Source: Candidatus Pacearchaeota archaeon
Lineage (GTDB): Archaea; Nanobdellota; Nanobdellia; Pacearchaeales; GW2011-AR1
Direction: 5' to 3'
Length of the DNA: 42,665 nucleotides
Assembly (NCBI GenBank): GCA_018304025.1
Contig: JAGVXA010000009.1
Coordinates: 1-42,665 of the forward strand
The position numbers and the translations under genes are program-made. A model generated the notes under the pieces. The model searched no databases. It was not told where the DNA came from and worked only from the letters and a program-made list of their open reading frames with translations. How positions within the stretch are numbered: the first letter of the stretch is position 1; each line of letters begins with the position of its first letter. This document shows positions 1 to 42,665 of this stretch, in pieces.

Positions 1-30
1 AAAATCAGAAAGTTCATCATGCAATTTAAG

Positions 31-96
31 GACGCCGTCCTCCGCCGAAGGCGGATTTTTTGCGAAGCAAAAAACCTTTAGGGGACGGAGGATGTC
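31..96. repeat. Nested inverted-repeat element
   Basis: An outer 6-bp stem (35-40 with 83-88) encloses two hairpins. One has a 5-bp stem, CCGCC at 42-46 with GGCGG at 50-54. The other has an 8-bp stem, 56-63 with 67-74. Both have the same three-base loop, GAA. It overlaps the stop codon of the minus-strand small membrane gene. It could be a palindromic repeat, a small structured RNA or an unusual 3' end; the sequence alone does not decide. The pairing is read directly; the function is unknown. Confidence 0.5.
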
Positions 97-278
97 ACAA
101 TAATAAAAAAGAAAGGAAGGAGTACACTATATCCTGGAATCTTAATTATAAGGCTACCTATTTTTCCGTCAAGTCCACGCCCATTACCTCCAAAAATTAT
201 ATCTGAAAAAATACTAAAAAAGTAATACCCTATAGTTATACTAAAAACACTTTTCCAAAAATCAGGTTTAAAATCCAT
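78..278 (-). CDS. Small two-helix membrane protein, unknown function
   Basis: A 66-residue protein with two hydrophobic stretches, about residues 10-30 and 43-64, separated by a Gly-rich charged loop (GGNGRGLDGK). That suggests a small integral membrane protein. A TATA-like TTTTAAAC at 301-308, centred about 26 bp upstream of the ATG on this strand, fits the leaderless pattern seen across the window. No family was recognised. It runs divergently from tRNA-Arg, and its stop codon lies inside the nested inverted repeat. Being short and AT-rich, it may not be a real gene, although promoter spacing and hydrophobicity favour one. Confidence 0.4.
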   Translation of the reverse strand: MDFKPDFWKSVFSITIGYYFFSIFSDIIFGGNGRGLDGKIGSLIIKIPGYSVLLPFFFIIVTSSVP

Positions 279-330
279 TATTTCATTAGGTTTATATTAT
301 TTTTAAACCTTTCTTGAGGAAAACGTCGCT

Positions 331-353
331 AAGTTAATCCTAAGGATTAACTT
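331..353. promoter_or_regulatory. Perfect 11-bp palindrome with one-base centre
   Basis: The arms 331-341 and 343-353 are exact reverse complements around a single A at 342, with half-site AAGTTAATCCT. It sits in the divergent region between the small membrane gene and tRNA-Arg, 57 bp upstream of the tRNA. A loop of one base cannot form in RNA, so a DNA-level role (operator, recombinase site or mobile-element remnant) is more likely than a terminator. That role is inferred. Confidence 0.4.
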
Positions 354-409
354 ATCGTGGGGACGTTCAACCCCAAACTTTAAAACAATCTTCTTCTCTA
401 AATTCCTAT

Positions 410-484
410 GCGCTCGTAGCTCAGTCTGGATAGAGCAGTGGGGTCCTAACCCAAAGGTCGGGGGTTCAAATCCTCTCGGGCGCA
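410..484 (+). tRNA. tRNA-Arg (anticodon CCU)
   Basis: It folds as a 75-nt cloverleaf: acceptor GCGCTCG with CGGGCGC, a D-stem GCTC/GAGC with GG in the loop, and anticodon loop GTCCTAA with CCT at 445-447. The T-stem GGGGG/CCTCT encloses loop TTCAAAT, and the discriminator is A484. No CCA is encoded, as is usual in archaea. The top pair of the anticodon stem is G.A (438/454). No intron is seen. The last 11 bases plus three more are duplicated 45 bp downstream. Confidence 0.93.
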
Positions 485-532
485 TCTCTGTGCGCCCGTT
501 TGAAAATCTCTGATTTGATCTCGGGCGCATCT
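474..532 (+). repeat. 14-bp direct repeat of the tRNA-Arg 3' end
   Basis: TCTCGGGCGCATCT occurs at 474-487, which includes the end of the tRNA, and again at 519-532. TGCGCCCG at 491-498 is the inverse of CGGGCGCA at 522-529, so the second copy could also form a hairpin. A repeated tRNA 3' end is the usual mark of an integration site or a past tRNA-targeting insertion. Here the copies are only 45 bp apart, with no integrase between them, so this is at most a remnant. Confidence 0.55.
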
Positions 533-581
533 TAAACCAAGGTTACCAAACATTTATAACATTTGAACCCCAAATAACTTT

Positions 582-914
582 ATGCCTATCAAAGACCCAG
601 AAAAAAGAAGAAAATATCGAAGAGAGTGGTATGCAAAAAACAGAGAATCCGAAAAAGCACACACCAGAAGAAGAAAAAATGAATTAAGAAAATGGTTTTC
701 TAATTACAAAAATGAATTAAAGTGTTCTCGCTGTCCAGAAAATCATTCTGCCACATTAGAGTTTCATCATAGAATAAAAAAAGAGAAGGAAAGTGATATT
801 GCACAAATGCTCGGAGAGGGTTTTTCCATAGCAAGAATTCTTTCAGAAATAAAGAAATGCGATGTAGTCTGTGCTAATTGCCATAGAAAAATCCATTTCG
901 ATGAAAAGCAATAA
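582..914 (+). CDS. HNH endonuclease-family protein
   Basis: A 110-residue protein. The N-terminal 45 residues are very basic (KRRKYRREW, RRRKNELRK) and probably bind DNA. A zinc/HNH core follows: CSRC at 49-52, LEFHH at about 60-64 and CANCHRKIH near 97-105. This is the compact two-CxxC type of HNH nuclease frequent in phages and small archaea. A TATA-like TTTATAAC at 553-560 is centred 25.5 bp before the ATG. It lies alone between two tRNA genes, next to the duplicated tRNA end. That fits a mobile or selfish nuclease, though neither tRNA carries an intron. Its target is unknown. Confidence 0.8.
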   Translation: MPIKDPEKRRKYRREWYAKNRESEKAHTRRRKNELRKWFSNYKNELKCSRCPENHSATLEFHHRIKKEKESDIAQMLGEGFSIARILSEIKKCDVVCANCHRKIHFDEKQ

Positions 915-947
915 CCTTTAAAACCAAACAAATTTATCAAATAACAA

Positions 948-1020
948 GCGTGGGTAGTACAGTGGTTTAGTATCTCTGCCTTCCAAGCAGATGACCCGGG
1001 TTCGAGTCCCGGCCCGCGCA
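948..1020 (+). tRNA. tRNA-Gly (anticodon UCC)
   Basis: A 73-nt cloverleaf with acceptor GCGTGGG paired to CCCGCGC (one T.G pair). The anticodon stem TCTGC/GCAGA encloses loop CTTCCAA with TCC at 34-36. The T-arm carries TTCGAGT, and the discriminator is A1020. No CCA is encoded and no intron is present. It lies 33 bp after the HNH gene. Confidence 0.95.
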
Positions 1021-1140
1021 TCTTCGCTCACCGCAGGGAGCCGACGAGTTCCGAGGTCTCTGTTCACCGCAGTGAGTATTCGAACAAGAGTGAATCAGAG
1101 ATTGTAGCGAGCAAGAGTGAATCGAAGATTCCCTGCCTCC
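1021..1140. repeat. Repeat-rich patch after tRNA-Gly
   Basis: This gene-free stretch has two copies of TCACCGCAG (1028-1036 and 1064-1072) and two of CAAGAGTGAATC (1085-1096 and 1112-1123). Its ends are complementary: TCTTCG at 1021-1026 with CGAAGA at 1123-1128, and GCAGGG at 1033-1038 with CCCTGC at 1131-1136. An extended folded RNA or the remains of a palindromic element is possible. Open frames crossing it are low-complexity repeats and are not called. Confidence 0.45.
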
Positions 1141-1180
1141 GCATCCCAAATATTAAAAACCCTAAATATCAGATAATAAA

Positions 1181-2062
1181 ATGGAAAACGAAAAATCCCA
1201 ATGGTACGACAAATCCTATAAGCTGCTTTTAGCACCACCAATAATTTTTCTGATAATCTGTCTTGTCTACCTCGGCTCATTTTACTCTTCGCACGGAGAT
1301 TTTATTTTGAAAGACGCAAGCCTGTCCGGCGGAACAACAATAACTCTTCGCGGCGACTTTAACGCAGAAGAATTAGAATTAGGATTAAAAACAGTTTTCG
1401 AAGACGTCAACGTAAGAACAACAAGCGACTTAGCAACCGGAAAGCATAATTCTATAATCATTGATTCATCTGTCCAGCCAGACGTTCTCGAGGCAGAAAT
1501 AGAAAAAATTATCGGGGCGCAGTTGACAGAAAAAGATTTCAGCACAGAATTCAGCGGTCCAGCCTTAAGTAAGAATTTCTACAGGCAGTTAATAACAGCC
1601 CTCTTGATTTCATTTTTGCTGATGTCTTTTGTTATCTTCTTTCTTTTCAGGACATTTATTCCTTCAATCGCAGTCATATTTTCAGCATTTGCAGATATTG
1701 TAATGCCTCTTGCAATCTTGGATTATTTCGGAGTAAGAATTTCAGCGGCAGGAATTGCCGGATTTTTAATGCTCATAGGTTATTCAGTTGATACAGATAT
1801 TTTGCTAACAACAAGAGTTTTAAAGAAACGGGAGGGAACAGTTAACCAGAGAATTTTCAGTTCTTTCAAAACAGGAATCTTCATGACGTCAACAGCTTTA
1901 TTGGCTGTTCTCCCAGCTTTTCTTATCATCACCTCTCTGCCGGATTCATTCAGGCAGATATTTTTAATCCTCGCTCTCGGATTATTCGCGGATATAATCA
2001 ACACATGGCTTACAAACGCAAGCGTAATTAAATGGTATGCCGACAAAAAAGGAATAAACTAA
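1181..2062 (+). CDS. secF: Protein-export membrane protein SecF
   Basis: SecF (293 aa) works with SecD to support export through SecYEG using the membrane potential. One helix near residues 14-34 is followed by an extracytoplasmic domain (about 36-130) and five helices packed in 133-290. The conserved SecF segment GYSVDTDILL is at 200-209, with the charged Asp pair in the fourth helix. Archaeal genomes normally encode SecF before SecD, as here: the secD ATG directly follows the secF stop. A TATA-like element at about 1150-1158 lies 26-27 bp upstream of the ATG. Length is normal for archaeal SecF. Confidence 0.95.
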   Translation: MENEKSQWYDKSYKLLLAPPIIFLIICLVYLGSFYSSHGDFILKDASLSGGTTITLRGDFNAEELELGLKTVFEDVNVRTTSDLATGKHNSIIIDSSVQPDVLEAEIEKIIGAQLTEKDFSTEFSGPALSKNFYRQLITALLISFLLMSFVIFFLFRTFIPSIAVIFSAFADIVMPLAILDYFGVRISAAGIAGFLMLIGYSVDTDILLTTRVLKKREGTVNQRIFSSFKTGIFMTSTALLAVLPAFLIITSLPDSFRQIFLILALGLFADIINTWLTNASVIKWYADKKGIN

Positions 2063-3580
2063 ATGATAAAATTAACAACAAGAATCTGGATTTTAATTAT
2101 AGCGTTACTTTTAGCCGCGCTTATGATATCGCCTTCTTTTCAGACAGGAGCAGTAATAAAAAGCGTAGAGAAAGATTCAAACGCATACAATCAGGGCTTA
2201 AGGCAGGGAATGATTTTAAAAGAAGTCAACGCCCAAAAAATCGAAAGCCAAGAAGATTACGTCCTAGCTGTCTCAAATCTTTTTGTTTCCAATAACGAAT
2301 CAAGAGTAGACATAAAAACAGACAAGCAGGAATTTATTTTTCTCGCAAATAATCTTTCTGAAATTGTTGTTGGCCCAATTCCAAAAACAAAACTTAAAAC
2401 CGGGCTCGATTTAAGCGGAGGAGCAAGGGCAGTAATCAAGCCGGAAAATGTTTCAATTTCTGAAGAGCAATTATCCGATTTAATTGCAATAACAAATGAA
2501 AGATTAAACGCTTTCGGTATTAGCGACGTCACAGTTCGCGCAGCAAAAGATCTTAGTGGAGAAAATTATATGGTTGTAGAAATCGCAGGCGCAACGCCAT
2601 CAGATGTTAAAAGTCTTCTCGGGAGCCAGGGCAAATTCGAAGCAAAAGTTGCAAACCAAACCGTTTTTGAAGGCGGCGAAAGAGACATTAGTGATGTGTG
2701 CAGAAACGACGGCAAATGCGCTTCAATAACCGGTTGTTTCCCGTCTCAAGAAGGAGGATACTTTTGCAGTTTTGCATTCGCAGTTTATCTTAAAGAAGAC
2801 GCGGCAAAAAAACATGCAGAGCTGACAAAAAATCTATCTCTTGACAGCACAGGCAAATATCTCAGCGAGAAACTTTATCTTTATGTCGACGATATAGAAG
2901 TTGATTCTTTGCTCATTAGCTCAAATTTGAGAGGGCAGACGCAGACGCAGATTCAAATTCAAGGCTCTGGCGCAGGGCAGACGCAGGAAGAAGCTGTCAA
3001 GGAAGCGACAAAACAAATGAACCGTCTCCAGACAATTCTTCTAACAGGAAGCCTGCCTTACAAATTAGAAATCGTAAAGCTCGATACAATTTCTCCTTTT
3101 CTCGGAAAAGAGTTTACAAAAAATATCATCTATCTCGGATTGGTTGTTTTTTTAGTAATATCATTATCTCTTTTCATCAAATACAGAAAAATAAAGATAA
3201 CTCTTGCAGTTATTTTAACAATGTTCTCGGAGATGTTTATTACATTGGGGATTGCAGCATTGATAAAATGGAATTTGGATGCATCGAGCATCGCCGGAAT
3301 TATTGCTGGAATGGGTACTGGTGTTAATGACCAGATAGTCATTATCGACGAATCTGTTTCAGGAAAAGAGGGGCGTGAAACTCTGAAAGAAAAAGTAAAG
3401 AGAGCATTTTTTATTATCGTCGGAGCATTCTTGACAATCATTGCCGCGATGATTCCATTGTTTTGGGCAGGAGCTGGATTGCTGAGGGGCTTTGCTCTTA
3501 CAACAATTATCGGCGTTAGTATAGGAATTCTTATTACAAGGCCTGCATTCGCAGACATAATAAAGAGGATAGAAGAATAA
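2063..3580 (+). CDS. secD: Protein-export membrane protein SecD
   Basis: SecD partner of SecF (505 aa). An N-terminal helix (about 8-23) leads to a short PDZ-like stretch (GAVIKSVEKDSNAYNQGL, about 29-46), then the SecD signature TGLDLSGG at 113-120 and a large extracytoplasmic region containing several Cys. The C-terminal half holds a bundle of about five helices with the GMGTGVNDQIVIIDE segment. Archaeal SecD is smaller than the bacterial form. The gene follows secF with no spacer and overlaps the next gene by one base (TAATG), so these genes are probably co-transcribed. Confidence 0.95.
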   Translation: MIKLTTRIWILIIALLLAALMISPSFQTGAVIKSVEKDSNAYNQGLRQGMILKEVNAQKIESQEDYVLAVSNLFVSNNESRVDIKTDKQEFIFLANNLSEIVVGPIPKTKLKTGLDLSGGARAVIKPENVSISEEQLSDLIAITNERLNAFGISDVTVRAAKDLSGENYMVVEIAGATPSDVKSLLGSQGKFEAKVANQTVFEGGERDISDVCRNDGKCASITGCFPSQEGGYFCSFAFAVYLKEDAAKKHAELTKNLSLDSTGKYLSEKLYLYVDDIEVDSLLISSNLRGQTQTQIQIQGSGAGQTQEEAVKEATKQMNRLQTILLTGSLPYKLEIVKLDTISPFLGKEFTKNIIYLGLVVFLVISLSLFIKYRKIKITLAVILTMFSEMFITLGIAALIKWNLDASSIAGIIAGMGTGVNDQIVIIDESVSGKEGRETLKEKVKRAFFIIVGAFLTIIAAMIPLFWAGAGLLRGFALTTIIGVSIGILITRPAFADIIKRIEE

Positions 3581-4020
3581 TGTTACCGCGCTGGCACATA
3601 CTTTTCGGAGCAATTTTCGCAATTATTATTTGGATAGCTGTTCCAGAAATAAATTTTTTCTATCTCGCGTTAATTTTTTTAGCATCTTTTCTGATAGATT
3701 TTGACCACTATATGTGCGCTGTCAAAACAACAAAAAAAATCAGTTTAAAAAACGCATTTAGCTACTACGAAGAACTATGCGCCAAACAAAAAAAGGAAAT
3801 TGCCGCCGGAATCAAAAAGAAATTTCCAGAATTCCATGCCTTCCACACAATAGAATTTCATTTGCTCGTCGGTATTCTCTCTTTTTATTGGATTGGATTT
3901 TTCTACATTTTTATAGGAATGATTTTTCATTCGCTATTGGATATCTTGTCTTTCTTTAAGGACGGAACTTTCCACGCGAGAGAATTTTTCTTTTTTAACT
4001 GGATCAGAAAGAAATTTTAA
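3580..4020 (+). CDS. Membrane-bound metal-dependent hydrolase-like protein
   Basis: A 146-residue protein with about four hydrophobic segments and histidine/aspartate motifs at membrane edges: LIDFDHY at about 38-44, FHAFHTIEFH at about 85-94, and FHSLLD at about 114-119. The pattern resembles the YdjM/DUF457 group of membrane-bound predicted metal-dependent hydrolases, whose biochemical role is poorly defined. The assignment rests on motif resemblance. It is translationally linked to secD by TAATG, and its 3' end overlaps the convergent gene by four bases. Confidence 0.6.
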   Translation: MLPRWHILFGAIFAIIIWIAVPEINFFYLALIFLASFLIDFDHYMCAVKTTKKISLKNAFSYYEELCAKQKKEIAAGIKKKFPEFHAFHTIEFHLLVGILSFYWIGFFYIFIGMIFHSLLDILSFFKDGTFHAREFFFFNWIRKKF

Positions 4021-4295
4021 ATAAAACTTTCTAGCCCCTTCGCCAGCAATAAAAATGCAGGAATCCAAAGCAATATCGCAGGCAAACTAAAAAAAATCGA
4101 GAGCAATAGCATAGCAGAAGCAAAAATATCAATAACGCTTAAAATAATTTCTCCAGTCAAAATAAACATCCCTTTCAAAAAAAGAAGCCCTGCGCAAAAT
4201 AAAATAAATTGCGTAAAAACATCGATGCCAAAAATTAGCATTAAAAATGCTAATGCAGACGCCAGGTCTATTCCTCCGAGTATTTTAACTAGCAT
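4017..4295 (-). CDS. Four-helix small membrane protein, unknown function
   Basis: A 92-residue, almost entirely hydrophobic protein with about four predicted helices and very few charges. It starts directly after the stop of the upstream radical SAM gene (TAAATG on this strand), so the two are probably one transcript. Its stop overlaps the convergent hydrolase-like gene by four bases. No family was recognised with confidence. Confidence 0.6.
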   Translation of the reverse strand: MLVKILGGIDLASALAFLMLIFGIDVFTQFILFCAGLLFLKGMFILTGEIILSVIDIFASAMLLLSIFFSLPAILLWIPAFLLLAKGLESFI

Positions 4296-5831
4296 TTAGC
4301 TAGCCCTCCATCTGCCGCCAACACTGGATTCAATTCTTCTTCTAAGATGCAAGTCAGTATTGATATCGTCGTTAGCAGCGTCTCTTATTTCTTCTAATCG
4401 TTGAGGGGGAACAATTGTATTTTTCATTATAGGGCGTTTCCAATTCATCAAATCAGGATTAAAATTTCTGTCCAAATATCCTCCTCTTATCGCCTCGTCG
4501 TAAAGAGAAGAGCCGGGAAAAGGCACAGGAATAAAAAAAGTGACATACGGCGCTCCAGAATTCATCAAGATTCTTCCCAGTTCAATGCTTCTCTGGATTT
4601 CTTCTTCAGTTTCATCAGGAAAACCTATCATTAGATTCACAGGCGCTTTGATTCCTAATTCGCTCATTTCTTTCATAAGTTCTGGCAAGTCCATTCTGTC
4701 CAAGTTAACTTTATTGGTCGCATATTTTTTTAAAATTCTCTGCGAGCCAGATTCAACAGGAAAAACTATCTGTTCAAATCCTGCATTTTTTAGCGTCTCT
4801 AAAAATTCTCTATCAATGACATATCTTCCATTTTTTTGTTTCCCTAAATCAAAATAGTCTCGTATATTCACGCCGTTAACGTCCATAATTTCAAAATTAT
4901 ATTTTTTAGCTCTTTCAAATATTTCTTTCGCTCTTTGCTTATCAAAAAATAAACTATCATCTTCAAAAAATAATTTCTCAATCCCTAATTTTTTTAATTT
5001 TTCCATTTCTTCGACGACTCTTTCAATCGAATGTTTTCTGTACGCGCCAATAGCGCCAGTTCCTTTTTCCGCGGTTTTTTCTGCAGAGATATGGCAATAA
5101 GAGCATCTAAACGGGCAACCTCGAGACGTCATAATCGGAGCATATCTTCTCTGAATTTTATCCGTAACATCTACTCCATGCGGCGAAGAAATGTCTGCGT
5201 ACTTTTCAAACAGAAGTTTTTCCCAAAAAGGCATAGCTAATTCGTCGAGAGTTTTAGGAAAGCAAGTTTCATCAACAGGATTTATTTTAATCTCGCCATT
5301 TTCAGTTCTATAAGCCCATCCCAAAACATTTTCCACTCCTCCTAAAATTGCCCTCGGAAAAATTAATTCTCCTTCTGTTAAGCACACCCCGTCAAAATTT
5401 TCCGTAGCCAAAAATCTTTCCTTCAGCGCTCTCGCATTTACTCCGCCAGCATAAATTTTAATCTTAGGATTTGCTTTCCTTATTGCTTCAGCAGTTTCGA
5501 AAGCCATTCTTGTTTGAGGAGTGAAATTCGAACTTATACCAATCGCATTATATTTTCCGTCTTCAACATAGCCGGCAATCTCGTCAAAATTCATTCCTAT
5601 TCTTGTTAGCCCATTTTCTTGTCGGGCATTCCTGTAAAATGTATCTTTCAGAGTTTGTTTCTTCCCGCCGACAGAAGCATCTAGAACATCAACAGGAATT
5701 CCTCTTTTTTCTAATTCCGCAGCTAAATACAATGGCCCCAAAGAACCGTCTGGCCTCGGGGTTTCAACATCCATCAGTTGATTAGGAGGATAAATAATCA
5801 AAACTTTAGATTTTTTAATTTTGCTTTGCAT
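4296..5831 (-). CDS. B12-binding-type radical SAM protein
   Basis: 511 aa. The N-terminal 150 residues resemble the cobalamin-binding/Rossmann domain of the B12 radical SAM group (LIIYPPNQLMDVETPRPDG, then GGVNARALKERF). The [4Fe-4S] motif CPFRCSYC has cysteines at 239, 243 and 246 and is followed by the radical SAM barrel (VESGSQRIL, IGFPDETEEE). Family members methylate or rearrange lipids, cofactors and antibiotics, so the substrate cannot be read from sequence. It starts the surface-glycan region, with a TATA-like TATTTAAA at 5853-5860 centred 25.5 bp upstream of the ATG. Confidence 0.85.
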   Translation of the reverse strand: MQSKIKKSKVLIIYPPNQLMDVETPRPDGSLGPLYLAAELEKRGIPVDVLDASVGGKKQTLKDTFYRNARQENGLTRIGMNFDEIAGYVEDGKYNAIGISSNFTPQTRMAFETAEAIRKANPKIKIYAGGVNARALKERFLATENFDGVCLTEGELIFPRAILGGVENVLGWAYRTENGEIKINPVDETCFPKTLDELAMPFWEKLLFEKYADISSPHGVDVTDKIQRRYAPIMTSRGCPFRCSYCHISAEKTAEKGTGAIGAYRKHSIERVVEEMEKLKKLGIEKLFFEDDSLFFDKQRAKEIFERAKKYNFEIMDVNGVNIRDYFDLGKQKNGRYVIDREFLETLKNAGFEQIVFPVESGSQRILKKYATNKVNLDRMDLPELMKEMSELGIKAPVNLMIGFPDETEEEIQRSIELGRILMNSGAPYVTFFIPVPFPGSSLYDEAIRGGYLDRNFNPDLMNWKRPIMKNTIVPPQRLEEIRDAANDDINTDLHLRRRIESSVGGRWRAS

Positions 5832-5861
5832 GAAAATATTCGATTGGGAGATTATTTAAAA

Positions 5862-6947
5862 TTAATTGTTATGAAGAATTTTTTCAGTTAATTTTTTTGC
5901 AGTATCAACACAGGTTATAACTTTTCCCCCAAAAATAGAGTACATACCGTTGCCATAATCAGTGATTTCCGTAGGTCTTTCATCCGTATCGTCTACGTTT
6001 GCTTTGACTACTCTCGTCACAAACAGCGATCTTAAGATTTGCGCTTTTTTCAAGAAAGGATAATCCAGATATCCTCGTCTCAAAATCTCTTCTTTATTTG
6101 AAGCAGTATTTTCATTCGACATTACAACAGGGTCAATATCATCAGAAACAACAGATTTCAGGAGAGAAGCATCAACGTGCCCAAGCGTAAACGTTCCTTT
6201 TTCTCCTCGGGGCAAAACAGAACTAAAAGCACCATCAACAATTGTCAAACCAATTCTTGGAGAATTAGGAATATACAATTCTAATAACTCAACAAGCTCA
6301 TACAATAATTTTTTTCTAGGGAAACCAAACCATTTGTTAAAACTATTAAAATTAGAATAAGTAGCGTTAACGACTATATCAAATTCTTCTGCCGATTCAA
6401 AATTGCCGCAGGAAAAAATTAATTTTTTCCTGCTTCCGGCTACTTGTCCGCCAATAACTTTGTGATTCAATCTCAAACAAATATTTTTTCCTCGCATTTT
6501 TTGCAAAATCAAACCCTTCAATATGTCTGGGTCGTAAACTCTCTCAGGCGTTTTCAGGCAAATACCAATATTCCTTCTATCCATAAATTGTTCCTCTGGC
6601 CAGGCGATTTCATACGGCAGATTTAATTCGTCGCAAAATCTAACAAAATTTTCCGGAGTCGTTTTTGTGTTTATTCTAGAAACGCCGTAAAAATCTTCAA
6701 AAAATTCAGATACACTATCTCCAAATTCCGCTTCAAAATTTTTTCTGGAAGAATTTATCTCGCTAACAGTTTCTTTGCTTCTGGGATAATGAAAACCATA
6801 GTGGTGTCTGAGGTGGTTTATTGTAGACGCGCCGGTGAAAATATTGTCTGCTCTTTCAAATATCACAATTTCAAAACCCCTTCTTGCTAATTCCAAGGCA
6901 GCACAGCATCCGAATATTCCTGCCCCGATAATTGCTATTTTTTTCAT
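5862..6947 (-). CDS. FAD-dependent oxidoreductase (DAO family)
   Basis: 361 aa from ATG at 6947; a longer frame would need a TTG start beyond the promoter. The start MKKIAIIGAGIFGCCAALEL carries the GxGxxG dinucleotide-binding fold. The NHLRHHYGFHYPRS segment resembles flavin-adjacent regions of DAO-superfamily enzymes found in sugar clusters. The C-terminus GMYSIFGGKVITCVDTAKKL fits the second FAD-contact motif. The substrate is unknown. It is divergent from the heptose nucleotidyltransferase gene and shares its promoter, so an oxidation step on the same sugar or glycan is a reasonable guess. Confidence 0.75.
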   Translation of the reverse strand: MKKIAIIGAGIFGCCAALELARRGFEIVIFERADNIFTGASTINHLRHHYGFHYPRSKETVSEINSSRKNFEAEFGDSVSEFFEDFYGVSRINTKTTPENFVRFCDELNLPYEIAWPEEQFMDRRNIGICLKTPERVYDPDILKGLILQKMRGKNICLRLNHKVIGGQVAGSRKKLIFSCGNFESAEEFDIVVNATYSNFNSFNKWFGFPRKKLLYELVELLELYIPNSPRIGLTIVDGAFSSVLPRGEKGTFTLGHVDASLLKSVVSDDIDPVVMSNENTASNKEEILRRGYLDYPFLKKAQILRSLFVTRVVKANVDDTDERPTEITDYGNGMYSIFGGKVITCVDTAKKLTEKILHNN

Positions 6948-6997
6948 ATGTCTCATTTTCAAGTAAAATTTATAAAGATTTATGTTATCGCAAAACC
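6948..6997. promoter_or_regulatory. Shared bidirectional TATA in a 50-bp divergent spacer
   Basis: TTTATAAA at 6969-6976 is its own reverse complement and sits exactly midway, 25.5 bp from the start codon of each divergent gene (ATG 6947 minus, GTG 6998 plus). That is the normal TATA-to-start distance for leaderless archaeal genes in this window, so one TBP site could fire both ways. The same geometry recurs at 35376-35425. Confidence 0.7.
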
Positions 6998-7750
6998 GTG
7001 AAAGCAATCATTCTTTGCGCCGGAAAAGGAGAAAGACTTAGACCAATAACAGAAGCAATTCCAAAACCAATGATTCCGATAAATAACAAACCAGTTTTAG
7101 AATATCTGGTATTATTATGCAGAAAGCACAATATAACCGAAATCGCAATCAACACGTCCTATCTTCCGGAAAAAATAAAAAGTTATTTTGGAGACGGAAG
7201 TAAATTCGGAGTAAAAATAAATTATTCTTTCGAGCAAAATCTATTAGGAACTTCTGGAGCATTAAACAATTTTAGAGATTTTTTCAAAGAACCTTTCTTC
7301 GTCATATACGGAGACAATATTACCGACTTAAATCTTACAAAAATGCTTAAATTCCACAAAGAAAAAAAAGGAAAAGGAACATTGTATCTTTATCGAGAAA
7401 AAATAACAGACAAAAAAACCGGCGCTGGCTACGTAACAATAAACAAAAACAACCAAATCGAGGCAATTGTTGAAAAACCAAAAGAAGAGGAACTTGAAAA
7501 ACTAAACCAAATCTTTTCTGAAAAAAAATTTTTCAATGCCGGCGTTTATATTTTAGAACCGGAAGTATTAAAAATAATTCCCGAAGGATTCTCTGATTTC
7601 GCAAAAGACATTTTTCCCAAAGTGCTCATGTCAGACAATCTTTATGGCTACAAAGAAAATTGCTATTTCAAGGAAGTTGGACAATTTATACGATATCAAA
7701 AAGCGAAAGAAGAGGTAGAGTCTGGAAAAATTAAATTTGATTTTATTTAG
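6998..7750 (+). CDS. hddC: Sugar-1-phosphate nucleotidyltransferase (heptose-1-P guanylyltransferase-like)
   Basis: 250 aa from a GTG start at 6998, placed by the TATA at 6969-6976; upstream in-frame codons lie before the promoter. The NTP-transferase signature AGKGERLRPIT is at 8-18, followed by KPM at 23-25, and YGDNI marks the metal-binding Asp. VEKPKEEE and FNAGVYILEP are typical of this fold. Family members make NDP-sugars. The kinase, isomerase and phosphatase genes downstream point to D-glycero-alpha-D-manno-heptose-1-phosphate as substrate (HddC role), with GTP likely. A mannose- or glucose-1-phosphate activity cannot be excluded from sequence. Confidence 0.75.
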   Translation: MKAIILCAGKGERLRPITEAIPKPMIPINNKPVLEYLVLLCRKHNITEIAINTSYLPEKIKSYFGDGSKFGVKINYSFEQNLLGTSGALNNFRDFFKEPFFVIYGDNITDLNLTKMLKFHKEKKGKGTLYLYREKITDKKTGAGYVTINKNNQIEAIVEKPKEEELEKLNQIFSEKKFFNAGVYILEPEVLKIIPEGFSDFAKDIFPKVLMSDNLYGYKENCYFKEVGQFIRYQKAKEEVESGKIKFDFI

Positions 7751-7772
7751 TTCGTTTAATCTGCTTTCCAAT

Positions 7773-7805
7773 ATATATAAATCTTTCGCAGAAATATTTA
7801 TATAT
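7773..7805 (+). promoter_or_regulatory. Inverted-repeat TATA promoter of the heptose operon
   Basis: ATATATAAAT at 7773-7782 and ATTTATATAT at 7796-7805 are perfect inverted repeats 13 bp apart. The second copy is centred 40.5 bp before the kinase ATG, farther than the usual 25.5 bp. The kinase mRNA would therefore carry a short leader of about 15 nt, unlike most genes here. Two TATA-like boxes facing each other could also bind a dimeric regulator. Confidence 0.45.
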
Positions 7806-7840
7806 CTCCCAGCCTACAATTTTATCTATTAAAAAAGAAA

Positions 7841-8827
7841 ATGATAATCACAAGAGCACCATTAAGAGTGTCATTAGGTGGAGGAGGAAGTGACTTGCCT
7901 TTCTATTCTTCTAAATTCGGAGGATTTCTGATTTCAGCAGCCATAAACAAATATAACTACATAATCGTAGAAAAAAGAGATTTTACAGACGAGATGCTTA
8001 TACGATATTCCAAAACAGAAACTGTTAAATTTGTAAAAGACATAAAACATACAAGAATAAAATCCGCATTAGAATACCTTAACATTAATGAGCCAATTGA
8101 AATAACCACAATAGCAGATGTTCCTGCAGGTACTGGTCTTGGCTCGTCAAGCACTTTCATGGTTGCTTTGCTTAAAGCTCTGCACACATACAAAAGAGAA
8201 GATATTTCTTCTGAAAAATTAGCTGAAGAGGCAGCTTTAATCGAAATTAAAATTTTAAATGAGCCAATCGGGAAGCACGACCAATACCTGGCTTCTTACG
8301 GCGGAGTTGTATGCTTAGACATAGACAAAACAGGAAATGTTTTTCCAAGTAAAATAAGCATGTCTCATTCTACACTTGAAGAATTAGAAAATAATATTTT
8401 ATTATTCAGCACTGGAATAATACGAAATGCTAATGAAGTTCTTCTGGACCAAAAGAAAAATTCAGAATCAGACGAATCAAAAATGGAACAGATGCATATT
8501 ATAAAAGACATCGGCAAAGAAATAAAAACTTCTTTGGAACAAGGCGATTGTAAAAAATTTGGAAAATGGTTGAATGTTCATTGGGAAACAAAGAAAAAAT
8601 TTAGTGAAAAAATGTCGTCAGGATTAATAGACAGTTCATATGAAGCAGGATTAAAAAGCGGAGCAATCGGGGGGAAGTTAGTCGGTGCAGGCGGAGGCGG
8701 ATTCCTGATGTTTTACTGCGATAATAACAAAAGGCAGTTAAGAGAAACAATGGAAAAAATAGGACTAAAAGAATTAAATTTTAGATTTGACGGAGACGGC
8801 TGTAAAGTTATATACGAGGGAAAATGA
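7841..8827 (+). CDS. hddA: D-glycero-D-manno-heptose 7-phosphate kinase-like GHMP kinase
   Basis: 328 aa, GHMP kinase superfamily. RAPLRVSLGGGGSDLP at 5-20 and PAGTGLGSSS at 95-104 (ATP-binding loop) match the HddA/heptose kinase group closely. IGKHDQYLASYGG and GGKLVGAGGGGFLMFYC complete the set of conserved motifs. The likely reaction is ATP-dependent phosphorylation of D,D-heptose-7-phosphate at C1, giving the 1,7-bisphosphate. It overlaps gmhA by ATGA, so the two are co-translated. A fucokinase-like activity is the main alternative, but the flanking gmhA and gmhB make the heptose route far more likely. Confidence 0.85.
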   Translation: MIITRAPLRVSLGGGGSDLPFYSSKFGGFLISAAINKYNYIIVEKRDFTDEMLIRYSKTETVKFVKDIKHTRIKSALEYLNINEPIEITTIADVPAGTGLGSSSTFMVALLKALHTYKREDISSEKLAEEAALIEIKILNEPIGKHDQYLASYGGVVCLDIDKTGNVFPSKISMSHSTLEELENNILLFSTGIIRNANEVLLDQKKNSESDESKMEQMHIIKDIGKEIKTSLEQGDCKKFGKWLNVHWETKKKFSEKMSSGLIDSSYEAGLKSGAIGGKLVGAGGGGFLMFYCDNNKRQLRETMEKIGLKELNFRFDGDGCKVIYEGK

Positions 8828-9450
8828 GTAGAGAATTTATCGATCGCTACCTGCAAGAAACCGAAGAGATTATTAGAGACATAGATAGAGAAGAAATATC
8901 CAAATTTGTAGAAATCTTATTTGAAACTTGGAAAAATAAAAAGAAAGTAATTACTATGGGGAACGGAGGAAGCGCAAGCACAGCCTCGCATTTCGTAGGA
9001 GATTTAATCAAGACAGTTTCAAATCCGTCGTCGATGAAGGAAATCAGTTCAGTCAAGGGTTTTAGAGCAATATGCCTGAATGACAATCATCCTGCTTTGT
9101 CAGCATGGATAAATGATTCTGGTTGGGAAAAAGCATACAGCGGATTGCTAAACACATTGCTAGACGACGGAGATGTAATACTTTTAGTTTCCGTGCACGG
9201 AGGTTCTGGTTGGTCTGGAAATTTAGTTCACGCCATGGACTTGGCAAAAAAAAGAAAAGCAAAAATTCTTGGCCTTGCAGGTTTTGACGGCGGAAAAATG
9301 AAAGAAATGTGCGATTCATGCATAGTTGTTCCAAAAGATTCAACGCCGCACACAGAAGGATTTCACGGCGTTCTCCAGCACCTAATTGTTTCCCGCTTGC
9401 AAGAAAGAATTGGTGAATACTCTAAATTAAACACAGACGAAAATGAATAA
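8824..9450 (+). CDS. gmhA: Phosphoheptose isomerase-like SIS-domain protein
   Basis: 208 aa, a single SIS domain. The sugar-phosphate loop is GNGGSASTASHF at 46-57; SVHGGSG lies at about 123-129 and HTEGFHGVLQHLI at 176-188. GmhA converts sedoheptulose-7-phosphate to D-glycero-D-manno-heptose-7-phosphate. The Glu that follows the loop in E. coli GmhA appears as Asp60 here (HFVGDL), a conservative change worth checking. It overlaps the kinase by four bases and gmhB by eight, so it is part of a tight operon. Other SIS isomerases are possible, but context supports GmhA. Confidence 0.85.
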   Translation: MSREFIDRYLQETEEIIRDIDREEISKFVEILFETWKNKKKVITMGNGGSASTASHFVGDLIKTVSNPSSMKEISSVKGFRAICLNDNHPALSAWINDSGWEKAYSGLLNTLLDDGDVILLVSVHGGSGWSGNLVHAMDLAKKRKAKILGLAGFDGGKMKEMCDSCIVVPKDSTPHTEGFHGVLQHLIVSRLQERIGEYSKLNTDENE

Positions 9451-10033
9451 AGCATTCTTCTTTGACAGGGACGGAATTTTAAATAAAGGAATATACAGAT
9501 ACGACGAGGAGCACCAAAAATATTTAGACGCAGCCCCAACAAGTCTTAAAGAGTTCAAGATAAACGAATCTGCAAAAAAAATTATTCAACACGTTAAATC
9601 AAAAGGATTTATTCCAATAATCGTTACAAACCAGCCAGACTTTTTGAAAAGAAATCTCCTCTTAAAAGATTACGAAGAAATAACTTCCAAACTCTGTAAA
9701 GAATTTGGATTAGAAAGAGGGCAGGTGTTTGAATGTTTTCACAAAAAAGGTTTTTCTTTAGAATGCAGTTGTAAAAAACCAAAACCTGGATTATTTTTAA
9801 TGGCAAAAGGGGTTTATGAAATAGATATGAAAATCTCATGGGTTATAGGAGATTCTCATCACGATATCGAAGCAGCCAATCAAGCCGGAGTTTTAAACAG
9901 TATTTTTTTAAGAATCCCTAAAATCAAAGGAAAAACCGAAGGCAATGAAGAAAGCGAAAAAAAACTTTTAGAAAAAGGAATCAAAGTTACTCACATAATA
10001 AAAAATATTTCAGAGGTGGCGGATTTAATATGA
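9443..10033 (+). CDS. gmhB: D,D-heptose 1,7-bisphosphate phosphatase-like HAD protein
   Basis: 196 aa, HAD superfamily. FFDRDGILN at 6-14 carries the nucleophile Asp8 and the acid/base Asp10. VTNQPDF is motif II. CFH at 98-100 and CSCKKPKPG at 108-116 give the Cys/His zinc site typical of GmhB and the histidinol-phosphate phosphatase group. GDSHHDIEAANQAG supplies the metal-binding Asp137 and Asp141. It would remove the C7 phosphate to give heptose-1-phosphate. It overlaps gmhA (ATGAATAA) and the transaldolase gene (ATATGA). Confidence 0.87.
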   Translation: MNKAFFFDRDGILNKGIYRYDEEHQKYLDAAPTSLKEFKINESAKKIIQHVKSKGFIPIIVTNQPDFLKRNLLLKDYEEITSKLCKEFGLERGQVFECFHKKGFSLECSCKKPKPGLFLMAKGVYEIDMKISWVIGDSHHDIEAANQAGVLNSIFLRIPKIKGKTEGNEESEKKLLEKGIKVTHIIKNISEVADLI

Positions 10034-10905
10034 GCACAAAATTTTTTGCAGACACAGCGAACCAAGACGAATTGGATTTTTCTTTTTCCAAAGGAGTTAA
10101 TGAAGGCATAACAACAAATCCAAAAATAATGGAAAATGCAGGAGTAAAAGATTTTGAAACCGCATGTCGAGAAATTTTAAAAAAATATTCTTCTGTTCCA
10201 GTAAGTTTAGAAACAGATTTGGAAGGTATCCCCGTTTCAGAAATTGAATCAAGAGCAGAAGAAGTCAAAGAAGTTCTTTTTAGGCAAGCAAATAATTTAG
10301 CCAGTTGGGGAGCTAATGTTGTTGTAAAAATTCCAGTTTGTCTTGGCGGATTGAAAGCAGTGGAATTTCTTGCTAAACAAAATATAAAGACAAACGTAAC
10401 CGCCTGTATGACTCCCTATCAGGCTGTTGAATCTGCCAAAGCAGGAGCAGACTATGTAAGTTTATTCGCTAATAGAATGCTTGATTCGCATATTCTAGAA
10501 TTATCTGGCGTGAACTTGGAACAAATAGCAAACGATTCTAAATGGAAGTCTGCAGTCAAAGAGAACAGGGAGAAATATTTGGAAGAAGCATGGGAAAAAA
10601 CTCTTGCGCAAATCGCGTATGTATCAGAATATTTGCAAGGCGGCAAAGCCCGGCTGATTATCGGAAGCATAAGATTTCCCGAAGACATTTACAGAATATT
10701 AAAATCAGGCCCAGACATAATAACTATCCCCACTGGAATAGTCAGGCAGTTAAGCAAAATACCAGAATTAAAGCAAACTAAAAAATCAATTAATGGCTCT
10801 AATGCAGCAACGGGAAATTCTCTGTCGCATCCAATGACTTCTTACACACTCGAGGAATTTGAAAGAGCCGCAAGCTCTTACAGAAACGAATACAAAAATA
10901 CTTAA
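10030..10905 (+). CDS. Transaldolase / fructose-6-phosphate aldolase family
   Basis: 291 aa. KFFADTANQDE at 4-14 and GITTNPKI at 26-33 are transaldolase signatures. VVVKIP at 98-102 places the Schiff-base lysine at Lys100, and TNVTACMTPYQA follows. The length is between the short TalC/Fsa enzymes (about 215-220) and classical transaldolase (about 315-330). It overlaps gmhB by four bases. Transaldolase can produce sedoheptulose-7-phosphate, the GmhA substrate, so its place at the end of this operon suggests a dedicated precursor supply. Fructose-6-phosphate aldolase activity is an alternative. Confidence 0.85.
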   Translation: MSTKFFADTANQDELDFSFSKGVNEGITTNPKIMENAGVKDFETACREILKKYSSVPVSLETDLEGIPVSEIESRAEEVKEVLFRQANNLASWGANVVVKIPVCLGGLKAVEFLAKQNIKTNVTACMTPYQAVESAKAGADYVSLFANRMLDSHILELSGVNLEQIANDSKWKSAVKENREKYLEEAWEKTLAQIAYVSEYLQGGKARLIIGSIRFPEDIYRILKSGPDIITIPTGIVRQLSKIPELKQTKKSINGSNAATGNSLSHPMTSYTLEEFERAASSYRNEYKNT

Positions 10906-10927
10906 ATCACAGCAGGAATTAGATTAG

Positions 10928-11650
10928 ATGAAAAAACTAATTGTTGTAATTCCCGCTTATAACGAAGGAGAAACTCTTAAAAAAAATGTAGAAGAACTTT
11001 ACAACTTTCTTAAAAAAAATATCAAAAATTACAAATGGAAGATAATAATAAGCGATAACGCTTCAATCGACAAAACTCTCGAGATAGCTAAAAATTTAGT
11101 TAAAAAATACAAAAAGATTTCAGTTGTTCATATGAATTCAAGAGCAAAAAGTTTAGCTATAAAAAAAATTTGGTTAAACGAGGAAGCTGATATTTATTCA
11201 TTTATGGACGCAGATTTATCAGCAGACCTTAATTACTTTCCGCAGTTAATCTCTGGAATAGAAAAAGGTTTTGATATTTCAATCGGCTCAAGAACATCCA
11301 AGCAATCAGTAACTTCCAGGAAATTTAAAAGGCACATCACTTCTTTGACATTAATTCTGATGATTAAAATTTTATTTAGGATGGATATAGAAGATTTTCA
11401 ATGCGGATTTAAAGCAATAAATAAAAAAATTCGTGACAACATAATTCCTAAAATGAAAGCAGTTGATCACGGATTTATGGACACTGAGATGTTGGCTGTT
11501 GCTAACAGTCAGGGCTACAAAATCAAAGAAATACCGATTGCATGGAAAGACGATAGAAAAAGCCACAACAAAATAATTGCCGGAATTTTAGACGCGCTAA
11601 AAAATATGATTCGAATAAGAATAGATTTGTGGAGAGGAGCCTATAAATAA
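10928..11650 (+). CDS. Family 2 glycosyltransferase, dolichyl-phosphate-sugar synthase-like
   Basis: 240 aa GT-A enzyme. VVIPAYNEGETL opens the nucleotide-sugar fold, FMDADLSADL holds the DxD-type metal site, and IGSRT, FQCGFKAIN and VDHGFMDTEML are typical of the DPM1/polyprenyl-phosphate glycosyltransferase group. No C-terminal membrane helices follow, as in soluble DPM1. It lies 22 bp after the transaldolase gene, so it may load the heptose or another sugar onto a lipid carrier, which is inferred from position. The 3' end faces the epimerase gene. Confidence 0.85.
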   Translation: MKKLIVVIPAYNEGETLKKNVEELYNFLKKNIKNYKWKIIISDNASIDKTLEIAKNLVKKYKKISVVHMNSRAKSLAIKKIWLNEEADIYSFMDADLSADLNYFPQLISGIEKGFDISIGSRTSKQSVTSRKFKRHITSLTLILMIKILFRMDIEDFQCGFKAINKKIRDNIIPKMKAVDHGFMDTEMLAVANSQGYKIKEIPIAWKDDRKSHNKIIAGILDALKNMIRIRIDLWRGAYK

Positions 11651-11668
11651 TTTAACGTCGACAAAATC

Positions 11669-12517
11669 TTAAAAATAATTAGATTTGCATATTAAAATAA
11701 TTCTGTTCAAGTTATCATAAAAAGAAGAAAAATTATAATTCCTGTAAGGATTATTAGAAATTCTTTTTTCGTCAAAGCCATCAACATCAAACGGAATTAA
11801 AAATCTAAATATCCTGGCTATGCCGGTAGGAAAATGAATAACCAAACTTTTCCGTCCAATCTTATCATTTATCGCTTCAATAACTTTATTGATGCTTGTA
11901 GTTTGATTGCCGGATATTTCAACTATCTCCCCCGTCTTAAAATTCTTGACCAGCTTTAAAACAACCCCTGCCAAATCTTCTCTTAAAACAGGTTGTATTT
12001 CATTGTCTCCGTTTCCGATAACAAAAGCAAAATTAAATTTAAAAACCATCCGCGCCATTTTGTAGAAGTAATTTTCTTTGCCGATTTCATAAACAAAATT
12101 TGGTCTAATAATCATATAATCCAAATCAGAATTAATCAATAATTTTTCAGCAGCTTTCTTGCTTCTCGCATAATGCCCTTTATTTCTTAAGTTAACATTT
12201 TGAGTTGAAAAATAAATCAATTTAATCTTTTTTTTGTTTAAAACATCAATTAGATTTTTCAACCCCTCGACGTTTTCTCTATACCGAAATTTATTAAAAC
12301 TTCTAACAACAGAAGCAAGATTTATTACCATATCAAAATTATTAATTCCTCTGGTAAGACTTTCTTTCTTTAGCAAATCACCCAAGACGAATTTATAGTT
12401 TCCTAAATTTTTTCTCCGATCCATAATGCTGACTTCATATTCTTTATTCAACTCTTTAACAAGCGCTCTTCCAATATACCCGTTTCCGCCTATAACCAAA
12501 ATTCTTTTAATTGCCAT
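11669..12517 (-). CDS. NAD(P)-dependent epimerase/dehydratase-like SDR protein
   Basis: 282 aa, extended/atypical SDR. The Rossmann glycine motif GGNGYIG is at 10-16, GDLLKKESL follows, and the YxxxK catalytic pair is Tyr116 and Lys120 (YARSK). Acting on nucleotide sugars is common for this family, but the group also includes NDUFA9-like assembly factors and reductases, so the substrate is open. Its start lies 28 bases inside the 3' end of the upstream radical SAM gene, indicating coupled expression. Confidence 0.75.
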   Translation of the reverse strand: MAIKRILVIGGNGYIGRALVKELNKEYEVSIMDRRKNLGNYKFVLGDLLKKESLTRGINNFDMVINLASVVRSFNKFRYRENVEGLKNLIDVLNKKKIKLIYFSTQNVNLRNKGHYARSKKAAEKLLINSDLDYMIIRPNFVYEIGKENYFYKMARMVFKFNFAFVIGNGDNEIQPVLREDLAGVVLKLVKNFKTGEIVEISGNQTTSINKVIEAINDKIGRKSLVIHFPTGIARIFRFLIPFDVDGFDEKRISNNPYRNYNFSSFYDNLNRIILICKSNYF

Positions 12518-13833
12518 TTTAAAAAATTAAATATGTAATTCCCCCTGAAATAATACTTCTTGAAAGCATACTCTTGAAGATTCTTAAGCTGCTTTTCAGT
12601 CAGATTACCGTGTTTAAACACTAAATTAACAGAATTAAATTTTTCAAAATTCTCTTCAGTTATAAGATTCTTCGTCGTTAATTCGTTATAAAATCCTGTT
12701 CCGGGATAAGGGCACGAAATGCAAAACTGGGCAACATTTGTATTCAGTTTAATAGCATAATCTACTGTTTTTTTAATATTCTCTGCGCTGTCACCAACCA
12801 GTCCGAATATGTAAAACGCCGAGATTTTTATTCCCAACTTGTTGCAGTATTTTATTATATCTTCTTGATGTTTAACTTCTATCAATTTCCTCTTGTTTTC
12901 TTTAGCTATTTTTTCATGTACAGTTTCTATGCCGACGTTTAAACTTCTTAATCCGACATCAAATAATTCCTCCAAAATTTCTTTGTTCAAAATATCCAAT
13001 CGGGTCTCAATCCCAAATTTTATTTTAACTTTTTTTTCTTTCATTAATCTTGCAAATTCTTTTATCTGCTCTCTGTCCAAACCAAATGTTGGATCTCTAA
13101 ACTGCAGTCCCCTTATCTTGTATCTTTTTATAAGAAATTCAATATCTCCTACAATTTTAGAAGCCTCTCTTACTCTATATTTAGAACCCTGTATCATTCC
13201 ATAAGCGCAATAATACGAACACGAATAAGGACATCCTCTGCTTGCTTGAATGGTCAAAAAAGGTTTTTCTTTTATTGCAGGAAAGTAAGAATATTCTTGT
13301 ATCGGAAAATTATCAAAATTAGGGGAAGGCAAATCATTCATGCCAACAAGTTTTTTAACATTCACAACACCTTTCAGTTTTTCTAAATTTTTAAATTCAT
13401 AAAGAAAATAACTTTCTGCTTCTCCCCGGATGACAAAATCGCCTTCGAATAATTCAGATTTCACAGTCGGAAAAGTTCCAAAAAAACCAATTTTCGCGTT
13501 CCGATATTTTTTCTTAAGTTCCTTGCAAATTGCATTCTCGTATTTGTAGTCTACAATTGAGCCGTAAATAAGCATCAAGTCATAAATTCCAAATAATTTT
13601 TTTTTGTCAGAATATTCAATATAATCCACGTTATGTCCTTGCTGCAAAAAAATTGCCTGCAAATAAGCAAAAGACAAAACCGGAATTCTAACTGCCTTTT
13701 TTTTAAGAACGCTTATCAATCTCGAAGAAAACGAATTCCCAAAATCTGAAAAAGTTCCCATTCCGCCGGCAAGATCTTTGTTCATCGCACCCCGAACATT
13801 TGGATTTAAAACATTAATTAGCGCAATTCTCAT
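12490..13833 (-). CDS. Radical SAM protein with CX3CX3C cluster motif
   Basis: 447 aa. An N-terminal B12-binding-like domain (about 1-145, with GEAESYFLYEF) is followed by the radical SAM core. The cluster motif reads CPYSCSYYC, with cysteines 201, 205 and 209. This is CX3CX3C, one residue longer than the usual CX3CX2C, and it is in frame with no sign of a frameshift. VGIETVHEKI and YIFGLVGDSAENI are normal radical SAM barrel motifs. The substrate is unknown, probably a lipid or glycan given the neighbours. A TATA-like TTTAAATT at 13855-13862 is centred 25.5 bp upstream of the ATG. Confidence 0.8.
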   Translation of the reverse strand: MRIALINVLNPNVRGAMNKDLAGGMGTFSDFGNSFSSRLISVLKKKAVRIPVLSFAYLQAIFLQQGHNVDYIEYSDKKKLFGIYDLMLIYGSIVDYKYENAICKELKKKYRNAKIGFFGTFPTVKSELFEGDFVIRGEAESYFLYEFKNLEKLKGVVNVKKLVGMNDLPSPNFDNFPIQEYSYFPAIKEKPFLTIQASRGCPYSCSYYCAYGMIQGSKYRVREASKIVGDIEFLIKRYKIRGLQFRDPTFGLDREQIKEFARLMKEKKVKIKFGIETRLDILNKEILEELFDVGLRSLNVGIETVHEKIAKENKRKLIEVKHQEDIIKYCNKLGIKISAFYIFGLVGDSAENIKKTVDYAIKLNTNVAQFCISCPYPGTGFYNELTTKNLITEENFEKFNSVNLVFKHGNLTEKQLKNLQEYAFKKYYFRGNYIFNFLKWQLKEFWL

Positions 13834-13872
13834 AACTCTTTGTCAAAGAGCCCATTTAAATTATTTTCCTTA

Positions 13873-14247
13873 CTATTCGGAAATGTATTTCTTGTCGCCA
13901 ATCGAAGGCCATCTTATAACCAAAAGAACAGAATCCTCCAATGTTTCAGAACTATAAATCTCCCCTTCTCTCCAAAAAACAAAATCTCCTCTCTTCGACA
14001 AAATGACTTTTTCCTCGCTTCCCGGAAAATCAAAAAGAAATTTTCCTTCGATTAAAACACACATTGTTTTTGACTTTTCGCAGACCCCAAAACCTTTCTC
14101 TTTCCACCCTTTCGACTGAACAGCCCATTTCACTTCAAAGTTCTGATTATTAAAAACAGAGTCCGGGCATGCCATGTGCCCTATAAACCATCCTTTTTTG
14201 CCGCCGAAATCTTGTTCTTCAACGTTTCCTTTGACAATCTTGTCCAT
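13873..14247 (-). CDS. Cupin-like small protein
   Basis: 124 aa, rich in beta-type sequence: KWAVQSKGWKEKGFGVCEKS, then CVLIEGKFLFDFPG, RGDFVFWREGEIYSSE and LEDSVLLVIRWPS. The order fits a single cupin barrel, but the usual histidine metal ligands are mostly missing, so it may bind a sugar nucleotide or act structurally. No specific function can be assigned. It has its own TATA-like element at 14269-14276, centred 25.5 bp from the ATG, and runs divergently from the flippase gene. Confidence 0.55.
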   Translation of the reverse strand: MDKIVKGNVEEQDFGGKKGWFIGHMACPDSVFNNQNFEVKWAVQSKGWKEKGFGVCEKSKTMCVLIEGKFLFDFPGSEEKVILSKRGDFVFWREGEIYSSETLEDSVLLVIRWPSIGDKKYISE

Positions 14248-14324
14248 TAAAACAAAGAATTTGAAAACTTAATAAATCTTCTTAATTTCACAACAAATAA
14301 AAAGCGCTAATTTCTCTCTAGCAA

Positions 14325-15854
14325 ATGGGAAACGAAAAAGAAGAATTTGACAGCGATTTAAAGACAATAGCAAAATCTTCGGTAATCGTCTTTATAGGAA
14401 TTATTTTGTCAAAAGTTTTTTCATATTTTTATACAGTAATAATCGCAAGATATTTCGGGCCTGCCGACTACGGGCTCTTTACATTGGCGTCTATAATCAC
14501 AACTTGGTTTGTTATTATTTCTACTCTTGGTTTGAATAATGGTTTGATCAGGTACATTTCAATATTCAGAGCGCAAAATAAAAAATCAAAAATTCATCTT
14601 ATTTTTAGGGACTCTATAAAAAAAGTTATTATCTCAAGCCTAATTTCATTCGCTCTTTTGTTGCTGCTTTCTAAATTCATTTCTTTTCGATTTTTTAACG
14701 AGCCAAATCTTGTTTCATATCTAAACTTTTTCGCAGTCATAATTCCATTAACTGTAGTATTAGAAGCCTTGCTTACATTAGTTTTAGCTTACGAGCAAGC
14801 TGGATGGTACACATTTATTCATAATTTTCTTATAGGCGCATTAAAGGTTTTTTTGATAGGTTCATTTATTTTTATTGGGCTTGGAGCATATTCTATTTTT
14901 TTATCTTATATTCTTTCTGTTTTAGTAGCTTTAATTTTCACAATTTTTCTTTTAAAAACAAAATTTTCATATGTTCTAAAAAGAGTTCCTAAAAAAACAT
15001 CCAAAGACAAAAAACTATTGGGAGAAATATTTCAATATTCTTGGCCGCTCCTCTTTTTCGGAGTAGCATGGCAGCTCTTTCACTGGACAGACTCTTTTGT
15101 AATCGGTTATTTTATGTCCGCAACCGAAGTCGGGATTTACAACGCTGCAGAACCATTAGCGTTTTTGTTAACTGCAACAACAGCGACTTTTATGCAGTTA
15201 TTCTTCCCAATTATCAACAAGCAAAATTCCAAGAAAAATTACAATGTTGTTAACGAGTTAGCCAAGCAGGTAGGAAAATGGATTTTTATGGTAAATCTTC
15301 CAATCTCAATTATACTAATATTCTTCCCTAAAGTATTCTTGGGCATCTTTTTTGGCAGCGAATATCTTTCAGCAGCCACGCCTCTAAGATTCCTTGCTCT
15401 CGGCTCTTTAGTTTTTTCTCTTTTCAGCGTTTCAGATAAGTTAATTACAATGAAAGGCAAGTCAAAAATTATTTTGATTGACATCATCATAGTTTCAATA
15501 TTTAATTTGGTAACAGACGTGACATTGGTCAAATTTTATGGGATTAACGGAGCAGCATTAGCTACGATGTTTTCACTGGTTTTGTTAAGCGTGATTTTTG
15601 CAGTGCAATCAAAGAGAGAATTGCTCGCTTTGCCGCTAAGAAAAAAAATGGTAAATCTTTTTTTTGCGTCTATCGCTCCGACACTAATTTTATACTTTTT
15701 AATAAATAAGCAATTAGGCGTTTTGTTTAACTTAATTTCGCTAGTTTCTTTTTTTGCTCTTTACTTCTTGATGGTTTTTTTACTAAAAGGGTTCGATAGA
15801 AACGATATGCTGATTTTAAGAAGCGCTTTAAGGAAGTTAAAGTTAAGAAAATAA
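14325..15854 (+). CDS. Wzx-like oligosaccharide flippase
   Basis: 509 aa with about 12-14 predicted helices across its length, of the MATE/polysaccharide-transport superfamily. The first helix begins SSVIVFIGIILSKVF, followed by ARYFGPADYGLFTLA, the signature of Wzx/RfbX-type flippases. GYFMSATEVGIYNAAEPLA matches the second half of the repeat. It would move a lipid-linked glycan across the membrane, consistent with the many glycosyltransferases here. A TATA-like AAATAAAA at about 14295-14302 precedes it. Confidence 0.88.
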   Translation: MGNEKEEFDSDLKTIAKSSVIVFIGIILSKVFSYFYTVIIARYFGPADYGLFTLASIITTWFVIISTLGLNNGLIRYISIFRAQNKKSKIHLIFRDSIKKVIISSLISFALLLLLSKFISFRFFNEPNLVSYLNFFAVIIPLTVVLEALLTLVLAYEQAGWYTFIHNFLIGALKVFLIGSFIFIGLGAYSIFLSYILSVLVALIFTIFLLKTKFSYVLKRVPKKTSKDKKLLGEIFQYSWPLLFFGVAWQLFHWTDSFVIGYFMSATEVGIYNAAEPLAFLLTATTATFMQLFFPIINKQNSKKNYNVVNELAKQVGKWIFMVNLPISIILIFFPKVFLGIFFGSEYLSAATPLRFLALGSLVFSLFSVSDKLITMKGKSKIILIDIIIVSIFNLVTDVTLVKFYGINGAALATMFSLVLLSVIFAVQSKRELLALPLRKKMVNLFFASIAPTLILYFLINKQLGVLFNLISLVSFFALYFLMVFLLKGFDRNDMLILRSALRKLKLRK

Positions 15855-15908
15855 ATTTTCTCTGTAAATATATAAATTTTTATAAACCAGAAACAGAATA
15901 GAATTATA

Positions 15909-17495
15909 ATGAACGCACTAATAGGCTATACTGGACTCGTCGGGAAAAATATACTTGAACAAGCAGGATTCGAGTTTTTTGATGAATTCTATAATTCTTC
16001 AAATATCCAAGACATCAAAGGAAAAAGTTTTGATACTATCGTATCTGCCGGAAACTATTCCCTAAAATGGCTTGCGAACAAAGAGCCAGAAAAAGATCTC
16101 GAGTCAATCAATAAATTTATCGAATGTATAAAGCAAGTTAAAGCAAAAAAATTTGTGTTAATATCAACTGTTGACGCATACCCATCTCCCCTAAGAGTGA
16201 ACGAGGACAGCGACATTGACGAAACCAAGCAAATGCCATACGGTCGTAACAGATATATTCTAGAAAAATTCGTTAAAGAAAATTTTGATTCCCTGATAAT
16301 CAGATTTCCAACTCTTTTCGGAAAAGGACTGAAAAAAAATTTAATTTACGATTTCTTAAACAACAATGAAATTGAGAAGATAAATTCAGAGAGCGTTCTT
16401 CAGTTTTATAATCTTGATAATATCTGGAAAGATATTTGCCTTTCATTAGAAAAAAATCTTAAATTATTGAATGTCGCCACAGAGCCCTTGCTAGTAAAAG
16501 AGATAACAAAACACGCATTCGGAATAGACTTCAGCAACCAGCCAGACAAAAACAAAGCGCATTGCGATTTTTATACAAAGCATTCAGAACTGTGGGGTAA
16601 AAAAGAAAATTACATTTATGACCGAAGCGAAGTGCTCAGCGATATTAAAAGATTTGTCGAAGAATATCAGAATAATAAATTAAATCTTGCTGTTTCAACA
16701 ATGGGGTGGAATACCAACGAGGAGGAAGACGCAAGAAAAATGCTTCTTGAAAACAACATCAAAGCAATAGAGATTACTCCAGACAGAATTTTCAACGATA
16801 AGTTTGAATTTGACGAAAAAAAAATCAAAGAATATTCAGAAGCTTGGAAGAATCAAGGTTTTGAGTTTGTTTCAATGCAAGGCATACTTTTCAAAAGAGA
16901 CGATTTAAATATTTTCGGACTTCTTGAAAAAAGAAAAGAAATGAATGACTATATAAAAAAAATAATCTCTATCTGCCAAAAAATGGGAATAAAAAATATA
17001 GTCTTTGGCGCTCCAAAGAATAGGCGAAAAAACAATCTTTCTTTAGAAGAGGCCGAAAATATCTCTGTTCCTTTCTTTTTAGATATTGCAAGATATGCAT
17101 TCAAAAGAGGAGTAATTTTTTGCATAGAACCTAATCCTCAAGAATACGGCGCAGATTATATATTGACGGCAAAAGAGGCATTCGAGTTGGTGAAGAAAGT
17201 AAATCATCCAGGTTTCAAAATAAATATCGATACAGGAGCTTTGATAATAAACAAAGAAGATTCCGATGCAATACTCAAATGCGCAAACTTTATCGGTCAT
17301 TGCCATATAAGCCAGCCAAGGTTAGAATCCTGCGAGCAAATTGATGCTGGAATTCATAAGTCGTTTGCCGAAGCATTAAGAAAGACACAATACTCCGGCC
17401 GGGTTTCTATCGAGATGAAAAAAAACCCGGAGGGTAACATCGAAAGCATGCGGAATAGCATTCTAAAAGTAAAGGATGTTTACAGAATTGGATAG
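15909..17495 (+). CDS. SDR domain fused to TIM-barrel sugar isomerase/epimerase
   Basis: 528 aa with two domains. Residues 1 to about 205 form an SDR-like Rossmann domain: GYTGLVG at 6-12 and STVDAYPSP at about 87-94. Its YxxxK site reads YGRNR, with Arg115 in place of Lys. Residues from about 257 form a xylose isomerase-like TIM barrel (AP endonuclease 2 superfamily). All four expected metal ligands are present: Glu407, Asp441, His466 and Glu502. Both halves normally act on sugars, so a two-step conversion is plausible, though the SDR half may have lost catalysis. TTTATAAA at 15879-15886 lies 26.5 bp upstream of the ATG. Confidence 0.75.
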   Translation: MNALIGYTGLVGKNILEQAGFEFFDEFYNSSNIQDIKGKSFDTIVSAGNYSLKWLANKEPEKDLESINKFIECIKQVKAKKFVLISTVDAYPSPLRVNEDSDIDETKQMPYGRNRYILEKFVKENFDSLIIRFPTLFGKGLKKNLIYDFLNNNEIEKINSESVLQFYNLDNIWKDICLSLEKNLKLLNVATEPLLVKEITKHAFGIDFSNQPDKNKAHCDFYTKHSELWGKKENYIYDRSEVLSDIKRFVEEYQNNKLNLAVSTMGWNTNEEEDARKMLLENNIKAIEITPDRIFNDKFEFDEKKIKEYSEAWKNQGFEFVSMQGILFKRDDLNIFGLLEKRKEMNDYIKKIISICQKMGIKNIVFGAPKNRRKNNLSLEEAENISVPFFLDIARYAFKRGVIFCIEPNPQEYGADYILTAKEAFELVKKVNHPGFKINIDTGALIINKEDSDAILKCANFIGHCHISQPRLESCEQIDAGIHKSFAEALRKTQYSGRVSIEMKKNPEGNIESMRNSILKVKDVYRIG

Positions 17496-17519
17496 AATTA
17501 TCTAGAACTTAAAACTTTA

Positions 17520-19061
17520 ATGGCAGACAAAAAAAATAAAAACAGAAAAAATTTATGGGAAAAAATCAAAAATAATCCTTTCCCAGTTATATTTATTATT
17601 TCTCTGATAGCGTTTATATTCAAATATAAGGGATTTCCCAGAGCAGATGCAAATGCTCAGCTGGTGGGGATTTACCACGCAGCAAATCCAGAGTATTTCA
17701 AAAATGATTTTTACGCCAATTCATTTTCTTCTTTTGATGTTACAACGAGCTTTACAAAATTAGTCAATCTTGTAAACACCCCAATAAACAATTATGAGAT
17801 TACATACATGCTCCTGTTGTTTGCTTCTATGTTTGTTTTTTCAATAGGATTTTACAAAATAGTATTTCTTCTAACTAAGAATCGCGAGCTTTCTTTATTT
17901 AGCATAATTCTTCCGTTGTCTGTTTATACGATGAGGATTGGAATCGGAAACACGTTTGAGATTGGAAACTGCCTTATCCCTGCGAACATTGCATGGGCGA
18001 TAGCAATATGGCCTCTATATTTCTATTTAAAAGAAAAATATTCATTAAGCTTTTTCTTGCTCGGTTTAGCGTCGATATTTCATGTATTAATCGGTATTCT
18101 ATTGTTCGGGGCATTCTTTTTTAATCTTCTGTTAAATAAAAAATACAAATCTATTTTTTCTTCTTTATACTTCTTCATTTTATTCGCCGTAACAGCAATT
18201 CCGTTATTTATCAGCAATGCAAAAACTAGCTCTCAAGATCCAGCAAAAATAATTTCCGCTTTAGGATTCAGATCTCCTTGGCACTATTTGCCGTCTACTT
18301 GGCCTTTGCCGGATTGGATTACGTTCTTTTCTTTTTTTATTTTTTTCTTGATAATTTTTTATAAGTTTTCTAAGATAGACAAAGAATACAAGAAGATATT
18401 TGAAGGATTTTTGATAATAATTTTAGTCTATTATCTTATCGGAACAATTTTTGTAGAACTAATACCTCTAAAATTTATTATCAAATTACAGTTGTTCAGA
18501 ATAACAGAACTCTTGAATATAATTGAGCTGATATTTGTTGGAATCTTTTTTTACAATTACATATACAAAAAATTTCCTAAAAAAATAAAGATTTTCCTAA
18601 TTTTTTTAGTATGTTCCGCCTCGTTAATTTACCTGTTTTTTAATCCTCTTCTTAGCAGATATGAATTTGATAAAGACACTGCAGAAATGTACGATTTCAT
18701 AAAAACAAGCACGCCGGAAGATTCAGTATTTCTTGCGCCGCTGCATATGTTAAGTTTTCGGATAGGCACAATGAGAGCAATCGTTATCGACTTCAAAGGC
18801 GTTCCATTCGGAGAAAAATTTATTGTCGAATGGTACAATCGGCTTGTTGACGTTACAAATAATTTTGGAGGAAATTCTAATTTTTATCACTCAGAAGAGT
18901 ACGAACTTTTCTTAAGAAAAGGATATAACTCCCTAACAGCAGAAGATGTCAGAAACCTTCAAAATAAATATTCTTTTTCTTATGCGGTTTTTGAAAAACC
19001 CTCCGATTTGGAATTTTCCAAACATTTTGAAAATGGCAAATATGTAGTTTACAAAATTTAA
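17520..19061 (+). CDS. Polytopic membrane protein, DUF6798/GT-C-like
   Basis: 513 aa with about ten helices in residues 20-375 and a soluble C-terminal domain (about 380-513). The first extracytoplasmic loop has FPRADANAQLVGIYHAANPEYF, and a later loop has RSPWHYLPSTWPLPDW. That layout, with an acidic first loop and Arg/His-rich loop, is like DUF6798 and GT-C lipid-linked glycosyltransferases. The C-terminal PEDSVFLAPLHML resembles the same group. It follows the SDR-isomerase gene by 24 bp, likely one transcript. A surface-glycan role is inferred from position. Confidence 0.6.
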   Translation: MADKKNKNRKNLWEKIKNNPFPVIFIISLIAFIFKYKGFPRADANAQLVGIYHAANPEYFKNDFYANSFSSFDVTTSFTKLVNLVNTPINNYEITYMLLLFASMFVFSIGFYKIVFLLTKNRELSLFSIILPLSVYTMRIGIGNTFEIGNCLIPANIAWAIAIWPLYFYLKEKYSLSFFLLGLASIFHVLIGILLFGAFFFNLLLNKKYKSIFSSLYFFILFAVTAIPLFISNAKTSSQDPAKIISALGFRSPWHYLPSTWPLPDWITFFSFFIFFLIIFYKFSKIDKEYKKIFEGFLIIILVYYLIGTIFVELIPLKFIIKLQLFRITELLNIIELIFVGIFFYNYIYKKFPKKIKIFLIFLVCSASLIYLFFNPLLSRYEFDKDTAEMYDFIKTSTPEDSVFLAPLHMLSFRIGTMRAIVIDFKGVPFGEKFIVEWYNRLVDVTNNFGGNSNFYHSEEYELFLRKGYNSLTAEDVRNLQNKYSFSYAVFEKPSDLEFSKHFENGKYVVYKI

Positions 19062-19090
19062 ATTGCGACATTCCCAAGTCAAAATAAAAT

Positions 19091-20359
19091 CTACTCTTTC
19101 CAGGTTCTCTTGCCGTACAAAACCAGTTTTAACCCTCGAGAGATAATCTTTGGATATTCTGTAACTTTTCTTGTTTTTAATAAATTTTTAATAACGCTCT
19201 TGCTTAGCGCCCCGCTAATCATGATTTTTTTGACAAGCTCAGATACTTCTTCCTTTGTCAAATGCAACGTAGGCGCCAAAGGCAATTTTGACGAACTAAA
19301 ATCCTCAAAATTTAATTCCGCTTCATTCACTAAATTTAACTTTTTCATTTCTTCAAAAATAGGAGTCCCTGGATAAGCAGCCAAAAAATTGCAATGATAG
19401 TTCAATGCTCCTACTTTTTTCTTTAAATCGACCATATCCTTTGATGTTTCGTGCGAGTCCCAGGGAAACCCAAACATAAAAGTATACCTGAACGGAATTT
19501 TCATTTCATTAAATTTTTTAGCATTGTCAATTATCTGCTGAATCGTCAGTCTTTTGTCCATCTTGTCCAACACCTCCTGAGTAGCGCTTTCCACCCCGAA
19601 AAGTAATACACCTTTTGATTCTTTCAAAGCAGAGTACATTCTATCCGTCATGCGGTCAATTCTTCCATCGCCGCTCCACTCCAGTTGTAATTCTTTCATC
19701 ATTTCGCATATTTTCAAAAATCTGTCTTCATTTATATTCAAATTATTTCCGCACAATCTTATTCGCTTAACACCTCTCTTTTTCAAGTACTTCAATTCTT
19801 TTTTTATAACATCAAGATTTCTGTCCATCAAACCAGTTTTTCTCGCGTTGCAATAAGTGCACTGATAGGGGCAATATTTAGAGACAACAATCGGAAAAGG
19901 CGCTTCTGTTAAATAAGGATTAATATCTATCTCTTCATAATTTATTTCAGAATCTTCCACGCTAATTTTCATTCCTTTTTCTCCGTCGTAAAAAACATCT
20001 TCTACAAACGGAAATTCTTTCAGAATTTTTTCCTTCCAGAAAAAAGGCGCAATAACCAGATATAATTTGGAAATTTTGCTGAGCTTTTTCATAAAATTCG
20101 TCTTTTCACGAATTGATGGTGTATAAACATAATATATTATTTTTTCCGGGAGATTCTTTTCTAATTTTTTTAATATTTCCTCTTCACCCGTCAAATTTCC
20201 ATCAAAAAATTCCGGGCTTAATCCAGCTTTTTTCAGCGCAAAATAAAAAAGAACAATTTCTGCATGAAACATTTTTTTCTTCGAATAGCCATAACAACAG
20301 TGTTCCAGCATCGGAAATTTATCCTCTGATTTTCCCATTGAAATAATAGCAATTTTCAT
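19091..20359 (-). CDS. Radical SAM protein
   Basis: 422 aa. An N-terminal domain of about 150 residues, partly like a degenerate B12-binding domain, precedes the cluster motif CPYQCTYC (Cys163, 167, 170). FGVESATQEVLDKM and FMFGFPWDSHETS are barrel motifs of the B12/Elp3-like radical SAM group, and YPGTPIFEEM is common in that set. The substrate is unknown. It is convergent with the membrane protein gene across a 29-bp gap. Confidence 0.82.
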   Translation of the reverse strand: MKIAIISMGKSEDKFPMLEHCCYGYSKKKMFHAEIVLFYFALKKAGLSPEFFDGNLTGEEEILKKLEKNLPEKIIYYVYTPSIREKTNFMKKLSKISKLYLVIAPFFWKEKILKEFPFVEDVFYDGEKGMKISVEDSEINYEEIDINPYLTEAPFPIVVSKYCPYQCTYCNARKTGLMDRNLDVIKKELKYLKKRGVKRIRLCGNNLNINEDRFLKICEMMKELQLEWSGDGRIDRMTDRMYSALKESKGVLLFGVESATQEVLDKMDKRLTIQQIIDNAKKFNEMKIPFRYTFMFGFPWDSHETSKDMVDLKKKVGALNYHCNFLAAYPGTPIFEEMKKLNLVNEAELNFEDFSSSKLPLAPTLHLTKEEVSELVKKIMISGALSKSVIKNLLKTRKVTEYPKIISRGLKLVLYGKRTWKE

Positions 20360-20391
20360 AAGTTTCCATAAATAATAATCAGTATTTAATA

Positions 20392-21561
20392 TTATTCTTC
20401 GATAGAAATATTAGATTTATAAAATTCTTTGATTGACTCGCAAACAAAGCCGATTTCATCTTCTGTTTTGTAAGCATCTAAAGGCAAGCTTATTATGCGT
20501 GTTGACGTTTTTTCCGAGACAGGAAATTTTCCTTCTTTATACTTCAAATAACTAAAAGCTTTTTGTAAATGTAACGGGATAGGATAATGTATTGCCGTCG
20601 GAATTTCTTTTTTCTCTAAAAATATTTTCAATTCATCTCTTTTTTCAGCTTGTATAGTATACTGCGCATAAACAGATTTATTGAATTTTCTAACATGCGG
20701 CAAGATTATCTTATTTTCTTCTTCTAAATTCCTCAAGTTTGTATTGTATAATTCAGCAAGTTTTATTCTTTCTTCAATTTCATTTTTAATAAACTCCTCT
20801 AATTTTGCAAGCAAGACAGCAGCTTGAATAGTGTCCAGTCTTAAATTCAGTCCAATAATTTCGTGTTCATATTTTTTCTCCTGCCCGTGATTCCTTATTT
20901 TTCTGATTTTATTTGCAATTTCTTTGTTGTCAGTAAAAATCATCCCGCTATCTCCATACCCCCCTAAAGGTTTTGCTGGAAAAAATGAAGTAATAGAAAT
21001 GTCTCCTAACGCGCAAGCCTTTTTTCCATTATATTCTGCACCAAAAGCTTGCGCGCAATCTTCTATAACAAACAAATTAAATTTTTTAGCGAGTTTATTT
21101 ATTTCGTCATAATCCGCAGCCTGTCCAAACAAGTCCACCGCTATAATCCCCTTTATCTTTTCTTGTAAAATTTTTTCTCCATTAACTGGATTAAATGGAT
21201 TTTCTAAAAAATCCTTTAGCTTTTCAACGCTTAAGTTATAGGTTTTATCGTCGATATCTACAAACAGCGGCTGCGCGCCAAGGAAAGCAATTGTTTCAGC
21301 ACTAGCAATAAATGTAAAAGGCGTCGTAATAACAAAATCTCCTTGCTTTATATCTGACGCCATCAGAGAAGCCAGCAAAGCGTCTGTCCCAGAAGAAACA
21401 CCAATTGCCTCTTTAACACCGACGTATTCAGCCATTTTCTGTTCCAGTTCTTTTACCTCAGGCCCATTTATGAATTGCCCATGTTCAAAAACTTTCTCTA
21501 ATCGGCTATCTATCTTTCCCTTTAGAAAAGAATACTGTTTTTTTAAATCGCAAAATTCCAT
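20392..21561 (-). CDS. DegT/DnrJ/EryC1 sugar aminotransferase (WbpE-like)
   Basis: 389 aa PLP-dependent nucleotide-sugar aminotransferase. GVSSGTDALL at 54-63 binds the phosphate, Asp168 in VIEDCAQAFGA contacts the pyridine ring, and Lys197 in FFPAKPLGGYGDSG forms the aldimine. This motif set fits WbpE/PglE-type enzymes that aminate 3- or 4-keto sugars. Its ATG follows the stop of the upstream dehydrogenase-acetyltransferase fusion with no gap (TAAATG). That arrangement supports 3-amination in a UDP-2,3-diacetamido-uronic acid pathway. Confidence 0.87.
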   Translation of the reverse strand: MEFCDLKKQYSFLKGKIDSRLEKVFEHGQFINGPEVKELEQKMAEYVGVKEAIGVSSGTDALLASLMASDIKQGDFVITTPFTFIASAETIAFLGAQPLFVDIDDKTYNLSVEKLKDFLENPFNPVNGEKILQEKIKGIIAVDLFGQAADYDEINKLAKKFNLFVIEDCAQAFGAEYNGKKACALGDISITSFFPAKPLGGYGDSGMIFTDNKEIANKIRKIRNHGQEKKYEHEIIGLNLRLDTIQAAVLLAKLEEFIKNEIEERIKLAELYNTNLRNLEEENKIILPHVRKFNKSVYAQYTIQAEKRDELKIFLEKKEIPTAIHYPIPLHLQKAFSYLKYKEGKFPVSEKTSTRIISLPLDAYKTEDEIGFVCESIKEFYKSNISIEE

Positions 21562-23139
21562 TTACCCGCCGCCTATTTTTTTTAAAGGTTTTAGATAATC
21601 TTGGAAATGTTCATATTTTTCTTGGCATCTTTTGCATTCTAAAATCTTTTTTTCATCCGAATAAATCTCTCTTGTTAAAACTTCTCCGCATTTGCAAACC
21701 CATCCCTCTTGTTTTCCAGGCAAGCCCAAAATAAGCGCATAATCTGGAATGTCTTTTGTAACAACCGCGCCCGCGCCAATAAGCGCATATTCTCCAATCG
21801 TAACATCTCCGACGATAGTTGCGTTAGCGCCAATAGTCGCGCCCTTTTTCACAAGCGTATTTACAAATTCATTTTTTCTCTCTACAAACGCGCGAGGATT
21901 TAAGACATTTGTAAAAACCATCGACGGCCCGCAAAAAACATCATCTTCGAGAATCACGCCCTTGTATACTGAAACATTGTTCTGTATTTTGCACCTGTCT
22001 CCAATTACAGCATCCGGCCCAATCATCACGTTTTGTCCGATAATACAATTTTTTCCTATTTTGCTGCCTTTCAAGACATGAGAAAAATGCCAGATTTTTG
22101 TCCCTTCTCCTATTTCAGCTTCAATTTCTGAAGAGGGATGCGCGTAATAATTACTTTTGTTAACGTTCATTTCATTTTCATGTTCAACTTTGTCTATTAA
22201 TAGTTTATGTATTTTATTTCTATCATTAATTTTAGGAATAGCATTTCTAATTTTATACACCAATTCTATCGCAGGCCTGACTTCCCTTATTCCAAATCCC
22301 TTTCCATCAAGGGTTTGTTTGTACATTTCAGTATGCAGATTTGTAAATCCTTCGGAAAACTCTATCTCTTCCCCATCTATTAAAATCGAACGGTAGGCAG
22401 AATTTTCTCCGTTCTTTTTGGCTTCAAGAGGAATATCTTTTTTTTCCGTCGACAAAAACCACCTAACATTAGCTTTTTCCAGTTCTAAATATCCGCCCAT
22501 TCTCTTTTTATCAGAGTAATGGACTTCGTAATTTTTTACATTTCCAAATATCCATATAAGCATATCAAAAAAATGTACTCCTAGATTTGTTGCAAGCCCG
22601 CCAGACTTCTCTACTTCACCTTTCCAAGAACGTTCATACCATTTTCCTCTTGGAGTAATGTAAGTAAGCTCTATATCATATTTATTCTGTCTATTTTCAT
22701 TCTCGATTTTTTCTTTTAATTTTTTTAAAACAGCATGGCATCTTAATTGAAGTATGCTAAATACTCTTCTTCCAGTTTCTTTTTCCAGCTTTTCAAGTGC
22801 GTCAAGGTTCCAGGGATTAAGAACAGTCGGCTTTTCGCAAATCGCATCCGCTCCAATTCTAAAAGCAAACCGTATATGCGCGTCGTGCAAATAATTCGGA
22901 GAGCATATGCTCACAAAATGGATTTTAACATTTGGTTGTCTGCGAAGTTTTTCCGCATGCCTGTCAAATCTCTCAAATTCAGTGAAGAAATTAACATCTT
23001 CAAAATATTTATCCAGTATTCCTACAGAATCCGATTTGTCAACAGCAGCAATTAAATTATTTCCAGTATCTTTAATAGCCTGCAAATGCCTCGGAGCTAT
23101 AAACCCCCCGCAACCTATCATTGCAAAATTTTTTGCCAT
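21562..23139 (-). CDS. WbpB-like dehydrogenase fused to WbpD-like acetyltransferase
   Basis: 525 aa. Residues 1 to about 316 are a Gfo/Idh/MocA oxidoreductase: [12 protein letters not shown] at 7-18, CEKP at 101-104 and [15 protein letters not shown] at 180-194. Residues from about 328 are a left-handed beta-helix acyltransferase with repeated hexapeptides ([29 protein letters not shown]). It ends in a cysteine-rich tail, CKCG plus CKRC. WbpB oxidises UDP-GlcNAcA at C3 and WbpD acetylates the 3-amino product. With the adjacent WbpE-like gene the set makes UDP-GlcNAc(3NAc)A-type sugar. The UDP-GlcNAc 6-dehydrogenase (WbpA) is not in this window. Confidence 0.87.
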
Positions 23140-23228
23140 ATCAGATTACAAATATGCTGATTTAAAAATTTAGTTATTCTCTAAGAGAATTTCAATAGAT
23201 ATATAAACGTCAATTTTTCTCAGTTTAA
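23140..23228. promoter_or_regulatory. Divergent promoter region with palindromic operator-like site
   Basis: The plus-strand TATA TATATAAA at 23200-23207 is centred 25.5 bp before the ATG at 23229; ATTTAAAA near 23160-23167 can serve the minus gene. A perfect 7-bp inverted repeat around one base (ATTCTCT, A, AGAGAAT) lies at 23176-23190, between the two boxes. That position suits an operator controlling both directions; regulator unknown. Confidence 0.5.
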
Positions 23229-24311
23229 ATGATAAAACGAATTTGTTTTTTTTCAGGCGGTTTCGCATTTAACCGGTTAATCCGGATGCGTTTCTATGAA
23301 AAAATTTTTCCAAAAAATGTGGAAATGTTTCTCTTTACAACAAGTAAATACGACGTTAAAACAAGAGAGCAGTGGGACTTGAAGCGGACAAAAGTAAAAA
23401 TAGTCAGATATCACCCAGTTAAAACAATGTTTGATTTGCGTAAGTTCTGCAGGGAAAAGAAAATAGAACGTCTTGTAAATCTTGGAGCCCCAGGAGCAGG
23501 AATCCCCTTCATCATAGCAACCCTTTTCCAAAAGACAGATTATTTGGCAGGATATTACGGAACTGTTTTCAAATACAGGGTAACAAAAACTTTTTTTCAA
23601 TCTGTTAAAAAATTCCTTTTACTGCCGCAATATCTTGTCGTTTCCCATTTCGCTGAAAAACTAACATTCACAGATATCGAGAGCTATAATAAAGCAAACG
23701 TACTATTTCTAATACCTCAAAACAGAATAAATTACTCGCACGCCCCAGTAGACACAAAATTATTCATTCCGAAAAAAAGTTCTGCCGCCAGAAAAAAATT
23801 GAATCTTCCGCAAAATAAAGAAATAGTTCTAAGAGTAGGAAGGATAAATTACGGAAAGTGCGGAGATATCTTAGTCAATCTAATCGAAAAAAATCCGGAC
23901 AAATTTTTTGTTTTAATTGGAGAATGGCTCGAAGAAGAAATTCCAAGAAGAAAATCAAATAATCTTTTGCATATTGATAAAAAATCATCTAAAGAATTGG
24001 TAGATTATTACAATGCATCTGATTTGTGTTTTTGTTTGCACAGGCATGGAAATGGCATTGGCATTACAGCTGAAGAATCATTAGCCTGCGGCGTGCCTGT
24101 AATTCTGCCAGACACATTAACAATGCAAGATTCTCCTGCAATTATAAAAACACCAATCTCTTCAGAACAAGTAGACAAGCGCCTGAAAGAATTTTTCTCG
24201 CTGCCAAAAAAAGAAAGAAAGAAAATCACTAAAGAGGCAAGAGAATACGCAGAAAAATATTGCTCAGACGACATCTGGAAAAAAGAGTATATTAAATTCC
24301 ATCTAACTTAA
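23229..24311 (+). CDS. Family 4-like glycosyltransferase
   Basis: 360 aa GT-B enzyme. The C-terminal half has LRVGRINYGKCG and LIGEWLEEE, and GIGITAEESLACGVPVILP carries the EX7E nucleotide-sugar motif. The N-terminal acceptor domain is less conserved, with ICFFSGGFAFNRLI at its start. It transfers a sugar from an NDP donor, probably to a lipid-linked or surface glycan. It stands alone between divergent and convergent partners, and its last nine bases overlap the FkbM gene on the other strand. Confidence 0.8.
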   Translation: MIKRICFFSGGFAFNRLIRMRFYEKIFPKNVEMFLFTTSKYDVKTREQWDLKRTKVKIVRYHPVKTMFDLRKFCREKKIERLVNLGAPGAGIPFIIATLFQKTDYLAGYYGTVFKYRVTKTFFQSVKKFLLLPQYLVVSHFAEKLTFTDIESYNKANVLFLIPQNRINYSHAPVDTKLFIPKKSSAARKKLNLPQNKEIVLRVGRINYGKCGDILVNLIEKNPDKFFVLIGEWLEEEIPRRKSNNLLHIDKKSSKELVDYYNASDLCFCLHRHGNGIGITAEESLACGVPVILPDTLTMQDSPAIIKTPISSEQVDKRLKEFFSLPKKERKKITKEAREYAEKYCSDDIWKKEYIKFHLT

Positions 24312-25070
24312 ATCCTTTGTCGCGTAAATAAACCCTTCTTCTTTGACTTCTATATCAAATCCTTTCTTCTCTAAAAAATTCATCATCTCTTTCCTGTCTT
24401 CTCCCTCTATTTTATGAACCTCCATGAAGATTCTGTCAATTTTGTCAAAAATTTTTTTTGGTGTCGAATAAAATAAAGGATATTCCCCGCCTTCAATATC
24501 AACCTTCAACAAGTCGCACTTTTTTATTTTTTCTTTCTCAAAAAATTTTTTCAAAGTCATTGTTTTTACAAATTCAAAATTGCCGCCTTCTTCTCTCAAA
24601 AGCGAACCTCTCGCAGAATGGCTTCCAGAATACAATTTCATTTTTCCAGCTTTGTTCGTTAAAGCAAGATTAAAAGGCAAAATATCAAAATCATTAATTT
24701 TTGTTTGTTCAAGTAACAAATTAAAATTATCCTTGCAAGGTTCAATTGCATAAACCCTCCCGCCAGTTATTCGCGAACTAACTAAAACAGAAAAAATTCC
24801 AATGTGCGCCCCTACGTCAACCACAGTAGCATTTTCGCGCAATTTAAGCCAGCTCGGGAAATAAAGGTTTTCAAGCGCCACTTCTGTAAAAATACTTCTG
24901 TCAATAGTTCCAGCGCGCGTTTTAATTTTTTTGCCTTCAATTTTATAAGTGATATATCCCTTTTTCAAATTAAGGTAATCAAAAAAATAGTCCCACCAAT
25001 TGTCGATTCTTGCAACAGCTCTCAAGCTGAGTTTTAATTTTTTAATAGGATGATTTAAGTGCATAGCCAT
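24303..25070 (-). CDS. FkbM-family methyltransferase
   Basis: 255 aa from ATG 25070; a TTG at 25085, one base after the upstream stop, is an alternative start giving 260 aa. VDVGAHIGIFSVL is the SAM-binding motif I, VYAIEPCKDNFNLL is motif II, and LLKVDIEGGEYPLF is the FkbM signature. These enzymes O-methylate sugars, often in polysaccharide clusters. It is in a minus-strand run with the FemAB-like and SPASM radical SAM genes. Confidence 0.85.
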   Translation of the reverse strand: MAMHLNHPIKKLKLSLRAVARIDNWWDYFFDYLNLKKGYITYKIEGKKIKTRAGTIDRSIFTEVALENLYFPSWLKLRENATVVDVGAHIGIFSVLVSSRITGGRVYAIEPCKDNFNLLLEQTKINDFDILPFNLALTNKAGKMKLYSGSHSARGSLLREEGGNFEFVKTMTLKKFFEKEKIKKCDLLKVDIEGGEYPLFYSTPKKIFDKIDRIFMEVHKIEGEDRKEMMNFLEKKGFDIEVKEEGFIYATKDLS

Positions 25071-25086
25071 CAAAAATTTCTTCAAT

Positions 25087-25758
25087 TTAAAAACATTCTG
25101 GTATTTTTGGTTTTCTTTTTTTTAACATCTCGTTTATCTGCCAGAACAAGCCAACATTTCTGACGAGTTTTCTTCCAACTGCAGTTAAAATCGGATAATC
25201 GCGGTAATAATAAAATACTTTGCCGCCCCACCTTTCTTTGAACTGATTGACTTCTTTCAAATGCCCTCGCGGTTTTATTTGGTAGCCGCCCAAGTCGACA
25301 AAATTTACGCGTTCTTTCAAGCCATAAAGAATAGTGTTCCAGTAAATAAAATCATTTGTCCTGTACTGCTGGTATTTTTTGTCGCTCGCAAAAACCCTCG
25401 GCCTCACACCTTTTTCTTCAGAATCTAATCCGTAATATTTTCTTGTAATCGGAATAACCGAAAAATAACCTATCGATTTCTCTCCTTTTTTTATAGCAAA
25501 CAATTTCCAATTTTCAGAAGTTGACCAGTTTCTCCAGATAGAATAAGGAAAAGGCGTAGAACCACCCTCTTGAATTATGCGGGCGTACATTTTGTAGCAA
25601 TTTTTATAATCTTTTTCAGAGCCGGCATCTTCGACGTAAAGCCCGCTTTTAATCGCTTTTTTTACATTTTTTCTTCGAGTATATTCCAAATTCTTGAAAA
25701 GCTCTTCTTCATTTTTCCCTATCAAATCAACAATTACAGTCGCGCTGATATCTTTCAT
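25087..25758 (-). CDS. FemAB/GNAT-like acyltransferase
   Basis: 223 aa. The N-terminal part ATVIVDLIGKNEEELFKNL followed by RRKNVKKAIKSGL matches the start of the FemAB-like acyltransferase domain. The C-terminal part has GGYQIKPRGHLKEVNQFKERWGG, the FKxxWGG pattern of this family. Bacterial FemAB proteins add amino acids to peptidoglycan precursors; archaea lack that polymer, so a surface glycan or lipid acceptor is likely. At 223 aa it is shorter than FemA/B (over 400), equal to one GNAT-fold domain. Its 3' end is two bases from the FkbM gene. Confidence 0.65.
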   Translation of the reverse strand: MKDISATVIVDLIGKNEEELFKNLEYTRRKNVKKAIKSGLYVEDAGSEKDYKNCYKMYARIIQEGGSTPFPYSIWRNWSTSENWKLFAIKKGEKSIGYFSVIPITRKYYGLDSEEKGVRPRVFASDKKYQQYRTNDFIYWNTILYGLKERVNFVDLGGYQIKPRGHLKEVNQFKERWGGKVFYYYRDYPILTAVGRKLVRNVGLFWQINEMLKKRKPKIPECF

Positions 25759-25760
25759 AA

Positions 25761-26771
25761 TTAATTATACCTATAATACCTTAAAAAATTTAACCTTTTT
25801 TGAAATATTAAATTTAATGGAAATAACTTGCTCGGTACAAATCCTTCTCTTTCTTTGCAAAGAGAGCAAATATGTTTGTTCGGAAATTTATTATTTATGT
25901 GCATCTCTCTTAGCTTCTGCATTTTTTCACTGTTCCAAATTTCTTCTAAAGTTTGAGTATTCAAATCGCCCACAACGCACTTGGCGTCAGAATCAAAACA
26001 GCAAATAACAACTCGCCCGTCCCATAAAACAGTTAGCTTATTCCATAGCCACAGGCACGGATAATACTCAGTTCTCTTCGCCTTGTGGGACACTTCTTCT
26101 TGGAGTTTGTTTATTTCATCCATCGTGCCGTCCCAAGTTATAAATTCCTTGACCTGAACTTCGTCAATTCCCTTTCTGTCTCTCCATTTTTTTTCAAACG
26201 CAAGTATCTCATCTTTTGTTTCTTTCATTTTAATTATTGCTATCGTGGTGAATGGTTTTTTGGCGTTTCTTTTTTCTCTTTCCTTTAGAAACAATTCAAT
26301 GCCTTCCAGCGCTTTTTGGTAGTTCGCGCTTCCGCCGCGAATCTTTTCATACGTCTCCTTAGTTGCTCCGTCGAGGGACAAATGAAGTATGTCTAATCCG
26401 CCATCAAAAATTTCTTCAATAGTTTTCTTGGTTAAGCTGGAAGGATTAGTGGATATCGCAGATTTAATTCCGTATTTATTGCAAATCTTGAACATCTCTC
26501 CAATTTTGGGATGCAGCAAAGGGTCGCCAAAATGATGCAATGCAACTCGGCTGTTCCATTTTAATTGTTTAACAATTTTTTCAAATAATTCAATATTCAT
26601 AAATCCTATCTTTCGCGTCATATGATTTCTCGGGCACATTAAACATTTCATTCCGCAGGCATTTGTCGATTCAATATTTTGAATCATTGGTTTTCCCCTG
26701 CAAACAGTTTTCCCATTAGAATATTCGTATCCCTTTCTCCACAAATTAATCAGTTTTTTATTTGTCTCCAT
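25761..26771 (-). CDS. Radical SAM/SPASM-domain protein
   Basis: 336 aa. ESTNACGMKCLMCPRN places the SAM cluster cysteines at 39, 43 and 46. HHFGDPLLHPKI and LSLDGATKETYEKIRGG are the barrel motifs usual in SPASM proteins. The C-terminal part has LWDGRVVICCFDSD, GDLNTQTLEEIWNS and CSLC, a SPASM-type auxiliary cluster domain with an unusual CC pair. Such enzymes modify peptides or, in surface clusters, sugars and lipids. It stops two bases from the FemAB-like gene start, so they are co-expressed. Confidence 0.85.
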   Translation of the reverse strand: METNKKLINLWRKGYEYSNGKTVCRGKPMIQNIESTNACGMKCLMCPRNHMTRKIGFMNIELFEKIVKQLKWNSRVALHHFGDPLLHPKIGEMFKICNKYGIKSAISTNPSSLTKKTIEEIFDGGLDILHLSLDGATKETYEKIRGGSANYQKALEGIELFLKEREKRNAKKPFTTIAIIKMKETKDEILAFEKKWRDRKGIDEVQVKEFITWDGTMDEINKLQEEVSHKAKRTEYYPCLWLWNKLTVLWDGRVVICCFDSDAKCVVGDLNTQTLEEIWNSEKMQKLREMHINNKFPNKHICSLCKEREGFVPSKLFPLNLIFQKRLNFLRYYRYN

Positions 26772-26835
26772 TTTACCAACCTTAATTTTTTAAGCACTGC
26801 CATATAAAAAACTATTGATAAAATCTAAAATGAAA

Positions 26836-26907
26836 AGCCGCCAGGAGGGCGTGAACCTCCATCTTCCTAGATACAATCGAGGCGCTTTACACTTAAGCTA
26901 TGGCAGC
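26836..26907 (-). tRNA. tRNA-Thr (anticodon UGU), slightly atypical
   Basis: Read on the minus strand it is a 72-nt cloverleaf. Acceptor GCTGCCA pairs with TGGCGGC, and G1-C72, C2-G71 and U73 suit archaeal threonine tRNA. The anticodon loop is ATTGTAT (TGT), and the T-arm GGAGG/CCTCC encloses TTCACGC. Odd points: the D-loop is only seven nt (AAGTGTA) and lacks one of the two conserved G residues, and the anticodon stem has a C.T mismatch. No CCA is encoded. A TATA-rich stretch lies about 25-35 bp upstream. Confidence 0.82.
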
Positions 26908-26964
26908 AACGACGATTAATTACTTTCTTCCTTTATATATTTTTATTCTTTTCAATTCTAAATA

Positions 26965-28296
26965 CTACTTTAATTTGACAAATCTCACATGGTAAGGGGT
27001 TGAAAAATTCGGAAAAACCCGTATTAATTTCTCATTTAATCTTTTCGTTAAAAACCATAGATATTTAGAAAATATTTTCGGAGGCAAAAATGCCTTGTGT
27101 TCTATTTCAGCTATTTGCAAATTATTTTCCCCAGCTATTTTCTCTATATCCTCGTAGGTAAAAAAATTAAAATATCTTATTGCTCCAAAAAATATTCTAA
27201 CTTTTGTCGTAATAACTGCCAGAGAATGTTTGTTCGGAAAATCCAGAATTATAGAACCGCCAGGTTTAGTTACGCGCACCATTTCTTTTATTACTTCTCT
27301 GTATTCAGGAGTATGGCAAATAAATCTCGCAGTAATCACTGCAGAAAACGTTCCAGATTTAAACGGAAGTTTTTTCGCATCAGAGATTTGCAGATGAGAT
27401 TCAGGATAATCTCTTTTTGCCTGTTCAAGCATCTCTTTTGAAATATCTACTCCAAATATCTTTCTATTTCCATAGCATGGAAAAGTCCTCCCGGTTCCGC
27501 ACGCAACATCCAGTATTTTTCCTTTCGGAGCGCGAGTTATAAATCTCTTGATTATGCTAATTTCTTTATCGAATATGTCCTTTCCCACAGCGTCGCTAAA
27601 ATAATTGTAATTTGACGCCTGAGAGCCGGCGTAATATTCTGAAAGTTCCTTCTTCACATTTCTTTTTTTAATTATCTGCCTGACGTTTTTTATCTTAGTA
27701 TAAAACATAATTACTCGGACAAGGCTAAAAATAACTATCGCAAACGGCAAAAGGTTAAATAAAATCAGCAGGTAAAACAAGCTTAGCGGCGAGTCAACAA
27801 TAAGAAACGACCGAAGATTGCTGAAGGATTTTCTTTTCGTGTCTTGGATTTCTCTAATTTGGCTTAATTGAATTTTGAAATTTTTTCTCCACAACATTTC
27901 AACAAGCAAAGCCGACAAAATAGACAATGTGCCGATTAGTCCAATTGCCAGAAAAAAAGAATTTTTATATTCTACAAAATAAGATACTGTGACACCCAGC
28001 AAAAATAAAAAAGGGATTGCATAATGAAAAATTCTGTCCAACTCCAGCATTTTGAATGAAAATCTTTTCTCATGCCTTGCCAATGTTCCGTCGATATAAT
28101 CGAGCATAAAAACAAATTGGCAGATTGTTAAAAATAAAACAGAAATTAAATAATTGCCAAAGAAAAGAGCTATTCCGGTAATCACTGCGAAGAATATTCT
28201 AAATCCAAATAAAAACTCCGGAGAAATCCCCCATTTTTTCGCAAGCGGGAAAATTAATTTTAACGCGTATTTTCTCAAAAATATTTCTTTATCCAT
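26965..28296 (-). CDS. CDP-alcohol phosphotransferase-like domain fused to SAM methyltransferase
   Basis: 443 aa. Residues 1 to about 205 form a polytopic CDP-alcohol phosphatidyltransferase-like domain. The family motif D-x2-DG-x2-AR-x8-G-x3-D-x3-D is partly kept (Asp66, Asp69, Gly70, Ala73, Arg74, Asp87). The second Gly is Met83 and the last, catalytic Asp is His91. Residues from about 215 form a class I methyltransferase with motif I DVACGTG at 263-269, then FGVDISKEML and MVRVTKPGGSII. Catalysis by the first half is doubtful; the fusion could methylate a lipid head group. It lies between tRNA-Thr and a related transferase gene. Confidence 0.8.
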   Translation of the reverse strand: MDKEIFLRKYALKLIFPLAKKWGISPEFLFGFRIFFAVITGIALFFGNYLISVLFLTICQFVFMLDYIDGTLARHEKRFSFKMLELDRIFHYAIPFLFLLGVTVSYFVEYKNSFFLAIGLIGTLSILSALLVEMLWRKNFKIQLSQIREIQDTKRKSFSNLRSFLIVDSPLSLFYLLILFNLLPFAIVIFSLVRVIMFYTKIKNVRQIIKKRNVKKELSEYYAGSQASNYNYFSDAVGKDIFDKEISIIKRFITRAPKGKILDVACGTGRTFPCYGNRKIFGVDISKEMLEQAKRDYPESHLQISDAKKLPFKSGTFSAVITARFICHTPEYREVIKEMVRVTKPGGSIILDFPNKHSLAVITTKVRIFFGAIRYFNFFTYEDIEKIAGENNLQIAEIEHKAFLPPKIFSKYLWFLTKRLNEKLIRVFPNFSTPYHVRFVKLK

Positions 28297-28386
28297 TTTT
28301 ATTCTCCATGCTTAAAATTCACTTTCTCTTTTTGTTCTGGGTTCTATTAAAATCTTTCCTTAGAATTTGCTATTTTTAAAGAGAGT

Positions 28387-29079
28387 TTATTTTCCCCAGA
28401 ACGTTATATATCTCGACATCCATTGGACGCTGGAAATTGCTCCGAATATAATAAATAATAAATATGGCTGGTTGAATATTACCCCTAAACTTACCAAAGT
28501 CCATTGAATATCGAGGGAAAACGCAAATGCTCCGGGATTTATTCCGAAGAAACTTTTGCTTGCTTTTTTCCTGACATTTTCAATTGGATTAACCAGGTTA
28601 AATTTTTTCCTCAGCACATCTGAAAGGAGCGCAGCATAATTTATCATCGTATAGCTAAAAATATTATAGGTTCCAAGAAAAATTATCGTCAAATCGCCGG
28701 TTTGAACAAAGGTTTTTATCATCAGCACAAAGAAAACCAGCGAAAAAGCGATAATCCCTGTGCTTTCATCCAGCCATTTGCCCATCGCATTTTTTTTATT
28801 ATAAAACCTCGCAACAGTGCCGTCAGAAAGGTCTATAACAAGCCCGAACAAAAACAGCAAACCTGCAACTATCATCCAATATCCGTCCAAATAATAAATC
28901 ATTATTGCAGAAATTATCGCAGTTAAAAGCCCCAATAAATTTACAAAATGTGCGTGTATCTTGAATGAAACAGCAACCCAAGAAACAAACACAGCCATAG
29001 GATAAAAAATGTATTTTATTAAAGGTCTTGTCAAATGCTCTTCTTTGAAATATTTAGCAACCTCTTTTCTTTCTACCAT
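28387..29079 (-). CDS. CDP-alcohol phosphotransferase-family membrane protein
   Basis: 230 aa from ATG 29079; a TTG one codon upstream would sit only 23.5 bp from the TATA at 29102-29109, whereas ATG is 26.5 bp from it. About six helices are predicted. The family motif reads DLSDGTVAR at 83-91, then Gly100 and Asp104, and Gly108 replaces the final catalytic Asp. These enzymes transfer a phospho-alcohol from a CDP-lipid or CDP-sugar alcohol. As in the fused neighbour, the fourth Asp is missing, so it may use another mechanism or be inactive. Lipid-anchor synthesis is a possible role. Confidence 0.75.
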   Translation of the reverse strand: MVERKEVAKYFKEEHLTRPLIKYIFYPMAVFVSWVAVSFKIHAHFVNLLGLLTAIISAIMIYYLDGYWMIVAGLLFLFGLVIDLSDGTVARFYNKKNAMGKWLDESTGIIAFSLVFFVLMIKTFVQTGDLTIIFLGTYNIFSYTMINYAALLSDVLRKKFNLVNPIENVRKKASKSFFGINPGAFAFSLDIQWTLVSLGVIFNQPYLLFIIFGAISSVQWMSRYITFWGK

Positions 29080-29181
29080 CAAAAAAGAACTCTTCTTTTA
29101 CTTTTAAATTTAATGGAGTTGCAGGCATTGCAGAAATACGAGTACAGATATGTTTTTAAACAAGTTAATTTTTTTGCAGTT

Positions 29182-31422
29182 ATGGAAAAGAAGGTCAAAA
29201 TAATTGCTACAATTGGCCCGGCGTCCAATAATGAAGTCATTCTGTCCAGTCTTAAGGACAGGGGAGTAGATTTTTTCAGGATTAATCTTTCTCACACAAA
29301 TGAAGAAGATATAGAAAAAAGAATTAAAGAAATTCTTCCCTATAACGTCCCAATTATACTAGACACAGAAGGCTCGCAAATTCGTTCAGGAAATACTAAA
29401 GAAATAGAATTTAAGGAAGGAGAAGAAATAAAACTATACGATAAAAAAATTAATTGCGATTCAAACAGTTTATTTTTTGAACCTGCAGAAGTAATCGGCA
29501 ATTTTAATGTGGGAGACTTAATTTCAATAGACTTCAATTCAGTATTGCTAAAAGTATTTAGTACTTCTAATCTGCCGAACAAAGGGTTTATAGAATGTAA
29601 AATAATAATCGGTGGCATAGTCGGCGGGAAAAAGGCAACACACGTGGACAGCCCAAAATTTAGCTTGCCGCCTTTTAGCAAAAAAGATCTTATAGCTCTT
29701 GATTTAGGAAAAAAATACGGAATAAAAAATTTTACTCTTTCATTTATGGAATCTCCGGAAAGTGTCAAACAATTCAGAAGCCTCTATCCCAACGCAATAA
29801 TTTACTCAAAAATAGAATCCAAAAAAGGACTGGATAATTTTGTGGAAATAGCCCGCGAATCAGACGGCATTCTAATTGACCGAGGAGACCTAAGTTATCA
29901 AGTTCCGATAGAAAAAATCCCGTTTGTTCAGAAATATGTGATTAACAAATGCAGGCAGATGGAAAAAAAAGTTTTTGTTGCAACCAACACTTTGGAGGCA
30001 ATGTCTTCTTCTCTAAAACCAAATCGCGCAGAAGTAAACGATATAATAAACACATTGTTAGACGGCGCAACAGGGATAGCGTTAACAAAAGAAATTGCTA
30101 CAGGAAATCATCCGATAGAAACAGTCAATATGCTGAACGCTTTAATTAAACAGCTGGATTTTTTAAAAATCGACGGAGAAAATACCAGCAAGCAAGACAT
30201 ATTCAAAAATATAGAAAGATACAGCTACTTGGGCTCTAAACAGGTGCCGGGACTTTTAGTACAGCCGCATGGCGGGGTGCTCGTGGACAGGATTTCTAAA
30301 AAAAAATATGCCTCGTCAGAGTTGCCCCAGAAAAGAATTTTTATTAACGAGGAAACTTTAATGGATGTGGAGCAAATTTCTATCGGTTCTTTTAGTCCGC
30401 TCGAAGGTTTTCTATCAGAAAAAGATTTTAATTCAGTTTTAGAAACCATGCGTTTGTCTAGCGGAATTGTTTGGCCAATACCCGTTGTGCTCGCCGTAAA
30501 TGAAGAGACAAAAAACCGACTTTCTGTCGGGGAGGACGTTTCTCTTGTTTATGAAAAAGACAATGAAACTTATGCCCTCTTGCATCTTGAAGAGATTTAT
30601 AAGATTGATAAAGAAAATGCCGCAAAAAAAATTTATGGAACGTCAGACTTGTCTCATCCCGGAGTAAAAAACTTTATTTCGGGGGGAGAATTTTTTTTAG
30701 GCGGAAAAGTAACTCTTCTAAAGCAAAGGGAATCCTCGCATAAAATTCATGAACTCACTCCCTCTCAAACAAGAAGGATATTTTCTGAAAGAGGATGGTC
30801 GAAAGTTTTAGGTTTTCATACGAGAAACGTAATTCATAAGTCTCACGAATTTATTCAAATTAAGGGTTTGAATCAACATTTTTGTGACGGATTATTCATC
30901 CACCCGGTAATAGGAAAAAAGAAATCTGGTGATTTCGAATCAGGAGTTATAATTGACTGCTATGAAAAGATGATTGAAAATTTCTATCCCTCTTCAAAGA
31001 TTCTGTTTTCTTCATTAGCAACTTTCTCAAGATATGCCGGACCAAGGGAAGCACTCTTCACCGCACTCGTAAGAAAAAACTTCGGTTGCAGCCATTTCAT
31101 TATAGGGAGGGATCATACGGGCGTAAAAGATTTTTACGCTCCAACAGCGTCCCATGAAATTTTCGATAAATTTCCTAGCGAAGACATCGGAATAATACCG
31201 GTTAAATTCGGCAAGGTTTTTTATTCAACTCTGGAACAAAAATATTTGCACGAACCAGATTTTCCAGATCATCCGGAAGAAAAAAAAATGCATATCTCCG
31301 GAGAACGGGCAAGAGCAATGCTAAAAGAAGGAATAGCCCCGCCAGATTGGTTCATGAGGCCAGAAATTTCTAAGATCATTCTGGAAAAGATTCAAAATAA
31401 CGAGAGTGTATTCGTAAAATAA
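29182..31422 (+). CDS. Pyruvate kinase-like domain fused to ATP sulfurylase
   Basis: 746 aa from ATG 29182, chosen because TTTTTAAA at 29153-29160 is centred 25.5 bp upstream. Residues 1 to about 330 match pyruvate kinase: ATIGPASNNEV, Arg33 in FRINLSH, Lys210 in SKIES and RGDL at 234-237. ATNTLEAM replaces the usual ATQMLDSM, and no C-terminal regulatory domain follows. Residues from about 355 are ATP sulfurylase: SIGSFSPLEGFL, HTRN at 546-549 (normally QTRN), GRDHTG at 642-647 and ISGERARAML. No APS kinase or sulfotransferase is in the window. The product could be APS, with the kinase half recycling or sensing nucleotide, but this is unproven. Confidence 0.85.
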   Translation: MEKKVKIIATIGPASNNEVILSSLKDRGVDFFRINLSHTNEEDIEKRIKEILPYNVPIILDTEGSQIRSGNTKEIEFKEGEEIKLYDKKINCDSNSLFFEPAEVIGNFNVGDLISIDFNSVLLKVFSTSNLPNKGFIECKIIIGGIVGGKKATHVDSPKFSLPPFSKKDLIALDLGKKYGIKNFTLSFMESPESVKQFRSLYPNAIIYSKIESKKGLDNFVEIARESDGILIDRGDLSYQVPIEKIPFVQKYVINKCRQMEKKVFVATNTLEAMSSSLKPNRAEVNDIINTLLDGATGIALTKEIATGNHPIETVNMLNALIKQLDFLKIDGENTSKQDIFKNIERYSYLGSKQVPGLLVQPHGGVLVDRISKKKYASSELPQKRIFINEETLMDVEQISIGSFSPLEGFLSEKDFNSVLETMRLSSGIVWPIPVVLAVNEETKNRLSVGEDVSLVYEKDNETYALLHLEEIYKIDKENAAKKIYGTSDLSHPGVKNFISGGEFFLGGKVTLLKQRESSHKIHELTPSQTRRIFSERGWSKVLGFHTRNVIHKSHEFIQIKGLNQHFCDGLFIHPVIGKKKSGDFESGVIIDCYEKMIENFYPSSKILFSSLATFSRYAGPREALFTALVRKNFGCSHFIIGRDHTGVKDFYAPTASHEIFDKFPSEDIGIIPVKFGKVFYSTLEQKYLHEPDFPDHPEEKKMHISGERARAMLKEGIAPPDWFMRPEISKIILEKIQNNESVFVK

Positions 31423-31477
31423 AGAACAAAAACTCTCAAGCATAAATAATTATAAACCATTTTTATCTCGATTTTTC

Positions 31478-32617
31478 ATGAGAATCGCCCACATAAACAT
31501 GTTCTACCTCCCAACTTTCGGCGGAGTCGAGCAGGTAATGGCAGAATTAGCGCAAAGACAAATCAAAGAAGGACACGAAGTCCATGTTTTCTGCTGCGAC
31601 TCAGACAAAGAAAAAATAATTTCAAAAAAAGAAGAAATAATCGACGGAGTTCACATTCACAGACTGCCCTATTGGTTCAGGCTCTCTTACAATACTTTTA
31701 TCTGGCCTTCACTACTTTGGCGGTTCAAGGGAAAATTTGACGTCGTCCATACTCACGTTTCAGGTCACGCCTACATTTTAATCGCAGGTATTCTTTCAAA
31801 AATAAAAAAATTCAAGCACGTCCACACAACCCATTGCCCGTGGACAGATACATCTTTTCGTCCGAAAATTATCCGCCCCTTTCTTTTTCTAAACAATTTA
31901 TTCTTTAACAAATTATCTTTTAGACTAACAGACAAAATCATTCCGATAACTCCTTGGGAACTTAACATCTTAAAAAAATACGCGCCAGAGGAGAAAATAA
32001 AAGTTATTTCTAACGGAACAGACAAAATTCTTTACAGAAAAGTTTCTCTGAATAAATTTAGAAAAAACAATAAAATCAAAGAAAAATATTTAGTTCTTTT
32101 TTTCGGAAGATTAAATCCCACAAAAGGCCCCGAAAAATTAGCGCAAGCAGCAATTAACATTACAAAAAAAAGAAAAGATGTTGCATTTGTCTGGGTTGGT
32201 CCCGACGAAGGAAAAGCTGGCGAAGTAAAAAAATTAATCAATCCGTATAAAAACATGCAGTATCTCGGACCAATTCGTGGCAAAGAAAAAATTGCAGAAA
32301 TGTACCAGGCAGCAGACGTCTACGTTTTGCCAAGTTATCGAGAAGGTTTGCCTTTAACATTATTCGAATCAATGGCTTCAGGTTTGCCGATAGTCGCAAG
32401 CCCTGTTAATGGCGTCCCTTATGAAATGTCCTCGCCAGAAAACGGATTCTTTTCAAATTATGGCGACTTAGAAAGTTTGGAAAAAAATATTTTAAAAATT
32501 TTGGACAACCAAGAATTATCAAAACAAATCTCTAAAAACAATTTCCAGAAATCATTAAATTACGATTGGGATAATATCTACAAAAAATATATGGAAGAAT
32601 ACAAAAAATTATTATGA
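31478..32617 (+). CDS. Family 4 glycosyltransferase
   Basis: 379 aa GT-B enzyme. MRIAHINMFYLPTFGGVEQ is the usual GT4 start. LFFGRLNPTKGPEKLAQA begins the donor domain, and YREGLPLTLFESMASGLPIV contains the EX7E-type donor site. It resembles the PIG-A/phosphatidylinositol GlcNAc or mannosyltransferase branch, but donor and acceptor cannot be named. ATTATAAA at 31449-31456 is centred 25.5 bp upstream of the ATG, so it has its own promoter. Confidence 0.87.
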   Translation: MRIAHINMFYLPTFGGVEQVMAELAQRQIKEGHEVHVFCCDSDKEKIISKKEEIIDGVHIHRLPYWFRLSYNTFIWPSLLWRFKGKFDVVHTHVSGHAYILIAGILSKIKKFKHVHTTHCPWTDTSFRPKIIRPFLFLNNLFFNKLSFRLTDKIIPITPWELNILKKYAPEEKIKVISNGTDKILYRKVSLNKFRKNNKIKEKYLVLFFGRLNPTKGPEKLAQAAINITKKRKDVAFVWVGPDEGKAGEVKKLINPYKNMQYLGPIRGKEKIAEMYQAADVYVLPSYREGLPLTLFESMASGLPIVASPVNGVPYEMSSPENGFFSNYGDLESLEKNILKILDNQELSKQISKNNFQKSLNYDWDNIYKKYMEEYKKLL

Positions 32618-32663
32618 ATCTCCGCATCATAACTTTTTTAAACTCCCTTTATTTTTACAACCC

Positions 32664-32846
32664 ATGCCTAAAATAAAAGTGGACAAAGAAAAATGTATTG
32701 GTTGCCAGTTATGCACAAGCATCTGCCCAAAAACTTTTGAAATGAAAGACGACAAGGCGGCAGCAAAAAAAGCAGCCATAGACAAACTGACTTGTGAAAG
32801 AGAAGCAGCAGATTCTTGCCCGACAGAAGCAATCTCTCTTTCTTAG
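32664..32846 (+). CDS. Single-cluster 4Fe-4S ferredoxin
   Basis: 60 aa. CIGCQLCTSICP gives Cys11, 14, 17 and 21, and Cys52 lies before Pro in the second motif. The likely ligands are 11, 14, 17 and 52. Cys21 and Cys44 can form the disulfide known in archaeal single-cluster ferredoxins. It precedes the 2-oxoacid oxidoreductase genes by 28 bp and probably is the electron acceptor or delta subunit. TTTTTAAA at 32635-32642 is centred 25.5 bp from the ATG. Confidence 0.9.
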   Translation: MPKIKVDKEKCIGCQLCTSICPKTFEMKDDKAAAKKAAIDKLTCEREAADSCPTEAISLS

Positions 32847-32874
32847 AAATTATTAAATAACTTGATTTAATCAC

Positions 32875-34386
32875 ATGAAAATGAAATTAAATGTATTATT
32901 CGGAGGAAAAGCAGGCCAGGGAATAAATATCCTCGGCCATATTCTAGCTGAAGTTTTAGTCAAACAAGGATATTACATCTTTCAGTCAAGAGATTATCAA
33001 TCTCTAATTCGCGGCGGGCACAATTTTAATGTTCTTACTATTTCAGACAAGCCAGTAAGCAGCAACGAAAGCAAAATAGATATTTTAGTTTCCATAGATT
33101 CCAAGACATTAGAAATTCACAAAAGCAAACTAAAAGAAAACGCAATTATCTTGCAGGAAGAAAAAGAAAATATGTATTTCGCAGGGCAATTAGTTAAACT
33201 TTTAGGAATAGAATTTAATATTTTAGAAGAAGAACTGAAAAATTTAAGAAACTTCGACGAGAACCTCGCATATTCAACAGAAGGATACAATAGCATAGAA
33301 AAAAAATTCAATTTTCAAAAACAACAATTAAAACTGTCCATTCTCGACGGAAACAAGGCAGCTGCGCAGGGAGCGCTCAACTCAGGAATAAATTTTTATT
33401 TTGCGTATCCGATGACTCCGGCAACAGGAATAATGAATGAGCTGGCCTCAAAACAAATTGAAAATAATCTGGTAGTTTTCCAGTCAGAAAGCGAAATAGC
33501 TGCTGTAAATTCTGCGCTCGGCGTATCATTCACTGGAGCAAGAGCAATGACAGGTTCAAGCGGAGGCGGTTTTGATTTAATGGCAGAAGCTTTAAGCTTG
33601 CAGGGGCAGACAGAAATTCCCTTAGTGGTTTATCTCGCGTCAAGGCCAGGCCCCTCGACAGGCGTGCCGACTTATACTTCTCAAGCTGACTTGAACGCAG
33701 CTCTTTATTCAGGCCACGGAGAATTTCCAAGAATTGTCGTCGCCCCCGGCGATCCTAAAGAAACAATTGAAAAAACAAACGAAGCATTTTACCTGGCAGA
33801 AAAATTCAAAACACTCTCAATAATTCTCACTGACAAGCATCTTGCAGAAAGTGAATACACTTTGTCAGAACAGCCAAATCCGCCAATCCAAATAAAAACG
33901 CAAAGAGCCCTTCCCGGAAAGCAAATAGTAAAATCTTCAAGCTATGAGCACGATGAAAACGGGCTGACAACAGAATCTCCGGAGCTGGCAATAAAAAATG
34001 CAGAATCCAGAATTAAAAAACAAAACCAAATTAAAAAAGAAATAGAAAATCTCCATCCAATTAAAATGCACGGAAATCAAAACAGCAAAAATTTAATCAT
34101 TAGCTGGGGTTCAACAAAGGGAGCAATTCTCGACGCAATTCAAGGAATAGACGCCAAATTCCTCCAGATTATTTATATCCAGCCGCTCTCAGAAAAAGTC
34201 AAAGAAGAAATGCAAAAATCAAGCAAGATAATCTTAATAGAAAACAATTCAACAGCACCATTAGGAGATTGGATAACCCAAAACACGGGAATGGAAATCA
34301 AAAATAAAATTTTGAAATACGACGGCTCCCCCTTCTTGTCAAACGAATTAAACAAACAAATTCAAGGAGCCTTAAATGGAAAATAA
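32875..34386 (+). CDS. 2-oxoacid:ferredoxin oxidoreductase, gamma-alpha fused subunit
   Basis: 503 aa. The gamma domain (about 1-150) opens with FGGKAGQGI, as in KorC/PorC. The alpha domain (from about 155) has YPMTPATGIMNEL and SSGGGFDLMAEAL, with GPSTGVPTYTSQADL in its core. Gamma-alpha fusions usually run to about 570-630 aa, so this one is compact. The enzyme oxidises a 2-oxoacid to acyl-CoA with ferredoxin; the exact substrate cannot be called. The next ATG lies 11 bases inside its 3' end. Confidence 0.88.
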   Translation: MKMKLNVLFGGKAGQGINILGHILAEVLVKQGYYIFQSRDYQSLIRGGHNFNVLTISDKPVSSNESKIDILVSIDSKTLEIHKSKLKENAIILQEEKENMYFAGQLVKLLGIEFNILEEELKNLRNFDENLAYSTEGYNSIEKKFNFQKQQLKLSILDGNKAAAQGALNSGINFYFAYPMTPATGIMNELASKQIENNLVVFQSESEIAAVNSALGVSFTGARAMTGSSGGGFDLMAEALSLQGQTEIPLVVYLASRPGPSTGVPTYTSQADLNAALYSGHGEFPRIVVAPGDPKETIEKTNEAFYLAEKFKTLSIILTDKHLAESEYTLSEQPNPPIQIKTQRALPGKQIVKSSSYEHDENGLTTESPELAIKNAESRIKKQNQIKKEIENLHPIKMHGNQNSKNLIISWGSTKGAILDAIQGIDAKFLQIIYIQPLSEKVKEEMQKSSKIILIENNSTAPLGDWITQNTGMEIKNKILKYDGSPFLSNELNKQIQGALNGK

Positions 34387-35194
34387 AGAAAAAATTCAAA
34401 CAAAAATGCCTATAACATGGTGTCCTGGCTGCACGAATACTGCAGTTTTAACAGCCCTGAAAAAAACAATTGCAAAACTTATCGACGAGGGAGCAAGGCA
34501 GGAAGATTTTGCAATGGTTACAGGAATCGGCTGCCACGGAAAAATTTTTGATTACACAAACATAAGCGGAATTTACGGCTTGCACGGAAGAGTCATTCCA
34601 ACAGCTTTCGGAATCAAGTTGGGGAATCCAAAACTAAAAGTTTTAGGTTTTTCCGGCGACGGAGACGCGTACGCAGAAGGCATGGAGCATTTCATTCACG
34701 CTTTCAGGTACAATGCAGATATGACCTACATCGTTCACGATAACCAAACATTTTCTCTAACAACAGGACAGGCAACGCCAACATCAAATCAAGGTTTCAA
34801 AAGCAAGGCAGAACCCCTAGGAAATTTTAGCAAGGCAATTAATCCGATAGCATTAGCACTTGCAGCAGGCGGGACATTTATAGCAAGGTGCAATTCTCTC
34901 GACGTAAACACAACAGCAGAAATATTTGAGCAAGCAATCAAGCATAAAGGATTTGCTTACATAGAATTAATGCAAAACTGCATAATTTTCAATAACGAGC
35001 TTCCAAAACTTTCTAAACTCATGTACAACATCGAGACAAACAAAGACAAATCAAAAGCAGAAAAATTAGTAAAAGAATGGGACTACAGCACAAAACAGGG
35101 AAAAATCCCAATTGGAATAATTTACCAAACTCAAGAGCCAACATTAGAAGAAAAATGCCCGCAATTCAAGACTAATTTTCCAGCTTCTGATTAA
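34376..35194 (+). CDS. 2-oxoacid:ferredoxin oxidoreductase, beta subunit
   Basis: 272 aa thiamine-diphosphate subunit. WCPGC at 15-19 and GIGCHGKIF supply cluster cysteines. FSGDGDAYAEG followed by VHDNQTFSLTTGQATPTS is the ThDP/Mg site with GDGD and DN. It fits the KorB/PorB set and overlaps the alpha gene. Its last 23 bases overlap the DUF1858 gene on the opposite strand. With the ferredoxin upstream it forms a three-gene energy-metabolism operon. Confidence 0.9.
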   Translation: MENKEKIQTKMPITWCPGCTNTAVLTALKKTIAKLIDEGARQEDFAMVTGIGCHGKIFDYTNISGIYGLHGRVIPTAFGIKLGNPKLKVLGFSGDGDAYAEGMEHFIHAFRYNADMTYIVHDNQTFSLTTGQATPTSNQGFKSKAEPLGNFSKAINPIALALAAGGTFIARCNSLDVNTTAEIFEQAIKHKGFAYIELMQNCIIFNNELPKLSKLMYNIETNKDKSKAEKLVKEWDYSTKQGKIPIGIIYQTQEPTLEEKCPQFKTNFPASD

Positions 35195-35375
35195 TCTCTT
35201 TGATAAGCTCTTTTGGATTAATCCCGTGAGCCAAAGCCCCGTCTTTCAAGCTTTCATTCGCGCTCATGTAACAGCCGGCGCAATGCATTCCTTTCTCGAA
35301 TAATAATTCTCCAATTTCTGGATACTTCTCTAAAATTTCGCCGAAACTTTCCTTGCCTGTTATTTTCTTTTTCAT
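35172..35375 (-). CDS. DUF1858 redox-disulfide domain protein
   Basis: 67 aa. The EILEKYPEIGELLFEKGMHCAGC pattern with CAGC at about 32-35 and HGINPKELIKEIN is characteristic of DUF1858, a helical domain with a CxxC found alone or on hybrid-cluster proteins. It may sense redox or shuttle thiols; no enzyme activity is known. It overlaps the 3' end of the oxidoreductase beta gene and shares a central TATA with the divergent ArsR gene. Confidence 0.85.
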   Translation of the reverse strand: MKKKITGKESFGEILEKYPEIGELLFEKGMHCAGCYMSANESLKDGALAHGINPKELIKEINQKLEN

Positions 35376-35425
35376 CTATAATCAAAATCCATAACGTTTA
35401 TAAACTTATATGTAGCTTAATTCAT
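35376..35425. promoter_or_regulatory. Second shared bidirectional TATA in a 50-bp spacer
   Basis: GTTTATAAAC at 35396-35405 is a perfect palindrome whose centre (35400.5) is 25.5 bp from both start codons, ATG 35375 on the minus strand and ATG 35426 on the plus strand. The spacer is exactly 50 bp, the same as at 6948-6997. One TATA box appears to serve both leaderless genes. Confidence 0.7.
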
Positions 35426-35443
35426 ATGAAAAATAATTCATAT
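35418..35443 (+). promoter_or_regulatory. Direct-repeat operator candidate over the arsR start
   Basis: TAATTCATAT occurs at 35418-35427 and 35434-35443, 16 bp apart, spanning the start codon. TTCATATGAA at 35421-35430 is also a perfect palindrome. Being so close to the transcription start, it would suit autoregulation by the ArsR protein encoded here. The regulator-site link is inferred. Confidence 0.45.
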
Positions 35444-35746
35444 CAAAACTTTTTCGCAAACCTTGCGAATAAGTCAAAACTAGACATTCTTCTTTCTCTG
35501 AAAGACAAGCCATTAAGCGTGAACGAAATTGCAAAAAAAATAAAAGAAGAACAAAGCAATGTTTCTCATCATCTAAAATCCCTCTCAGATTGTCACATAG
35601 TCTATTCAAAAAAACAAGGCAAAAAAAGAATCTATTCTCTAAACAACAAAACAATAAGCCCGATATTAAAACTAGTTCAAACGCACGCAGCAAAAAACTG
35701 TTCAGATGGCTGCAGCAAAAATTGCAAGGGATGCTCAAATGAATAA
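35426..35746 (+). CDS. ArsR-family transcriptional regulator with Cys-rich tail
   Basis: 106 aa winged helix protein. The HTH core has NEIAKKIKEEQSNVSHHLKS, typical of ArsR/SmtB recognition helices. The C-terminus CSDGCSKNCKGC has four closely spaced cysteines, which could bind a metal or Fe-S cluster. It overlaps the cysteine desulfurase gene by eight bases, so a role in sensing iron-sulfur or metal status and regulating iscSU is likely. Confidence 0.83.
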   Translation: MKNNSYQNFFANLANKSKLDILLSLKDKPLSVNEIAKKIKEEQSNVSHHLKSLSDCHIVYSKKQGKKRIYSLNNKTISPILKLVQTHAAKNCSDGCSKNCKGCSNE

Positions 35747-36905
35747 AACAATCTACCTCGATAACGGCTCAACAACTAAAGTCGCTCCCGAAGTAACAAA
35801 ATCAATGATTCCTTACTTCGAAGAAGAATATGGCAACGCCTCAACAATTCATGCAAAAGGCGTCAACGCAAAGCAAGCTCTTGAAAATTCAAGAAAAATA
35901 ATCGCAAAATCAATAAACGCCCTGCCCGAAGAAATAATTTTCACATCAGGCGGAACAGAATCAAACAATTTCGCGCTCAAAGGCACGGCTTTCGAAAACA
36001 AAGAAAAACGTCATATCATAACGACAAAAATAGAGCACAGTTCTGTTCTGAACACTTGCAAATGGCTGGAGTCGCAGGGTTTTGAGGTAACGTATCTTTC
36101 CGTCGACAAAGACGGATTTATCGATTTAAATGAACTAAAAAAATCAATAAAAGAAAAAACAATCCTTTTTTCAGTAATCCACGCAAACAATGAAATAGGC
36201 ACAATTCAAAATCTCGAAGAAATCGGGAAAATCTGCAAACAAAAAAAGATTTACTTTCATATAGACGCTTGTCAGAGCTACACAAAAGTCCCGATAGACG
36301 TGAAAAAACAAAATTTGGACTTGGTGTCTTTAAACGCGCACAAAATTCACGGCCCAAAAGGAGTAGGCGCGCTTTACATAAAAAAAGCAACGAAAATTTC
36401 AAGCTGGCAGCACGGAGGAAGCCACGAATCGCATCTAAGAGCAGGCACAGAAAATGTTTCGGCAATCGTCGGATTCGCAAAAGCAGTCCAAATAACAAAT
36501 TCCAGCCACATAAAAAAAATGACAGAACTAAGAGATAAACTAATCAGCGAAGTTTTGAAAATTCCCGGCACAAGATTAAACGGTCCCCAAGGAGATAAAA
36601 GACTTTGCAGCAACACAGATTTTTCTTTCAACGCAATCGAAGGCGAGGCAATCGTCGGATTTTTAGACGAGGCAGGAATTGCAGCGTCGACAGGTTCTGC
36701 GTGCGCTGAAAAAAATCTGGATCCCAGCCACGTCCTCAAAGCAATAGGGCTTTCGCACGAGCAGGCAAACGGCAGTTTAAGATTAACGCTAAGCAGGTTC
36801 ACAACAGAACAGGAAATTTGCTATGCAATTCAAACTCTTCCTGAAATAGTCAAAAAGCTAAGGCAATTTTCGCCGTTTGGCAGGGAGTTAAAAAATGTAC
36901 TCTAA
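35739..36905 (+). CDS. iscS: Cysteine desulfurase IscS/NifS
   Basis: 388 aa from the ATG at 35739 (MNKTIYLDNGSTT); the upstream frame is inside arsR. IEHSSVLNTC and the PLP lysine Lys202 in NAHKIHGPKGVGAL match IscS/NifS. STGSACAEKN places the sulfur-carrying catalytic Cys at 322. It provides sulfur for Fe-S cluster assembly on IscU, whose gene overlaps its 3' end by 11 bases. Length and motifs are complete. Confidence 0.93.
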   Translation: MNKTIYLDNGSTTKVAPEVTKSMIPYFEEEYGNASTIHAKGVNAKQALENSRKIIAKSINALPEEIIFTSGGTESNNFALKGTAFENKEKRHIITTKIEHSSVLNTCKWLESQGFEVTYLSVDKDGFIDLNELKKSIKEKTILFSVIHANNEIGTIQNLEEIGKICKQKKIYFHIDACQSYTKVPIDVKKQNLDLVSLNAHKIHGPKGVGALYIKKATKISSWQHGGSHESHLRAGTENVSAIVGFAKAVQITNSSHIKKMTELRDKLISEVLKIPGTRLNGPQGDKRLCSNTDFSFNAIEGEAIVGFLDEAGIAASTGSACAEKNLDPSHVLKAIGLSHEQANGSLRLTLSRFTTEQEICYAIQTLPEIVKKLRQFSPFGRELKNVL

Positions 36906-37260
36906 AGAAACAATTGAACGATTTAGAAATCCAAAAAACACAGGAGAAATTCCAAATGCAGACGCAGTCGGAGAAGTGGGAAACATGAAATGCGGCGACG
37001 TCATGAAAATTTATCTCAAGGTAGAAAAAAATAAAATCAAAGACATCAAATTCCAGACATACGGTTGCATGGCAGCAATAGCTTCTTCAGACATGCTCTG
37101 CGAATTAGCAAAAGGCAAAACACTCGACGAGGCGCTAAACATAAAATTCAGCGATATAACAAAAGGACTCGGAGAACTCCCCCAGATAAAAATACACTGC
37201 TCTGTCCTCGGCACGCACGCGTTGAAAAAAGCAATCGAGAACTATAAGTCAAATAACTAA
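36895..37260 (+). CDS. iscU: Fe-S cluster scaffold IscU/NifU
   Basis: 121 aa. The three scaffold cysteines are Cys33 (MKCGD, with Asp35), Cys58 (YGCMAAIASS) and Cys102 (IHCSVLG). It accepts sulfur from IscS and builds [2Fe-2S]/[4Fe-4S] clusters. Its start overlaps iscS. Many clients are nearby: five radical SAM enzymes, the ferredoxin and the oxidoreductase. Confidence 0.93.
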   Translation: MYSKETIERFRNPKNTGEIPNADAVGEVGNMKCGDVMKIYLKVEKNKIKDIKFQTYGCMAAIASSDMLCELAKGKTLDEALNIKFSDITKGLGELPQIKIHCSVLGTHALKKAIENYKSNN

Positions 37261-37292
37261 AACTTTAAAACGTCTCTCCTTCTGAAAAAATT

Positions 37293-38825
37293 ATGAAAAT
37301 AACTCTGATATCAACAGCAACATATCCCTCAGACCAGGGCATAAGAACAATTTCCGGAGTTTTGAAAAACGCAGGGCACCAAGTCAACTTAGTTTTCATG
37401 GCTTTGTCAGAAGATTACTCAAAAAACTACACAAAATCAGAATTAATTCAGTTAGCAAAAATTTGCAAAGATTCCCAGCTAATCGGAATAAACTCTTTCG
37501 CGTCGACAGCGCATCGCGCGAATAGAATAATCCATTTTCTAAAACAATTAAATATTCCAATAGTTTACGGCGGCGTCCACGCGACAATTTCTCCGGAAGA
37601 CTGTATAAAGCACGCAGATATTGTTTGCGTCGGCGAAGGCGAAGAAGCAATTATAGATTTGGTAAACGCCCTGGAAAAAAACAAGCCAATTGAAAAAATA
37701 AAAAATCTTTGGATAAAAAAAGAAAATAGGATAGTAAAAAACCCAATAAGAAATTTAATCGACAATCTTGACTCGCTTCCGTTTCCAGATTACAAGATAG
37801 AAACCCACTATATTTTGGAAAATAAAAAAATAAGACATTTCAAAGAATACGACTTAGGCGGGCAAATATTTTTCCTAACAGGCAGAGGATGTCCGTACGG
37901 CTGCGACTATTGTTCAAATTCTCTTTTCAATGAACTCTACAAAGGCAAATGCAAAAAAATTCTAAGATGGCACTCTCCAAAATATATAATTGACGGAATC
38001 CTGTTTTTCAAAAAAAGATTCCCTACTTTGAGTTATTTTGATATAAGAGACGATACATTTTCTCTTCGCCCAACCGAGCAAATAAAAGAATTTTGCACCC
38101 TTTACAAAGAAAAAGTAAAAATGAGGTTCAAATGCCTTGGCGATCCGAGAACAATCACCGACGAGAAAATCAATCTTTTAGTCGACGCAGGCTGCACAGA
38201 CATAATAATCGGAATTCAGGGCTCCGAAAGAACAAACAGGGAAATTTATCATCGCCCCCAGACAGACAAAGATGTTTTAAACGCAAGCAAAATTCTTTCC
38301 AAGTATAAAGAAAAATTAGCAGTAATGTACGACGTCATAACCTGCAACCCCTATGAAAAACCAGAAAACATAATTTCTCTAATCAGGCTCCTTCAAAAAT
38401 TAGAAAAGCCTTATTTCCTTTCGGTAAATAATCTTGTCTTCTTTCCAGGTTCAAAGTTAGACAGAAGAGCAAGGCAGGATAAAATAATCAAGAAAGAATC
38501 TGACGCCGCCTACCAGTTAAATTACTGGGACAGAAAAGCCCATATCCTTCTCAAAAGGCAAAACATGTATCTCGTTTTAATTCTGAATTTAATGCGCGGC
38601 TCTGTCACAAAAAAAAGATTTGGCTTTATTCCAAATTCTTTAATTAATTATCTCCTGAAAAAAGAAAGAATAAAAAAGAATCTAAAAAATCCGGCGTCAA
38701 CTCTCGCAGTCCTGCAATTCGTCGGAGTTTATGACTTAATCAGGGAAAGAATATTAAAGCCAACTTACCGTTCCCTGCCTTTAGATTTCAGAGTCTGGTA
38801 TGACAAGGTTCGTTATCGCATCTGA
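37293..38825 (+). CDS. B12-binding-type radical SAM protein
   Basis: 510 aa. The N-terminal domain (about 1-145) includes YGGVHATISPEDC and VCVGEGEEAI, typical of B12-domain radical SAM enzymes, and CPYGCDYC places Cys200, 204 and 207. IGIQGSERTNREIYHR is the barrel signature, followed by a long C-terminal region of unclear function. Substrate unknown. CTTTAAAA at 37263-37270 lies 26.5 bp upstream. Its 3' end overlaps queC by 13 bases on the opposite strand. Confidence 0.83.
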   Translation: MKITLISTATYPSDQGIRTISGVLKNAGHQVNLVFMALSEDYSKNYTKSELIQLAKICKDSQLIGINSFASTAHRANRIIHFLKQLNIPIVYGGVHATISPEDCIKHADIVCVGEGEEAIIDLVNALEKNKPIEKIKNLWIKKENRIVKNPIRNLIDNLDSLPFPDYKIETHYILENKKIRHFKEYDLGGQIFFLTGRGCPYGCDYCSNSLFNELYKGKCKKILRWHSPKYIIDGILFFKKRFPTLSYFDIRDDTFSLRPTEQIKEFCTLYKEKVKMRFKCLGDPRTITDEKINLLVDAGCTDIIIGIQGSERTNREIYHRPQTDKDVLNASKILSKYKEKLAVMYDVITCNPYEKPENIISLIRLLQKLEKPYFLSVNNLVFFPGSKLDRRARQDKIIKKESDAAYQLNYWDRKAHILLKRQNMYLVLILNLMRGSVTKKRFGFIPNSLINYLLKKERIKKNLKNPASTLAVLQFVGVYDLIRERILKPTYRSLPLDFRVWYDKVRYRI

Positions 38826-39505
38826 TAAAGAGTTTTATCCTTGACATTTGCCCATCGAAACCCCTCTTTTCTCAGAGCGCACGCCAGACACTCCCCGCAT
38901 TGTTTTTCATCCCCAACATAACAGCTCCACGTCTTAGCCAAATCAACCCCCATTTCTCGCCCCAATAAAACAATGTCTTCCTTGTCCTTCATTATCAACG
39001 GCGCTAGAATCTCAAATTTTTTTTCGCTCGCAGCATCTCTCAATTTATTAATTTGCGAAACAAACTCAATAGTTGTATCCGGAAAACTTTCTTTTCCTTC
39101 GTTTTTGAAACCAACAAAAATATCATGCCTCCCTTCTCCTCTCAAATCCAAGCTCTCCGCCAAGCTCATAGCATAACTGAGAAAAATTAAATTCCGATGA
39201 GGAACATACCATTTCAGACTTTCTTCTTTCGTGTTTTTCAAATCCTCCCGCGAAATCTTTGAAGCCTTTTTTGCATTCAGCAAATCTCCAAAAGTTTCCT
39301 CAACTAAAGGCAGTTTTACCTCGACAAACCGCGCCTTCAATTTTCTGGCGAAATATTCAGAAAATTTTCTTTCCATTTTGGCAGCCCTCTGCCCATAATC
39401 AAAAAACAAAAATATAATCTTCTCATATTTCAATTTCTTCTTTACATAGTAAGCTGTCACAACACTATCCAGCCCGCCCGAGCACAAAACTATCGCTTTT
39501 GTCAT
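38813..39505 (-). CDS. queC: 7-cyano-7-deazaguanine synthase QueC
   Basis: 230 aa. The PP-loop SGGLDS is at 9-14. The zinc site is formed by Cys195, Cys203, Cys206 and Cys209 in the SCYVGDEKQCGECLAC stretch. QueC converts 7-carboxy-7-deazaguanine to preQ0, which archaea use for archaeosine in tRNA. Length and motifs match the family. No other preQ0 gene is visible in the window. A TATA-like AATATAAA near 39526-39533 precedes it. Confidence 0.92.
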   Translation of the reverse strand: MTKAIVLCSGGLDSVVTAYYVKKKLKYEKIIFLFFDYGQRAAKMERKFSEYFARKLKARFVEVKLPLVEETFGDLLNAKKASKISREDLKNTKEESLKWYVPHRNLIFLSYAMSLAESLDLRGEGRHDIFVGFKNEGKESFPDTTIEFVSQINKLRDAASEKKFEILAPLIMKDKEDIVLLGREMGVDLAKTWSCYVGDEKQCGECLACALRKEGFRWANVKDKTLYQMR

Positions 39506-39613
39506 CAGTTACGCAAAATACCTCAATATAAAAATCTTCACCCAATTTTATCTTCTATTAATTATTTTCCAAATTTCAACAAAACTTATAAACTTCCTTT
39601 TTTCATTTATTTC

Positions 39614-39811
39614 ATGGCAAAAAAGAAAGCATCCCAAATAAAACCAGGTGATAAAATTAAATTGGCCGGGAAATCCTGCGTAGTCGAAAACATCGAAATC
39701 TCAGACATCGGAAAGCAAGGCACAAAGAAAGTAAGAATTGCAGCCAAAACCCCTGATGGAGAAAAAATAGTCATCGTCCGCCCCGAGGATTATCCCATTG
39801 ATTCTGAATGA
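39614..39811 (+). CDS. Mini KOW/EF-P-like domain protein
   Basis: 65 aa. The order SQIKPGDKIKLAGKSCVVENIEIS, GKQGTKKVRIAA and DGEKIVIVRPEDYP follows the N-terminal KOW/SH3-like domain of EF-P/aIF5A. The loop reads SDIGKQG where aIF5A has SKPGKHG, so the hypusine lysine context is altered, and no OB domain follows. It may be a truncated relative or a distinct small RNA-binding protein. CTTATAAA at 39585-39592 is centred 25.5 bp upstream. Confidence 0.6.
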   Translation: MAKKKASQIKPGDKIKLAGKSCVVENIEISDIGKQGTKKVRIAAKTPDGEKIVIVRPEDYPIDSE

Positions 39812-40812
39812 TTCACATCATAATAACTTCCTACAAAGAACCAAAATCAACTCTCAAAGCAGTCCAGACTTTTCTCAATCAACTTCTTCAAGCACAATCT
39901 CCCAGCATTAAACCTAAAACATCCCTCAAATCTAAAAACAGAAAAACTCCGAAGGATTCTATTTCACTAACTATTCCCCAAAACCAAAAAGATTTCAAAA
40001 TAACAGTAGTCGACCCATTTCCCGAAGTCGAATCTTTCCTAAAAAGAAATATTCGCTCTCCTCTTGTTGAATTCTTTCTCGATCCCGGCGAAGGCAAGGC
40101 CTATGCACTAAATCTCTTAATGCAAGAGCAGTCAACAGGAAACAAAGAAGATATTTTCATTTTCACCGACGGCGACGTTTACTGTTCGTCAAACACAATA
40201 GAAGAAATATCAAAAGCATTCAAAGAGGAAAAAATAGGATGCGTAACAGCAAAGCCAGTAGCAATAGACAGTAGAAATACAAAATACGGCTTCTGGGCGC
40301 ACGTCCTTTTCAAAGGAATTCACAAAGTAAGAACTTCTCTCTCCAAACAAAAAAAATTCTTCGAATGCTCTGGATATCTTTTCGCAATAAGGCAAGGAGT
40401 AATTTACGATTTTCCTCACAAAGCTTCAGAAGATTCAATAATCCCTTATCTCTTCTGGAAAAAAGGCTACCGAATAAAATATCTCCCCAATGTAGAAGTT
40501 TATGTAAAAAATCCGGGTAATTGGAAAGATTGGCTCGCGCAAAAAGTCAGGAATGTCAAAGGACACGAAAACTTAAGTAAAATCGCAAAAGACATGCCAA
40601 GGACAAAATCCTTCACGAATGAAATTATTTGGGGCGGACTCTTCGCGTTAAAACAACCCAAAAATCTTAGAGAATTGAACTGGCTCATCCAGTTGTATTT
40701 CGCGAGATTGTATCTTTATTTCCAAGCCTTCAAAGAAATAAAACGCGGTAGGAGATACGGAGATGCCTGGCGAGGCGAGGCGATAACAGAATCAACGAAG
40801 ATGTTTGATTAA
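39808..40812 (+). CDS. Family 2 glycosyltransferase
   Basis: 334 aa GT-A enzyme. IIITSYKEPKST opens the donor domain, FTDGDVYCSS holds the DxD-type site, and ASEDSIIPYLFWKKGYRIKYLP is the acceptor-side ED motif region. A Lys/Pro-rich insertion at about 30-55 looks low-complexity. It overlaps the mini KOW gene by four bases (ATGA). It probably elongates a surface glycan; sugar unknown. Confidence 0.83.
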   Translation: MIHIIITSYKEPKSTLKAVQTFLNQLLQAQSPSIKPKTSLKSKNRKTPKDSISLTIPQNQKDFKITVVDPFPEVESFLKRNIRSPLVEFFLDPGEGKAYALNLLMQEQSTGNKEDIFIFTDGDVYCSSNTIEEISKAFKEEKIGCVTAKPVAIDSRNTKYGFWAHVLFKGIHKVRTSLSKQKKFFECSGYLFAIRQGVIYDFPHKASEDSIIPYLFWKKGYRIKYLPNVEVYVKNPGNWKDWLAQKVRNVKGHENLSKIAKDMPRTKSFTNEIIWGGLFALKQPKNLRELNWLIQLYFARLYLYFQAFKEIKRGRRYGDAWRGEAITESTKMFD

Positions 40813-41199
40813 TTCTTCTTTTAATTTTTCAACAGAATTAACAATCTCCATGCTCCCCAAAAGAATAGCAGATAAATATTCAAGAGCATCACCAACCCCC
40901 TCGTCGGTTTTAATCCCAATCGCCGGTATCCCTTGAGCATAAGCATAACCTAATTCCCATGCAGTTCCTGCCCCAACATGCAATCCATCAAGAACAGCAA
41001 CAACCAGCTCAACATCCTTCATCCCCCGAATAATATCTCCTTCAAAAATTTTTTTCACATCCTCAACGCCAGAACAAATTCCAACATCACGATGCGGAAG
41101 AAAAGTTTCAAACCCCAACGATTCGCACAGCGAAGTAACTTCTTCCAAAAGTTCCTTCTCCTCCGAACTACCTATCTTTCCCGCAATATAGACTTTCAT
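40792..41199 (-). CDS. Nucleoside 2-deoxyribosyltransferase-like protein
   Basis: 135 aa. MKVYIAGKIG at 1-10 and GTAWELGYAYAQG with Glu82 as the probable nucleophile match the nucleoside 2-deoxyribosyltransferase/DUF4406 fold. Family members exchange bases on deoxynucleosides or hydrolyse nucleotides; which applies here is not clear. ATTATAAA at 41221-41228 is centred 25.5 bp upstream. Its 3' end overlaps the glycosyltransferase gene by 21 bases. Confidence 0.78.
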   Translation of the reverse strand: MKVYIAGKIGSSEEKELLEEVTSLCESLGFETFLPHRDVGICSGVEDVKKIFEGDIIRGMKDVELVVAVLDGLHVGAGTAWELGYAYAQGIPAIGIKTDEGVGDALEYLSAILLGSMEIVNSVEKLKEELIKHLR

Positions 41200-41300
41200 A
41201 AAAATCCAACATTTAATTCAATTATAAACTTATTCCCCCGCTAAAATCCCTAAAACTCTTCTTTCCTAAATCTTAAATAACCTCAGTTCTTGCAAAAAAC

Positions 41301-42275
41301 ATGAAAATTTGCATAATAAAACTGGGAGCAAAAGGAGACGTAATCAGAACTATCCCTGTAGCAAAAGCGATCAAAGAAAAATACAAAGACTCCGAAATAA
41401 CTTGGATAACAAAATCAAACATTTCAGACATCCTAAAAACTTACAAATTCTTAAATCAAATAGAAACAATCCCTTTCTCAACAGCAGAAACATTCGATAT
41501 TCTCTACAATTTCGATATAGAAAAAGAAGCAACTGATTTAGCAAAAATAATTCGCGCAGAAAAAAAACAGGGGTTTTATCAGGAAGGAAATTACGTAGAA
41601 GCATTCAACCTCGGCGCAGAATACTATCTCAACACTTTATTCGACGACGAAATAAAAAAATCAAATCGTCTCACTTACCAAGAAATGATGTTTCGGGTAG
41701 CAGAAATTCCGTGCAAAGAAGAGATAGTTCAATTAATTCTTCCAAAACAAGCATTAGATTACGCGGATAATTTCCTAAATCAAAATAATCTCTCCACCGA
41801 AAAACTAATTGGAATCCATCTAGGCGCATCCCCAAGATGGCCGTCAAAGGCATGGCACGAAGATCGTGTAAAAGAATTCATAACAAAAGCAAAACAGAAA
41901 AATTGTCAGGTAATTCTTTTCGGCGGCCAAAACGAATCAGATAAACTCGCATCAATCGCAGAAGAGCTCGGCGTTTCAATAAATAATCCAAATAACACAA
42001 ATTTAGAATTCGCTTCTCTAATCGACAAATGCAAAACAATAATCTGCGCAGATTCTTTCGCGTTGCATCTTTCTCTGGCATTAAAAAAACCAACAATCGG
42101 ATTATTTTTCGTAACCTCTCCCAACGAAGTCGAGCCTTATAATCTTCTAAAAAAAATTACTTCCCCTCTTCTCAAAGATTTCTTCCCAGAAAAATCCGAT
42201 TTATACGACGAAGAATTGGTTAAATCTATCTCTTCCGATAATGTCCTGGATGTCCTGGCGGAAACTCTCTTTTAG
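41301..42275 (+). CDS. Family 9 glycosyltransferase, heptosyltransferase-like
   Basis: 324 aa GT-B enzyme. MKICIIKLGAKGDVIRTIPVAKAI is the WaaF/RfaF-type start. GIHLGASPRWPSKAWHEDRV, VILFGGQNESDKLA and CADSFALHLSLALKKPTIGLFF follow in the usual order. GT9 members transfer heptose, or sometimes other sugars. Because a heptose-nucleotide operon exists in this window, heptose is a natural donor candidate. CTTAAATA at about 41272-41279 is centred 25.5 bp upstream. Confidence 0.83.
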   Translation: MKICIIKLGAKGDVIRTIPVAKAIKEKYKDSEITWITKSNISDILKTYKFLNQIETIPFSTAETFDILYNFDIEKEATDLAKIIRAEKKQGFYQEGNYVEAFNLGAEYYLNTLFDDEIKKSNRLTYQEMMFRVAEIPCKEEIVQLILPKQALDYADNFLNQNNLSTEKLIGIHLGASPRWPSKAWHEDRVKEFITKAKQKNCQVILFGGQNESDKLASIAEELGVSINNPNNTNLEFASLIDKCKTIICADSFALHLSLALKKPTIGLFFVTSPNEVEPYNLLKKITSPLLKDFFPEKSDLYDEELVKSISSDNVLDVLAETLF

Positions 42276-42361
42276 ATTAGTTTTATTCGAATTTCCAGTC
42301 GTTATATTTTGTAGACAAAAATGTAGAAAAGTTTAAATATGTAGTCACCCAATATATTATT

Positions 42362-42571
42362 ATGCATGTAGAAAAAAGGAAAGTCAAAGGAAAATTGAAA
42401 TATTATCTGGCTCATTCATTCAGAGAAGGAAAAAAAGTGCATAAAATTAGAAAATTTCTCGGAGCAGGCTTGTCTTCCAGTCTATTGAAAGAAAGAAAAA
42501 ATAAAGCAGAAGAATTGATTTTAGAGGAAATCAATAAATATAAACTAATTCAAGATCCTCTTTACATGTAG
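42362..42571 (+). CDS. Fic N-terminal-like small protein or fragment
   Basis: 69 aa. HVEKRKVKGKLKYYLAHSFREG, KIRKFLGAGLS and AEELILEEINKY with DPL resemble the N-terminal segment of archaeal Fic-family proteins, which normally continues into the Fic catalytic core. Here a TAG stop follows immediately, and reading past it gives no Fic sequence. It may be a truncated gene or a free-standing regulatory piece. GTTTAAATA near 42331-42339 fits a promoter. Resemblance is from memory, not searched. Confidence 0.5.
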   Translation: MHVEKRKVKGKLKYYLAHSFREGKKVHKIRKFLGAGLSSSLLKERKNKAEELILEEINKYKLIQDPLYM

Positions 42572-42665
42572 TGTCCGCTATTAATGTCCTCTCGATTATT
42601 TGAGTTGCTCATTGTTTTTATTTCTTTCTCTGTTTTTCTAGGAAAGCTTGAGAGGGAGTTCTAAG

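Follow-up and report, generated by a model that had tools for sequence, protein, structure and literature searches.

An archaeal operon with a built-in transaldolase as a candidate pathway for a nucleotide-activated octose

The locus at positions 6998-10905 of the analyzed DNA (42,665 nucleotides of contig JAGVXA010000009.1 of Candidatus Pacearchaeota archaeon, here called the window) raises the question of which sugar is made by an operon that combines genes resembling those of heptose nucleotide synthesis with a transaldolase gene. According to the original prediction, it is a complete D,D-heptose pathway. The best reading, which we consider somewhat probable, is that of a dedicated NDP-octose pathway, the enzymes of which look tuned to an eight-carbon sugar of the lincomycin type rather than to a seven-carbon heptose; the comparison with the Lmb enzymes is by enzyme class only.

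The locus contains five intact, tightly packed genes on the same (+) strand, which form one operon with successive intergenic distances of 90, -4, -8 and -4 bp. They encode (i) a sugar-1-phosphate nucleotidyltransferase (PF00483; 6998-7750), (ii) a GHMP sugar-phosphate kinase related to HddA (7841-8827), (iii) a SIS aldose-ketose isomerase (8824-9450), (iv) a GmhB-like phosphatase of the HAD-IIIA type (9443-10033) and (v) a transaldolase (10030-10905). The E-values of these assignments are much too low for chance matches (NTP_transferase 5e-45, GHMP_kinases_N 4e-14, SIS_2 4e-10, HAD 2e-9, TAL_FSA 3e-33), and the packed, overlapping arrangement and the enzyme classes originally proposed both hold. 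The nucleotidyltransferase gene begins with GTG and is preceded by a TATA-like sequence, TTTATAAA (6969-6976).

Located 22 bp downstream of the transaldolase gene, on the same strand, is a gene absent from the original prediction (10928-11650), encoding a GT2 glycosyltransferase of the dolichyl-phosphate sugar synthase type, a candidate user of the NDP-sugar. Its homolog in a distant genome (locus L039; 42% identity) has the same position and orientation. Two genes of the opposite strand are possible accessories: that of an FAD-dependent (DAO) oxidoreductase (5862-6947), divergent from the operon, whose L039 homolog is fused to a Gfo/Idh/MocA domain and lies directly upstream of the same operon, and that of a B12-binding radical SAM protein (4296-5831), a homolog of which (62% identity) adjoins the operon in genome G036. 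The GT9 glycosyltransferase gene at 41301-42275 (+), first described as heptosyltransferase-like, does match its family (PF01075, 2e-22), but its product falls far short of all heptosyltransferase equivalog cut-offs and the gene lies 30 kb from the operon; it is only a candidate part of the system.

A survey of other genomes revealed that the gene set recurs in DPANN archaea, as had been thought worth checking. The 12 complete five-gene copies come from ten DPANN archaea, one Marinamargulisbacteria MAG and one Rhizobium plasmid; with seven partial copies they give 19 transaldolase-linked loci. The archaeal setting is borne out by close operon-bearing relatives named Pacearchaeota and Nanoarchaeota. 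A literature search, in which subscription journals were thinly covered, found no publication that describes these five genes as a set in archaea. The nucleotidyltransferase and phosphatase are fused in two relatives (G036 and G167), and at two loci (L035 and L038) the transaldolase and isomerase are paired with a cytidylyltransferase-like gene in place of the kinase. The transaldolase has been swapped at least once, a staphylococcal type being present in Rhizobium and Lawsonia, while the isomerase and kinase were retained; the transaldolase step therefore appears to be required.

The isomerase departs from known heptose enzymes. Its model (pLDDT 81) has the GmhA-type SIS fold, and its best PDB fold matches are GmhA proteins (TM up to 0.84 by target), but its TIGR00441 (GmhA) score is 94 bits against a cut-off of 209. 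The zinc ligands of GmhA (His, Glu, Gln, His) are completely conserved in orthologs (PMC5705639); in the window protein the corresponding residues are His56, Asp60, Glu178 and His186, with the invariant Glu replaced by Asp and Gln by Glu, and these four are common to all linked relatives. The loop that binds the terminal phosphate, SVHGGSGWSGN, is three residues longer than the canonical S-T-S-G-x-S-x-N and lacks its Thr. A lengthened loop (SVHGG/SVGGG) was found in all 19 transaldolase-linked isomerases, in contrast to the canonical loop of all 38 unlinked ones. The linked isomerases form one branch (support 100/99), apart from characterized GmhA; in this tree the loop change and the transaldolase link arise once, and the 19-to-38 contrast thus counts as one evolutionary event.

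The linked kinases likewise form a clade of their own (100/96), separate from WcbL and 3k85. The window kinase (PF00288 and PF08544) has 3k85, 4usk and 4n3o as its best PDB matches, and its best curated family is HddA (NF049969; 165.8 bits, cut-off 600); by structure matches and tree it is an HddA relative and does not group with fucose or mannose enzymes. The nucleotidyltransferase scores 103.9 bits against HddC (NF049965, cut-off 300), lower than against mannose-1-phosphate guanylyltransferase (144). The phosphatase has intact motifs, FFDRDGILN (DxDGxxN) and the CxH...CxC zinc motif (C98-H100, C108-C110), and scores of 86.4 bits for PRK08942 (cut-off 178) and 74.7 bits for TIGR00213 (cut-off 149.6).

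The transaldolase predicted to be part of the operon is a true TAL, taking as criterion a Schiff-base Lys accompanied by the Glu and Phe typical of TAL (E60 and F132 in T. acidophilum; the title of PDB 4xz9 lists E60Q/F132Y as a variant). Its active-site residues Lys100 (catalytic), Glu61, Phe146, Arg149 and Ser213 are all present, and identity as a fructose-6-phosphate aldolase was rejected on the basis of the active site, in which Glu61 and Phe146 are TAL-type. The model (pLDDT 94) has transaldolases as its best PDB matches. In fold and in the complete set of catalytic residues, the TAL-type Glu/Phe among them, the protein agrees with the decameric TalC-type enzymes of Thermotoga (TM0295) and Thermoplasma acidophilum. 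It exceeds them in length by approximately 70 residues, some of which form an insert following Arg149, and the positions next to its catalytic Thr and Phe are altered. All 17 archaeal-type linked transaldolases have Ala, Cys or Ser instead of Leu after the catalytic Thr, and SLF, SMF or SIF instead of SPF; these substitutions are absent from all 12 intact enzymes of the archaeal type that are unlinked.

A precedent for this combination of enzymes is the octose pathway of lincomycin and celesticetin in Streptomyces, in which the same five classes (LmbR, N, P, K and O) occur in one cluster and correspond one for one, a comparison of class only. These five proteins are described as making GDP-octose, with a transaldolase joining a C3 unit to ribose-5-phosphate; LmbR is stated to form an octulose from fructose-6-phosphate or sedoheptulose-7-phosphate and ribose-5-phosphate (PMC5854111), and C8 sugars to be the substrates of LmbN, K and O (PMC4351081). 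By analogy, the window transaldolase would take a dihydroxyacetone unit from fructose-6-phosphate and join it to ribose-5-phosphate to form octulose-8-phosphate, which the isomerase with its enlarged phosphate loop would convert to octose-8-phosphate. The kinase would then place a phosphate on C1, the phosphatase would remove the terminal phosphate at C8, and the nucleotidyltransferase would generate the NDP-octose, probably the GDP form. The GT2 enzyme may finally transfer the octose to a carrier lipid, for use in surface glycans.

The archaeal system differs from that of lincomycin in its host, its surface-glycan setting (GT2, flippase) and its isomerase, which has no carrier-protein domain. 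Class counterparts of LmbL (dehydrogenase), LmbM (epimerase) and LmbZ (oxidoreductase) are found beside some operon relatives: UDPG/MGDP dehydrogenase, Gfo/Idh/MocA or SDR genes (the LmbL and LmbZ classes) lie near 7 of the 19 linked clusters, as against 0 of 8 unlinked kinase clusters. No downstream gene of the LmbL, LmbM or LmbZ class adjoins the window operon, which differs in its lack of the LmbL and LmbZ classes from the lincomycin cluster. Matches on Streptomyces plasmids were rejected as lincosamide-like clusters, one being hygromycin-like (SIS, galT, APH(7'')) and the others lacking such a set.

The supply of sugar phosphates bears on the choice of product. Neither transketolase nor phosphoketolase was found in the window genome or in two operon genomes of the same family (G036 and G070), all of them incomplete (88-91%). 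This result suggests that these hosts have no erythrose-4-phosphate for sedoheptulose-7-phosphate, and it tells against the original proposal that the transaldolase supplies the latter directly. Transketolase is present in 11 of the 17 operon genomes tested (ten other DPANN archaea and the Marinamargulisbacteria host), and its lack was therefore dropped as a general explanation of the operon. Moreover, the pyrimidine domain of transketolase is missing in 84 of 140 relatives; such absence is common among them, and it bears on mechanism and is not a statistical link. A PRPP-synthase-like gene in the window genome implies the presence of ribose-5-phosphate. Against the octose reading, searches of the window genome for RpiA and RpiB gave no match, and G036 and G070 yielded none for PRPP synthase.

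The main alternative, possible but on present evidence rather doubtful, is an NDP-D,D-heptose pathway in which the transaldolase would make sedoheptulose-7-phosphate from fructose-6-phosphate and erythrose-4-phosphate, the other proteins acting as GmhA, HddA, GmhB and HddC. The known pathway of Aneurinibacillus, Burkholderia and Campylobacter has the same sequence of steps (isomerase, kinase, phosphatase, nucleotidyltransferase); GmhA, WcbL/HddA and GmhB are the best PDB matches of the window proteins, the curated families nearest to the isomerase, kinase and phosphatase are also those of heptose enzymes, and transketolase does occur in the majority of operon genomes from families other than that of the window. 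Yet all four of these enzymes score below the curated cut-offs of their heptose families. The characterized GmhA and HddA clades do not include the window isomerase or kinase, and the former has changed metal ligands and an enlarged phosphate loop (PMC5705639). The known pathway also has no dedicated transaldolase, and kinase clusters without one have the canonical isomerase loop. All eight such unlinked clusters are in genomes with a transketolase match. Where this enzyme exists, sedoheptulose-7-phosphate can be obtained without transaldolase, which would be needless there, whereas in the window genome a source of erythrose-4-phosphate was not detected. The heptose reading is thus partly supported, and the claim of a complete D,D-heptose pathway is not.

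A different ketose-phosphate, formed with another aldehyde acceptor (e.g. arabinose-5-phosphate or a C4 sugar phosphate obtained by scavenging) and leading to another unusual higher sugar, is improbable. The substitutions peculiar to the linked transaldolases and the two loci with a cytidylyltransferase-like gene would fit it; we know of no precedent for it. Synthesis of octulose-8-phosphate by this enzyme set, on the other hand, is documented for lincomycin (PMC5854111, PMC4351081). A chance neighborhood, i.e. an ordinary pentose-phosphate transaldolase beside a heptose cluster, would accord with the first survey, in which most DPANN transaldolases did not adjoin these genes, but it has a negligible probability. 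The genes overlap, a specific linked subfamily exists, and the association repeats at 19 loci, archaeal as well as bacterial, with transaldolases of different lineages; this recurrence effectively refutes it.

If the preferred octose reading is correct, no earlier proposal of an archaeal pathway to a nucleotide-activated octose is known to us, the SVHGG/SVGGG loop of the isomerase would serve as a genomic marker for further pathways, and the operon may hint at the origin of the lincosamide sugar genes. We see about an even chance that the linked isomerase and kinase clades represent a widespread, unrecognized NDP-octose family in DPANN archaea and bacteria, for which octoses would be ordinary units of surface glycans. 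Should the product be a heptose instead, the source of sedoheptulose-7-phosphate in reduced archaea without transketolase would become a sharp question. Under either reading, the names GmhA and HddA, when assigned by homology only, may mislead for the whole family.

The run at 6998-10905 comprises five genes in the same direction, encoding a nucleotidyltransferase, a GHMP kinase, a SIS isomerase, a HAD-IIIA phosphatase and a transaldolase, with a first gap of 90 bp followed by overlaps of 4, 8 and 4 bp. The nucleotidyltransferase starts with GTG at 6998 (TATA-like box at 6969-6976), and a GT2 gene is located 22 bp downstream of the transaldolase. Pfam, NCBIfam and PDB searches were concordant on the five enzyme classes, and the five-gene arrangement originally predicted is confirmed. 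The NCBIfam heptose matches score far below the curated equivalog cut-offs (GmhA, 94 of 209; HddA, 166 of 600; HddC, 104 of 300; GmhB, 86 of 178). The source genome, of which the window is contig 17, measures 992 kb (completeness 88%); its nearest operon-carrying relatives bear the names Pacearchaeota and Nanoarchaeota.

Elsewhere, this glycan-rich contig carries five radical SAM genes (4296-5831, 12490-13833, 19091-20359, 25761-26771 and 37293-38825); B12-binding domains occur in two of them and a SPASM domain in one. At 20392-23139 (minus strand), a DegT aminotransferase gene adjoins one for a Gfo/Idh/MocA protein with fused hexapeptide repeats, an arrangement like that of diacetamido uronic acid synthesis. 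An unusual fusion of a pyruvate kinase barrel with PUA-like and ATP-sulfurylase domains is encoded by a 795-aa open frame (29035-31422, plus strand).

A survey of 140 relatives and a named genome collection, then of 371 genomes of the phylum and a plasmid collection, revealed 19 distinct clusters with a related isomerase and a nearby transaldolase. All five functions are present in 12 of them: the window, the related genomes G036, G070, G219, G327, G436, G154, G195, G415 and G167, L039 (a Marinamargulisbacteria metagenome bin, assigned to bacteria by its record) and L128 (a Rhizobium jaguaris plasmid). The nucleotidyltransferase and phosphatase form one fusion protein in G036 and G167, and Lawsonia plasmids carry the isomerase, phosphatase and transaldolase. 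The family formed by this gene set spans archaea and bacteria and is larger than originally suggested. L128 (1-7838) offers a tractable bacterial test case, with nine genes: epimerase, nucleotide-sugar dehydrogenase, SDR, Gfo/Idh/MocA, kinase, nucleotidyltransferase, isomerase, phosphatase and transaldolase. In loci L035 (3346-8867) and L038 (1966-7032), the isomerase and transaldolase lack a kinase and adjoin genes identified, by eye only, as cytidylyltransferase-like and dehydrogenase-like; these are possibly a CMP-activated branch.

In canonical GmhA, the terminal phosphate is thought to be contacted by three serines and one threonine (PMC5387315), and the zinc ligands (His, Glu, Gln, His) are all invariant (PMC5705639). 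We compared 57 isomerases, those with a transaldolase within 7 kb being termed linked. The loop S-T-S-G-x-S-x-N, which holds the three serines in GmhA structures, is of canonical length in all 38 unlinked isomerases; it is 3 to 9 residues longer, beginning SVHGG or SVGGG, in 19 of the 19 linked ones. The latter group on a single branch (100/99) of a tree from which the loop columns were excluded, so the longer loop is one evolutionary event, kept over wide divergence, and the Fisher p-value (about 2e-15) should not be taken as reflecting 57 independent draws. The zinc-site pair Asp and Glu occurs in all linked isomerases and also in many unlinked relatives; it thus sets these proteins apart from GmhA and is no marker of the transaldolase link.

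The linked kinases also constitute one branch (100/96), apart from the characterised HddA-type kinases (3k85, WcbL) and from those encoded in clusters without a transaldolase. The linked transaldolases are not monophyletic, the starred tree branches forcing at least two changes, and those of Rhizobium and Lawsonia are of the staphylococcal type. Replacement of the gene with retention of the activity argues that the pathway includes the transaldolase reaction. The window gene is a real transaldolase: its catalytic set is complete (Asp8, Asn30, Glu61, Lys100, Asn122, Thr124, Ser144, Phe146, Arg149, Ser213) and its predicted model (pLDDT 94) matches solved transaldolases. Glu61 and Phe146 correspond to the residues altered in the E60Q/F132Y variant from Thermoplasma (PDB 4xz9). 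Such an exchange shifts a transaldolase towards fructose-6-phosphate aldolase. Beside the active site it has T-A-C-M and S-L-F, whereas free-standing DPANN transaldolases have T-L-x-F and S-P-F.

The five genes had been read as a complete D,D-heptose nucleotide pathway, with the transaldolase supplying sedoheptulose-7-phosphate. The enzyme classes agree with such a pathway; the low scores against the heptose families, the altered isomerase loop and zinc site, and the kinase lying outside characterised HddA speak against it. The supply role is not supported, since a transaldolase requires erythrose-4-phosphate for this reaction and no Transketolase_N, transketolase pyrimidine domain or phosphoketolase was found in the window genome (88% complete), G036 or G070. 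Transketolase_N was likewise not found in G140, G141 and G143; it is present in ten further DPANN hosts and in that of L039. There, transketolase, which makes sedoheptulose-7-phosphate from pentose phosphates, can supply it alone, so that an extra transaldolase would be superfluous. Better heptose candidates look to be eight clusters that pair a GHMP kinase with an isomerase, in most cases alongside a nucleotidyltransferase, but have no transaldolase (L199, L201-L204, L206, L173, L174); their isomerases have the canonical loop with Asp/Glu at the zinc site, and transketolase was matched in each of the eight genomes. They may represent a second sugar pathway. Apparent archaeal ADP-heptose pathways are found in the DPANN loci L171 (G421, 6880-8412) and L176 (G199, 6097-7629), where a PfkB/HldE-like start, called by eye, is fused to a canonical-loop GmhA and adjoined by GmhB.

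Compared by enzyme class, the same set of five occurs in the lincomycin octose pathway. In Streptomyces lincolnensis, the transaldolase LmbR forms an octulose by moving a C3 unit from fructose-6-phosphate or sedoheptulose-7-phosphate onto ribose-5-phosphate (PMC5854111); C8 sugars are the substrates of the isomerase LmbN, the phosphatase LmbK and the guanylyltransferase LmbO, with LmbP as the predicted kinase (PMC4351081). Subsequent modification of GDP-octose involves LmbM and LmbL as well as LmbZ and LmbS homologues (PMC12945683). Of the 19 linked clusters, 7 have nearby genes for UDPG/MGDP-type dehydrogenases, Gfo/Idh/MocA proteins or short-chain dehydrogenases (the full trio in L128, L191 and L196); none of the eight transaldolase-free kinase clusters has any. 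We regard LmbL as a UDPG dehydrogenase family member and LmbZ as one of the Gfo/Idh/MocA family; published tables name them simply as dehydrogenase and oxidoreductase. Fructose-6-phosphate could react with ribose-5-phosphate whether or not transketolase is present. The window genome has a PRPP-synthase-like gene, which implies that ribose-5-phosphate exists in this organism; RpiA and RpiB were not found in that genome (88% complete). The enzyme-class match, this metabolic argument and the altered loop suggest, by analogy, that the operon most likely encodes an NDP-octose pathway, whose sugar, given the GT2, GT4 and flippase genes nearby, may be destined for a surface glycan.
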